From Sphaerolaimus hirsutus (taxonomy: Eukaryota; Nematoda; Chromadorea; Monhysterida; Sphaerolaimidae): a DNA stretch of 64,000 nucleotides. Numbering within the stretch: the first letter of the stretch is position 1; every line of letters starts with the position of its first letter. The notes under the pieces were generated by a model. It ran no database searches, was not told the DNA's origin, and worked only from the letters and a program-made list of their open reading frames with translations. Both the position numbers and the translations under genes were made by a program. Positions 1-64,000 of the stretch are shown piece after piece. The DNA lies in assembly GCA_964036195.1 (NCBI GenBank), contig OZ038457.1, forward strand, positions 4,808,635 to 4,872,634, written 5' to 3'.

Positions 1-1644
1 AGTTGTTTTTTCTGCTTTTTTTGGAAAAGTAGTGTTATGTGTTGGTGAGGGTCCAGTGGTTCGGACACCACTGTAACCAGCATTCACAGGTAACTTTTCA
101 CCTGTGGAATTGGCATTTTCTGATTTTGCAAATTTGGCATGAAACAGTAATTTGTTCCGTTTGAAACAGTCAGACTTTTTATGACCTCCATGCCCGGGGA
201 AATCGCACCTTTCGTTGTCAGGTGTGGCGTTGAATTTTGAGCGGTCGAATTTTTTAAATTTATCACTTGTATTTGTAAATTTTCTGTCAAATTTTCGATC
301 AAATTTGTGTGTGTTTTCCGCCGAAGTGTCTGAGACTAACCCAGAGTCAGCCATCTCTCGTGTATAGAGATCTAATTGCAAAGCTAATTCTCTCGGTTCT
401 GTGTATTTTCCAGCTGATAATTCTCTTTTCAGGGAGAAAATGTAGTTTGTATTGTATTTGTTAGTGGAGATGTTCCTCAACAAATGATTACTGACATATT
501 TTTTCCAAGAATCTGATGGCATTGAATCCATTATTTCATGTGGTAGTTTAGCGAGCAGTCGCGCACAAAATTGCATGGCTGTTTCTATTGGTTTTTGTGT
601 TAGGCGTTGCCATTCAATCATGTTCATTCTTCTGTCAAAGGGATGATAGAGGGAATCTAATTCTTTCAATGCCAATTTGTAATTGTTTTTTTGTTCGTCA
701 GAAAATGTTTTGTAAATATCTTTGGCCGATTTTTTCAATTTTGATTGGAAAATTAATTTCCAAATGGCAGACCAAAAGTGTTCAGGAAACAACGTTATGT
801 TGCAAACAATTGAATTTTTCCATTCTCTGAAACTTTCATCTTTTCCACCCTCGAATGTAGACATTTGGGTAAGCAAAAGTTGTAGGGTAGTTGCCAAAGT
901 TGAATCTAATTCGGATAGAGTTGACATGGACTTTGAACTTTTGGAAGTACAGGCATTTGTGGTCATGTTCTCAACATTGACAATGTCGCTTTTCAAGTCG
1001 GTTGTGGAATTTTGAGTCGATTTATTTACCTTCATTTGTAAATCCAAAGTGAGTGTTTTCAAATGGTTCACCGTGTCGGCTAGCTCATGTACGTTTTCCA
1101 TAACCTGTTGTTGTGTTTCAGTGATTGGAGCAAGGTGTCGATCGATTTTCGAGTCCATTAGTTCATTTATTGAAGATTTGGTATTTTCTACTGTATGTCC
1201 AATTATCGATTCGACAGCGGTCAAGAGACGATTTTCGATGTGTTCTAATCCGCTAGATAATTTTCTGTCGATCATGATTTCCATGTTTGTGAATAGGTGG
1301 TCGTAACTGCCCTCATTCACGGAATCCACTGACAAGATTTCATTCGGATCGCCAAAAACTTCGCGAGAAGAATCATTGTTATTTGAACCGTCAAGTGGTG
1401 GCAAATTATTTGGGTTTATCAACTGGAGCGGTCTGGATGCGGTTTCTGCCGTGGCCAAAGACATGTGATCGTCGGAGGAATCATTGTCTCGATTATTAGT
1501 TTTTTGTGGCCGTAAACGCTGCTCATGAGCGGCAAAAAACTGATTGTCGGTCATCCCATTTGAAACATTTGGATGCCTTGTTCTAGTGTGATGGGCAGGC
1601 AAATCAAGGTCCTGATTGTCGGCATTCTCACCTTGAGAAGCCAT
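1..1644 (-). CDS. Retroelement gag polyprotein, 3' end beyond window
   Basis: An uninterrupted reading frame starts with ATG at 1644 on the minus strand and is still open at base 1 (548 codons). The N-terminus (about residues 1-100) is polar and Asn/Ser-rich. Residues about 120-240 look helical or coiled. A capsid-like segment follows (residues about 265-440, rich in Trp, Lys and Leu). Near residues 480-493 is a zinc-knuckle-like Cys-x4-His-x2-His-x4-Cys pattern flanked by Lys/Arg/Phe-rich sequence. This order (coil, capsid, basic knuckle) is that of LTR-retrotransposon gag proteins, which package element RNA. I recognise the architecture, not the family. Protease, reverse transcriptase and integrase, if present, lie to the left of the window. 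The ORF lies upstream of the visible SMC1 exons on the opposite strand, so it probably sits inside an SMC1 intron. An unbroken frame suggests a young copy. Confidence 0.75.
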   Translation of the reverse strand, partial: MASQGENADNQDLDLPAHHTRTRHPNVSNGMTDNQFFAAHEQRLRPQKTNNRDNDSSDDHMSLATAETASRPLQLINPNNLPPLDGSNNNDSSREVFGDPNEILSVDSVNEGSYDHLFTNMEIMIDRKLSSGLEHIENRLLTAVESIIGHTVENTKSSINELMDSKIDRHLAPITETQQQVMENVHELADTVNHLKTLTLDLQMKVNKSTQNSTTDLKSDIVNVENMTTNACTSKSSKSMSTLSELDSTLATTLQLLLTQMSTFEGGKDESFREWKNSIVCNITLFPEHFWSAIWKLIFQSKLKKSAKDIYKTFSDEQKNNYKLALKELDSLYHPFDRRMNMIEWQRLTQKPIETAMQFCARLLAKLPHEIMDSMPSDSWKKYVSNHLLRNISTNKYNTNYIFSLKRELSAGKYTEPRELALQLDLYTREMADSGLVSDTSAENTHKFDRKFDRKFTNTSDKFKKFDRSKFNATPDNERCDFPGHGGHKKSDCFKRNKLLFHAKFAKSENANSTGEKLPVNAGYSGVRTTGPSPTHNTTFPKKAEKTT

Positions 1645-1784
1645 GATCGCAAAAACCGCCAAAACCCTTACCACAAAACTTACGGAACCAAAGTGCCGAC
1701 TACTATTTTTTATCATGGGGTAGTGCCCAGAGTTTCGATCGACTGCTATTTTTTTAAATGGGGCAGTGCCCACCAGGTCCACCA

Positions 1785-2000
1785 TGTAGAATTATCCAAT
1801 TCCAAAGGATTTTGCACTTTTATTCGGTTATCGTAAGCTGCTTATTTTATCACATTTAACATTTTTATATCACACAGTGAGAAGACAAGACACTATCTCA
1901 TTTCACGGAATATCACTTCAATCATCATATCAACAGGCTCAATTCTCTGTTTTCTGTTTCAGCCAAACTGGTAAACATGCATGCAGATTCTCAATTATGT
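1785..2000 (-). repeat. Possible 5' LTR of the gag element (inner edge only)
   Basis: On the minus strand the sequence upstream of the gag ORF reads ...ATTCTACA followed directly by TGGTGGACC. That is the arrangement of an LTR 3' end (CA) and a tRNA primer-binding site (TGG). Only the inner boundary at 1785 is suggested. The outer boundary is a guess, because the second LTR is outside the window. Confidence 0.25.
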
Positions 2001-2039
2001 GAATTGTTTCTATTTCTAGCAAGATTTCTGCAAATTTTT

Positions 2040-2263
2040 TGATTTCCAGATAAATTTCTGCAATTTTTTTTCCGTTTCCGGCAAAATTTCAGCAAATTTT
2101 TTCCGTTTCCGGCATAATTTCAGCAAATTTTTCCGTTTCCGTTTTCCGGCCTCTCATTTTTCCGTTTTCCGGCAGGTGCAAATTTTTTCCGTTTCCGTTT
2201 TCCGGCAAGTGCAAATTTTTTTCCGTTTCCGTTTTCCGCCAAAAAGTTTTTGTTGACACCCTA
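2040..2263. mobile_element. Truncated MITE with CGGAAA-type hexamer array
   Basis: Repeats of TTTCCGTTTCCGGC and TTCCGTTTTCC end at 2263 with TTGACACCCTA. This is the same terminal sequence as the complete element at 46418-46700, in opposite orientation. The matching left end (TAGGGTGTCAA) is missing here, so the copy is truncated. Confidence 0.6.
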
Positions 2264-2402
2264 GTTGACACTGAAACCAGTTGACATCCAATGTGAGCAA
2301 TGTGATGTGAAAAAAGGTTTTTAAAAATGCAGATGAAATACGGTAGATTTCATTGTAAATTATGCGGTCGGTCAACTAAAACCCAATTCCCCGTGTATGC
2401 AG

Positions 2403-5400
2403 CCGCGCATCGACAACTACGAGCAAGAGATTGAAGAACGCAAAAACAAAGTGGAGCAAGTGCGCGTCAAACTGCACAGCGCCACCGATGAGATATTTGC
2501 TGACTTTTGCAATCGACTCGGCATTTCCAACATTCGGTGGGTTGGGGGGTAGACTGGAATATGTAGTCGTTTGGATTTTTTTGTGTATAGGCTTCAAACG
2601 ATATACAGTATCGAATATCGACAACTTTTTATATTGAATATCGATATCGAAATTTTCGATATAAAAATATCGAAGGTCCATATCGTATCGAATATCGAGT
2701 TTCAGAAAAAAATATCGAATATCGATATAGTTTGAATTGAACAGTTGGGGGACTCTTCCCAACGACAAACATCGTACTAATAAAATTACCCTAACAAGTG
2801 GTGGAAAGCGCCTGCATCAATGGCGCCTTTCCAACTCAATTTATCCCCCTTCCCACCAGCCTCTTGGGGGGGGGGGGGTGACGCCAAAACTACCCCACAG
2901 TCAACCAACCCCCTTCTCTCAATAACCCCCCCTCAGCGTGTACGAAGAACGGGAACTCCGAATGCACAACGAAACCAAGGAAAAACTAGCCGAGTTCAAC
3001 GCGTCGGTTGACCGGCTGACGCAACAGCACGCCTTCCTGCAGTCGGACGACCGGGAAGCGGCCGTGGTCAAGGCCCGGGCGGGGGTGACCAAACACGAGG
3101 CGGAGTTGGAGAGGTTGAGGGTTGCGGAGGCTAGGGAGTTGGAGGTGTGTATAGGGGGGGTTCAGGGGGGGTTGAGGGGTTTTGGTATTTTTGGGGGATT
3201 TTGCACGACTTTTCGATCAAAATCGCCGATTTTCATAGCTTTTTTTGCCCATTTTCACTTTCAGAATCACTGGTGCTTTATTGCCTAGTTTCAGCTTTTT
3301 TCCAGATCACGTGCTTTTCTCGCTTTTCTGCCTTGTACATACACCGTGAAACTGGGAAAATATGGTATTCGTTTTGTGGCGATTATGGCTGGTTTCAGAA
3401 AAACCGTTCACAAATTTCAGTCATAGCCGCTTTTTATAGTTTCAATTCTCCACAGGTCATGAAAAAGCACAAACAAGAAGTGGATACGCTCAAATCCGAA
3501 CTCAAAGAAAAGCAGGACAGCTTGGGAAAGCTCGAGGAGGAGTACGGCGACATCAAGAAGCGCGTGGCCGCCTTCGCCAAGGAAGTGAACGCGCTCGAGA
3601 AACAAGTGACCGCCTTCGAGACGGCCATCGAGCAGAAACGCAGGGAGAGGCATGGGATCTTGCATAATTGCAGGGTGGGTTTTTGTGGGGGTGGGGGGGG
3701 GGGGTGGTTCTGTGTGTAGTGTGATGTTTGATAGAGGGAAATGGAGTTCTGATGGAAATCCAGGGCATATCCTGATATGATGCGGATTGAAACGGGATCC
3801 CGATTCCGAATCCTGATATTTTTCGGGATTTGACGATCCTGACCCCGAAGCCCCAATCCCGATACCGGAAAATTGAATAGACCAATCCCGAACCCGAAAA
3901 TTTTCAAATCCCAATTTCGATCCCGATGCCAAAATTCGTAAACATTCCCAAATTTATCAAATGACTTCTTCCCACCGAAAAATCTTTACGGAAACCCCCC
4001 AGTACGCATTTTACCCCACCCAAAACCCTACCGCAAAAACCCCCTCCCGCAGCTGCACAGCGTGGCCCTCCCTTTGTCCAAGGGCACCCTAGACGCCCTA
4101 GTCGCCGACGAGGAGGAGCCGGGCTCGAGCAGCCAGGTGCCACTCCCAGACCCTGTAGAGAGCCCTGTAAAATGTCAAATGTCACGCAAAGTGTCAAAAG
4201 TCACGGAAAATGCAACTCGGTTGCCATTTCGCAGGGCATTTTCCATTACTTTTGACACTTTGCGTGACATTTTCCATCTTCCAGGGCTCTTTACATGTTC
4301 CGGGAGTGCCCCCAGACGCCCGGCGACGGCGCGACGGGTTCGCAACCGACGCGCGACAGCAGCCAGAGTCAGAGTCAGCGGTCGCAGAGCATGTTGGACG
4401 CGCAGGCAGGCATCAAGGTCAACTATAGGAAGCTGGAGGCTGAGTATAGGGATGTGAGTGGTGGGGGGGGGGGGGGTTGAGGGGATTGTACGGTGGGGGA
4501 TGGATGGTACTAGAGTTTACGGTACGGTAAACGGTGGTGTGTAAATGGTGGAAAGGGTTGAAAAAGACCGTTGTCTCGGTCTCGACGAAATGTCGAGACT
4601 TCCTGTGTCGATCGGAAAATATTAGTTGGTATTGGTGTCGAAAAATTGAAATCTCAGTCTCGTTCTCAAAAAGGCAGTCTCGTTTGAGCTCCAGGGGATA
4701 TAGCATTTACCAGTTCGGTGATTGTGAATTTGCGGGTAGCGATACGGTATTGTAAATTTTGAAAATTTACCGGTCTACCGGACGACACGAAGTGGGATAA
4801 TTTTTCCAACTCTACACTAATTATAACATTTCTGATCATTGCAGATTGAGACGGACGAGGAGGTTCGCAAGGCGATCGACAAGCTGTCCAAGTTGGTCAC
4901 CGAGAAGCAGTCCGCCTTGTCCAAGATCAACGCGCCCAACATGAAGGCGGGAGAGAAGTTAGCTCCGCCTTTCTGCGCGCTTTGACAAGTCTTTGAAAGT
5001 GACAAATGCCAAGTGACAGTGAGTCAAATGTCAAGTAAAATTATGAGTGAGTGCCTTCATTAAAAAATTTACTTACATAAAATATTTACTACAATTCTAC
5101 ACTTTACTTATAACTTTTTAAATAACTTTGTCACAATTTCACTTGCGGAATTTCAAATCAGATAAGAACCTCAATCGGCTTCTCAGATGTGGGCCCTCCA
5201 CTTTCTAATTAAATCCGGCCCCTGGATAGGGTTCAAACGGGATCCCGATCCCGGATCCCGTCAAATTCCGGGATTTAGCAGTCTCGATCCCGAAACTTTT
5301 CAAATCCCGATCCCGATCCCGAGAAACTCCAAAGTCCGGGATCCCGATCCCGGAAAAATTAGTGGTAATTATCAAACCTGAAAAAACGACGTTTTTGCAT

Positions 5401-7251
5401 GCAAAAATGTGAACGCAAACCCCCAGCGTTCATTTTATGCCAATTTTCTGGCATCCAACAGTGTTTTTAGACCTTTATGAACAACTGTGGATGCCAAAAC
5501 ATTGGCCAAAATCTCTATCCCAAATCTCAAGACCCCAATCCCGATCCCGAAAAAATGTCAATCCCGATCCCGTGACCCCAATCCCGGCTAATCCCGATCC
5601 CGATCCCGAAAAGTCAATCCCGTTTGAACCCTACCCCTGGACACAACTCAATGATTACAATCAAACGCAGACTGGAGGGTGTGCAGACGCGCGAGAAAGA
5701 AACCAACACTGAATTTGATCAAGCTAGACGGCGGGCGCGCCGCGCCAGGCAGGCGTTTGAAAAAATAAAAAATAAACGCGTCGAGAGGTTTCAGGATTGC
5801 TTCGAGACCGTCTCGCAGAGGATAGACGAGATTTATAAGGTTGGCTTGTGATTTGTTTTGTACGAGTGGGTTAGCCTGTACATTCAGCATTTACTGTATG
5901 TTTTTTTTGGAAGTGTTGGCGAATTTTTCATCGTATTGTCTGGCAAAATTCCTGGTAGACATTTGGACATTTAGATATTTACGTGGGCAATGGTAGACAT
6001 TTAGATTCCTGGTGAACCAATTTACCGGTTTTATAAAACAACCCTTTTCATTTTTACGTTTAAAAAAATCGTTTGAAAAAACCTCCTTTAAAAACATCCC
6101 ACTATCCCAGGCTCTAACCCGCAACCAGTCCGCTCAAGCCTTCCTGGGCGCCGACAACATGGAAGAACCCTATCTGGACGGGATCCAATACAACTGCGTG
6201 GCGCCGGGCAAGCGTTTCCGGCCCATGGACAACTTGTCGGGCGGCGAGAAAACTGTTGCTGCCTTAGGACTGCTTTTTGCGATCCACGCGAGAAATCCGA
6301 GCCCGTTTTTCGTGTTGGATGAAATTGACGCGGCTTTGGATAATACGAATATTAGCAAGGTGGCTGCTTTTATTAAGGAACAGGCGCAGAATACTCAGGT
6401 TTGTTTTTGGGTGGTTTCGTTGAATGTAGGGATAGGTAGTGATTGGTTGGGGTGGATTGTGTTTTTTTAACTTTTTTTTTAAACCCCCGGGGGGGGGGTT
6501 GTCAGACTGAAAATTTTGAGAGAAAAACGTGAAAAATGCAGCAGTAACCACCATTTTATAAGTACATATTTACAGCCTCATTTAAGGATGTAGATTGTAT
6601 AAACGATGTTCTAACGTAACACAGTAAGTGTTTTGAACGTCTTTTATGCATTTCCCGGACCACAAATTCATAGTGCCCATTTTCAGTGAATGAAAGTGAA
6701 TAGAGGTCGTGCATAAAGGTTTCAGTAAAGTTTTTGTCCAACTAATTGATTTTATAAAAAAACTCTTATTTTCATGTAAAAAAATTTTATGCCCACGAAA
6801 CGTAAACAATCAATAACTATTTAGCTATCTTGAGCAATTTTTGAGAAATTTTGCCATATTTTTTTCTAAAAATCGCTAATGTTCGTTTACTTGCCCCTTC
6901 AAAACCACTAGTTCGTGTGCCTTTTTGTAATTGTTGTAAATATATGTGCTGGTATGCTTTTTAAGCTAGATTTCTCCTATTTTTCGCGATTTTTTTCACT
7001 TTTCTGCCTTCTACAATCGAAAAAAATCTATATTTATATTGAACCCCCGTAATAATCTAACGCCACTTACCCCAAACAACCCCCCATGCATCGCCCAGGT
7101 GATCGTGATCTCGCTTAAGGAGGAGTTCTACAACCGGGCCGACATGCTGGTGGGCATCCACCCCGAGCCGGCCGCCTGCACCGTGTCCGGCGTGCTCACC
7201 CTCGACCTGACCAGGTTCAGGGAGCCCGCCGACAGGAAGTCCGACCATTAG
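2403..7251 (+). CDS. SMC1: Cohesin subunit SMC1, C-terminal half (nine exons)
   Basis: SMC1 pairs with SMC3 to form the cohesin ring, which holds sister chromatids and extrudes DNA loops in the nucleus. Exons: 2403-2536, 2937-3144, 3456-3674, 4053-4136, 4316-4453, 4845-4957, 5671-5839, 6111-6398, 7099-7251 (stop TAG). They sum to 502 codons and all phases close. Exons 1-7 encode the second coiled-coil arm, with family landmarks such as [23 protein letters not shown] and [11 protein letters not shown]. Exon 8 carries the head: NSAQAFLG-like [15 protein letters not shown] signature LSGGEK and Walker [13 protein letters not shown]. Exon 9 gives [19 protein letters not shown] and the C-terminus. 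The N-terminal head, first arm and hinge lie left of the window. The intron at 4137-4315 is an introner-type element. Other introns hold MITEs. Identification is very secure; exon ends are inferred. Confidence 0.95.
2588..2735. repeat. ATCGAT-type repeat element in SMC1 intron
   Basis: Dense ATCGAT/ATCGAA repeats lie between TAGGCTTCAAACGATA on the left and TATAGTTTGAATT on the right. The ends resemble those of the TAGGGTTCAAAC elements at 5227 and 13345 with a different hexamer core. No clean target-site duplication was found. Confidence 0.5.
3744..3930. repeat. Degenerate CCCGAT-type array in SMC1 intron
   Basis: Variants of ATCCCGATCCCG and of GAAACGGGATCCCG run between exons 3 and 4 of SMC1. 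This is a decayed relative of the complete element at 5227-5633. Its ends are not resolved. Confidence 0.5.
4137..4315 (+). mobile_element. Introner: transposon-like element forming an entire SMC1 intron
   Basis: The whole 179-bp intron is one inverted-repeat element. It begins GTGCCACTCCCAGACCCTGT directly after ...CAGCCAG. It ends with a nearly complementary ...GGGAGTGCCCCCAG directly before the next exon. The interior carries GTCAAATGTCACGCAAAGTG and its inverted partner. Nearly the same sequence forms whole introns in the LIM gene (27763-27888) and the GST gene (31874-32041). The donor GT lies at the element tip and the acceptor CAG repeats the exonic CAG upstream, as expected if a target duplication supplied one splice site. 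It falls in the variable Ser/Gln-rich part of the SMC1 coiled coil. Confidence 0.8.
5227..5633. mobile_element. hAT-like MITE with CCCGAT hexamer core
   Basis: Terminal inverted repeats TAGGGTTCAAACGGGAT and ATCCCGTTTGAACCCTA are exact complements. They are bounded by a perfect 8-bp target duplication CCCCTGGA (5219-5226 and 5634-5641). The interior is mostly tandem GATCCC/ATCCCG. TAGGG-type ends with 8-bp duplications point to hAT transposase mobilisation. There is no coding capacity. The right end is 29 bp before SMC1 exon 7. Confidence 0.85.
6480..6720. repeat. Fragment of the ACCGTATTTCC repeat family
   Basis: AAACCCCCGGGGGGGGG followed by a segment (aaaaacgtgaaaaatgca, cacagtaagtgttttgaacg) is nearly the same as the left part of the complete element at 36009-36275. 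The usual end TACGGTA is missing, so the copy is partial. Confidence 0.55.
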
Positions 7252-9020
7252 ATTGAGATTTGAGATTTGAGTGATGGTTTTTTGATGGCTTTTGAAGGGG
7301 GCATGGATGTTGAACTCACTTTGGATGGGGTGATGTTATTGAATGTGTTTTTTGCAGTTGCTGCATGAGCTCCATGGTTTTTCGGTGTAATTAGCCGATG
7401 TTTAATTATGCGGGCTTTTTAGTGGAAACTTGCCAGTGTTATTATGTGGGGTGCCATATCTATTTTTCGGTTTTTCGGACACCTTGTTTTATCGAATGAA
7501 CTATGGATGAATATTGGCAAGCATATAAAACTAAATTTATCTACCTACGTAAATATGCTGTTACGAAATTGACACTTCAAAAAATGATTGTAGGATAACT
7601 AAATATGTTGACTGCCGAAAGCCGCTGTGGTCCGCTGTATTTGTAAGTAAATATTACATTTATCTATAATTTGCATAAATAGAGCTCAGGCAGCGGCTAC
7701 ACTCTAATCAGATCTCAAGTGCTACATTGTACATAAATCACTTCATTTTTGATCATTTTGTAGAATTAGATTTGTAAACATTTGTTCTAGTTCGGTTTTA
7801 ATGATTAACTGCCGTATTTGATTTCGAAACTTTGTAACACCTATTTACTTTTTCTCGTCGTTTAGGCTGTTTCAATCCGTGTCGATTTTGTTCACAATGA
7901 AGCTAAAAGTGTGCACTTGAACGCAATTTGATCCGACGCGGCAACCATATTGAATGTTCATATTTATCTCGCACCCTTTTAACTATAATGCAGTGTATTA
8001 TTTCATGAAAAATTGTGCACAATATTTATGTATCAGGTAAAATTGAGAGTAATGAGAAATCGCCCACCTGAAAAAATATTCAGAATTTTTCGTTTTACAG
8101 GGTGCGAGATTAGCCAAGGGTTTGGTGCCTGTGGTGCTAAATATTTACTCCACACTCCAAATCGGTATGCTTCTCGCTTTGCTTTTGTGCCAATTGTGCA
8201 GGTAGAATAAAAGGCAAGAAAAGTGGTAAAATGTTGTTAAGCATGAAGTAATTAATTATTCCAAATTGGTAAATCAAGTGTTAAAATCGGCGATCATCTA
8301 AGTGAGGCACTTAATATAATTCAAACTAACTTATCACTTTTCTTGCACTTGTTCGCTTGCGGAGTCAAGCCCCGCCGTTCTAGAATGGTTGCCGCGTCGG
8401 GCGGCCCTTTGCCCGTTGCATGGGTCCCCATGTTGATATTGTATGTTGCCATTGACAATGCATGCGTTTCTGCCGCTGTGTATTTACTCGCAGTGCGGGG
8501 CTTACCTAGTTTGTGATTTGTTCACGCTATGTAAATTGAATGTTAAAGGGGTTGGAATGATCCAAATAAGTGTCGTGTATTATCCAGATATTTTAGATAT
8601 GAAGCCCTCGATATCGAAAATTCTGTCAAATATCGAACACGAAAGTGATCGTCCCAACCCCAATTGTTTATTTTGCTTCTGTGTGTCGACACGCTAGTTG
8701 ACATCGCTAATTCGTGTCAACTCAATGACAGCTAAATAATACAACAAATTTAAAAAACATCACACATCAGAAAAACTGAAAATTGAGTGTCACGATGTAA
8801 AACAGGAAAGTCACAATCACATAATTCACTAAAAAATTAAGTTGACGCAAATTCAGTTGACATCCAGCGTGTGGGGCCTCTATACACAAGTTTAACCTCT
8901 TTGGCAGCTTGCCCTCACTCTCGCGTGACGCGGCACGACGGCACCGACCACCAACGGCTGATCGGCGACCCGACTCGTCGCGCGGCCGCTCGCACCCCAG
9001 CCGCGGCAGGGCGCGTCCAC
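7252..9020. other. Intergenic region between SMC1 and GALNT10
   Basis: AT-rich sequence after the SMC1 stop, probably including its 3' UTR. A short repeat lies near 8690-8872 (ends ACGCTAGTTGAC and CAGTTGACATCCAGC; related pieces at 2264-2295 and 12205-12308). From about 8880 the sequence becomes GC-rich, as expected for the GALNT10 promoter and 5' UTR. No other gene is seen. Confidence 0.6.
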
Positions 9021-12000
9021 ATGCCGCTGGTGCCGCGCTGGCTGTGGTGGCGCGGCGGCAGGTACGTGCAGGTGGTGCTGGCCGCCGCCGCCCTGCTGTT
9101 GACTGTGGCCGCGGTGCAGCGCTGGCGACGCGCATCCCGACTGCACGATGGTGGGGGAGGGGTTGAGGCCACTGCGCTGGCTATACGAGCGGATGTGATG
9201 GTTGGTTGGGTGGGTCTGTTGAGTGGTGGACAGTTTATCTGGATTGGTTTGTGTGTGCGGACCCTGCGATATCGAGTCTAACATTTTGTATTGGCCTCTT
9301 TACGCTAGGAAATAGTATGGGTGGTATTTAAGTTACTTCTCTCACTTTTTCTTTGTTCCTGGGTATACAATCAAACGATACTCGCTTTCCGTTTTAACCG
9401 TGTAGACATACTGCATTTCACATTACTCATCTTATACACAGTGTAAAAGTAAAAAAATTTACGTTTTCTGTACTCTGTGCTGAGAAAAACAAATATTTTA
9501 CGTTTACCTTGAAAATAGTACAGTACTGTATAACTTTAACTTTGCATTTATTCACCCAACGAACGATTCAATCTAATCAACGGTCAACGCCCGCCACCCC
9601 CCCACCCCCCCTGCCACGTTGCAGAAAGTGGACGACCCCTCGGCGCCATACAAGGGGCTGGGCAAGCGCGACTGGACTGATTACGCCGCCATGGAGGCTG
9701 ACAAGAAACGCCAGGGCCCCGGCGAGCAAGGTTGGTGAAGTGGCCTGTTACCGTTTTCAAATGGGATTAGGGTGGGAAAAAATAGATTTTTTAGCGAACC
9801 CGATTTTTTAAATAAAATCGATTTTTTTTAATAAAAATCGATGGAGTCAAAATTAGTGCTATTTTCTTTTCAATCACCTCTTACAGAGTACCAAGTAGAG
9901 TACCAAGATTTTTCGCCAGTAATTTTTTTTTTAATCGGACCAGGTGCTGCGATTTTTTTTGTTTAAAAATCGCATGCCAGCCCTAAATGGGATCGAGTTT
10001 TTTGGATCTGGATTGGTTTTTCGGGCTGATCAGATTGGGCTCTCGAGATTGGTTTTTGACTGGGATGAAATGGAAAATTCAAAATAGCTAGTGCATAAAG
10101 TACTAAAACGTTTGACTGAGGTTTTTAAAAAAAACGGTTTGTTAAAAAAACTGTTTTGATGTCCGCGTCTTTAAAAAAACATTTGAAAAAGAACACCTTA
10201 CCATCCTCATGTGTGTGTGCAAAAACAAAAACACTGGCAAAAACACATCAAAGCTGGAACATACTCAACTCAGGCCAAGCGGTGCACGTGCCCGACGACG
10301 CGGACACCAAGCAGAAGCAGGACCAGTTGTACAGGGTGAACGGCTACGACGCGCTCGCCTCCGACATGATCGCCTTGGACCGGTCCGTCAAGGACATTCG
10401 CCACCCAAATTGCAAGTCGAAAAAGTACTTGGAGAAACTGCCCACTGTTTCCGTTATATTCCCGTTTCATAATGAGGTGGGACGGGTGGGATTTTTATAC
10501 TATTGAATGAAGTATTTTGTTTAAAAAAATACCCTGCCAAAGCCCGATCAATGTATTCTGATATTTGCGCGAACGCGCCGACCGGTTGAAAATGTAACTT
10601 CCTGGGCAAAATATTCATTCCTTCCTGTCGTGTTGAAAGCAGTGAACCATTCAAAATTAACGATTTTTCACACCGCCGGTAATCACCATTACGGTACGGT
10701 ACATTTTCTCACCTCAAAACGCACCGTCCAAGTCTACCGCACTCTCACCGCAACCATACAAATCCCCCCTCCCCTCAGCACAACTCAACCCTACTCCGAT
10801 CGGTGCACTCTATAATCAACCGGTCGCCCAAGGGCACGCTGGTGCAGGTGGTGCTCGTGGACGACGCGAGCACCAAGGACTTCCTCAAGGAGCCCCTCGA
10901 GCAGTACTTCAGGCTTGTCAAGCTCGACCACATGGTCACCGTGGTCAGGTGCAAGAAGAGGGAAGGTAGGTGGTTGGGGGACACTGGGTTTTGGGGTGTC
11001 CATGGGGGGAACCGTGCTGATTGAGGGGTTTTTTTTGGAGACGGAAAAATGGTCCCGTATAAATATGGCAATATTTATATGCTTATATACCCAGGCCTGA
11101 TCCGTGCGCGGCAAGTGGGCGCGCGGGCGGCCACGGGCGACGTGATGGTGTTCCTGGACGCGCACTCGGAGGCAGGCTACAACTGGCTGCCGCCGCTGCT
11201 AGAGCCCATCGCAGAGAACTGGAAGACGGTCGTGTGCCCCTTCGTGGACGTGGTCGACTGCGACTCGTTCGAGTACAAGCCCCAGGTCGGTGGAGTGCAG
11301 GGGTCTTCTAGATTTCGAGGGGTAACCCCCAAACCCCCCCCCCCCTTTCCCACCCCTGGTGGGGTGCAATGGAATAGGATTGGGTGCCCGACCCGAATCG
11401 GATAACTGCAAAAATCTTTAGTACTGCTGCACGATACCGGAAACGAACTTATTTTGACCCGTTACCGAATCCGAAAATTTTAAAATTTTCAACCGTAGAT
11501 AGTGCATCCAATTTATGATGGATTTATGATAGGGGAGACATTTGACGTATTCTGTATGCGTTTTCATTTAACCACTGAAGTGATAAGCGATAGGATATAA
11601 GTAGGTCTCTTCTCAGCGCCCTAAATTGGCGCCCTAAATCTGCACCCATCAATTTGCGCCCTACTCAGGACGAAGGCGCGCGCGGCTCCTTCGACTGGGA
11701 GTTCAACTACAAAAGGCTGCCGCGCACAGATCACCATGCCGACCCCAGCGACCCCTTTGACTCCCCAGTTATGGCTGGTGGCTATTTTGCCATCAATAGA
11801 AAGTGGTTTTGGGAATTGGGGGGTTATGATGAGGGCCTGGATATTTGGGGTGGAGAACAGTATGAATTGTCGTTTAAAGTGAGTGATGGGAAGTTGTTTG
11901 AAGTTGTTTGTGGATAAGTGATGTGAGAAGTGTTAAGTGGTGAGTAGACTGAGTAAGTTTGCTAGTAAATACTTTCAAGTGAAAAAACTAATAAAAGTAC

Positions 12001-15000
12001 ATTTATATGGATATTATCATAAGTTGATTCGTCACTTAACCTACCACAAAGTGAATTTTTCAACTGAAATTGTTTTCTTGTTCTTTACACTTCCATTTGC
12101 TTTTCCGTTTATTGCTGCAGATTGTATATATATATATATATATATAGTTCACGAGTGGAAACATCGCAAAGTTCACATATTCCAACATTAGTCCTATACA
12201 CCGTACACACTAGTTGACGACGAATTTGAATTTGACAATGCACTAGAATTTGCCCTGCGATCCGTCAACTAAAATCTCAATCGCCACGGAAACCAGTTGA
12301 CATCCAGCCTACCTCCCTCCATTACCCCCCCCCAAATCTCAGGTGTGGCAGTGCCACGGTCGCATGGTGGACGCGCCGTGCTCGCGGGTGGGCCACATCT
12401 ACCGCTGCAAGTACGTGCCCTTCCCCAACCCCAATGTGGGCGACTTCATCTCCAGAAACTACAAGCGCGTCGCAGAGGTTTGGATGGATGAGTATAAGGA
12501 ACACTTGTACAAGAGGAGGACTAGTATTCCTGGCACTGATCCAGGTGGGTTTTTTGTTGTGCTTGTTTCCTGGTTTATTTTGCTTCAAGTGTGAAGTATG
12601 AAGCGGCGCTTTTAAATCTCTTCTGACATTTTTAACAATATCCCATGTCCAAATTCACTTGTTTAAATTACGAATATTCAACGACGAAAGGCGATATATT
12701 TACGTAATCAGTCGACATAAAAGTGTGGTTTATGGCAGAAAAAAACCTATTGTAATCAATTCAATTCATTGATTGAAATTGGAACCCGGCGGACATTTTT
12801 TTCGCGTCCACATGTAGGCATGCCAAGACATGCTGATTTGTCAAATATAGTTCATATGTTAACTTTGTTGACTCATAATTAACTACGGGAAGTCAAAAAA
12901 AACGTTGTTTTGTATACCGTGTTTTTATTTTTTTAAACGTTGGGTTTTTTAAAAAACGTGATCGTGAAAAACGTTAAAAATTCAATCCACACTCTCAGGC
13001 GACTTGACCAAACAGAAGGCCGTGCGCGAGAAACTGCAATGCAAATCGTTCAAGTGGTTCATCGAGAACGTCGCCTACGACCAAGATAAGTTCTACCCCG
13101 CAGTCGAGCCGCCAGACGGCGCTAATGGCGCCATTAAATCGGCCGCCTATCCCGAGTGGTGCGTCGATACGCAGGTGCAAATTCTGGGGGTTATTTGAAC
13201 CTTTATTGCGTATGGATAGACACCTTTTTAGAGCGGGTGTAATCATATGCTAGATAGTATATTTTTAGATGTGCATACTGGTGCATTGCCGTGTCGACCG
13301 GTTATTTTAGCTATCTCGAGCCCTGCAAAAGCATGAAAACTGGTTAGGGTTCAAACGGGACCGCGGTCCCGGTACATGGTTCGGCAAAATGTCGGGACTG
13401 GGGCGGTCCCGGTCCCGGTCCCGACACCCCAGTCCCGGTCCCGGTCCCGGCATTTAAAAAAGCCAGTCCCGGTCCCGACCACCCAGTCCCGGTCCCGGTC
13501 CCGGTCCCGGAACTTTTTAGCGGTCCCGACAAGGGATGGAAAAAACATATTTTTCAAAAATTTTTGCCAGAAATGGCACTTTTTTAAAGCGATTTTGTAG
13601 GAACATCTAAAAAAATTTTGCGCGCAAGCGCGCAAATACCCAGCCGATGATTACTATGTATTTTTCCATAATGTGACAGCGTTAGAAAGATCCCCAACAT
13701 GATTCTAGTACGAAATATAGGTATATAAAGATACCTATATTGTAGACGTTGGCGCCAACGCCAGCGCCAATACTGCCATGGCGTTGGCACCTACAACTGG
13801 CGCCCCCCTCCCAAAACAATCCTGCGTACATTGCGTTTCATCATATATTCACAACTTCAAGTGAAGATGGCAATGGAATACTGCTTGAATAATGTTATAA
13901 GAAAAGGCTAATACATTGAGAGTGGTACTTCACACAGTGGAGGTGTGTGGAACAACATTGGCTGGATATTACATACCAACCAATAAGGTTCAAACAATAC
14001 CGCGGTGCCGGTACCTGGTTCGGCAAATCCCAGTCCCGGTCCCGACCCCCCAGTCCCGGTCCCGGTCCCGGTCCCGACAATTGAAAAAAGCCAGTCCCGG
14101 TCCCGACCCCCCAGTCCCGGTCCCGACCCCCCAGTCCCGGTCCCGGTCCCGGTCCCGACATTAGAAAATTTCTGGTCCCGGTCCCGGTCCGAAAAACTGG
14201 TCCCGTTTGAACCCAAAAACTGGTCACCTTTCTAAAAAATCACAAGGCGAGCGAGCTTCTAAATTTCCGAAAAAGTCGGAAATTTGTGCCATTTTTTAAA
14301 TCGGATTTTTTAATAGTAATTGCTTTAAAAATCCCTTGACAATCCCTCGCGGCGCCATTTTCCATCAAAGTAAAAACCACTCCAAAACACCCTCCACCAT
14401 TAACAGAACAAGAACAAGGACGAGCGTTTCGGCGTGGAGCGCTGCCACGGCCAGGGCGGCGAGCAGGCGCTCCGGCTCAGTTTCTGGAAGGACATCAGAC
14501 CCGTGACAAGATCCATGTGCTGGGACGTGTCCACCTCGGTCAGGCAGGCGCCCATCGTCATGTTTCCCTGGTGGGTGCCACCCCCTTCACACTTGGGTTC
14601 GACTAGGTTGCTGTTTCGGTCTCGGTTTGAAAAAAATGTCGATGGTTTCCGGTCTCGGTCCCGGTTCGGGTCTCGGTCGCGGCGCAGAAAAATAAAAATT
14701 ATCCGTCTCGGTTTTGTTTGAACTTTAAGCCCAGCGCACCAAGAGCGCCATGGCCCTTTTTTTGATGGTGCCACCAAATTCTAAATTTTTAGTAGATAAT
14801 ATCGATCGATAGACAATATTTGCAGACCCGACACGCAATTTTGACCCAACCAAAGTCCACTCAACCGCATTGTACTTAGCACACACCCCCCCCCCACAGC
14901 CACGGCATGCAGGGCAACCAACACTTCCGCTATCTCCGGGACACCCTGCAAATATTCCACCCGGTGTCCCACCAGTGCCTAGAATTCGACAAGGACACAA

Positions 15001-15101
15001 CCCTCCTTTACATGTCCCGCTGCGACCAGTCCGTGGACACCCAGCGCTGGAATTGGGACAATGTCGATTGGAAGGTTATAGATGGATGGAAGGATAGATA
15101 G
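9021..15101 (+). CDS. GALNT10: Polypeptide N-acetylgalactosaminyltransferase, GALNT10/Pgant6 type
   Basis: A Golgi type II membrane enzyme that transfers GalNAc from UDP-GalNAc to Ser/Thr, starting mucin-type O-glycosylation. Exons: 9021-about 9161, 9625-9730, 10274-10476, 10779-10965, 11095-11285, 11669-11878, 12343-12544, 12999-13174, 14407-14570, 14900-15101; 593 residues if exon 1 ends at 9161. A short Arg/Trp-rich N-terminus precedes a membrane anchor (about residues 15-33). The GT-A domain has [21 protein letters not shown], the metal-binding DxH as D234-A-H236, FDWE, SPVMAGG and WGGEQYE (336-342). The C-terminal ricin-type lectin domain (about 455-593) contains CHGMQGNQ. The linker CKSFKWF...KFYPAVEPP is specific to the GALNT10 branch. 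All catalytic motifs are present, so it should be active. The first exon is the least certain. Confidence 0.93.
9768..9985. mobile_element. hAT-like MITE with AAAAATCGATTTTT core
   Basis: It lies in GALNT10 intron 2. Ends are TAGGGTGGG and CCAGCCCTA, bounded by a perfect 8-bp duplication AATGGGAT (9760-9767 and 9986-9993). The interior is runs of T or A around ATCGAT. There is no coding potential. Confidence 0.8.
12205..12308. repeat. Short ACTAGTTGAC...AGTTGACATCC repeat in GALNT10 intron 6
   Basis: It begins ACACACTAGTTGACG and ends CAGTTGACATCCAGC, about 34 bp before exon 7. The same end motifs occur near 2264-2295 and 8690-8872. The family is unknown. Confidence 0.4.
13345..14216. mobile_element. 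hAT-like MITE with CCCGGT hexamer arrays (composite)
   Basis: It lies in GALNT10 intron 8. The left end TAGGGTTCAAACGGGACC and right end GGTCCCGTTTGAACCCAA are complementary but for one base. A perfect 8-bp duplication AAACTGGT flanks the whole unit (13337-13344 and 14217-14224). Two blocks of GGTCCC repeats (13370-13520, 14010-14200) are separated by unrelated sequence. A second internal start-like motif near 13984 suggests internal duplication. Confidence 0.8.
14600..14722. repeat. GTCTCG-type hexamer array in GALNT10 intron 9
   Basis: Repeats of CGGTCTCGG/GGTCCCGG end with TTTGTTTGAACTTTA, resembling the TTTGAACCC end of the elements above. The left end is unclear (possibly near GGGTTCGACTAGG) and no target duplication was found. 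Confidence 0.45.
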
Positions 15102-15470
15102 GCGACTGGGACACTGTCCCTATTTACTGACACTTGGATTGTGACCTTTTTAGTTGTGGTCTGGGATTGAATTTGATTGGCGCGGTTGTTGGTTGCTCAG
15201 AGGGTGCGGATGTTTTTTCCCTGTGGACATCGCTTATATTTGAGCTTAGGAATTTCATCTGATTTTCAGCTATTTTTAACTAAAATTTCAATTTTGTCAC
15301 AAATTCCACTTAGTATGATTGTAAGAATTTTCTTCAAATGCCCTTGGTTTGTCTCCGAAGTTTGAATTCTTAGCCCAGTGCCGTTCACAACACCATTTTG
15401 TACCCTTTGTGCGGCAGAGGTGCGTTTGAGGTGGATGGTGTGGAGGCCGTGCCTATCTGTACTTGAACCC

Positions 15471-15605
15471 GGTCCGCATGTAGCACTGGTCCGCATGTAG
15501 GCCCTCCCTGTCCGCATGTAAGTCTGGTCCGCATGTAGATGCATGCTACATGCAGACCGGGCTTACATGCGGACCGGACGGGCCTACATGTGTACCGGGT
15601 TTACC
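15471..15605. repeat. Palindrome built of TCCGCATGTA repeats
   Basis: Repeated GGTCCGCATGTAG units run to about 15540 and then appear inverted (CTACATGCAGACC, TTACATGCGGACC) to 15605. The result is a foldback of tandem 10-20-bp units just downstream of GALNT10. Confidence 0.6.
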
Positions 15606-16374
15606 TGCAGAATAGGCCTGAGCCGATGGTGTGGTCAGAAAATGGCCACCAGATATCCACAGTGTTGCAAGGGCCTGGGATGTCCAGAGGGTGATGACGT
15701 CCAGGGGTACATGCCTCAACCAGCATATGAATTGTGTCGTGCCAATGAAATTAAATCCCAGGTTCCTTTCATCCGGCCCACTGGTTTCAAAAGTGCCTTC
15801 TGCTGTGATTTTTGTGCGCGTTGTCTGCTCATTCTTGGGTTTATCTATTCACCCTCCTTTTGGGTTATGTGCATCCGAGGGTCGTTTGTTGTGTTATACA
15901 CTTTCATCGACGAATGTCTCGCTGCTGGCGTTTGGCACTGGTCGCGCCATTTTTATGTCGTTTTTCATAACTAGCCAAATGTTTCCCCTCTCGATTGCCA
16001 ACATCAAGACAATTCGTGGTGGGTATATTTGCGATTTTTTTGTGATTTTCAGAATTTCTTTGCTTTCTGACTACGGCGTAGCCGCGAGATGTTTTTTTTC
16101 GGCGAACGAAAACTATTTATTATGTATTTATTTATTTATTTGATGCGTTATGCGCAGTGGCAGTTCTGGAGGTTAAGCTTAATAGTACAAGAATTCTTCT
16201 TTTTATCGTTGGTTAAATTCTCCAATGACCAAAATTTTTTTTGGAAAATCTACTTTTAAGGCAATATAATTCGGATACTGCCGAGTTCCGATCTACGAAA
16301 ATTACATTTCTAAACGAATTTGATCATTTTTGCAGGATTTATTTTGGTCTTTGGTATTGTTTGTCTGCCCCCTC
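15606..16374. other. No gene recognised
   Basis: Two overlapping open frames of 143 and 170 codons start here (15543 and 15631), but neither shows a domain, a splice context or similarity I recognise. The stretch may include GALNT10 3' untranslated sequence. Confidence 0.4.
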
Positions 16375-17094
16375 TAGGGTTGGATAAAAATCGATTTTTT
16401 TTAACGACCCCGTTTTTTTTTAAAAAAAATCGATTTTTTTAAATAAAAATCGATCATTTTTAATAAAAATCGCTGGGGTCAAAATTAGCCCCATTTCTGC
16501 CTAAAATCGCCTCTGGGGTTGAAAAAAGCCATATAAATTGGTAGGGAGTGCACACTTATACTTTATGTGCTAATATAAGTACAGTAGAGCTTCGGAAAAG
16601 CTTGAAAGTCAGTTATTTTTAAGTGTAAATGTAATTAAATTGTTATATTTGTGACGTGAATCACACTTCATTGACAATTTGCAATTTTTGTTTGGAGAAA
16701 TAGCATGTTCTTGCTCAGAACAAAATATAAATGATATTGGAAGTGAACATGGATGCATTTTGCATAAATGTTTGATGTGACAACACAAAGCATAACTATG
16801 AATACTTCCTAAAATAATTCACAGCCTACCTTACACGCTTAAAAGCACACATAAATGGGTACTACACCCCCCAAAGTGGTTGTCAAAGCCATGAAAAAAG
16901 CAACTTGTGGATTGTTTGCATGAAAGTGCGCGCTCGCGCGCAAATTTTTTGCATTTTACCTAGTTCTTGAGTACCAAAAATTTTTGCCAGCGATTTTTTT
17001 TAAAAAAAATCGGTACGGGTGCTGCGATTTTTTTTAAAAAAAATCGAAATTTTTTTAAAAAAAATCGCTTAAAAAAAATCGCTTGCCAACCCTA
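16375..17094. mobile_element. TAGGGTTGG...CCAACCCTA element with AAAATCG core
   Basis: Terminal repeats TAGGGTTGG and CCAACCCTA enclose blocks of AAAAAATCGATTTTTT-like sequence at both ends and non-repetitive AT-rich sequence in the middle. The ends match the hAT-like group, but the flanks (GCCCCCTC and CCCCTTAC) are not a clear target duplication. Confidence 0.55.
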
Positions 17095-17736
17095 CCCCTT
17101 ACATTCCAAAGTGACAACAGTTTCGTATTTTTCTAGGGTCGTTTCAGTGAAATTTCACCTTCTCTGTGACTGAAGCATTTTCCCGGGTGTTGGTTGTGGT
17201 TTAGATCTGTTTTTAGGTATTTATGCAATAAAATAAATTTGTAATACGCTTGACTGGACATAGATATAACTCGCAGGTTTGATAGTAAACTCCAAATCGG
17301 TCAAGTGACAAATTGTTAGAAGTTTCAAATTTCAAGTATACTGTCGGTTGAAATTCAGTTGCCGCGTTACGCGACAAATAGAGTGAATATTACTGAGTTA
17401 ATATTTGAAACATCGTTAGAACTTTATCGTATTTATACTAGCTCGAGGAAATTGGCCAAGCCTATATTTTTTATACCTAGCATCGACATTTATAACGCAT
17501 CGAAATATATTTGAATTTGGAAACTTTGTATTTATACATAGGTACCTAGATTTACTACTGAGGTTTTTCTTTATTGGAGCCATTTTTTCTGGGTTAATCG
17601 GTCAGTGGTGCCCCGCTCATTTTTTACCTCCATCCAAACACTGGAGAAGTGATTTTTGAGCTCCACAGAAATGATTGTTAAATCCAACTCTGATATATTT
17701 ATTTGAATTAAGATTCACAGCGTGTGGAGCACCATG

Positions 17737-17969
17737 TATACTCCGGTTACTTTACACCCTGCACGCGTGGTTCCCGCTGGAAGTGTGCCAATGATGGTTA
17801 ACGCGCCTGAGTTTCATAAAAAGATGAAAAAATTGATATTTGTTATAATGTTATTCATTAACATATTCACATCGATGAATTTTTTGCATATTTTCACGGA
17901 AATCGCATGATTTAATAATCATTGGCACGCTTCCAACACGAGACATAAATCAGCGCGAGGGCAGAGTAT
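17737..17969. mobile_element. TATACTCC-family MITE, copy 1
   Basis: The left arm holds TATACTCCGGTTACTTTACA and GGAAGTGTGCCAATGAT. The right arm holds ATCATTGGCACGCTTCC and GAGGGCAGAGTAT in inverted order. The same family occurs at 22890-23760 and 45283-45513. Confidence 0.65.
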
Positions 17970-18023
17970 CACGTACGCCGAGTATATGTTTTTTTATCTT
18001 TTTCCACGTTTGTTCGGTGTTTA

Positions 18024-18294
18024 TACCGTATTTGCTTGAATATTTCCCCAGGGGAATTATTTATTCATCCAGCGTTTTGGGGGCGTCTGTGTTGGAGGGA
18101 GGCATTATGGAAGGGGGAATTATTTTTATTTGGTCAAACTTTAAAAGCACGCTTCTATCAACCCCATTCCGCGAAATATGCTTTATTAGCACAATAACAT
18201 GTCATTTTTGTTCAAATTGGACATAATAAATTGGGACAATTATTTTTACCTCACTCGTCTTACAGGGGGGGGGATTATTCAAGCAAGTACCGTA
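18024..18294. mobile_element. ACCGTATTTGCTTGAATA-family inverted-repeat element
   Basis: It starts TACCGTATTTGCTTGAATAT and ends with the inverted partner ATTATTCAAGCAAGTACCGTA, with CCCC/GGGG runs just inside. It is related to the ACCGTATTTCCTCGAA elements at 36009, 43676 and 51844. Confidence 0.6.
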
Positions 18295-18918
18295 TGTACT
18301 TACTTCTGTATTTACCTATACGCTTTCCCCCAGTCATTACTTCTCTTGTGATGCATTGTTACGTTGTTCATTGAAGCATGAAATCTAAATTGGCCTTGAT
18401 CATTATTTCATCCCGCTGCGGATAATAATTCTGAAGAGCACAGTAAAAAATTTATTGAACATTTTCCCTCAGTTAACAGGTGAAAATTTTGAAGTTGTCG
18501 GTTGAAAAATGTTTCGTTTTGCCATCCTACTGTATTTTCCCTTTTTGGCAGCAGCTTTACATATTGATGACTTCCAGTTTTTCCGAGTCGTTTACTCGCA
18601 TTTCTTCACCGATCTGCCAGGTGACCCATTTGTTTTTTCGAATGACTTCAGTCTATTGTTTTTTTCCGACTTAATCTTGCTGTGGTTGGTAAAATGATGC
18701 TCACTGGTTTCACCCTCTGAATTTTTTTCGTCTGAATGGGCACACTTATTTTTGAATAACCCCTGGACATCTGTACTCTCCGGACATTTGCACGTGCTGA
18801 TTGGACAGCAAACACCCCTGGACATCCGCAGTGCATGTGCATCCTCCTACAACTGCATAGTGCCCATAAGTTAGCTCAACCCCTGTGCCCATCTATTGCA
18901 ATGTGGCAGTGCTATGTA

Positions 18919-20383
18919 AACACCTTCCCGATCAAGTCCGGCCCCCCATTTTTTATTTTACTTCTGACGTCCTATCTCCAGTTCTAGGACGCGCCAGAAG
19001 CTGAAACTTGGGGTAGATATTGGCGCAACCCCCCTCTACTTCGCATGAATTGGAGGGGTCGCGGCGACCCCCTACAGGGTGGGTGACCCTAAACGCAAAA
19101 AATTTCGTGGCTTTTAAGTGTCCCATACAGGTCCGGCCCCCACTGATTTCTTAAACTCCGGGTGCTGTACCTCCATCTGTGGGAGGGGTAAAAATCTACA
19201 ATTTTGGGGATGTGTCGCCAACACCCATCCCCTACTATACACTGGCCAGGCGGATTTTGGCAACTCACCACAGTGTGGGGTGCAGCATTCAAAATTTATC
19301 AAAACATTACTGTCCCACACAGGTCCAGCAGCCAATTGAATTTAAAAAAATAAACACTTTTGTGTTGTTTTAACACTAAAGTGATTGATAATGTCAAGTA
19401 AGCATTTAATATCCTCTATAAATATCTTATCCCACCAAAAACTGCCCACCACATGAACCAATCCCCTAAAGTGGCTGACAAAAAATCACTTTTTACAACT
19501 TTTTTATTAGACACTTGAACTGTTGGTTTACAATATTTTATAGAGGAGAGTTAAGGGTTTTAAGTTGTGTAAAAAACCTTAGCTCCAAAAAGCCCTCATA
19601 AGAAAATTTGCTTGGGGTAAATTTAAAATTGTAAATTTTACTTATTTTTGTTCATGCAATGATGTCATTTTTTCAATTCGAAATTCACCCCAAGCAAATT
19701 TTCTTATGAAGGCATTTTGGAGGTAAGGTTTTTTACACAACTTGAAACCTTGAACTCTTCCCTAAAAATTATTGTAAACCAGCAGTTCAAGTGTCTAATA
19801 AGAAAGTTGTAAAGAGTGATTTTTCATCAGCCACTGGAGGGATGGGTTCATGTGGTAGGCGGTTTTTGGCGGGATACAAGATTTATAGAGGATATTTAAT
19901 GCTTATTTGACATTATCAATCACTTTAGTGTTAAAACAACACAAAAGTGTTTATTTTTTTAATTCTATTGGCTGCTGGACCTGTGTGGGACAGTAATGTT
20001 TTGATAAATTTTGAATGCTGCACCCCACACTGGTGAGTTGCCAAAAACCGCCTGGCCAGTGTAAAGTAGGGGAGGGGTGGTGGCAACACATCCCCAAAAT
20101 TAAAGACTTATATCCGTCCCACAGCTGGAGGTACGGCACCCGCAGTGCAAGAAATCAGTGGGGCCGGACCTGTGTGGGACACTAAAAAAGCCACGAAAAT
20201 TTTTTGCACTTAGGGTGACCCACCCTGTAGGGGGTTGCCGCGACCCCTCCAATTCAAGCGAAGTAGAGGGGGGTTGCGCCAATATCTACCCCAAGTTTCA
20301 GCTTCTGGCATGTCCTAGAACTGGAGATAGGACGTCAGAAGTAAAATAAAAAATGAGGGGCCGGACTTGATCGGGAAGGTGTT
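18919..20383. mobile_element. 1,465-bp near-perfect palindromic transposon
   Basis: The first half (18919 to about 19650) is repeated as its reverse complement in the second half with only scattered differences. Checkpoints: AACACCTTCCCGATCAAGTC at the left end against GACTTGATCGGGAAGGTGTT at the right; CTACAGGGTGGGTGACC (19072) against GGTGACCCACCCTGTAG (20214); AACACTTTTGTGTTG near 19353 and its inverse near 19938. The target duplication is TA (18917-18918 and 20384-20385). No long ORF exists. It is a foldback or giant MITE. TA suggests a Tc1/mariner-like or related mobiliser. Confidence 0.85.
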
Positions 20384-20385
20384 TA

Positions 20386-20938
20386 GTACAAAATACACTT
20401 CCTTCTGCACTGCATCGCAGCAAAATATGCATTTTGTCACAGCTACAGTTGCTGCCAAGTTGATGCTTGCTGTGCAACATGGCTGCAAATTATTACTTTA
20501 AGATGTTTGTCTGTTTGGCCCTGATGTGCCATTTGGAAACGGCGATAGTGGCAGCATGGTGGAGCTGATGTCTGCTGGCTGGGTGAAACTGCATATTATA
20601 AAGTGGTAAACTGTCACCTCAAATTTGCACAGTTTTCGTCAAGCGGATAAATTACAGTAGTAGGGTCTCAGATGTCCAGCGGACAATTTACCTGGTACAT
20701 CAAACTTTCACCGAAGTTTGTTGCTTATGGCGCTGGGTTAGCTCCCTACGTGGCTCAAATGTCTCAGTAAATGTGTCTGCTTTGGCAGCGTTTATGTAAA
20801 CTGAGGACTCCCCTCGAATTTTAAACCACCCTAAAAGTGACGCTAACTAGATGGATGGCTTACCAAACACTTACGCTTACTTACCATTCTGGCTCATATT
20901 AACTGCCCTGCTCGAATAAAGTCACCGTTATCGCAGCG
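20386..20938. other. No gene recognised
   Basis: Unique-looking AT-rich sequence between the palindromic element and the candidate exon at 20939. No splice-bounded coding segment or repeat end was found. Confidence 0.4.
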
Positions 20939-23900
20939 CCCCAACCAATAACCTTCCCCAACTCAACTGCGCCCGGGGGCCGTCTTTACTGCATCAAGGA
21001 CGCGAAAGGGGAGGCGTTCGTGCCCAACGTGTACGCGTGCGTCAAGCCCGGCGAGCTGAGCGACACGGGCGCCGAGCTGGGGCCAATTCCGCTAAAGGGG
21101 AAGTGATAAGTGAAGTGAACTGAAGGTAGAAGTGAAAAGCTGTGAAAAGTTAATAGAAAGGTGAAACGAGGTCAGACGTGAAACAAAGCAAAATTAAAAT
21201 GGGACAATGTATTTTGACTAGGAAAGCATTGTTTCAGAGGACAGTAATGATGATTTAGTTCGAATGATAACGTTTCCCCATTTTGGTAGAGACATAACCC
21301 CACTTCATTTCTCTTCTCCTCATTTCTCCTCTTGAGGAATTGGCCCCTGGTCGGTTGGGAGGCTGAGTGCTGCCTGGTCAGGGGCGAGTTCTATACGTGC
21401 TGCTTGAAGCACACTGGGTGGTTGAGTGATGATGAATGGTTTGTGGGGGTGGGTCATGTAAATGTACCTGAAGTCAGTCGCGCACCCTGTTAAATCAAAT
21501 GGCATGCAAGTTTGTCAAATATCATGCAAAACGTCAAGAGTTTACTTTACATGACACTTTAGGGTGCGCGACTGCCAGCTGACAATTCTACCTGACCCTA
21601 AAAAAATTTGTCTGACATTTTATAGCTTGCAAGCTGCCCAGAAACCTACAAAAACCTCTCCCCATGTACAGGCAGGTGCTGTACGAATGGTCGGGTGGGG
21701 CCACCGTGGCCCTGTTCGTGTCCGCCTTCACGCTGCGCTTGCTGTCTGCCGCGTGCTCCGGCGACCGCCCGTTTCGGTGGCCGTGCGGCAGGAGGAACAA
21801 GTCCGGCCACCAGAACGCCGACGAACAGTCGTCCGATGAAGAGTTTCTGGTGTGGGATTTAATTGGCCCGACGAGTGCTTTTCGGGCTGCCCGATTTTTC
21901 GGGTTTGGTTGATGACCGCCGATTCAGTTCGGTTGCTTACTGGCATGTGTTGCCAGCGATCAACCGAGACATTTTATCTCGATTATGTTTGAACATGTTA
22001 AATTCGTATCTAAGTGAACTGACCAACTTTTTAGGTAAATAAGCTATTTTCATGTTTTGACCACTTGCTCAGTTGACCGATGGTTGAAAAGCGTCAATTT
22101 GATCGGAGTACCTAGTGCATAATTTATCAGTGATATCAAATGCGCCCATGAATGTGGCTGCCCTTAGCACCGTATAGAGCTAATTAAATTTCTCCCCCGG
22201 TGATGTGTTGTTGCTGGCAGCAGCTGAACAGGAAAAAGAGGTACACGAAGTCAAAGTGCACCTACGTCAAGTGAGTGACTCATCATAAAAGGTAGATTTC
22301 ACAAGTTTAGTAGTGACCGGAAAGGTGATTAACTGTGAGAAAAGTTTCAAACGTTTTTGATTGAAGTGTCATTTTTAAATTTACTCGTCACTGAGAAATA
22401 TGTCAATTGACTCAACCAAAATCAACAACTTTTTACTTCCACTCGTCACTTTAAAAATTTGCGGCATCGTAGCAGTCAAATATAATGTAAAATGTTATAC
22501 AGATCTGTCACATTTTGTCTAAATGGCTCAAACTGTCAAAGAAATCTTTCTCAATTGACATTTCACTCGACATTTTACACTATACTTTACACTTAACATA
22601 GTATGATGTGTACTTCCCTTCCCAGTGCAATAGCATTTATCAATCCTCCTAATCAGAGAATGGCTGTTTCCCGCCGGGGCGGCTAGGCGAGTGGCGCCCG
22701 ACCCCATGTTCGACGACCCCTTCACCAAACCGAATGTGCACCAAACAAAGGGCGCCTTTCGCCCGACAGACAAAAATGTGCCCGACGACAGGCAGGAGCT
22801 CGAGATGCAGTAATGGTGTAAGGTGGAGCTCACCTGGGTGAATCGTATGTATGGCATTGTCAGTGAATGTGGGTATACCCGGCGGGCGGTATACTCTGCA
22901 CTCTAACTAATTTATGTCTCACGTTGGAAGCGTGCCAATGATAATAAATGGCAGCCGATTGTTGAACAAAAAAATGAAAAAATTCATTGTTGTGAATAGG
23001 GATGGCAAGCGCAATTCTTTAAAAAAAGCGCTGGCAAAAAATTTTGTACTCATGCACTAGGTATTTTGCTATTTTTTGTGCGCAAGCGCAAAATTTCACA
23101 TGCAAATTACCACTGGTGGCTGTTTTCATTGGTTTTATGGCATTTGTAGTGTCACTGCTTCTATCCCTGCATGCTATCATGTAATAATAAGTTGTGATAT
23201 ATTAGGGTAGTATAGAATATTCAGCCAATGTGCTCCCAAATACTTCAACAGTGGGGAACATTAGTCTCAATGTATTAGCCTTCTCTTATAGCCTTATTTA
23301 TAAGCACTATTTCATGCCTAATTTCACTCGAAGTCATGAAACATTCACAAACTTCGATATACATAATGAGTCATCATAAAAAGTGATTTTTTGGCAGAAA
23401 TCACCACTGATCATGTTATCCAATGACTACACAGCCATTATATGGCTATATATCATCACAAGTACTGCCACTTGTCTGATATACCTGTATATATTGATAC
23501 AGAACCATATTTGGGAGGTTTGTAGGGAATGTCTCAACATTTTTTGAAAAAAGCGAAAAAAGCGCTTTTTTATATAAAAAAGCGGGGCCGTTAAAAAAAG
23601 CGCTTTTTTCCATCCCTAGTTGTGAATTAGTAACAAAAGCATATAATGTTATTACAGCAATGGATTTGTACAACTTTTCATGAAAATCGCATTCGTCATA
23701 TATATTTGGCGTGCTTCCAGCGGGAACCACGCGTGCAAGGTGTAAAATCGCTGGAGTATAGTGTGCGATTCCACAAGTGACAAAAGTGGTGACAAGTAAT
23801 GCGAGAGCAGGGTATTTTCACTTGGAAATTTACTTGTCACTTCACCTAAAAAGAACAATGTAGGGTGGTGACAAATACACCTTTGTGTTCTTTATGACAC

Positions 23901-24892
23901 TCCTTGACACTTGCCACTTGCGGAACTAGCACCAGTTCTGTTGCAGTGTGCGCGGTTTTTTGTGCGTGTCTGCGCTTACCGGTCGCATATTTTCTTATGT
24001 CACATGCGTAAATATGATTTGGACAATATATTTAGCTGTCTGATATTCATTTATATATGTCTGTATGTATTTATCGGTTATCGTGTATTTATAGAGAATC
24101 TATTTAATGTAAATATTATTTACGAGCATCGCAACAATTTTAGGTCGGAGGGGAATCAAATATGGACATCGAAAGTTATCACTGGTGAAAAGCGCCAGAA
24201 CTTTGGCGCCAAGCGCCATGGCGCTTTTACATCACTAGTCTGCTAAGAAACAATATTTTACCGTAGAAATCTTTCATTGGTTTGGTTGTTTTCTTGTCGC
24301 TTATCGGCCAGAAATAAATACGACATTTGGTATCAATATAATTTTATTTAGTTTGATCAGAATCAGATCGAATTCTGAGTGCATAGGCCCATCGATCGCA
24401 GTGACATCTGTGTTTGTGATTTTAATTTAGTTATGGATAAATGAATATTTTCATAGTCTTGACCACTTTCACCTTTTACATTTGCCGCTTTTTTTGCCAT
24501 ATTTTCTCGAAATACCCCCAGCCTTGGGGCCCCAGGGGGTTTCTATTTCGCCAGTTTCTTATTTCGCGGTGCCAATCTGACGTAAAGTGTAAAGTAAAGT
24601 GTCAAATTTCATGTAAACTATCCATCAAAACAAAAAAAAGAAGATATTATAACTGAAGTTTACATGACAATTGCTACTTTACATTTTTCATGACAATTGA
24701 CACTTTACATGACAATTGACATTTTACATGACATTTGAACCTAGGACTGCCCCAGGCATACACTAATCAGTTTCCGTCTCCAGTGTGGTGGTGGCCGTGA
24801 ATTCAGTGGTGTTTGTGAAGCCGGTGGCGTCGGTGCACGACGTGCTGGTGATGCAGCTGGAGCTGGCGCTGATTCCGCTGGTGGACAAGTGA
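20939..24892 (+). CDS. Unrecognised membrane-protein gene, 3' exons
   Basis: Four GC-rich segments stand out: about 20939-21102 or 21105, 21676-21849, 22224-22270 and 24784-24892 (stop TGA). The last three are bounded by ag/GT signals and join in frame (phases 0, 0, 2). They read VLYEWSGGATVALFVSAFTL, then a Cys/Arg-rich loop, LNRKKRYTKSK, and a final hydrophobic stretch ending ALIPLVDK. The first segment reads LYCIKDAKGEAFVPN and ends GPIPLKGK at its own TGA (21105). With a GTGATA donor at 21103 it would instead splice in frame to the second. So the locus is either one gene or two alternative 3' ends. A membrane helix is likely near ATVALFVSAFTLRLL. I do not recognise the family. Upstream exons were not found. 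Confidence 0.35.
21473..21575. repeat. Short inverted repeat GTCGCGCACCCT...AGGGTGCGCGAC
   Basis: A roughly 100-bp element with complementary ends AGTCGCGCACCCT and AGGGTGCGCGACT and internal GCATGCAAGTTTGTCAAATA. The interior resembles the TGTCAAATG motifs of the introner-related family. Compare 31409-31563 and 44640-44770. Confidence 0.5.
22890..23760. mobile_element. TATACTCC-family MITE copy 2, split by a nested element
   Basis: The ends (TATACTCTGCACTCTAAC at left; GCTGGAGTATA at right) and the arms GGAAGCGTGCCAATGATAAT and GGCGTGCTTCCAGCGGGAAC match the copies at 17737 and 45283. Removing the 622-bp insertion at 22997-23618 leaves about 240 bp, the normal length of the family. Confidence 0.75.
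22997..23618. mobile_element. hAT-like MITE TAGGGATGG...CCATCCCTA, nested
   Basis: Ends are TAGGGATGG and CCATCCCTA, with a perfect 8-bp duplication GTTGTGAA (22989-22996 and 23619-23626). Runs of AAAAAAGCGC occur near both ends. It inserted into the centre of an older TATACTCC-family element. Confidence 0.85.
24575..24740. repeat. Introner-related TGACATTTTACATGACA repeats
   Basis: Alternating AAAGTGTCAAATTTCATGTA and ACATGACAATTGACACTTT motifs, like the interior of the introner elements at 4137, 27763 and 31874. It ends about 40 bp before the exon at 24784 and does not form a complete intron. Confidence 0.5.
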
Positions 24893-25018
24893 CGGGGAAA
24901 GTGGTAAGTGATGTAGAAAGTGGTGGGTGAAGTAATGCTTTTTTAATTTTGAATTTTAGTGGTCATTTTGAAGTGCACTTGTCATTTTCTTTTGCCTAAG
25001 AACGCTAGTTGGCTGCCA

Positions 25019-25368
25019 GCTGACAGCAAAAGTATGTTCGTGATGCGTGTGAAGCGGCGCTTCCACCCGCTTCCGCCAGGCACCAGCATCACGAAATTTC
25101 GGTGAAGTGTCTTTCACACGCTTCACCGCGCGCTTCCGGCGTTGTTGTGGAAGACACTTCATGACGCTAGCGCTTCCACACGCTTCACTCATATACATTT
25201 GTACACCAGTTCTTTGTTAAAAAGTGTGAAGTGTCTTCACGCAGATTTTCGTGATGCATGTGGAAGCGCTAGCGTGCTTGTTGAAGCGTCGGGAAGTGTC
25301 AGCGTGAAGACACTTCACGACGCTTCACCGCGCATCTACACACCCATTTTTTGCTGTGTGAACCCAAG
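25019..25368. mobile_element. GAAGCGTGTGG-array element, copy 1
   Basis: Ends GACAGCAAAAGTATG and CCATTTTTTGCTGTG enclose tandem variants of TGGAAGCGTGTGAAGCG in both orientations with GTGAAGTGTCTTC. A second copy lies at 38812-39207. Confidence 0.6.
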
Positions 25369-25739
25369 TAATAAAAAAATTGAACTGAAATAAACTGATA
25401 AATACAATAGGTGAACGGATGAATTAATTGAGCAAATTTGAGCTTACCATAATTGATAATTTTTAATCTCATTGAAGCGTGACACCACATCAATTTAAAC
25501 TCAAATTCGTTTAAAGCTGGTGCCAGTTCCGCAAATTGAGAAGTGAGAAGTAAAATGGCAAAAGCGATGTAAAATGGCAAAAGTGAAGTGAGCTGAAATT
25601 GGAAAAAAAAACAGTAAAAATGAAAAAAAAATAAAAGGTACCTAACTTCTCTTCGCTCTTACCATTTCACGTCGCACTTGCTATTTTACTTCTCCACTTG
25701 CGGAACTGGCCACTAGCAAACTGGCAAACCCTCTGAAAA

Positions 25740-25970
25740 AAAGTATTTAAATTTTTAAGTGTTTTTTCCAAACTGAATTTTCGAATTTTTCCTCATAAGT
25801 TTCGAATTTCGAATTTAATTTTCGAATTTTCCAATCTTTTTGGACAATTTTCGAATTTTTTGGCTAGTTATCGAATTGTTCCAAATAATTTTCGAATTTT
25901 TTTGGAAAAATATTGAAATTGAAACTTTAAAAACAGTATTTAGCCTGTTTTCATGTTTGGATAACTTTTT
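25740..25970. repeat. TTCGAATTTT repeat block 1
   Basis: Degenerate tandem TTTTCGAATTTTTC units. Similar sequence at 26905-27055. No defined ends. Confidence 0.45.
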
Positions 25971-26149
25971 AAAACTTACTGTGTTTATTGGAAATATGCC
26001 CACCCCCTTGAATTAGCCCCTTTCCCTCAAAATACCCCCAGGTCTGAGCATCCACTCTGAAAAAATAAACCCTCTAAGTGGGTATTTCGAGGAAATACAG
26101 TATTTTCACTGTAATTTCATATAGTTGAGGAAATTTTGCACAAATAAGT

Positions 26150-26235
26150 TTGACATTTTACATGACTATTGACACTTTGCATGACATTTGACATTCTACA
26201 GGACATTTTACAGAATCTGGAACTGGAAGTGGCAA
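26150..26235. repeat. Introner-related fragment
   Basis: TTGACATTTTACATGAC, TTGACACTTTGCATGACAT and ACAGGACATTTTACAG lead into AATCTGGAACTGGAAGTGGC. This last piece resembles a decayed form of the GGTCTGGGAGTGC end of the introner elements. Confidence 0.45.
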
Positions 26236-26904
26236 CCGATTTACATTTACTTTTCCTCCCAAAAAAACAGTACTCACTTACTCGCATACTTTTTCAAAGT
26301 ACGCGCATACAGAAAACGTATTTCAAACAGGTTTTTTGGTAGGCTTTTTCAAGGCATAAATGAACAAAAGTGAGAGAAAAGCTTAAAATATGGACAAAAT
26401 ATCCGAAATAGCATAAAAATAGGCAAAAACACACAACTAGTGAATTTGATGGTGAAAACTTACAGAAAGTACTGATTTTGAGTGAAAATTTAGGCAAAAT
26501 TTCTCAAAAATACCCACTTTTATGTTTTCCAAGGACAAAAGTAATTTACTCATGAGTAAAGGCAAAAATTTAAATACTTAACGTTTTCTGTACACACATG
26601 TGAGTAAAAAATAAATTCTTTACGTTTACGTTTACTTTTGAAAAAGTTCGGTACTTTCAACAACTCTGCTTGCAACAACAACTCAATACCAATTTTTTTG
26701 ATGAAATGGTGTCTTGTTTTAGCAGAAGTAACTCAACCACTCAGCAAGAGTATGCTGGGTGCATTCCTCAATGGATCAGTCGGGTCCACCACGGACACCA
26801 TTTCAACGCTTTTTTGATGTTTTTCTTCTTTCAGACGCACCTCATATAAATTGTTTATCAAATTATCACATTTAATGTAAGAATGCGTTTTGTGACCTCG
26901 AATT

Positions 26905-27055
26905 CCCTGAAAAATTCGAAAATAATTTTCGAATTTTCGAATTTATGAATTTTCGAATTTTTTTAGAAAAAAATCGATTTTTAAGTGTTTTTTTCCAAGG
27001 GTGAAATAAAAATTCGAAAATTCCGAAAAAATTCGAAAATTCGAATCTTTTTTTG
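26905..27055. repeat. TTCGAATTTT repeat block 2
   Basis: Degenerate AAAATTCGAAAATTCG units just downstream of the last visible LIM-gene exon. Confidence 0.4.
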
Positions 27056-27140
27056 CCATCGTTACTGGCCACTGATCTATGAGTTTTCATAACATCACCA
27101 CTTATCCAAACAACTTTCTACCACTACCAGAAAAAACCAC

Positions 27141-29059
27141 CTGGTCGTCACGCTGCAACAGACAGCTGGCATGCTCATCTCGGAGACGGCCGCCTGCCGC
27201 CGGGCGTCCATGCGGCGCAGTTGGTGCTCGTGCGATTGCAGGAACTTGGTGGCGCAGTCCACGCTGCACAGCACGCTGGACGCGAAGGCGGCTAGACGGA
27301 CGAATTGACCTGGGGGATGGGGGTTGATTCGACTGTACAGGGTTGGGTTGATTTAACAAATACATAGTTGTTAAAACGTATTTACGTTTACTCGATGAAT
27401 ACGTATACTTGCGTACTGCGTAAATACGCCTACGCCTCCTCCCTCGAAATACCCCCTCAAAATCTTACTGTGAAAAAATAAAACCCCGGCGAGTATTTCG
27501 AGGAAATACGGTATACATCCTATTTATTTTATACCGTCCATCTAATGCTGGGGATTATACCAAAGGATTTATTTTTCCCACTCTGTATCACACGGATGTT
27601 TTTCGAGGGGGTGGGTGTCTATTAAGGAAATACGTAAGTGTTTCAAACCGAAACAACCCCCCGTGCTACTCGCATGCCTCACCCGGCTTCAAGGGCGCGC
27701 CGCACTGCCTGCACGGAGCGCACTGCGAGTGCTTGTACACGGTCTCACTCTGGCCCGCCAAACTGGGGGCACTCCCAGACCCTGTAAAATGTCAACTGTC
27801 ATGCAAAGTGTCAAAAGTCATTTAAAATGCCCACGTAACGTTGACACATATCTTGACATTTGACATTTTCCAGGGTCCGGAGTGGCACCTGGGCAGCTGG
27901 CTGGGCCGGTCGTAGACCACGCCCTCGTTGCTGGCGACCGGCCGCAGGCAGCGGTCGCACCGCGGCGCGAAGTACTCCAGCGTGCACGGGCGGCAGTATT
28001 GGCGCCCGTGCACGATGTACAGCTGGGGGGGGGGGGGGGTAAATGCGAATAATTGAGTGTGAGTTTGGGGGGGGGGGGCGGCCCACTGGGCTTTCGTGCC
28101 TACCCGTGCTTGTTTGTGTTGTATTTATTTCTTCGACTGGGGGACTTTATGAGGGAACAAAATGCTCATAACTTTTCAATTGGCGTTAGTCATATTTATC
28201 TGTGTCAGTGTGAAGTTGTAAGTTGTTCCTGGAGACAGTCAAGCACCCTGTGAAGTGCCCCATCGAAACTTTGTAGAAGCATTTTAGTTAATCTATCAGT
28301 AAACTGTCTACCAGGCATGGCTGCATTACACTCTACTTGTCGTTTGACAGAGAAGTCCATGTCCTTTACTAGCCACTTCACTAGAAATTTATCACTGAAC
28401 ATCCCTCCCCATTGCCTTTCTTCCCGCAAAACCGACCGGCTTCGGTTCGGCGGTGGTCCAGTCGGGCGACAGTTGAATCTGGCCGCCGCAGTGGTTGCAC
28501 TTGACGCACTGCACGTGCATCAGCCGCTCGCCCACCTGCCGCAGGGCGCCCGTGATCGGCTCGCCGCACGCCCAGCAGCCTCTGTTGGTGAATGTGACTT
28601 GGTTAGAATTGTGGAGGTTTGTTTGATTTATGGCGCTTGACGGGTTGTTTTTAATATTTAAAAAAACGCATTTTTATCTGCCGCTAAAAAACTCTCGTTT
28701 TCAACCTTATCCGCGTCGAAGCACACCGCGACAAGTGACGTGAAGGCACCGGACCTATGCTGGTGCGATGGCCCTACAATTTTCAGAGGATCCCTGCCTG
28801 TGCCGGTGCAATTTTTTTCAGAATAGCACCGGTGCCGGTGCTGTGCGGTGCCTTTTTTGCCGGTTCCAGGTGCCCTTTCTAAGGAATGGCAGGGGCGCCG
28901 GTGCCTTAAACATCACTAATCGCGACTGCAAGCTTCCCATGCCAACCTGCCGCAGCCATAGCGCCCTTTGTCCGCGCTGCCGCCGCCCGCCAGCGTGCCC
29001 GCCATGTTCAGCATGGACTGCGTGCACTCCAACGGCTTCTTGTCGCTGCTACTCGCCAT
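27141..29059 (-). CDS. Protein with two LIM domains, 5' exons
   Basis: LIM domains are double zinc fingers that bind protein partners in transcription, adhesion and cytoskeletal complexes. Exons on the minus strand: 28947-29059 (ATG at 29059), 28437-28581, 27889-28022, 27683-27762, 27141-27309. Phases close throughout. Residues 1-37 are Ser/Gly-rich. LIM1 ligands: C40, C43, H60, C63, C66, C69, C96, C99. LIM2 ligands: C108, C111, H142, C145, C148, C151, C172 and D175 or C176. After LIM2 comes a charged, probably helical stretch (SHEHQLRRMDARRQAAVSEM). Intron 3 (27763-27888) is an introner element, placed inside the LIM2 loop, which is longer than usual. The last exon ends in phase 2 and no following exon was found, so the C-terminus is missing or further left. 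I cannot assign the LIM family. The gene is head-to-head with the GST gene, 1,051 bp apart. Confidence 0.8.
27763..27888 (-). mobile_element. Introner: element forming intron 3 of the LIM gene
   Basis: On the minus strand the intron starts GTGCCACTCCGGACCCTGG right after ...CTGCCCAG and ends GGGTCTGGGAGTGCCCCCAG. It contains AATGTCAAATGTCAAGATA and ACTTTTGACACTTTGCATGA. At 126 bp it is the shortest of the three intron-forming copies. Its ends coincide exactly with both splice sites, and the exons on either side encode one continuous LIM2 domain. Confidence 0.8.
28735..28915. repeat. GGTGCC-rich repeat in LIM intron 1
   Basis: Variants of GCACCGGTGCCGGTGC and GGTGCCGGTTCCAGGTGCC between exons 1 and 2. 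It resembles the other hexamer-core elements, but ends and target duplication are not resolved. Confidence 0.45.
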
Positions 29060-30110
29060 CTTGCAAGATATTTGGATGGGGGCACTGGTTTGGTTGATTT
29101 GTATTGTGAATTGGGTAGGTTTGTGCCGGTTGCGCGGTGACTGTTTTATGTTGCTCTTGTGGATGTAATCTCGTTTCATTGCTGAACGTTTTGCTCAAAT
29201 AGCAGTAGACTAAATAGCGCGCATTTCTCGGGTGTTCCGGACACACTTGCCTGTATTTATCTATTTAGTTGAATCGGAAAGACCCGATTCACACTACATG
29301 TTTCGTTTCGTTTCGATACAATTTCTCTACAGTCAATTCAAGTTGAAATGTAAAATTATATCTGAATATTGATTCATCAGCTAGAGTTTGCCTTTTCTCC
29401 ATATTTCTAAAGTTTGCATAAACTGGCTTAAAATGAGCTTGCCAACGCCCCACCACAGCATTGGCGCTGCCACACTAGTTTACTGCCAGTAAACTAAAAA
29501 TTTGGGAAACTTGTAAACTAACTTTTAATTGCATCTTTAGTTTATTGGAATTAGGTGTGAATCAAATACGATCAACGGAGAGTAAAAATAGTTCATCACA
29601 GTCAACTCAAATGCGTTCAAGGCTGATTTATGAGTTTAAAATTTCGTTGCTAAACTAGTGCTTGCGGGCGACATTGAAAGATTAACGCAGGTTGTCGCAA
29701 GGCGCGTTCGCTCCAACTCACAATTTGGGCTGAGCGGCGCGACCACTTCCGGTACGTTGCCAACACAACGTCAAGTTGAACATAAATATAAGAAGCCTAG
29801 CCAACTAACTGCCTACAGTCCACGCAGTTGAAAAATGGAACCGACCTAAAATAAACGCTGCGCGGCCCCTACCGCGTCCGTCACAAGTTTTCAACGTCCC
29901 GGTTTCTATTTTGATCGGCGGATGTGCGCAATTTCACCGCATAATTGCGCCGCACCGCCTTGATCTTTACCGGGCATACAGTCGCCGCTGTGGGAAACGC
30001 GCCCGCCGCCATTGCATAGTTCATGACGCATTTCCTGGCCGCCTGACGGGGCTATTTGAGCCGCCGAAAAGCTGAGCGGCGGGTCGGGCGGCCGGCGCGC
30101 AGTCGCAGCC
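29060..30110. promoter_or_regulatory. Shared upstream region of the LIM and GST genes
   Basis: The two genes diverge from this 1,051-bp interval, so it should hold both promoters. It is AT-rich to about 29680 and then becomes GC- and CpG-rich towards the GST start. AACATAAATATAAG near 29780 could be a TATA-like element for GST, but this is a guess. No other gene is visible. Confidence 0.5.
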
Positions 30111-32621
30111 ATGGGCGCCGTGTGCAGCGGCGGCCAGAGCTCCGGTGACCGGCTAGTGTTGAACCCGTTTCGCTTGTGCCGTCGCCGGCGCGGCGGCTCA
30201 TCGACGCGCCGCCGGCGGCGCAGCCGCAAACGTAGCAAGTCGTCGCGCCGGCGCAAGTCCACCGTGCAACGCAAAGGCAAGCAGTCGATGAGCGGCGCGG
30301 CCACCGAGCAGTCGGCAACGGGCGACGGCGGCCAGCTGCGAAATGGCGCCGCGGCGGCGGCCGACGGCGCGGAGAAGGCCGCGCAGGGTGACGCGGCAAC
30401 AGATGGTGATACACAGGCGGCCGCTCACGGGGAAGGTGATAAGGAGAATGGGGCCGCGCCGGCCGAGGTGAACGGCGAGCCGGAAACGCTGGCCGATGCG
30501 CAGATTGTGGTGGAAAGACCAGAGTGCGTTTGTAATCAAATCAACTGGGCTAAAATTAATGGTTTCAGGCTTGAGATAATTGTTAGCATACAGAGATGTT
30601 TCAAAGAGGCGATGAGTACCTAAGGAATATACCGTGCCCATTTAAGATACCAAATTCCTTGATATTACTGATTAATGAATACTTTCTCTATAAGCAAACT
30701 CTTCAACATAAATGTATGTTTGTGTCAAACGGAGACTAGAGCCTCACCCATCACATTCAAAAATATTTATGTTAAATAAGCCGCGCTGATTTGATGGATG
30801 TGGAATTCACTTCCTCATTACACTCTAAAAATGATGCAAACTTGCACAAATTTCAGGATTCGAATTGTGGACACCGCCTCTGCTCGCTTAGTGACCGAAC
30901 CTCTGAGGCTTATCTTAAACTACTGCAATTACACATACACTGAGGAAATCTTGAACAATGGCTAGTTATTAGCGTTTTAAGGTTGAAGTTTATTTCAAAT
31001 TATGCTGGCTAAATTATTTATTGAGCTTTGACTTTGAGCCAGCCAGTATGTTTTTACAGTTGGCAATTTTCCAACACAGAACAGTGGCAAGCAGTATCTG
31101 AGGAGCACAATGCCACAAATGCACCTATTATTCACGTTGGGAACAAAGTGGTCACTGATCCAATTTCGGTAGCTCGTTACGTTGTCCAGGAATTTGGTCG
31201 GTTCGATGATGGATGGGACTTGCTCTGCAAAATGACAAATGTCATGGAAAGTGTCAACAGTTATGTAAAATGTCCTGTAAAATTTAAACGACCAATAATT
31301 TTTTTGGACATTTTGCTGGTCAGTTTACATCACTTTTGACACTACTTGACATTTGCCATTTTTCAGGGCGTTTTATAGGATCTGGAAGTGGCAACTGAGG
31401 GCAGTCTCGCACACTGTAAAGTCTCGTGTCAAATGACAAATTTTTAATCAGTGTCAATAATTAAAAAAAAGTTTTATTACGGACTGTTTGACATTTTGCA
31501 TTATATTTTACATAGCATTTGACACTTGATTTGACACTTTACAGCACGCGGTGCGTGACCACCCCAGGGACCAAATAAAATAAGCCCAACATTTTTCTGA
31601 GTTTATTGCATTCCTCCAAATTGTCCCCACTTCAAAGTGAGCTAGAATTATCCACGCCCAAACGCTTTCTAGTAGTCACTGTATTATATCACATAAAATG
31701 AACCACGTTGACCAGGAAAAAGTGACTTTTTGTTGACAACGCATTTTTGTTTTACCCCACAGAGCCAAAACTGGCATCTGATGACCCATGGGACAATGCA
31801 AGAATTGACATGTTAATGGAAACTTATGTTGAACTGAGGACAGCAGCTTCACATGTCCTTGCCAGTGGTGCAGGTGCCAGTCCCAGACCCTGTAAAATGC
31901 CCTGTAAAATGTCAAATGTCATGCAATGTGTCAAAAGTCATGGAAAATGCCATGTAAAATGCCATTTTCATTGACTTTTGACACTTTGCAAGAGATTTGA
32001 CATTTTGCAGCGCATTTTACAGGGTCTGGGAGTGCTCCCAGATGATGAATGGAAGGCATTCAAGGGGGAGAAATTGAAGGAGACTTTGGATATGTTTTCA
32101 AACACGATATTGGAGTCTGGCCACGGCTGGCTTATTGGGCAAAGAGTGGGTGCCTTGATTTTACTAGCAAAATGCTGATAAAAACCTACTTATTGTTTTA
32201 CACTTGCTAGAGTGGTAGTTTATTGAACTTACTACACGTAAACTTGTAGTAAGTTCAATCAACTACTACACTAGTTATGCCCGACAAACGTGTCGGGCCA
32301 ATTTCATTTCGCCTCTGCTTCTTCACAAGCACTATTATAAATTTCAACCCCCCGCATAAAACTTTCCTTAGGCGGTGTCTCGATCGGCACTTTGCGGTAA
32401 AAATAGCCATGTTCCATCGTGTGCTCGTCCCCAAAAAAGCCTTTTCTCAGATCAGCTGGGCCGATCTAACCATTGGGGATTTCGTCGCCGCGCTGCGAAA
32501 CAGCCGCGACAGGGACTTGCTGCGGCCGTGGCCCAATTTGGAGACTTATGCGGCTACGGTCCGCAAAACGCCCAACTTGATTCACTACTTTTCTAAGAGG
32601 ACAATGCCTAAATGGACTTGA
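30111..32621 (+). CDS. Sigma-class GST-like protein with lipidation-type N-terminal extension
   Basis: Exons: 30111-30523, 30857-30964, 31060-31196, 31763-31873, 32042-32145, 32451-32621; 347 residues, all phases closing. Residues 1-137 are an extension. MGAVCS fits N-myristoylation (Gly2, Ser6) with Cys5 available for palmitoylation. An Arg/Lys/Ser-rich stretch (about 20-65) could bind acidic lipids, and an Ala/Gly/Glu-rich region follows. Fly GSTS1 also has an Ala-rich extension. Residues 138-220 are a thioredoxin-type domain (TEPLRLILNY, NAPIIHV with the cis-Pro, VARYV). Residues 220-347 are the helical domain (ESGHGWLIGQRISWADLTIG, RPWPNLETY). The catalytic Tyr of sigma GSTs aligns with Thr or Asp (near 143-145), and the glutathione-binding Gln-Ser aligns with Asp-Pro in TDPISVARYV. 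So it is probably not a normal glutathione transferase and may be a scaffold, as in S-crystallins. Intron 4 is an introner. The exon 2 donor (GTTATT) is weak. Confidence 0.88.
31228..31395. repeat. Introner-related element inside GST intron 3
   Basis: AAATGTCATGGAAAGTGTCA and TTTTGACACTACTTGACATT are arranged as inverted partners, ending in TTTATAGGATCTGGAAGTGG. It lies within the intron and is not coextensive with it. Confidence 0.5.
31409..31563. repeat. TGTCAAATG-type inverted repeat in GST intron 3
   Basis: It starts GCACACTGTAAAGTCTCG and ends TTTACAGCACGCGGTGCG, with GACATTTTGCATTATATTTT inside. It resembles 21473-21575 and 44640-44770. Confidence 0.45.
31874..32041 (+). mobile_element. 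Introner: element forming GST intron 4
   Basis: The 168-bp intron begins GTGCCAGTCCCAGACCCTGT directly after ...GGTGCAG and ends GGTCTGGGAGTGCTCCCAG. Inside are AAATGTCATGCAATGTGTCA and its inverted partner ACTTTTGACACTTTGCA. The exons join in phase 1 (GCA G / AT GAT) to give a continuous GST helical domain. It is the same family as the SMC1 and LIM introns. Confidence 0.8.
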
Positions 32622-32747
32622 GTATTTTGACCTTTGGGTGCATTCGGGTGGCCATTGTGATGCAACTTGTCAGTGAGAAGAAAATGTGTGGTGATAAGTG
32701 ATAAGTCGAGCTGCAAGTAAAGTTGATTGTGACAGGTGAAGGAAGTT

Positions 32748-32880
32748 GAAAGTTACCTGTAACGTTACTTGTAACTTTACCGTAACTTTAAAGTTACCTG
32801 TAACGTAACTTGTAACTTTACCGTAACTTTAAAGTTACCTGTAACGTAACTTGTAACTTGTTTAACTTTAACGTTGTAAG
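32748..32880. repeat. Tandem repeat of AAAGTTACCTGTAACGTAAC
   Basis: About three copies of a roughly 40-bp unit containing GTTACCTGTAACGTAACTTG and TTACCGTAACTTT, just downstream of the GST gene. Confidence 0.7.
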
Positions 32881-33528
32881 TAACTTGACATGCTTATTTA
32901 TTACTTTATCGCTTTTCTTGGCCGCATGATGAATCCAAGTTGACGAATAATTGTTTTCCATTAGCGAATACATTTGCCAATAACAGTTTTCAGATATTTA
33001 CAAGTCTGAACTGTGTCGTATGTATCTTTTCATGTAGCATAAAAGATATTATAATGATTCTTATGCAAAATATAAATGCTGTGAATGCTTCACAAACAGT
33101 GAAGAATGCATAGTAATAGTAAACTTTACAAGGATGTAAGAAGTACAGATTTTATAAACATTGCTGCAAACTTTGTGAAAAAAAACTTGAATCTAAATAG
33201 CGAATTTATGATAGCAAAACATGTATAAACGGGCATCTACAGCATAACAATACAATTAAGACTGAAATGAAAAATGAAAAAGCCCTTTAAAATGTATTAT
33301 TTCCATGTTTCAAAGATTATTATTTATTTATTCATGTTTGAAATTCAAATTTGTTCAAAAATTTATTATTAGCGAGGTGCTACGACCTAATTTAAACAAA
33401 AAACGGATGGTGGAAAATAAGCCGACGTTTGACTGGTAAAATTATTTGACTAATTTTGTTTTAAACATCAATTTTGAAACATTGCGAATAATACATTTTT
33501 CGGAGACTTTTTTCATCACGTTAAATTT
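32881..33528. other. No gene recognised
   Basis: AT-rich non-coding sequence between the GST 3' end and the assembly gap. No repeat end or splice-bounded coding segment was recognised. Confidence 0.4.
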
Positions 33529-33728
33529 NNNNNNNNNNNNNNNNNNNNNNNNNNNNNNNNNNNNNNNNNNNNNNNNNNNNNNNNNNNNNNNNNNNNNNNN
33601 NNNNNNNNNNNNNNNNNNNNNNNNNNNNNNNNNNNNNNNNNNNNNNNNNNNNNNNNNNNNNNNNNNNNNNNNNNNNNNNNNNNNNNNNNNNNNNNNNNNN
33701 NNNNNNNNNNNNNNNNNNNNNNNNNNNN
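33529..33728. other. Assembly gap (200 N)
   Basis: A run of exactly 200 N. The open frames crossing it are artefacts. Similar sequence (aatacatttttcgg, ctttttttcatcacgtt) stands just left of the gap and again near 34084-34125, so the gap lies in locally duplicated or transposon sequence. Confidence 0.98.
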
Positions 33729-33964
33729 GGTTATTATTTCACAAGAAAATTTTTGAAAACCAAGTACGAAATTGTCGTCTGAAACGTACGCAGACGTCGG
33801 AAAATGCAACAAAAACTGCCATTTATAAGGTTATGTAGACTAATATTAGTATGTAGATGGTATGTACTCTGTTCTAACGTGACACCGACATCGTTTTAAC
33901 GTGTTGTTCTGCAGTACACAGAACACAAACTACAGTTATTGTCATGTACGTTCCCTTTCCACTC

Positions 33965-34083
33965 AATTTGGGGGGGGGGTATTTCGAGGGGGGGGGGGGG
34001 TGATTGTTTCATAGTGGTCCCGAGAGGGGGGTCAAACGAGGGGGGGGTATTTCAAGGGGGGGTGTATTTCGAGGAAATACGGT
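33965..34083. repeat. Fragment of the ACCGTATTTCC family
   Basis: G-rich GGGGTATTTCGAGGGG units end in ATTTCGAGGAAATACGGTA. This is the right end of the family seen complete at 36009-36275. The left end may lie in or beyond the gap. Confidence 0.55.
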
Positions 34084-34125
34084 AATACATTTTTCGGTGA
34101 CTTTTTTTCATCACGTTTAATTTTT

Positions 34126-35412
34126 CGTTATGCTGTAAACGCCCCTTATTATGTAAATAAATAATTGTATAGCAACTCGTCCTCACAACTGCGGAACAGC
34201 CGAGAAAATCACTTCAAACGAATATGTGAACAGCAGTATTCAATAATGAAATGACTAGGTAGTGATATTAAATCTCTAAGTAGCACACTGAATATCAAAC
34301 AATCTTGTAGTGACTAATAAGCAAAAAATTTAAATAATTTTATCAATTCAAGCGAAACTTCCTATTTACATGGGTTAGTTGCCATTGTAAACAACACTTC
34401 TGCACTGTGCAGTTAGGAAAATGCAAGTTTTAACTTCAAAAGTATTTATAGGATGTCATTTGACTAGGTATGTTATAAGATGACACAAGAATTATAAGTA
34501 CAAATGAAAGGATCACCCTCAAAAACAGAGAACAGTGCATTCTATAAATGAATGCAAATTTTCTATTCAAGTTATCAGATGTTTCATTCAAACATTCTTA
34601 GTGTCAGATGACACTAAATACACTGTGATAGAATAGAAATACTTGGTTCATTCGAAATTTCATGGGATATCTGGTTTTTGATTAGGTAGGTCATAACTTA
34701 TTTCCCACTGATAGGTAGGTATATTTAAAGATTCCATGTTTTATAAAGAAAATTATTGTTTGTAGCATTGAAGGACTTCCTCAGTCTGTTGCCGAATGGA
34801 TGCCACACAAGTAAATAATAAATAATGATGTGCAAATTTTTATCAGAATGTGCAATTTTCGTGTGTGCTTTCTGTATCAGCAATGTGCGAAATTACTATG
34901 TTGAGCAAATTTGCACTCAATGGAATTCTCGTTTCACAATTGTTTGTGACATAAATACCTATTTTTCAAATGTCTAAAAACCGCCTAGCCTCTTAGTATG
35001 CCATAAATGTGAATTCAGCTAGTGATGATCATCAAATTTTTCATCAAATACAAATTCATCTGGCAATAAATGCGGGCACTTCGAAAATGGAATCATCGGA
35101 TCATGGCTCTTTCCACAACAAAGCGTCCTACACAGTGTGCACAAATGTTCCAGTCCCATTTATTTTAGAACAACTCAAGTATCTAGTTCGTGAAATACAT
35201 GTTTTTAAATAAATAAATAAATTTATATTTATACAAAGACTGCAACAGTCATTCCACATTTTTCTAAATATAATCGATGGCTTTGGAAGCAGCGTATTAC
35301 ATGCGCATCGTATTTAAAATACCGTATTCGGACACATTATTTCACTCCTGCTACCTATTTATATTTAACAGAAACATAGAACCTATTTACATTTCATTCT
35401 CATTCATTGTGC
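34126..35412. other. No gene recognised
   Basis: AT-rich sequence with only short open frames. The 67-codon frame at 35009 has no supporting signals. Confidence 0.4.
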
Positions 35413-35632
35413 CTACACACACTAGTTTTCACCGTGACTTCGTGTGAAAACTGAAATTTTTTCAAATGCAAATTAATGAACACGGTTGAATGATTTAATT
35501 TAAATTAAAGAAAGTTAAAGTTTGAAAATTTGTAAACTAAAACAGATATAGCATACGATAAGAGTAGGCTGGATGTGGCCATGTGGCCATTTCAGTTTTC
35601 ACATCAGTCACGGTGAAAACTAGTGTGTGTAG
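35413..35632. mobile_element. MITE CTACACACACTAG...CTAGTGTGTGTAG
   Basis: The ends CTACACACACTAGTTTTCAC and GTGAAAACTAGTGTGTGTAG are exact complements, and complementarity continues inside (ACCGTGAC/GTCACGGT). 220 bp, no coding potential. The target duplication is not clear. Confidence 0.7.
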
Positions 35633-36008
35633 GGCCATTACGTTCGTTCATTGTTCACCTTCAAAAAATCTTCTTCACAATGACTTCCAGATTTTTCCCC
35701 GACGGATTTCAAATTTAACTCAACCTTTCTTCCGCATGCTTTGCATGGAATTCTTACCATATTTTAATGAATAAAGTGACGCCATAAATTCTGAGCTAAT
35801 TTTTGCCATGGTAGAAGCAAACTTTTGTAAAAAAAACATGAATGCTTTTTTTATTCAGATTTTACCATGGCAAATTTCGACTCAAACCGCGCAGTCGCTA
35901 GACATATATGAATACAAGTGTGCAGTTGCAGGCAATTTCGTAGGCTTGTGGAATATTTATTTTAATTTCCGCTGTCTTGCTTTCGGGCACAATGTATTGC
36001 AAAATATA

Positions 36009-36275
36009 TACCGTATTTCCTCGAATTAACCCCCCGGGGGTTTATTTTTCAGAGTGACAATTTTGAGAGAAAAACGTGAAAAATGCAACAATAACCACCA
36101 TTTATAAGTTTTTACAGCCTTTTATAAGGATGTAGATGGTATAAACGATGTTCTAACGTAACACAGTAAGTGTTTTGAACGTCTGTTATGCATTTCCCGG
36201 ACCACAAATTCATAGTGCCCATTTTGAGGGGGGGGGGGTATTTCGAGGGGGGGGGGTATTTCGAGGAAATACGGT
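36009..36275. mobile_element. Complete ACCGTATTTCC-family element
   Basis: It starts TACCGTATTTCCTCGAATTA and ends ATTTCGAGGAAATACGGTA, with C-runs and G-runs inside each end. The left part matches the fragment at 6480-6720. Related elements: 18024, 43676, 51844. Confidence 0.65.
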
Positions 36276-36396
36276 ACTATAATTTAATCAAAAAGTGTAA
36301 AATCTTTGATCAGGTTAATTAGTCTGCTCTAAACAATGTCCAATAATGTCCATTAGTCTCAATAATTGAAATTTAGCTCCACCGATCCTCGGTGTA

Positions 36397-37011
36397 CCCC
36401 GGTCATAGGTGAAATCGCTGGTAGAGAATTTAGGGGGGTCGGCCCCCGAGCACGTGTGCTTATATCTCGGAAACCGCTTGGCGAAAATTGTTGATTTTTC
36501 TATATAATATAGTTTCAGGTCGGGGGTCTCTCAGATTTCGACGAAATTCTTCTACGACCGCCCTGGCCGGAGATAGGGTGGCTCTATAAAAATGTACTTT
36601 TTGCGATTTTTTTGGGCGTCGCCCAGAACATGCAAACTTTGCACGTTAATCTTTGCACGTTATCTTGGCTATTTCTAGGCTGATTTGGACCGTTCAAAAC
36701 TTAAAATGATCGATACAACCTGTAGATTCCGTTTTTATGGTCTATATTCCTCATATCGATTTGACGCGGTTTTTCAACACGGAAAATAAACTTTTCTAAA
36801 CGTGCTATCAACTACTTTAGACAACGATAATTCATATAAAACAAAAATGAGTTCAATATCTCTTTCCAATCAAAAGTTATAAAGCTTTGAACTTTTTCCT
36901 CCCATCCACATAAATAACTGCATGAAGAAAAATGCATGCAACTTCAAAACTCCGTGCTCGGGGGCGGACCCCCCTAAATTCTCTACCAGCGATTTCACCT
37001 ACGACCCCGGT
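36397..37011. mobile_element. Inverted-repeat element with roughly 60-bp ends
   Basis: ATAGGTGAAATCGCTGGTAG...GTCGGCCCCCGAGCACG at left is matched by CGTGCTCGGGGGCGGAC...CTACCAGCGATTTCACCTA at right, with a few mismatches. The 490-bp interior is non-repetitive without a long ORF. Edges are approximate. Confidence 0.7.
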
Positions 37012-37273
37012 TCCAGTATTTCTTATGTATCCAATTTCTTCAATAAATATCATCGTGAAATAAGTGAGCGCAAGGCGAAAAAAACGCTGCTGATTAATGC
37101 GTTTCCAACAAATAAATATTCAAAAGATATCCATCAACCGTAGCAGTGCGATGTTAGGTGGGCGTGCGTGCGTCACGGCACCGTGCAATGCGCTTTGGGT
37201 GCGTGCTGCCAAGCCGGGGGTGGGTGTTTGGGTGCAAGCCGCGCCGCCATGCGCCGCCCCGCCGCGCCACGGG

Positions 37274-37822
37274 TCACAGCTGCTCGAACACTGGATCGTG
37301 CCGCGCGGCGCCCAGCGGCGCGGCGGCGGCCTCCTGCGCGAACGTGTAGTCGTCGTCATCCTCGCCGCCGCTGGTGGTCGCGTCCACGGACGGCGTCATG
37401 GCCAGCCGGTCGAACTCTGCGTTCGCCTGGGCGCACGAGGTCGCCAGCAGCTCCACGGGCGCGTAGCAGTGCGGCGGCGCGCGCAGGTAGTCCGTGCCGA
37501 AGCCGCCCTCGCCGCCGCAGCCGGCCGCCGCCGGCGCCATGGGCGCGCTCAGGTCGAAGAACGAGTGGCCGAGCGACAGCGACGCCTCGGTCGACGAGTA
37601 GTACTGGGTGCCGACGCCCATGTGCGGCGAGTGGGCCGGCCCGCCCGCCAGGTGGTAGTCTGCGTGCTGCAGCAGCTGCGGCCGGTCGTCGCGCAGTCGG
37701 TCCACGCCGCGGCGGCGCGCGTTCATGAAGAAGTTGGCCACGGTGGTCAGGTCGAGGCCGAGCTGCGCCGCGATGGCCTGCTGCACGTCGCGCGACGGCC
37801 GCTTGGTCTCCTTGAAGATGGC
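37274..37822 (-). CDS. onecut: ONECUT alternative terminal exon B (second homeobox)
   Basis: This exon opens on the minus strand directly after ...CTCACAG at 37822 in phase 0 and runs 182 codons to a stop at 37274. It starts AIFKETKRPSRDVQQAIAAQ and contains the recognition helix [13 protein letters not shown] with the Phe48/Met50 pair typical of ONECUT homeodomains. The C-terminal tail is Gly/Ala-rich, with an acidic patch (GGEDDDDYTFAQ) and ends FEQL. It has no upstream cut-domain exons of its own. It can splice to the same donor (41293) as exon A, with identical phase and residue junction, so it looks like a mutually exclusive last exon giving a 659-residue isoform. It has diverged more from the consensus than exon A (GVDRLRDD in place of SLDKW). 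It could also be a retained but unused duplicate. Confidence 0.75.
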   Translation of the reverse strand, partial: AIFKETKRPSRDVQQAIAAQLGLDLTTVANFFMNARRRGVDRLRDDRPQLLQHADYHLAGGPAHSPHMGVGTQYYSSTEASLSLGHSFFDLSAPMAPAAAGCGGEGGFGTDYLRAPPHCYAPVELLATSCAQANAEFDRLAMTPSVDATTSGGEDDDDYTFAQEAAAAPLGAARHDPVFEQL

Positions 37823-39971
37823 CTGTGAGCGGGTGTCGCTGTGTTCACCCATGGGCATGAGCCGGTCGCCAGTTAAGTGACGCTCTTGACAATGCTGTCG
37901 ATTGAGAGCGCTGCGTGCAAAGCTACGGCTGCGAGTTGCGCCGATCTATTGACATGCACGGATACATTCACGAGTCGGCGATATCTACGCATGTGCATAC
38001 TTATTTTACTTTGTCCTCTCCAGAAAATCTCAAACGGTTGTCGCTGTGCTTTTTTAGACGTGAAATTTATCGCTCGTTTTTATTTCCATGCAAAACTCAT
38101 AGCTGAAAACCTCATCTACAAGTCACTGGCATTCTATACATAAACATGATGTGTTTCAATATGTATTTATTTCCGGGGCGGACCAAGTATACAAATATGT
38201 ATGTTCAACTCAAGAGTACTGCGCTCATGCATTGCGCTCCATGGATAAGGGACATATGGCACAAACAGCACTAGCCACATTCTACACAACTAGGTAAATA
38301 TATATATACCTAGTCTACTGAATGCATGAATTGCACTGAAAACTACCATATCCATGTGAATAGTGACTTAAAAGCTAGAATCCCCATTGGATTATTTAGG
38401 ATTTTTGTTGATCAAGATATGGTAACATTCTGCGCTAAGCATGCGATCAGCTCAGTATGTACATTCAAGTATATGTATGTATTTATGTATTTACATAAAT
38501 ACCAAAGTATAACACAAATTTTGGGTCACATTTTGCTCTCGCTTTACCACACGAAGAAAGTGATCGCAAATTGTTTCAGGCAATAATCCACCAGGACGAT
38601 GGTAAAATCTGCGAAAAGCTATTATAATTTTTATCTCTTTCAGAAATGAATTTCCTTGTCTAAATGGCAATTTTTACAAAAAAAATACCTATTTTTGATG
38701 TCAAACTGCAGATCAACATAAATATACCAGTTAAAATGGTGTCAGCCATAAGCAAAATACGACACAAAATTTCGTTTGAATCTAGATGCCACATGCGCGC
38801 TGCTGCAAATATACACAGCAAAAAATGGGTGTGTGGATGCGCGGTGAAGCGTCAGGAAGTGTCTTCACGCCGACGCTTCCCGACGCTTCACCAAACATGC
38901 CGGCGCTTCCACACACATCACGAAAATATGCGTGAAGGCACTTCACGCTTTCTTATATGGCGCTCCCATACACATGTATACGTACAGGAAGCGTGTGGAA
39001 GCGCCAGCGCCGTGAAGTGTCTTCCACATTTTGGATGCGCGTGAAGCGCGCGGTGAAGCTAGGTGAAGCGTGTGGAAGCTAGGTGAAGACACTTCACCAA
39101 GATTTTCGTGATGTTGGTGGAAGCGTGCGGAAGCGTGTGGAAGCGCGCCGCTTCACGCGCATCCAGGCCGCTTCCACACGCTTCACGGATCCATTTTCTG
39201 CTGTGATATGTATTTGGGTTTTGAAATTAGCAGATACGTTGGGAATGGCTGTCGCAATCTATCTATGACACGCTATACTTCCTCGAAATACAAAACGAGT
39301 TTAGCGGATAAAACCTGAATAAAAGAATTGCACTTGTATAGGAAACTTCGAAGGGCTCCCCATTTCGAACACGGGATCCATTGAGTGGATTTAAATAAAT
39401 AAAATCGGCTAAAAAGGCTGTGGTTACGTAAATACACGAGATTGGTGCCACAAATCGGTCATATAAATACAAAGTAAACGTAAGGTGACACGTGGAAAGC
39501 AGCACCAACAATACCTCATTAGGTGCCAATTCCACACCCTGTCACGTGGCGAGTAAGTAAAACGGGTAGATTCAAGAAAATGTTGTATATTGTATTGAAT
39601 GTAAAATGTCAACCATAAAATTTTGGACGTAGTAGTCGGGATTGCTGTATTAAATTGAATGTTTCTCTTCTGAAAAACATTGACATCATATTTTTACTTT
39701 TAAAATACCAATGTTTCACTTCAAAATACTTGCGAAATATTTGACAATATTGTAAAAAAAATCGTATTTTTTTGCCGTCCATTATATTTCATCCCAATAA
39801 TTTGTCAACCACGCGATCAGGGTGCGGAACCGGCCCCAACATCCCCCTAGGTAATCCCTCCCCAAATCTGAGACCTTCACTGATAAAAAACTCGTGACAC
39901 GCCCACAAGTGACTAGAGCGATCGTAGACTAACAGTTACTGTGGCCCAGCGCAAACCAGCATTTCAGGTGA
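37823..39971. other. Non-coding sequence between the two homeobox exons
   Basis: AT-rich, with the GAAGCG-array element at 38812-39207. If exon A uses a poly(A) site, its 3' UTR lies in the right part. No exons were recognised. Confidence 0.5.
38812..39207. mobile_element. GAAGCGTGTGG-array element, copy 2
   Basis: Ends ACACAGCAAAAAATGGGTGT and ATCCATTTTCTGCTGTG enclose tandem GGAAGCGTGTGGAAGCG-type units in both orientations. It lies between the two ONECUT homeobox exons. Same family as 25019-25368. Confidence 0.65.
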
Positions 39972-42900
39972 TCACAGCTTGGAAGAGACTGCCGCTTGCG
40001 GCTCGGCCGCCTGCCGCTTCGAGTGGTTGCGCAGACGCATCTTGTTCCCGCCTACCGGAAGTTTGGGCGCCGGCTCCGGTTCCGGTTCCGGTTCCGGTTG
40101 CGGCTCCGCTTCTGGCTGCGGAGACTCCGGCGCCGGCTGCGAGTCCTGCTGCGGAGACTCCGGCGGCGCGCTCACCGGCGCCGGCGCGGTCACGGTCACC
40201 GGCGGCGGGGGCGGCGCCACCGGCGGCAAGGGCGCGCCGCCGCCGCTGCAACCGACTGCGGCGGGCGCGCTGCACGTGTCGTCCACGTCGACCAGGTGGT
40301 CGGCCTCGTCCAGGCCGGCGTCGCTCAGCCCGTCCTCCTCCAGCTCGTACTTGAGCAGGACGCCGTCGTCGTCGACGTTCAGCTCGCCCACGTGCAGCTG
40401 GGCGGACGAGGCGACGCTGCTGGTGCCGCGCCGCTGCCGGCCGCCGCACTGCGCGCTGGTCGACGCGGCAGATTGGTCGGCGTCGCCGCTGAGCCACTTG
40501 TCGAGCGACCGGCGCCGGGCGTTCATGAAGAAGTTGGACACGGTGCCCTGGCTGAGGCCGAGCTGGTTGGCGATCGTCTGCTGCATCTCCTTGGATGGGC
40601 GCTTGGTCTCGCGGAAAATCGCCTGACCGAGGTGGATTTGGGTCGGTTTGTGCGTGGGCGCTGCACCGCGGCGACAATGGCGCCGCTGTGGCGCGAGCTT
40701 TGGGTGGTGTTCCGCAGTATAATGAAACCACTTTGTCGCAGCTGCACGGTGCCCCAGCGCCACAGCGGCGCCATTGTTGCGTTGCGTCACACTCGAACCT
40801 GTCTAAACATCTAACACAGCCTAGCCTTTAGCCTACCGGACATATTCGAATACTCCTGTTCGTTACCGCTCTAACTATGTTGAAAAAAGGTACTCGATAT
40901 TGATTTCGAATGACAACAGAAACGTCGGATAGCCAAACGCAATATAACGGGGCGAACTGAGGCTTCTGCAAGAACACACGCACACGTCAAAAGTTCTGTA
41001 GATTTATTTTGGCGTTTGCACGCAGGCCCAAATCCCTTTGAACGACGCACTGCATACTGGGGCAAAATTTGATTGGTTTGAGACGCGTTTTCGGCAGCAT
41101 TTTAACTGTATTTTTTGCAAATCTAAAAATGTATCTACGCTGCTATAACTATTCTCAACGTTGTTCCGATTGCCAGCAGCGCGGGCAATCGAAAAACAAT
41201 TGAATCGTGCAGTCTCCAATTTCTCCGCCAAAAATTCCACATCTCACCATTCAAAAATTCCACCCCAAATATTGCCAGAAATCCACACCTACCTGCAAGG
41301 TGCGCCGTTGCAAGTCGGTGAACACCAATCTAGGCTTTTTGGGCGCGCCGCCCACCGACCCGCCGTTGGTGCCGCCGACGCTGACGCAGGTCATGGCCGC
41401 CGTGGCGGCGATGCCGGGGTCGCCGAGGACGTAGCCGCCCGACACCGGCGGCACGTGCTGCTCTTCTTTGCGCTTGCATGCTGCGGGCGGTGGCGATTTG
41501 TTTTTCGTTTTGTTTGTTTTTTCGTTGTGAGAAGTTGGTTAATACTGGGCTTTTGTGAAGTGAATTCTGTGTTTGACGCTTTCAGTGACTGATTGCGGTG
41601 AAGTTGCTTTATTTCTATGATTATGATTATGATTATGATTTTTACAATCATATGTACCTAAATATGTAAAGTATGCATGTATTTATATGTAATACACGGT
41701 AATACCTACATCTATTCATCTACTAATTTTATAAATTGTTTCATCATTCCCGTCTCCCAACTTATCACATATCCACAATCAGCTTCTGGCACTCATCCAA
41801 GTTTCAGTTACCCCCTCATTACATAAATAGTTTTATCACGCGAGCTCAGCGACCGCGGCGCCGCGCCAAATTTCAAACTACAGTAATCACGTTGACAATT
41901 GGCTGGCAAGAGTGCAACCGCCAAAGTTGAGTGCTAATACGATTTTGTCACCGAAATAGTCGCGCCCATCGGGAAATTGTATTTTATTTGTCCACCGCGC
42001 ACTGATCTTTCGAAGTTTGTCGTCGCGAAATGCTATTATTTAGTTTGGTGCCGGGCTTAAATTCGATTGAAATCAGTCGCGGCGGCGCGGAAATGCCAGA
42101 GTTTCTGTTGCCGGCGAGACAAATCACATTTTCGCTCGGATTTACAATCTAATTTGCGGCCGCGTGCAATGTCATTGCAAATAGCTGTTGTAATTGTAAT
42201 CGTAATCGTTCTATGCTTCTTACGTTGCGTGACGTTCGGAAATTTTGAGACATTTTACGGCAAAGTTCTGGTTACTATGTTTATGTGTAATTGTGTAGTT
42301 GAAGAGAGTCCATGCCAAAAACAAAATTTTTAGAATTTAAATACTTTAAAATGAATTTTTTAATGTGTTTTTAGAAATAGGTTTTTCGAATCAAATTCTG
42401 AAACAATTTGGGTGAAAAATACTCTAAAGATTTTAGTTTTCCACAAGGTTTGCCTGAATTAGGTATAATACGCCGGTCACTAACCAATCTGTACGCGTGG
42501 TTCACTTTGGGTGTGTGCCCACGACAACTAATGCACGCAAATATACTAAAACAAAAAAAACGTTTGCTATTGCTAAGGCGTTCTAACAACAACGATTTTT
42601 TTGAGTTTGATGCCTTAATTAGGGGAGGGGTGTGTATTAAACTTCCCAACTACCATAATCCCCCAAATAACAAACCAGCCAATCTCAGTGCAGACATGCG
42701 TTGATACTCGGGTTCCTGCAACCACTTGTACATGCGCCTGAATGTCTCCCTGCCCGATTTGAGCTTGGACCAGGGCTTGGGGTTGCGCAGCAGATCGGAC
42801 AGGGTGCCCTGCGAACGGCACAGTACCCGCTGGGCGAAGATCGCCTGTGTGGGGGGGGGTGTGAAGTGTGTATTGATGAGAGGGCATAAGTGATGGAATG

Positions 42901-45900
42901 TGATCACTGGTGAGAAAGTGACAAGTAAATTTTAAAGTGTCAAGTGTTTTGGTTTACGATTTAACCTAAGTCTAATTGCTAAAATATTTACTTAACTAAT
43001 CACGCCACTTTGCCCATCATGTACCACTCCTCTTGTAGTTGCGACATAACTATTTGTGTAAATAGCGAAATGACGCCATGAAATGTTTTTTCTCGATTTT
43101 TTATTTTTTCCAAGTTTTCGACCTACCTACATATTTGTAAACACAAACAATCACATCAATATTCCTTTGTCTATTTTAAGCGAATTCCTGTTGTATTTTG
43201 ATAGATATTCGCAACTTGTTGCGCCCCGTGAAATACCAGAATTCTGCCATATTCTGCCAGAAAAATACCTAGAAAGGTAGTCACCAAACACTTAAACTAC
43301 CTGCGGAATGGAATAGCGCTTCAACTCTGCGGATATCCTGTGCGCGAGCTCCTTGGTGTCGAGCTGGTCGCAGTCCTCGTCGTGGCTGTCGTCGGCCGCG
43401 TCGCCGGTGCCCGAGTGCTGCGACGAGCCGCACGCCGCCGCCGAGCCGCACGCGGACGCGCCCCCGCATAGGGCGTCTGTGCGGGCGACTGGGTTAACGT
43501 GGGTATAAACTCTACGGATGGCACAAGTTACAATGTAATCTACGATGTCCCATCTGATTAAATGAACAGATATAAAAAGATTTCTCATCACATCACATCA
43601 CTCACACTTTGGGGGAATTTATTGCACAATTGATCATGTATACTAATTCAACAAAATATGGTAGCAGTCATTATATACCCTAAATCCTCGAATAAGACCC
43701 CAGGGGAGTTATTTTTTCCTCAGACGTTTTGGAGGGGGAGTTATTCAAGGATGGGAGTTATTCGAGGGGGGAGTTATTTTTTTTCCTCACAAAACATGGA
43801 CTTTATTCATTGCATGGATGGAGTCTGTAACTCATGTGATTCATATATTGACCTGTCCAACAACAACCAAAAGAGTGTATACATTGCATACACATCATGT
43901 ATCTGCTTTCGCTGCTGTAGTCTCATATTTTTTTTGTATTTTTGTATTGTATTGTTTTCATCCAAAGGGGGGAGTTATTCATGAGGGGGGAGTTATTCGA
44001 GGGGGGGGGGTATTTTTTCCTCGCCTCGCCAACAGGGGGGAGTTATTCAAGGGGGGGTCTTATTCGAGGATTTGCGGTAGTTTTTGTCCACCCAGTATAC
44101 CTAAATAGTCGGCCGACTGCACACATTGCAATGAAGACTACCGTATACCGTCTGAATTATGAACACTTGTTGATTTAATGTCTTCCGCATAGTGCATTGC
44201 TTTCACTGTGATAAAATTTCGCGCAGAATTTGTAACATGACTTTTTTATCAAAATATGGCTAAATTTAAGTTTTCAATCAACGAACCACTGTTAAAAATG
44301 GTAGTTATGTCACGGCACGGGTGTTAGGGGGATACGTACGGGAGAAAATGTCACGCAAGGCGGCTACAATATAATACCCGGTCAGCATTCTATAACTTCT
44401 CTTCAGCACATGTACACGATGCAACCACGCAGGTCACTCGCCTTGTTCCATCCTGCCGTGCTGCCGGAGCTGTGCGTTGTGGTCGCCGTTGAGGCGCGCC
44501 GCCGCCGCCCCGTCCATGGGCTTGCTGTCCGCCGTGGACGTGCACGCAGACGCGCCGCCCAGAGACAGAGACGATTTGGGCGTCGGTCGAGATTTTCTCT
44601 GGGGGGTGTGCGTGGATTTTTTGTGTTGATTTACCTAAGTGTGGATAGAGCTATTGAGTGTCAATCGAAATGAAAAAGATTTATCATTTTGCGTGACATT
44701 TTACAAATTCGTTTGACATTTTGCATTACATTTGACACTTGACATTACACTTTACGGGGTGCGGGCGGACTAGGACTACCCACTGGAAATCAGTTTGTTT
44801 TCAAACGTATTTTTGAGATGCGTATGAAAACCTGAAATCCGTTTTTCCTGAAATAACATTTTCCTTGGTGAATTAAATTTTGCCTTAAATTTAACTTTAA
44901 TTTTTTCTCCAATTTTGGAAATGCGCCAGTAAACAAATAAAAAACAATTTGTAAATTAATAAAAAGTTGACCAACTCTGCTGTGTCTTCTGCTGCTGGTT
45001 GAACTGGCGCCGCCGAGCATCGTTTCAACGCCGTCAACCTGCGGGTGAAAAAAGTCTTATGTCGCCTTGATACATATTGTCGCTCCACACACCAGTTTGC
45101 CAATGAAATCTTGAAACTTTTAGTAAATTCATAAATCATCCGACAGCTAAGAACACATTTGAGTTTACTGAAATGAGTTATTTTTACTCTCTGCCAACAG
45201 TTGTTGATTAACACCTAATTCAGTAAACTCGAAGGACCTCCCAAAGTTAATTGATGAGTTGACCAAATTTTGAGTTTACTGGTATACTCCAGTCACTTTA
45301 CACCCTGCACGCGTGGTTCCCGCTGGATGCGTGCCAACGATTTTCTACGCATGCGATTTTCATAAAATGTTGAAAGAAGTCATCTCTGTTCTAACGTTTT
45401 ACGTTAACGTATTCACAACAATGATTTTTTCATGTTTTATACAAAAATCGCCCGTTTTATCATCATTGGCACGGTTCCAAGGTGAGACGTAAATGAGTGC
45501 GAGGGCAGAGTATCAGGTTCGCCGAGAATAATTAACAAGTATACATAAATCCTACCTATATCCTACCTATATTTTAGTACATAAATGGCTTTACATCAGT
45601 CTCAATCTGTAACACGAACGCCATGAATATCTAGTATACTCGACGGACCGCACGCTATGCATTTATCTGAAGGAACCACTCCATCATGACGTCATTATTA
45701 GAAAAATAAAAATAATTCCAGCAAAAAAAGAAAAAACATTTCGGAAAAACATTTCTCGTTTGTACGCGACTCCGCCTTTTCTTTTTCAAAATATTTTTCT
45801 TTTTGTGAAAGTGCATACATAAGTATCCAGCTCGCGCGTTATCGACCAAGACATCAATAATTTTGGGCGCATACGTTGCGGTCGGCCGAGTATATCTCAA

Positions 45901-46102
45901 TACAAGCAAGTGCACCCACCGAAGGTTTAGCGTCATACTCGTACTTGATGTTGACGTTGTAGGGCGGCACGGTGGTCAGGGCGCCCACGAAGGCGCTGCC
46001 CACGTTGGCCGAATGCGAAGACAAGAAGGGCCCGAAATTGCTGCCCGGACCCGACCCGCCCGACAACCCTGCAGGGTTTTTTGAAATGTTTTGTGTGAAA
46101 GG

Positions 46103-46153
<51 letters not shown>

Positions 46154-48590
46154 TTGTTTTTGTTGGGTATTGTTGTTGTTGTTTGTTTGTTTGTTTTGGG
46201 GGGGGGGGGGGTGCTTGGTTTTCTTATTACACCAGATAGTGCGGGAAAAGGTTTGAAAATGTGTAAAGTTTAGTCTGTCGATCGCGGCCTTTTCTGTATT
46301 TTTATACAATGTTTGATTTAAGCTTAAAATTATTCAGCACAGTCGTACGCTTAAGTTTGATGCAACCACTTTTCAAATTCGATAACAATCACCCAAAAAC
46401 TCTTAAATTCAGTTGACTAGGGTGTCAACAAATTTTTATTACGGAAAATGGAAACGGAAAAATATTTGCACTTGCCGGAAAACGGAACGGAAAACGGAAA
46501 AAAATTTGCCTGCGGAAAGCGGAAAACGGAAAGAATTTTGCCTGCAGAAAAGCGGAAACGGAAAATTTTTTGCACTTGCCGGAAAACTGAAACGGAAACG
46601 GAAAATTTTTTGCACTTGCCGGAAAACGGAACGGAAAACGGCAAAAAATTGCCTGCGGAAAGCGGAAACGGAAAACGGAAAACGTTAATTTGACACCCTA
46701 CAGTTGACCCCATAAAATCGCTGTAGAGACGATCCCACTCGATTTTATCCACAAATATTCACCCACAAACACACGCACACTCACTGACCATTATCCGAGT
46801 GCATGTTGTTGAACGCGTGCTGCGTCTGCATGGGCACGCCGTTGCCGGGGCTGGGCTGGGCGTTGCCCGCTGCCGCGGCGCACATGATGCCCGCGTGCCC
46901 GTTCGACAGCGGCAGGTCAGACGTCGCGTTAGACGTCGACTCCACTGGGGAGGGGGAGGGCTGCGAGGGGGTGGCGGGTGCGGTTTTTGTGCGAAAAAAC
47001 ATTCTGTGTTTTTGGTTTTGTAAAAGTGAATACCTATTTGTGTTTAGAGTTGTTTTGCAAGACATCACTGAAGCATTTTTACACTTGATTATTTCTTTGT
47101 TTTCAGTGAGAAAATCAAGTTTTTTTGCATAGAGTTGACACAGAAACACAGATTCAATGCAAAAGTATCAAAAATTTATTTTATGCATCTATACATCAAA
47201 CTAAATCCACAGCAAATAATTTGTGCTTCGAATTTTATGAAAAATACCCAAAAACATTTATTTATGTGTGTTCTGTGTTTCCATGTTCTCAAATAATTTT
47301 TGTAATTTATGTGTTTTTGAGTAAAACAAAAACACAGAAACGACATGATTTTCTGCACTTAAAATGTGAATTTTTGTCATCATTTGCTTGTTGAAGTTCT
47401 GCTGATTTTGTAACCAACGCGACGATTATGTCGGGCAGCCCGATTGCAGCCCAATCACACGCTGCCCTATTCAAATCGGCCCTTCCCAGCAACCCTTCTG
47501 CCACAAAAAAACCCACAATTCTGCCAACAAAAACACCTCCCAGTTGGCAAACAGCCAGCACACACCTGCGGCGCGGCCAGCAGAAACTTCTCATTGTGGG
47601 CCACCGAGGCAATAGGCGGCAGCGGCTGCAGCGCGGTCAGCGTCGCGTACGAGTGGTGCACGCCGCCGTTGCACTGCTGGTGGCCGCCGCCAGACGCGTT
47701 GTTCGGGCTCAGCGGCGCCGAACTGTCGCCCATGGACGGGTGCTCGCCATTGCCGAGCGATTCTGATGGGGTGGGGGGGGGGGGTTGAGTTGAGGTAGGT
47801 AGGTAAGCAGGTGCCTGTCCCAGAGCCTGTAAAATGTCAAATGTCACGCAAAGTGTCTAAAGTCATGTGAAATGCCATGCAAAATGGCAACCGAGTTGCC
47901 ATTTTGGAGGGCATTTTACATGACTACATTTACCTAGTATGCATATGCAAATATAGAATTCTTCGTCGTGTGAAGGATTCTTCAAGGATCCAGGGAAGTA
48001 AATTTCAATAGTCAGGGGATAAAGTGCGAGTATAACGACAGGAATTACAGTATAGCGACAAATTTAAAGTCAGAGAAACATTTATTCTTTTCATGTTTTA
48101 ACACATTTATTCAAAATTCATATTCATAACTCTATTTTTAGCAAACATTTATCAAGCTTTCAGTCGCGCCTAAATTGTTTATTAGAAGAAAATTCCCGAT
48201 TCCCGATTCCTTCAACCATTACTGACGATTCGGGAATCACAGTTTGCATACAGATTAAATACAGGGAAACGAATATTCCAAAAGCAGTTTACAAAGTCAC
48301 CGAAAACCGACCCAAAGCGAAGCCTCTATCGTCGATGTTGCCGAGCGGCGACTGTCGCGACAGGATGCCCTTGTGCCGGCCGCCCGCCGTCGAGTTGGCC
48401 ACCGACGACAGCAGCGGGTCGTTGCCTGCGAGCATGGGGCCGTCGCAGCGCGGGGCTCAGGGGACACTCACTGCGAGTGGCAGCGCCGCTCACCGGTGGT
48501 CGTGATGGGCGACACGGGGCAGCGGCCGTCGGCGCAGCTGACGATCACGCCGAGCGGCTGCCTGTGCTGCACCTCGGCCAGGCCCTCCAT
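39972..48590 (-). CDS. onecut: ONECUT (HNF6-type) cut-homeodomain transcription factor
   Basis: A nuclear DNA-binding regulator, in other animals important in neurons and endodermal organs. Exons on the minus strand: 48494-48590 (ATG 48590), 48312-48425, 47566-47762, 46789-46960, 45920-46068, 44442-44598, 43301-43488, 42676-42844, 41293-41480, then homeobox exon A 39972-40622. Total 693 residues; every phase closes. The N-terminal half contains [17 protein letters not shown], matching the conserved box of vertebrate HNF6. The cut domain (about residues 333-415) spans exons 7-8: [58 protein letters not shown]. The linker ends [17 protein letters not shown] and the homeodomain continues [20 protein letters not shown] with NFFMNARRR. 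The tail is acidic, then Pro/Glu-rich. Intron 6 has a GC donor (AAG/GCGAGT). Intron 1 is only 68 bp. An alternative last exon lies at 37274-37822. Confidence 0.93.
43676..44079. mobile_element. TCCTCGAATAAGACCCC inverted-repeat element in ONECUT intron 6
   Basis: It starts TACCCTAAATCCTCGAATAA and ends TTATTCGAGGATTTGCGGTA. Repeated GGGGGGAGTTATTC units lie inside both ends. It is a diverged member of the ACCGTATTTCC group. Confidence 0.6.
44640..44770. repeat. TGTCAAATG-type repeat in ONECUT intron 5
   Basis: It contains TTGAGTGTCAATCGAAATG, TTGCGTGACATTTTACAAAT and GACATTACACTTTACGGGG. Related to 21473-21575 and 31409-31563, and by interior motif to the introners. Confidence 0.45.
45283..45513. 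mobile_element. TATACTCC-family MITE, copy 3
   Basis: TATACTCCAGTCACTTTACA and CGCGTGGTTCCCGCTGGATG at left, with ATCATTGGCACGGTTCC and GAGGGCAGAGTAT at right. 231 bp, in ONECUT intron 5. Confidence 0.65.
46101..46190. repeat. TTG/CAA trinucleotide microsatellite
   Basis: A run of TTG units with a few interruptions. In the ONECUT direction it reads as polyglutamine and is open into exon 5. However, a good acceptor (CCCTGCAG at 46069-46076) lies between it and the conserved coding sequence, so it is most likely intronic. Confidence 0.85.
46418..46700. mobile_element. hAT-like MITE with CGGAAA hexamer core
   Basis: Ends TAGGGTGTCAA and TTGACACCCTA, bounded by a perfect 8-bp duplication CAGTTGAC (46410-46417 and 46701-46708). 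The core is tandem ACGGAAACGGAAAA with TTTGCACTTGCCGG. It lies in ONECUT intron 4. A truncated relative is at 2040-2263. Confidence 0.85.
47811..47924. mobile_element. Truncated introner-family copy in ONECUT intron 2
   Basis: GTGCCTGTCCCAGAGCCTGT is followed by AAATGTCAAATGTCACGCAA and GTGTCTAAAGTCATG. It ends at GGGCATTTTACATGAC without the second GGGAGTGC terminus. It is buried inside the intron and supplies neither splice site, unlike the copies at 4137, 27763 and 31874. Confidence 0.65.
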
Positions 48591-49740
48591 CAGGCCGGGC
48601 CAGGGGGCGCCGGCGCCGCACTGGCGCCGCTGCTAATCGGCCACGGGCCGGCGACAATGGCCGCGATCGCGGCGCGCGCCCAGCTCGCCCGCCCAGTCGA
48701 TAGGCGGCAGGCCGGCCGTCGGCTCGCCCGCCCAGCTGCGTCGTATCGACCGAAACGGCGCGCGTTGCACTGCGCCGCGTCAAGTGCGCCGCGGCGGCGT
48801 CATCACACTTTACAGGTGCGGCGGCCGGTAGCTCGCGGGTGTAAAACGGCTCGTAACGGGCCTGTGTTTACACTGGCCGTGCGTTGGTCAAGACGGAGAA
48901 AGGGGGCCGGCCTCGAAGCAGTGATAGAGCTCGCGCGCAACGCTCACACATGTGCGGCTGCGGGCCGGGTGGCGTGCGCTTTTGCACGAGCATGTGGTGT
49001 GCTGGGTGCGCGCGTGTCCGCGTCTACTGCGCATGCGTGTGTGTGTCGCCGGGCGCTTGATTCTGAAGCGAGGGGCGCGACGGCGACGCTAGGCGGGCGT
49101 GCGCATGCGAGAGCGCCTAGCGGGACGGCACCCGACCGCTGTAGTGCCCCGCTCGCTGCCTGCTGCACTGCGCTGCGTACAACTGGCGATGGGCATGTGC
49201 CGCTGCGGCTGCTTGTTTCTGCAGCGCCGCCGCTGCCGCCGCCGTAGCCCGCCCGTGCCCTTCGCGCCGGCCCACGTTCGCAGGCGGCCCGGCAGCGGTG
49301 CGTGCATGCGTGGCCGCCCTGCCGGCTGCAGCGGACTGCACTGGCCCGCCGCGGGAATGAGGGCAACATCGCGCCCCCGCCCGCGCACTCGAACGGCGCA
49401 AATTGGCCGCCTATGCATATGATATCAGAAAAGCGCCGAATAAATAGAAAATTGACCCCATGCCGGCTGTCTTCGTCTATCCTAGAACACAATTTGAGAC
49501 GCGGCAATTGGTCGCAACACCGTGGCGCAGCGGCGGCGCGAGTGCATGAGCGCTGTGCGGTGCGCGGGGCGTGTAGCCGAGGCTAACTGGGAGGGCGCGC
49601 ATGGGAGCACTGCGCCGCCGCGGCGCACGTCCAGCCGCCCGGCCGTGCGCATGCAATGGAGTGTATGAAAGCGGCGCGGCCGCGGCGTACCACCCCCCCC
49701 CCCCCGGCTTTCTCTGCACCGGCCATTTTCCACTGGCTAC
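48591..49740. promoter_or_regulatory. GC- and CpG-rich region upstream of ONECUT
   Basis: An abrupt GC-rich block directly upstream of the ONECUT start codon, dense in CG dinucleotides. Open frames occur in all six frames, as expected from composition and not from coding. It most likely contains the ONECUT promoter and 5' UTR. No specific motif is claimed. Confidence 0.55.
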
Positions 49741-51843
49741 TTGTCACCGCCGCAAGTTACGCCTGCAGTTACGTAAACTTGTGTTCCCGTTTTTTGAAGA
49801 GTGTGGGGTGCTAAGATGGGAAATAGTATTCTTGTGGCATGGATTCACGCAATGCAAAGTATGTATTTGTGCAGTGTGATGTCATACCAAACATAAATAC
49901 ATAGGTATTTACGTGCCAACTTCTTTCACTCGCAAGAATCTTTATCAGTGTCGCATGCATCACAGTGACGCGAGGACGCAGCTGCGAATGTCGCCAATGC
50001 AGCCGGCACCCATCTCCCAGTACAAATGTCTAAGTGTGCGCGGCACGGCACTGAACACTGAGGCCCTCGGCACTGTTGGGGGACTGGACTGCGAAATTCG
50101 GTCGCGTGCCGCCGCCGCGGCGAGAAGCGACGCTTTGATCGGGCGAATTTGTGGGTTTGCGCGGGAATTCCGGCCGCTCATCCAATGGACACGCCGGTGG
50201 GTTGATTTTGGCGGCGGTTGTTTTGCGTCTCACTCCGCCCAGCCGTTTGGCACGTGCGCAGCCCCCCCCCCCCCCCCCCCGCTGAGGGCGACTGGTCCCT
50301 TTTTAGATGAGGCACTCATTCGTGCCCTGGGGTTGGTAGAGTTGCGAAAATGGGGGGGGGGGAAATTCGTGCTTTTTTGTTGTTGTTTTTTTGTAGATGA
50401 TTTTTGGGAATGTTGGAAACTGTGTTCTTCACGTGGAATTTTTTGGTTTGAAAATTGTTTATTGAAGACACTTCAAGATGCCGATCATTGTAATTGTTAT
50501 CGGAAAATCACTATTGCTGGGGGCCAAGAAAGGCTGTCTTTTTGTACTGTGATACTTTGTTTAATTCTCAAAACTGAACAGTGGTAAAAAAAAATTATCT
50601 TTCAAAAAAACCTCTCTAATACTCCATAAAGAAGTGACATTTTCGCAACTCAAGTCCCAGCTGCAGTTACAGATACAGTTTCCAAATGTACTGCAAAATA
50701 CCTTTCATAACTGTGTAAGAAGCGCCCCAGCATAGGGGGCCATGCATACAACAGCGCGTTGCATTGCAAGCGTTTCTAGTGTTACAGAAAAAAGTCTTCA
50801 CCACTGAATGTAGGTACCTAGGTAGGTAGGCATATAAAAACGCTTGTTACGTACAAGCCGATAAGCACGGAAGTCGGTGCGGCTAGAATGAGCAACGTAC
50901 ATATGATATTTATCTCAAAGTTGCGCTGGGAAAAGTTGAAGGACTTTCATGAATCGACTCGCGGCAAGCGGAACTTTGAAGCGGCAGATATCATGCATAA
51001 ATGTTGGTATTTTACATAGACCATAGACCGCACGCTTTACTATGAAATCTACCATATTCCATCTGAATGAGAAAAAGCTTTAATAAAATCTACGTTAGGG
51101 CGCTCGTGTTTTATACGAGAGGTGCGGGTTCGATTCCCGCCTGTGGCAATGCAAATTTTGCACACTTTTTATATCGCGCTGATTTCGCACATCGCTCCCA
51201 CTGTTGCAAAAACTTTCCTCGTGACTTTATTCACGAAAATACGGTAACACTCTTTGCAGTAGCAGGTCAATGTAAGCATATTATTTATCTCCATGTTGAG
51301 CGTTAAAAGTTTCATGGGGTTCCCGGCATAGTGTGTGCAGTATGTAAATACACGAAATAGGAGTACACGTCTGCAGTACGCGGAAGTGGCTGATAATATG
51401 CATAAATGTGTGTCTTTGGCTAGAAATGACGATTAAATATTCCCATTGTCGACTTTTTGTGCATAAACTGCCAGTAGGAATGGAAAATTCTGGAAAATTT
51501 ACAAAAATCTAATGGTAAAAGATGATGCTTGAAATATACGATAAATGAAATATAATTTTTTAAAATATTTCAGCAAAATAGTTTATTTTACTAAAATTCA
51601 TGTCTTCAAGTATAAGTGAAACAGGATATAATGCAACAGACATATAAAAATACCTGTTTGAATCAACAGGAAAAAGATTATTTAGCTATTAAACACTATT
51701 TGCCTCACAAAATGTGATTGACACCAATATAAATACATCAAAACAATCACCTAACTTTTTCGACAGATACGCACACGCACACATGAACATCCCGAAGTGC
51801 CTGAGCAAGCTCGCCATGTAAACCGATCAGTTCTTGAAACAGA
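49741..51843. other. No gene recognised
   Basis: A moderately GC-rich part to about 50300 gives way to AT-rich sequence. The 224-codon frame at 49913 crosses homopolymers and shows no domain. A tRNA-like fragment lies near 51096. Confidence 0.4.
51096..51150 (+). pseudogene. tRNA-like 3' half (anticodon arm and T arm)
   Basis: CTCGT-GTTTTAT-ACGAG forms a perfect 5-bp stem with a 7-base loop whose middle three bases are TTT. It is followed by a perfect T arm GCGGG-TTCGATT-CCCGC and CTGTGGCA. No complementary 5' acceptor strand or D arm is found upstream, so this is a fragment or a tRNA-derived repeat piece, not a working tRNA. Confidence 0.45.
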
Positions 51844-52639
51844 TACCGTATTTCCTCGAAATACCCCCCCCCCCTCGAAATTTATACGTCTACACACTTA
51901 TACAAGTCTTTAAGCGGGAATTAGAGCTCAGCGTCGATTCGACGTGAAATGACGACGTGAAATGATGTCGTGAAATTAATTACACGAGTGTGGATCATGC
52001 TACGGGTCTACAATTTTCTAAGGATAATATATGAATCAATACCTTAATCGTGTCCAATACTGAGTGTTATCAGCCACAACTAGAGCGAATTGAAAAATTC
52101 AATTTTTATAATTTCACGTCATCATCATTTCACGTCACAGTGTCAGGGAACAACTTGACATTTCACGTCAGACTATTGCAAGCAGCAGTCTGACGTGAAA
52201 TGTCAAGTTGTTCCCTGACGTAAAATGATGACGTGGAATGATAAAAATTGAATTTTTCAATTCGCTCTAGTTGTGGCTGATAACACTCAGTATTGGACAC
52301 GATTAAGGTATTGATTCATATATTATCCTTAGAAAATTGTAGACCCGTAGCATGATCCACACTAGTGTAATTAATTTCACGACATCATTTCACGTCGTCA
52401 TTTCACGTCGAATCGACGCTGAGCTCTAATTCCCGCTTTAGAGTCTTATAAATGGCGATTTTTGTTGCATTTTCGACGTCTGCGTACGTTTCAGACGACA
52501 ATTTAGTACTTGGTTTTCAAATAATTTCTGGCGAAATAATACACCCCCCTCGAAATACCCCCCCCCCTCGTTTAACCCCCCTCAAAATTCGCACTCTGAA
52601 AAAATAACCCCCCCGGGGGTATTTCGAGGAAATACGGTA
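51844..52639. mobile_element. ACCGTATTTCC-family element interrupted by a palindrome
   Basis: It begins TACCGTATTTCCTCGAAATA and ends GTATTTCGAGGAAATACGGTA-type sequence with C-runs and G-runs inside. The central part is occupied by the inverted-repeat element at 51911-52440. Confidence 0.7.
51911..52440. mobile_element. 530-bp near-perfect palindrome nested in an older element
   Basis: The left arm starts TAAGCGGGAATTAGAGCTCA and the right arm ends TGAGCTCTAATTCCCGCTTTA. Arms are complementary almost throughout, meeting near 52175 around TTGCAAGCAGCA. Repeated TTTCACGTC motifs occur in both arms. Flanks CAAGTCTT and AGAGTCTT suggest an imperfect 8-bp target duplication. Confidence 0.75.
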
Positions 52640-52893
52640 AGTGTTTTTGAAAGAATAATTTAAATTCATAGCGGTACTTGCTTTTCAAGTGTGAATTGCC
52701 CCGAACAAGAAATGCTTTAAAAGCGTGAAAAAAGCTGTCGCGGCTTCAAAAACACTTTCCAACACTTCACAACTTACCTTCCCCACCAGTTTCCAGAGTA
52801 AAATTACTCAACCTCGTGACATAAACTGTTCAAGTATCTACCTCATATCACAAGTGAGTACACACACAGAGCCGGATCGAGTCACCCGCACCG
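52640..52893. other. No gene recognised
   Basis: Short AT-rich stretch between two mobile elements. Confidence 0.4.
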
Positions 52894-53381
52894 CATGAGA
52901 CCAGAGTTGTTAAAAGTACTCAAATTTTCTCAACGTTGACGTAAACGTCAATGTAATTTTTTTACTTACCGCTGAGTGCAAAAACGTGAGGTAAATTTTT
53001 TTTACTTTTACGTGTGAATTGCGTTTGTCCACGGAAAACAGGAAAGTGGGTATTTTTGAGAAAGTTTGCCCCAATTTGCGCTCAAAATAACGAAATCCCA
53101 TACTTTTTCACCCTCAAATTCACTAGTTGATGTGTTTTTGCATTTTTTATAGCTTTTTTTGAATATTTTCCCCTATTTTTAGTCAGCTTTTCCACTTTTT
53201 TTTCTTTTTTATGCCCTGAAAAAGCCTACCTGAAATACTCTGTTTTCTGTACTCGCGTACTTTAAAAAAGTACGCGAGTAAGTGAGTACCGGTATTTTTT
53301 CGGGAGGAAACGTAAACGTATTTACGTAGTACTCGAGTATACGTATTTATCGAGTAAACGTAAATACGTTTTAACAACTAT
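52894..53381. mobile_element. AGTTGTTAAAAGTAC...GTTTTAACAACT element
   Basis: It starts CCAGAGTTGTTAAAAGTAC and ends TACGTTTTAACAACTAT. The interior is rich in GTAAACGTAAA-type repeats and contains an internal palindrome around GTACGCGAGTA. Same family as 63377-63910, where the 8-bp duplication is perfect. Confidence 0.6.
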
Positions 53382-54527
53382 GCACCAGACGAGAGTTGCA
53401 GCGGCCGCATCGGAATTCGAGTCAGCGAGCGCCGCGCCGACAGAGTTTCCCGCCGTGATTTCGCCCGCGCCGCGGCAGCGGCAATTTGCACCGCACTGCG
53501 ATCTCGCTCAAAACTGCCAGTCGTCATGAACTGGCCGCGCTCGCCGCCCGCCACTCGCGAAGGGGGCCGCCCGCAGAGGAAACGCTTTTTTACTGTGTAC
53601 CGCAGACATACCGTATATGCTTGAATAAAGCCCCCTGTCATGCTCGAATAAGCCACCGTGTTTTAACACTTGGTTAAAACCACTGGGGAAAGACACCCCC
53701 CTGATCACATGACCTTATTCACAAAAATATGGTATCATTTATTGTATAGCGTCATGTCCGTCCAGTATAAGCAACTTACAGCTTTTCTAGCTCCATGTTC
53801 ACTGCCGTTTCCAGCTGCACGTATTTACCTTATTTGTACAGTTTCGCGTTTTCAAACAAATTCGAACGCTACCCACGAAGGCTGAATCTCGATTTGTTTA
53901 GATTGATGTCGCCCCTGAAGAAATGTTTTTGTCTGAAAATGCAGCATTTCTTTGCAGCCCTGACTCCGTTTCCACGCAGCAGAGCAATTTCTGAATGTTA
54001 CACTATGCTGGATAGAGGGACGTTCCTCATTTGAAATGTGGAAACTTTAACTTGCGTCACTTCGACATGACAACGTACGTGATAAGCCCCACCTTAGGGC
54101 CCAATTCCATATGGGAACAGCACAAATACACAAAATATTACTAAAGAACATGTTACAAATGAGGCGTTTAATTCAAAAAGTTGACGAGTCCAATAAACGC
54201 GATTTTGAGTAAATCGCATTTTATGTTTCATTTCGAATTCGCGGCACGTGATGCGTCCAAAAGTGCTTATGACTATCTTTAAGTTGCAAATGTTGACAAT
54301 AAAGTGTCATATTTTCAGCTCGTTCTTAACAACAAGATTAGGTATCTGTAATAAGTCTGTAGTGTGACCATGAAAGAGCTTAATGGACAGGTGAATATTC
54401 TGAGATAATTGTTCTATTTGAATTTACTTTCATATAGGTAGGTGCGAGACGTGTTTTTCGATCAATTTTTAATTATAGGAAATAACATTGTATGATATGT
54501 ATCGAAATATATACCGGATTACTTCTT
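53382..54527. other. No gene recognised; repeat fragments
   Basis: A GC-rich patch (53390-53590) is followed by a piece beginning TACCGTATATGCTTGAATAA (53610), related to the 18024 element, and AT-rich sequence. Confidence 0.4.
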
Positions 54528-55020
54528 ATCTACTACCATATTATAAAGCCACTATTTATTCGTGTAGAAAGGATGCTCCAACGTAAAAGATAGGACGTTT
54601 CTGCTTCTGCCCGATTCGTGTGTGTTTTTACACACAAAGTGGACACTTTTTATCAGCACAAAATGCAATTTACAATCTTGACAAACAGGGTTCACATATG
54701 GCAGAGTAGCTTTCCAAGAATGCAATTGCACATGTATAGGGGGTTGGCTTGAGTTTTTAAGGGTTGAGTTTACAATTCAGGGTTGAGTTGACAGGTGTTT
54801 ATAAATTAGGGTTGAGTTGACTGAAGTTTAAAAATAAGGAGCTGTGTTGACAAAAGTTTACAAATTAGAGGCTGAGTTTATGGGAGTTGAGTTGATGTGA
54901 GTTTACCAAATTAGGGGCTGAGTTTATGGGAGTTGATTGTTTATGGGAGTTGACAATAACATTACCATAACCCTTAAGTGAGGCCCCCGGGGCTAAAAAA
55001 TATAAATTGTGAAATGATGC

Positions 55021-55456
55021 TGTAACACACTGGGCAGCGCTATGAGGCAGGCTCACCCAATGTGTTATCCAGCTGCGAGCCTCCAAAGAGCTCGCCAACA
55101 CTGGCAAGATGAGAAGTGAGAAAATAGAACGTTTGGGTGCGATGTGATATTTATTTATATTAATTCACTGTCGCCTTGCGACACGTCCACTTGTTTTCAT
55201 ATCACTTCATTTTCTTGGTTTAACATGGTTTAACATGGTTTAACAGAGGCCAACAAATAAACAGGCCCGAAATCTGGGCAAAAGAACTGAACTGATTCAA
55301 CACAATAAATAGCCACTTATAAGGATTTGGTTGAAACGTGAAGTTTAGGGGTTCAGAACATCACCCCAAAACCTACTTAGAATATATAATGAATAGAATA
55401 GAACAGGGTGTAAGATAGAAGTGTGGAATAGAGTACACTGTAGTGTGACTACAACA
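55021..55456 (-). repeat. 3' LTR of the gag-protease retrotransposon
   Basis: 436 bp, starting TGTAACACACTGGG and ending GTGACTACAACA on the plus strand. It is nearly the same as 58940-59362 apart from a few substitutions and a 13-bp triplication of GGTTTAACAT-type sequence near 55222-55245. On the element's strand it is preceded by a purine-rich tract CTTGGGGGGGAC at 55457-55468. Confidence 0.88.
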
Positions 55457-55740
55457 GTCCCCCCCAAGTTCACCCTACAAGGGGGAACTGACAAAAAACT
55501 AACCATTACAATCCTGCAAAAATAAAAGCAATACCAACTTGAAAAAAACCCACAATTTACACCAAATATCACAGAATATCACAAATGTATCAAATTTTGC
55601 CAGCCTCTGGATAACCAATATCCAGCCTTTGAATGTTTCTTGCACTTCCCTTTGTGGTTCCTCTGTCCATTGATGCCAGAACTATTGAAATGACTGGGGG
55701 GTGTGGGGTAAATGGTGGCAGCTTGTGTGGAAAACTGCAT

Positions 55741-58700
55741 CTAGCTTCTCTGCCTTATTGTGGAACTTGTGCAGAGGCAGTGTGCCAGGTGTGCATATTG
55801 GACTGCTGTGCATTGACATGACTGTTGTGTGGTGGACATTGTCATGCATTGAGCCCAGTGTGGATTTGTCAGTGGCATACTGCAGTTGGCAAGCTGTCTG
55901 TACTGACATCTGAACCCTTTGTAGTTTGCATGGGTACTTGGCAGAAGGCTCTTTGTTGGGCTGGTTTTTTCATTTGTTTTGATCGTGGTTGCTATTTTCT
56001 GAATGTTGCGATTCCTAAATATGCGGGAATGGTATTTATTGAGTTGTTTCTCTGTGTTTGGGATGGCTGTGACCATGTGGCTGGCAGTTTCAGGTGTGAT
56101 GGGAGGGAATTTCTGGTTTGGTTTGTGTCTGGCTGCTGCCACTGTAGGTTGCCTCTCCCTCACATCCTCTTGCTGCTTCTGTGCCTGCAGCAAATTTGTT
56201 TTGCTTTTTTCCAATTTGGTTCCCATTTGCTTCCCATGTGCGTGCTTATATCGCTTTTGGTCATGCTTCTGTAAATGGCTACTGGCTTGCCCCAGTGGAG
56301 TTCTGGGGTTGGCAGGCAATGATGGATTAGAACACTTCTGTTGGTCATTTCTGACACCTTCACTGGTTTTCCGCATTTCCATTTCCTGTCTGTATTTGTC
56401 TGACAACCTTTCCAGCTCCTTGTGCGCCGTTTGCACTATTTGCAGTGGGCCCCATATCGCTGCTTGCCCAATTAACAATGGGTCTGCTGATGGTAAAAAT
56501 TCACACAATTTCACTACTGCTGGGAGCATATCCTTGTGCTGTACTCCGTCTGGGGTGGTGTGCTCTACAAACATGTCATAAATTCGAAGCCAATCCCCTT
56601 TTATGACATTTCCCGATGTTCGGATGTCACTGCCCATGTACAGTCGGAATTTTGCACGTTCTTGCGTGGAATCCATGCCATTCTTGGCCCAAATCTCCTC
56701 CAAAGTTGAATCTTCAATGAACAGGCCAATGTTGCAACCTGTATCGATGTGCCCAGTGATCGGGACTCCCTGGAATACTATTGTGGCCATTGGGTCTGGC
56801 GAATTTGTGAGTAGGCAGTGGTCTTCTTTCCTGCTCTTTGTGCTGTTGACTGCGGGAATCCAGCTCTCGATGTCACCCCAATCTTCCTCTTCACTTTCAC
56901 TCCCAAAAATTCCATACTCCTCTTCATACTCTTCTTGGGTGCACCAACTCGCTGAACTGTCATTCTGGATTGGGATGTTCAGTTCTTTACACTTTCTCTC
57001 CATAATCTGTTTTGCGCTTTGTTCCGTTTCCCCTCGTTTGGCCAAATTGTGTTTTGCATTTTCCGCTTTGCCTCGTCGGAATCTCTGTGATTTGCTGTCT
57101 ACAAAGCATTCCGATGGGCCATGGGGCATTGGGGCTCCATGCAGGTAATGTGTGCACCATGGCCCTTTGTGTGTTTTCGGGTCAAAAGTTGCCCGCACTT
57201 TGGCCTGTGTGCTGCTTCTTGCTATGGCGCGTTGCACTTTTTGCTTTGTTTGCCTACTTTGATGTGCATCGTGGCCTTCTGTCTGCTCATTCCAGTTTCC
57301 ACTGTACCATAGGTGCTGCCTTTGACTCTGTTCTTCCTTGCGCTGAGTGCGAGCTCTTTCCACCTGCTTGCGTGCAGCTTCCATCATTGTTACGGCCATG
57401 TTTAATGTGCAGCCGTTTTCCCTCCAGCGCTGCTGCCACATGTACCAGCAGGATGCTGGGATGAGTTTTGGCACTTCAATGAAAAGTTTGTCTCCAATCA
57501 TTTGCTCACGGTCTCTGTCCGACAGTCTTTCGCTGATGTGGTAAAACTTACTGCAGAGGCGCGTGTATAGGGCTGTGACTGATTCTCCTGCAGTGGCCTT
57601 CAGGTTGTACCAGTCTGCCACTGAATATATCTGGTGGTCAAGCCTGTAGGTTTCGATCAACTTGTCTACTACGTACAGGATGTCATGGCGCCTTGCAATT
57701 CTAATGCTCATGTACCTGTCTTGAGCATCATCTGTTAAACACTGCTGGAAGACAATGTTCCAAAATAGCTGTTGCTGGCTCTCTGGCACCCCCATGGACT
57801 GTTGCATGACCATGTGGAGCCAGAACTTAAATGGGCCGGTCTTGCTTTTCTGGTCCCCATCAAATTTGACCTGCTTATTTGCTGCTGACGCCACGTGCCC
57901 TACGCTCATGCGGTCCTGGGGTATCGCCTGCGTGCTCAGCTGCGGCAATCCATCTTCCGGTGTCAGTGCGTATTCCTCCATATACACAATCATGCGTTCG
58001 AGGATCGAGCCCTGCGGTAGTGTCGCCAGGCGGTCATCGGTTTCCCAGGTCCATGGGTCGCTTAGGCGATTCGCTTGCGGCGTGTCTGTTTTCCCTTTCT
58101 GGTGATTTCCTGATGGGTTGTTTGTTGCAGTGCTCGGTGCTTGTTTGGGGCTTGATGAGCTTGGCTGCTGTGCCATCATGCTGGTCAATTGGGCCATTAA
58201 TTGCTGCTGCTGTTGCAGTTGTTGTTGTTGCATTTGCATTTGTTGCTGTTGCATTTGCATTTGCTGCTGGTGCTGTTGCGCTTGTTGTTGTTGTTGTTCC
58301 ACCTGTTGTTGTTGTTGTTGCTGGATTATGGTTATCAGCGTGGATGTGTCCGCCGCCTGCGTGTGCGCTTTTAATTCCCGTCTCGGTGTGGGGACGTACG
58401 CTGCGCGTTTGAATATTCCAGCGCCATGGCGGATAACGAGCAAACTGAGCAGGTCTGCATCATCATCAAATTCGCCCTCTGGGTCTTCCATTGTGATGTG
58501 TCCGTCCATGGTTTCACTGAAGTATCTTTCCGCCAACCGCAACACCTTTTTTGCCAGTGTTTCGGTGCCATCCTTCCATGGCGAGTTGAATTTGGGCCAT
58601 TTTCTTCTACTGTCTGTGATAGTGTCGTCCCTGTGCTCATTGAGGGAATTTCCGGCATTCAATAATGCCCATCTGTCTGGGGTATTTGTCCATTCATTAA

Positions 58701-58803
58701 TTTTCTGCGTGAGTTCACGCTCTGTAAATGTGACCTGTCGGATAATTTTCGGGGGGTCCGATTCCCCTGAGCTTCCCGCTGTATTTTCTTCAGTGTCAGG
58801 CAT
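55741..58803 (-). CDS. Retrotransposon gag polyprotein with aspartic-protease motif
   Basis: A single 1,020-residue frame with ATG at 58803. Residues about 1-160 are acidic to mixed. Residues about 160-215 are a Gln-rich repeat. A capsid-like region (about 310-480) holds FKFWLHMVMQQSMG and DRYMSIRIARRHD. A knuckle-like CTHYLHGAPMPHGPSEC lies near 575, with the same Cys-His-His-Cys logic as the gag at 1-1644. Near residue 683 GHIDTGCNIGLFIED matches the Asp-Thr-Gly active site of retropepsins. The C-terminal 300 residues are polar and unassigned; no reverse transcriptase, RNase H or integrase motif is seen. Gag would form the particle and the protease would mature it. Confidence 0.85.
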   Translation of the reverse strand: MPDTEENTAGSSGESDPPKIIRQVTFTERELTQKINEWTNTPDRWALLNAGNSLNEHRDDTITDSRRKWPKFNSPWKDGTETLAKKVLRLAERYFSETMDGHITMEDPEGEFDDDADLLSLLVIRHGAGIFKRAAYVPTPRRELKAHTQAADTSTLITIIQQQQQQQVEQQQQQAQQHQQQMQMQQQQMQMQQQQLQQQQQLMAQLTSMMAQQPSSSSPKQAPSTATNNPSGNHQKGKTDTPQANRLSDPWTWETDDRLATLPQGSILERMIVYMEEYALTPEDGLPQLSTQAIPQDRMSVGHVASAANKQVKFDGDQKSKTGPFKFWLHMVMQQSMGVPESQQQLFWNIVFQQCLTDDAQDRYMSIRIARRHDILYVVDKLIETYRLDHQIYSVADWYNLKATAGESVTALYTRLCSKFYHISERLSDRDREQMIGDKLFIEVPKLIPASCWYMWQQRWRENGCTLNMAVTMMEAARKQVERARTQRKEEQSQRQHLWYSGNWNEQTEGHDAHQSRQTKQKVQRAIARSSTQAKVRATFDPKTHKGPWCTHYLHGAPMPHGPSECFVDSKSQRFRRGKAENAKHNLAKRGETEQSAKQIMERKCKELNIPIQNDSSASWCTQEEYEEEYGIFGSESEEEDWGDIESWIPAVNSTKSRKEDHCLLTNSPDPMATIVFQGVPITGHIDTGCNIGLFIEDSTLEEIWAKNGMDSTQERAKFRLYMGSDIRTSGNVIKGDWLRIYDMFVEHTTPDGVQHKDMLPAVVKLCEFLPSADPLLIGQAAIWGPLQIVQTAHKELERLSDKYRQEMEMRKTSEGVRNDQQKCSNPSLPANPRTPLGQASSHLQKHDQKRYKHAHGKQMGTKLEKSKTNLLQAQKQQEDVRERQPTVAAARHKPNQKFPPITPETASHMVTAIPNTEKQLNKYHSRIFRNRNIQKIATTIKTNEKTSPTKSLLPSTHANYKGFRCQYRQLANCSMPLTNPHWAQCMTMSTTQQSCQCTAVQYAHLAHCLCTSSTIRQRS

Positions 58804-58921
58804 CCTGTGCCTACTGAGTGCTCTTGCGGCGCACCACTCGCGTTTTTGCGGAGGGAATTTATCACGCTACCGGTGCTGGCGCCGGTCTGTTTGCGCAGGG
58901 GTTCAGTTTTTGATCTTTTTA

Positions 58922-58939
58922 CAATCAGTACGATCACCA
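58922..58939 (-). other. Primer-binding-site-like sequence
   Basis: TGGTGATCGTACTGATTG begins at the very base after the 5' LTR on the element's strand. The TGG start fits pairing with a tRNA CCA end. The tRNA species is not identified. Confidence 0.6.
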
Positions 58940-59362
58940 TGTAACACACTGGGCAGCGCTATGAGGCAGGCTCACCCAATGTGTTATCCAGCTGCGAGCC
59001 TCCAAAGAGCTCGCCAACACTGGCAAGATGAGAAGTGAGAAAATAGAACGTTCGGGGTGCGATGTGATATTTATTTATATTAATTCACTGTCACCTTGCG
59101 ACACGTCCACTTGTTTTCATATCACTTCATTTTCTTGGTTTAACATGGCCCGAGGCCAACAAATAAACAGGCCCGAAATCTGGGCAAAAAAACTGAACTG
59201 ATTCAACACAATAAATAGCCACTTATAAGGATTTGGTTGAAACGTGAAGTTTAGGGGTTCAGAACATCACCCCAAAACCTACTTAGAATATATAATGAAT
59301 AGAATAGAACAGGGTGTAAGATAGAGGTGTGGAATAGAGTACACTGTAGTGTGACTACAACA
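58940..59362 (-). repeat. 5' LTR of the gag-protease retrotransposon
   Basis: 423 bp with the same TG...CA-type ends as the 3' LTR. It lacks the short triplication present in that copy. It should carry the promoter for the element's RNA. Confidence 0.88.
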
Positions 59363-59366
59363 ATGC

Positions 59367-61200
59367 ATTTGTGGGTTTCTGATTACAATGATTTGAAATA
59401 TGCACTCCATTCTGACAGTACATTACCATAACCCTGAAATTGAACCCCTGGGGCCAAAACTTTCAAATTGTGAAATGATACATTGTGGGTTTCTAATTGC
59501 ACTGATTTGATATATAATGCACTCCATTTTGACACTACATTACCATAACCATGAAAATGAACCACTGGGGCCAAAAACTTTCAATTTGTGAAATGATGCA
59601 TTTTTGGGTTTCTGATTGCACTGATTTCAAATTGGGGGTTCTGATTGCACTGATTTGATTCATGCACTCCATTCTGACACTACATCTACTACCATATTAT
59701 AAAGCCACTATTTTTTTGTGTAGAAAGGATGCTCCAACATAAAAGGTAGGACGTTTCTGCTTCTGCCCGATTCGTGTGTGTTTTTACACACAAAGTGGAC
59801 ACTTTTTATCAGCACAAAATGCCCTTTACAATCACGATCCCTTTACAATCTTGACAAACAGGGTTCACATATGGCAGAGTAGCTTTCCAAGAATGCAATT
59901 GCACATGTATAGGGGGTTGACTTGAGTTTTTAAGGGTTGAGTTTACAATTCAGGGTTGAGTTGACAGGTGTTTATAAATTAGGGTTGAGTTGACTGAAGT
60001 TTAAAAATAAGGAGCTGTGTTGACAAAAGTTTACAAATTAGAGGCTGAGTTTATGGGAGTTGAGTTGATGTGAGTTTACCAAATTAGGGGCTGAGTTTAT
60101 GGGAGTTGATTGTTTATGGGAGTTGACAATAACATTACCATAACCCTTAAGTGAGTCCCCCGGGGCTAAAAAATATAAATTGTGAAATGATGCATTTGTG
60201 GGTTTCTGATTACAATGATTTGAAATATGCACTCCATTCTGACAGTACATTACCATAACCCTGAAATTGAACCCCTGGGGCCAAAACTTTCAAATTGTGA
60301 AATGATACATTGTGGGTTTCTAATTGCACTGATTTGATATATAATGCACTCCATTTTGACACTACATTACCATTACCCTGAGAATGAACCACTCGGGCCA
60401 AAAACTTTCAATTTGTGAAATGATGCATTTTTGGGTTTCTGATTGCACTGATTTCAAATTTGGGGTTCTGATTGCACTGATTTGATATATGCACTCCATT
60501 CTGACACTACATTCCCATAACCCTAAAAATGAACCCATGGGGCCAAATACTTTCAATTTGAGAAATGATGCATTTTCAGGTTTCTGATTGCACTCATTTG
60601 AAATATGCACTTCATTTTGACACTACATTACCATAACCCTAAAAATGAACCCCCTGGGCCAAAAACTTTCAAATCATAAAATGATGCATTTGTGGGTTTC
60701 TGATTGTAGCGATTTCAAATATGCACTCCATTACTAAAACCCTGAAATTGAACCCCTAGACCCAAAAATTTTAAATTGTGAAATGATGCATTTGTGGCTT
60801 TTTGATTGCCTTCATTTGAAATAAGCACTTGATTTTGACACTACATTACCATAACACTGAAAATGAACCTCCAGGGCCAAAAATTTTCAAATCATAAAAT
60901 GATGCATTTGTGGGTTTCTGATTGTAGCCATTTCAAATATGCACTCCATTTTGATACCACATTACTAAAACCCTGATAATGAACCCCTGGGCCCAAAAAC
61001 TTTCAATTTGTGAAATGATGCATTTGTGGGTTTTTATTGCAGTGATTTGAGATGTGCACTCCATTTTTACTCTACATTACTATAACCTTTAAGTCTAACC
61101 CCCGGGGCTAAAAAATTGAAAATTGTGAATTGATGCATTTGTTGCTTGATGATAGCGATGATTTGAAATATTCATTCCATTTTGACACTACATTACCATA
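59367..61200. repeat. Satellite of about 117-bp units
   Basis: Repeated units contain GATGCATTTGTGGGTTTCTG, TATGCACTCCATTTTGACAC, TACATTACCATAACCCTGAA and GGGGCCAAAAACTTTCAA. The series is interrupted at 59684-60187 by the duplicated segment. Several short open frames come only from the repeat. Confidence 0.85.
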
Positions 61201-61210
61201 AACCTGAAAA

Positions 61211-61615
61211 TGAGTTTACAGGGGTTTCCAAATTAGGGACTGAGTTTATGGGAGTTTCTAAATTAGGGGATGAGTTTATGGGAGTTTCCAAATTAGGGGC
61301 TGAGTTTACAGCAGTTTCCAAATTATGGGTTGAGTTTACGGGAGTTTTCAAATAAGGGGCTGAGTTTATGGGAGTTTTCAAATTAGAGGCTGAGTTTATG
61401 GGAGCTTACAAATTAGGGGCTGAGTTTACAGGAGTTTGCAAGTTAGGGGTTGAGTTTACGGGAGTTTGCAAGTGAGGGGCTGAGTTTACAGGGGTTTCCA
61501 AATTAGTGGCTGAGTTTACAGCAGTTTCCAAATTATGGGTTGAGTTTATGGGAGTTTCCAAATTAGGGGCTGAGTTTACAGGAGTTTCCAAACCAGGAGC
61601 TGCATTTACAGGATT
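61211..61615. repeat. 30-bp tandem repeat, about 13 units
   Basis: The unit is close to TGAGTTTATGGGAGTTTCCAAATTAGGGGC, with ACAGG/ATGGG/ACGGG variants, head to tail with no spacers. Related units occur at 54750-54960 and 59920-60130. Confidence 0.9.
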
Positions 61616-61617
61616 TA

Positions 61618-62125
61618 GAGGGGGTCCCCATGGGGTGCCATTTTGGGGGGTCTCCAGGGGGTGCCATTTTTTGGAGTTACATATGGGGGTGCCATTTCAA
61701 GGGGGTCCCCATGGGATGCCATTTTTTGGGTGGTCCCCACGGGGGCCATTTTTTGCTGGTCCTCAGGGGGGTGCTATTTTTTTTGGGGGGGGGGTGCCAT
61801 TTGGGGGGGTCCTCAGGGGGGTGCCATTTTTGGAGAGTCCCCAGGGGGGCCATCTTTGGGTGGGTGCCCAGGGGGTGCCATTTTTGTGGGGGTTCCAAGG
61901 GGGTGCCATGTTTGGGGGGTGCCATTTTTGGGGGGGGGGTCCCTAGGGGGTGCCATTATTGGGGGGTCCCTAGGGAGTGCCATGTTTTGGTGGTCCTCAG
62001 GGGGGTGCCATTTCTGTGGGGTCCCTAGGGGGTCCCATTGTTGGCCAGTTCTCAGGGGGTGCCATTTTTGTGGGGTCCCCCGGGGGGTGCCATTTGGAAG
62101 GGGGTACCCACTGGGGTGTCAGTTT
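61618..62125. repeat. G-rich GGGGTGCCATTTTTGG minisatellite
   Basis: Irregular 25-40-bp units combining GGGGGTGCCATTTTT and GGGGTCCCCAGG. Gly-rich open frames in three plus-strand frames are by-products of the repeat. Confidence 0.85.
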
Positions 62126-62144
62126 TTGCAAGCCTCTGAGTAGT

Positions 62145-62942
62145 GGGTTTTGTGGTTCTCTACAATTAATACCACAAGGATTTACAAACACAAAAAGAAC
62201 AGCAAAGCACAAATGTAACCAATTTAAGATTACAACAAAGTTTGACACCTTGCATAAACCACACTATCATATCACAAAACCTATACCACACATAATGCAC
62301 ACTGCACACCGTCATACCAAATCACTAACTGTCCACATTTTACTACTGAGTTTCATGCCCAACCATTTTACGGAAGTTTACAAAAATCCATTCAAAAACA
62401 TTGCATCTTTGGTATTGGTCTTGTTATTGTTGGTACATTACATACTGCATTTCAAAACACATGCCTAGCATGTGGGAAAACTTAACTAAACTATCATATT
62501 TCCTCCAATGACAGAGGACCCATATATTTTTTCACCACCTCTTTACCCACCTCTCCATTGAAGACACCAGTCTAGACTTTAAGCCATATTATAGGAAATA
62601 CACCACTCTAATTAAGGTTGCCAACATGCTAGCCATGTATTTTGATGTAATGTACCAACCATAACAAGACCAATACCAAAGATGCAATCTTTTGGAATAG
62701 ATTTTTGATTAGTTCCTTAAAATGGTTGGGCATGAAACTCAATGGTAAAATGTGGACAGTTTGCAATTTGGTATGATGGTGTGCAGTGTGCATTCTGTGT
62801 GGTATAGGTTTTGTGATATGATAGTGTGGTTTATGCAAGGTGTCAAACTTAGTTGTAATCTTAATTGGTTATGTTTATGTTTTGCTGTTCTTTTTGTGTT
62901 TGTAAATCCTTGTGGTATTAATTGTAGAGAACCACAAAACCC
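62145..62942. mobile_element. Element with long inverted repeats (about 300 bp)
   Basis: The left arm starts GGGTTTTGTGGTTCTCTACA and the right arm ends TGTAGAGAACCACAAAACCC, with complementarity over about 300 bp (for example CATACCAAATC against TTTGGTATGATGG). A unique centre spans about 62465-62640. It abuts the minisatellite. No target duplication was found. Confidence 0.75.
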
Positions 62943-63376
62943 GACCGAAGGTCGGAGAGAATCCTGCTATAGATCTATAGATTTATATAGATCTTACGTT
63001 TCCATTCGAGACTGTTCTATTTTTCACGCATTTTTACTTGAACATACCTCATATCTTTTCATGAAGCTTGAACAATGTGTCAATAAGAGCATCAATTTGA
63101 AATTTAATATATTTTCGAATACTCAGAAGATTCTCGTCATCCGATCTTTTGGAAATTTTTGTGTCTTGGTCTTCTTCTAATGTAGTTTCTACCTGTCATC
63201 CACTTTGAAACCAAATGGCAGGTGCCGTTCTACTGTTTTCGTGAGCGAAAAAAAACGTGCCAAAGCCTGCATTTCTATTGCAGGTGCCCTTCAACCCCCA
63301 CAAATAGCTGCGGTAGCGAAGTCACACGTTTGACGCTACGGAACCCACTATTCTCTATTCTCCGCACGGGACACAA
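62943..63376. other. No gene recognised
   Basis: AT-rich sequence between two mobile elements. Confidence 0.4.
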
Positions 63377-63910
63377 CCAGATTTGTTAAAAGTACTGAAG
63401 TTTTTGAACAGTAAACGTAAACGTAAAGTATTTTTATTTTAATCAGACAGAGTACAGAAAACGTAATGTATTTTATTTTTACTTTTATACTGCGTAAAAG
63501 GTGAGTAAAATACTTTTTTCCAGAGAAAACGTAAAAATGAATATTTTTCCAGGGAAAACGTAAAAATGGGTGTCTGTTCTCGCAGAAAACGTAAAAGTGA
63601 GTATTTTTCTCACAAAAATGGTGTTTTTTTCAATACTTTGAAATACTTTGAAATATGCCAAAGATGTGTTTATCCTCCTGATAAGTATTTCTTAGGAAAA
63701 TGTCCTATGTTCTGTGGGGCACTTCCTGTGTCGCAAAAAAACACATTTTCTGTCCCTTCAAAATACGTTTTCTGTACTCGCGTACTTTCAAAAAGTACGC
63801 GACTATTTGAGTACCGGTATTTTTTCGGGAGGAAACGTTAACGTATTTACGCAGTACGCAAGTATATTTACGTATTTATCGAGTAAACGTAAATACGTTT
63901 TAACAACTAT
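63377..63910. mobile_element. hAT-like element with CGTAAA core
   Basis: It starts CCAGATTTGTTAAAAGTAC and ends TACGTTTTAACAACTAT, bounded by a perfect 8-bp duplication GGACACAA (63369-63376 and 63911-63918). The interior is dominated by AAACGTAAA repeats and holds GTACGCG palindromes. Same family as 52894-53381. Confidence 0.8.
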
Positions 63911-64000
63911 GGACACAAGCGGCGCTGCGGAAATAGCCGCCGTCGGAGCTGCACGCAAATTGGCTCGGGCGCCGGTTGCCGCGGGAAACGGCACTACGCA

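Follow-up and report, generated by a model that had tools for sequence, protein, structure and literature searches.

How introns originate has long been debated, and hardly any introners are known from animals. The 64-kb stretch of DNA analysed here (the window, C13:4808635-4872634 in the 348-Mb assembly that we searched) raises this question for a single intron of its SMC1 gene, at 4137-4315 on the plus strand: was this intron made by the insertion of a mobile element? From sequence comparison we consider that it probably was and that the element is a MITE, a non-autonomous DNA transposon, that makes introns, a reading to which we give a probability of about 0.9.

The SMC1 intron is 179 bp long, lies in phase 0 and reads GT...AG between its exons (CAG/GTGCCACTCCC ... 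GGGAGTGCCCCCAG/ACG, the slashes marking the junctions). The whole of it consists of one copy of the element, with ends GTGCCACTCCC...GGGAGTGCCCC, followed by a 3-bp CAG at 4313-4315 (plus strand) that is the right target-site duplicate and the source of the 3' AG; the left duplicate, also CAG, is the last codon of the upstream exon (4134-4136, plus strand). Aligned with its own reverse complement, the SMC1 element is 81% identical over 171 columns, and the intron folds at -98 kcal/mol as against -41.7 +/- 3.7 for 200 shuffles (z = -15). When the intron is removed, the upstream exon sequence (4053-4136, plus strand), whose peptide ends ...EEPGSSSQ at the junction, and the downstream exon sequence (4316-4453, plus strand) give a joined product that aligns with human SMC1A in a single frame on both sides (E 1.9e-21). 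The junction stretch itself is gapped and poorly conserved in this alignment, so that the SMC1 case shows the frame and not the exact edge.

Two further genes of the window carry the same element as a whole intron. One copy, 168 bp long and 79% identical to the SMC1 element, is found in a glutathione S-transferase-like gene (31874-32041, plus strand, CAG...CAG, phase 1), and the other, an internally shortened copy of 126 bp, in a LIM-domain-like gene (27763-27888, minus strand, CAG...CAG, phase 2). Both read CAG/GTGCCA...CCCAG/, and retention would place a stop codon inside the GST-like gene and stop codons inside the LIM-like gene. Both gene names come from Pfam matches that are weak and under the cut-off (GST_C_3, E 0.042; LIM, E 0.0077) and otherwise from our reading of the exons. 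In three genes of the window, introns thus resemble one another over the full length between their two splice sites, with sites inferred from protein conservation. The first-pass annotation had proposed that the SMC1 intron is an inverted-repeat element from end to end and that the same element forms whole introns in two unrelated genes nearby, and both proposals agree with these observations.

The remaining matches in the window are partial or, by eye, lie inside larger introns or between genes. They comprise a partial copy preceded by CAG, in which the left arm is joined by a portion of the right one (47811-47930, plus strand; judged by eye to fall in an intron of a gene on the minus strand), a degraded relative that is not a whole intron but lies within a larger one farther upstream in the GST-like gene (31214-31396, ends approximate), and a truncated, apparently non-coding relative (26148-26238, ends approximate).

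Other features of the window were recorded in passing. Long inverted repeats at 51912-52438, 19342-19962 and 62224-62864 (arms of 124-220 nt, 88-99% identical) and a shorter one at 15473-15611 (arms of 66 nt, 79%) are probably other hairpin elements, and those at 24582-24736, 25515-25700 and 31405-31560 are hairpin elements with different ends, some similar internal words and, by eye, no apparent coding function. The plus strand has 18 runs of at least 9 G and the minus strand 7; by eye, runs of at least 12 G at 3693, 4463, 28025 and 47773 sit just within introns, close to their splice sites. A minus-strand open frame of 1041 aa (55741-58866), with glutamine runs and a GHIDTGCN motif, is presumably the gag/protease region of a retroelement, and two neighbouring minus-strand ORFs (37274-37945 and 39972-40802), with ends FxETKRPS...NFFMNARRR, carry what we take to be Onecut-like homeodomain ends. 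The assembly has a gap of 200 N at 33529-33728. Scans of the window for Rfam families (at gathering thresholds) and for tRNAs returned no match.

Whether the copies are few or many, and whether a duplicate of fixed length flanks them, had been left by the first-pass annotation to a search of the genome. Thousands are present: the 26-base tip CAGGTGCCANTCCCAGACCCTGTAAA was found at 10,628 places (5348 + 5280) with no more than 2 mismatches, and the reversed-pattern control at none. An exact scan of the IMG/VR contigs, among which records of this genome are possibly absent, did not return the tip. We then collected the exact-ended copies, defined by 14-base ends with 148-178 bases between them (copy length 176-206 bp), and found 1258 with both duplicates in this length range, divided, left and right, into CAG/CAG (617), CTG/CTG (382), CTG/CAG (195) and CAG/CTG (64); controls for all four patterns gave 0. 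The flanking duplicate is 3 bp long and of the form CWG, and the two sides are identical in 999 of the 1258 copies, as compared with 644 expected if they were independent, the patterns having fixed C and G and tested W. Most of the loci that we fetched are flanked by CWG, with exceptions such as L003, L016 and L020, the last of which (C1:4396577-4396766) has CAT on both sides; another locus, L013 (C7:25512955-25513130), has GGGGC-type ends on both sides and is CAG/CAG.

A consensus of 65 copies (62 loci and the three of the window) spans 195 positions including both duplicates, and the median identity of the aligned copies to it is 92.7%. The complete element is about 189 bp long, with the terminal repeat GTGCCANTCCCAGACCCTG, and the corresponding intron of 192 bp is GTGCCANTCCC...GGGAGTGCCCC plus the duplicate. 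The preferred target is C-CWG-G: of the 62 loci, 38 have the preceding C and 39 the following G. A subfamily of about 198 bp (GTGCCAATCCCAAGCCCTGTAAAGTGTAAAG...) occurs in all four duplicate classes (e.g. C1:33349259-33349456).

The classes are not balanced. CAG/CAG exceeds CTG/CTG (617:382, p 1e-13), CTG/CAG exceeds CAG/CTG (195:64, p 1e-16), and exact 19-base tips are preceded by CAG at 2183 places and by CTG at 1900 (p 1e-5). Part of the mixed classes belongs to a subfamily with CCCAAGCCC after the tip, which by eye accounts for about 23 of the 100 CTG/CAG copies listed (195 in all) and for 16 of the 64 CAG/CTG copies. With this subfamily removed, 77 of the 100 listed CTG/CAG copies stand against 48 of the 64 CAG/CTG copies (p 0.012) or, projected to all 195, about 150 against 48.

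Direct evidence that the element makes introns comes from copies that interrupt conserved coding sequence, where the deletion of the element and one duplicate brings the protein back. Three of these copies are CAG/CAG: in MAPKAPK2 (L028) the joined flanks read ...TPYYVAP/EVLGPEKYDKS..., in CNOT1 (L009) they match across the junction with a 2-residue gap beside the site, and the third is the window's own SMC1 (L001), with SMC1A on both sides. In an FBXL-like protein (L039) the leucine-rich repeats match and the frame is open through the site, with the best Pfam stretch to one side. Two copies have CTG on the left and CAG on the right, namely those in an innexin (L025, ...QFTDA/WEQYTENYCW...) and in a CHGN gene (L086, joined flanks matching the family). 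The last four are CTG/CTG and lie in AMPK gamma (L090, ...VPASTKL/VVFDTQ...), OSCP1 (L078, ...MDKLYDL/MTMACKYQ...), a second CHGN gene (L087, joined flanks again matching the family) and attractin (L006, joined flanks matching across the junction). In AMPK gamma and MAPKAPK2 the alignment has no gap at the site, and every copy with a protein match to its flanks has GTGCC on the 5' side. Among distinct joined ORFs, a Pfam match across the junction and above the cut-off was obtained for 8 of 23 in sense and for 0 of 12 in antisense (Fisher p = 0.03); the selection of these ORFs relied in part on codon score and on inspection by eye, so it was not random.

Codon usage points imperfectly in the same direction. 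A codon-usage score called 21 of 74 loci sense-coding and 1 antisense and left 52 undecided, under cut-offs chosen once the scores were known; the 21 include the SMC1 copy of the window, whose exons trained the score, and the count without it is 20 v 1. With no cut-offs applied, 53 of the 74 loci score higher in sense and 15 in antisense, the latter including L039, whose leucine-rich-repeat protein reads in sense, together with L005 and L023, where the element may have inserted antisense to a gene. A gene-blind sample, made up of the exact CAG and CTG tips that come first on C1 (60 loci, 49 kept), gave 12 of 49 sense-coding, 1 antisense and 36 undecided. As a score over 90 bases per flank is too weak for single loci, and as the length of the ORF across joined CAG/CAG sites also discriminates weakly (medians of 105 aa in sense, 90 in antisense and 70.5 in shifted controls), whole ORFs and homology were used instead. 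Removal of the element irrespective of its orientation, by excision at the DNA level or by splicing guided by the hairpin alone, was considered when L005 and L020 appeared to be antisense-coding; we rate it low, because neither gave a Pfam hit and ten more antisense candidates gave none above the cut-off.

The proposal of the first-pass annotation that a mobile element makes introns is borne out by these unrelated interrupted genes, although a part of the copies is all that looks coding: 12 of 49 gene-blind copies were called sense-coding, and 36 gave no coding call, so the production of introns may be incidental for much of the family. If a quarter of the copies make introns, the exact-tip set would contain about a thousand, a rough figure taken from one end of one chromosome, and as a rough projection the genome would hold hundreds of introners or more. 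The notion that the element itself supplies the whole intron needs refinement, as the 3' AG comes from the target duplicate and not from the element, and several coding copies carry CTG, not CAG.

A forward insertion in a CAG target would leave the exons as before, the GT of the left tip serving as 5' splice site and the right CAG duplicate as 3' splice site, and removal of the element with one duplicate would return the conserved protein in frame. Another potential donor (CCT/GTAAAA), 18 bases into the tip, would add 6 residues in frame in either class, so the exact 5' splice site is not certain. In a CTG target the same insertion would yield an intron ending in TG, a weaker 3' site, which a T-to-A change in the right duplicate would sometimes improve, converting CTG...CTG into CTG...CAG; the innexin and first CHGN copies (L025 and L086) look like CTG insertions whose right duplicate has changed in this manner. 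The 195:64 and 617:382 skews are as predicted by selection for a 3' AG.

That CTG/CTG copies interrupt conserved exons of AMPK gamma, OSCP1, CHGN and attractin was unexpected. Coding copies with CTG in place of CAG are not plain GT-AG introns at the end of the element, implying either GT-TG introns or imperfect splicing. One account, to which we give slightly less than an even chance, is that the target duplicate is an evolving 3' splice site in a large animal introner family, in which a CAG insertion would produce an immediate GT-AG intron and a CTG insertion a GT-TG intron tolerated throughout the genome, later turned into GT-AG by the T-to-A change. The opposing account, which could well be right though we would not quite bet on it, is that TG is not the splice site of the CTG copies in conserved exons, which would be disabled or heterozygous alleles or else be spliced at inner GT or AG sites with added residues. 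In support of this account, PMC2374985 reports human TG acceptors only as alternative sites no more than 28 nt from an AG, and the present element has an AG (TTTACAG) 19 bases before its end. In two of the four homology-proven CTG/CTG copies, those of AMPK gamma (-18) and attractin (-21), changes in the length of a C run put this AG in the frame of the tip donor, so that canonical splicing with added residues is possible there. Pairing with inner GTs (e.g. +44 with -19) would likewise leave OSCP1 and CHGN in frame at the price of 63 extra bases, and the skew to CTG/CAG indicates that TG is not optimal. In favour of TG splicing, the AG at -19 is out of frame with the tip donor in OSCP1 and CHGN, which led us to reject its use by all CTG copies (2 of 4 out of frame), and the in-frame AGs between -80 and +60 (-45, +18, +24, +30 and +57 in OSCP1; +18 in CHGN) would add 15 residues or remove conserved ones. 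Moreover, the CTG/CTG copies stay in sense (8 v 1 antisense by codon score, 29 scored), which is unexpected for disabled insertions.

The excess of CAG over CTG could also stem from a transposase that prefers one orientation on the strand of the W, without any selection on splicing. The two tips of the element differ, which makes such a preference possible, and part of the asymmetry between duplicates could have this source; as the explanation of the excess we find it unlikely, since it accounts neither for the 195:64 skew among mixed duplicates nor for the sense bias in coding sequence. It is very improbable that a plain MITE landed inside older introns or beside splice sites and created no intron. 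Many copies lack coding flanks and some in the window do lie inside larger introns, as such an origin would have it, but the removal of exactly the element and one duplicate restores conserved proteins in several unrelated genes, and the CAG excess and the one-sided mixed duplicates would be unexpected. An RNA-based introner that multiplies through reverse splicing, the mechanism put forward for fungal families and for some of those in Micromonas, would give whole-intron copies in many genes but is hardly credible here, given that the terminal inverted repeats, the matching 3-bp duplicates (including 382 CTG/CTG) and the copies with no coding flanks fit DNA transposition.

The element that we regard as an intron-making MITE is short, has terminal inverted repeats and is flanked by a 3-bp target duplicate, the features of a MITE; it also forms a hairpin and exists in thousands of copies. 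NuwaI transposons are PIF/Harbinger-like. CWG is given as the target duplicate of NuwaI transposons of the PHIS superfamily in PMC4482050, which places them mainly in animals; they are described as DNA transposons with a DDE transposase, with no mention of introns. Membership of the NuwaI group would also call for a DDE transposase, together with a Myb-like protein, encoded between terminal repeats like those of the element. In this genome, PHIS-type DDE_Tnp_4 domains (PF13359) give at least 163 matches, and a PHIS transposase of the NuwaI kind would act in trans on the element. In the first 12 Mb of C1, by eye, no listed exact tip falls within 3 kb of any of the 4 PF13359 matches listed there. 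More than 100 of the PF13359 domains listed have near-equal scores and most of them contain 4 in-frame TGA (e.g. C13:4252575-4253207), which could reflect an unspliced intron or a common defect within them.

There is strong sequence evidence, then, for an introner family derived from a CWG-targeting, NuwaI-like MITE in an animal. A hairpin-forming jumping element, apparently spliced as a ready-made intron, offers a detailed route to new animal introns, in which the type of transposon, the target site and the source of each splice site can be read from the sequence, and the four duplicate classes are a natural experiment on the selection of a new 3' splice site. What appears new is the role of the target duplicate as 3' splice site, in AG and possibly TG versions with a visible route between them. 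In the literature on introners and intron gain we found no family with CWG duplicates, subscription papers being mostly outside this coverage and novelty hence unproven.

Introners from MITE-like elements are established, and the survey of Gozashti et al. 2022 (PMC9860276) reports them from only two animal groups, the copepods being the animals named among its carriers. A scan of the present genome for arthropod cuticle domains gave no match, but neither did any control genome, so a copepod becomes only slightly less likely as the source. Like the present family, the introners of the survey are non-autonomous, have inverted repeats, are flanked by target duplicates and make up entire introns, and those of Chrysochromulina described there likewise carry the 5' site in the element and take the 3' site from the duplicate. 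The Amoebophrya introner elements (PMC7789003) are similar in forming hairpin introns with inverted repeats and direct repeats of 3-5 nt over the exon-intron borders; by contrast, they belong to a dinoflagellate parasite, their borders are mostly non-canonical and variable in position, and they are described as lacking a family-specific inverted-repeat motif. GT-TG splice sites, for their part, are reported for the Micromonas introner classes IE-B and IE-D (PMC3879977), which differ in belonging to a green alga and in having 25 and 6 members, no CWG duplicate being mentioned in the description of these classes. Compared with the introners described by Gozashti et al. 2022 (PMC9860276), the family of the window is distinguished by its CWG target, its 3-bp duplicate and its use of AG and perhaps TG.
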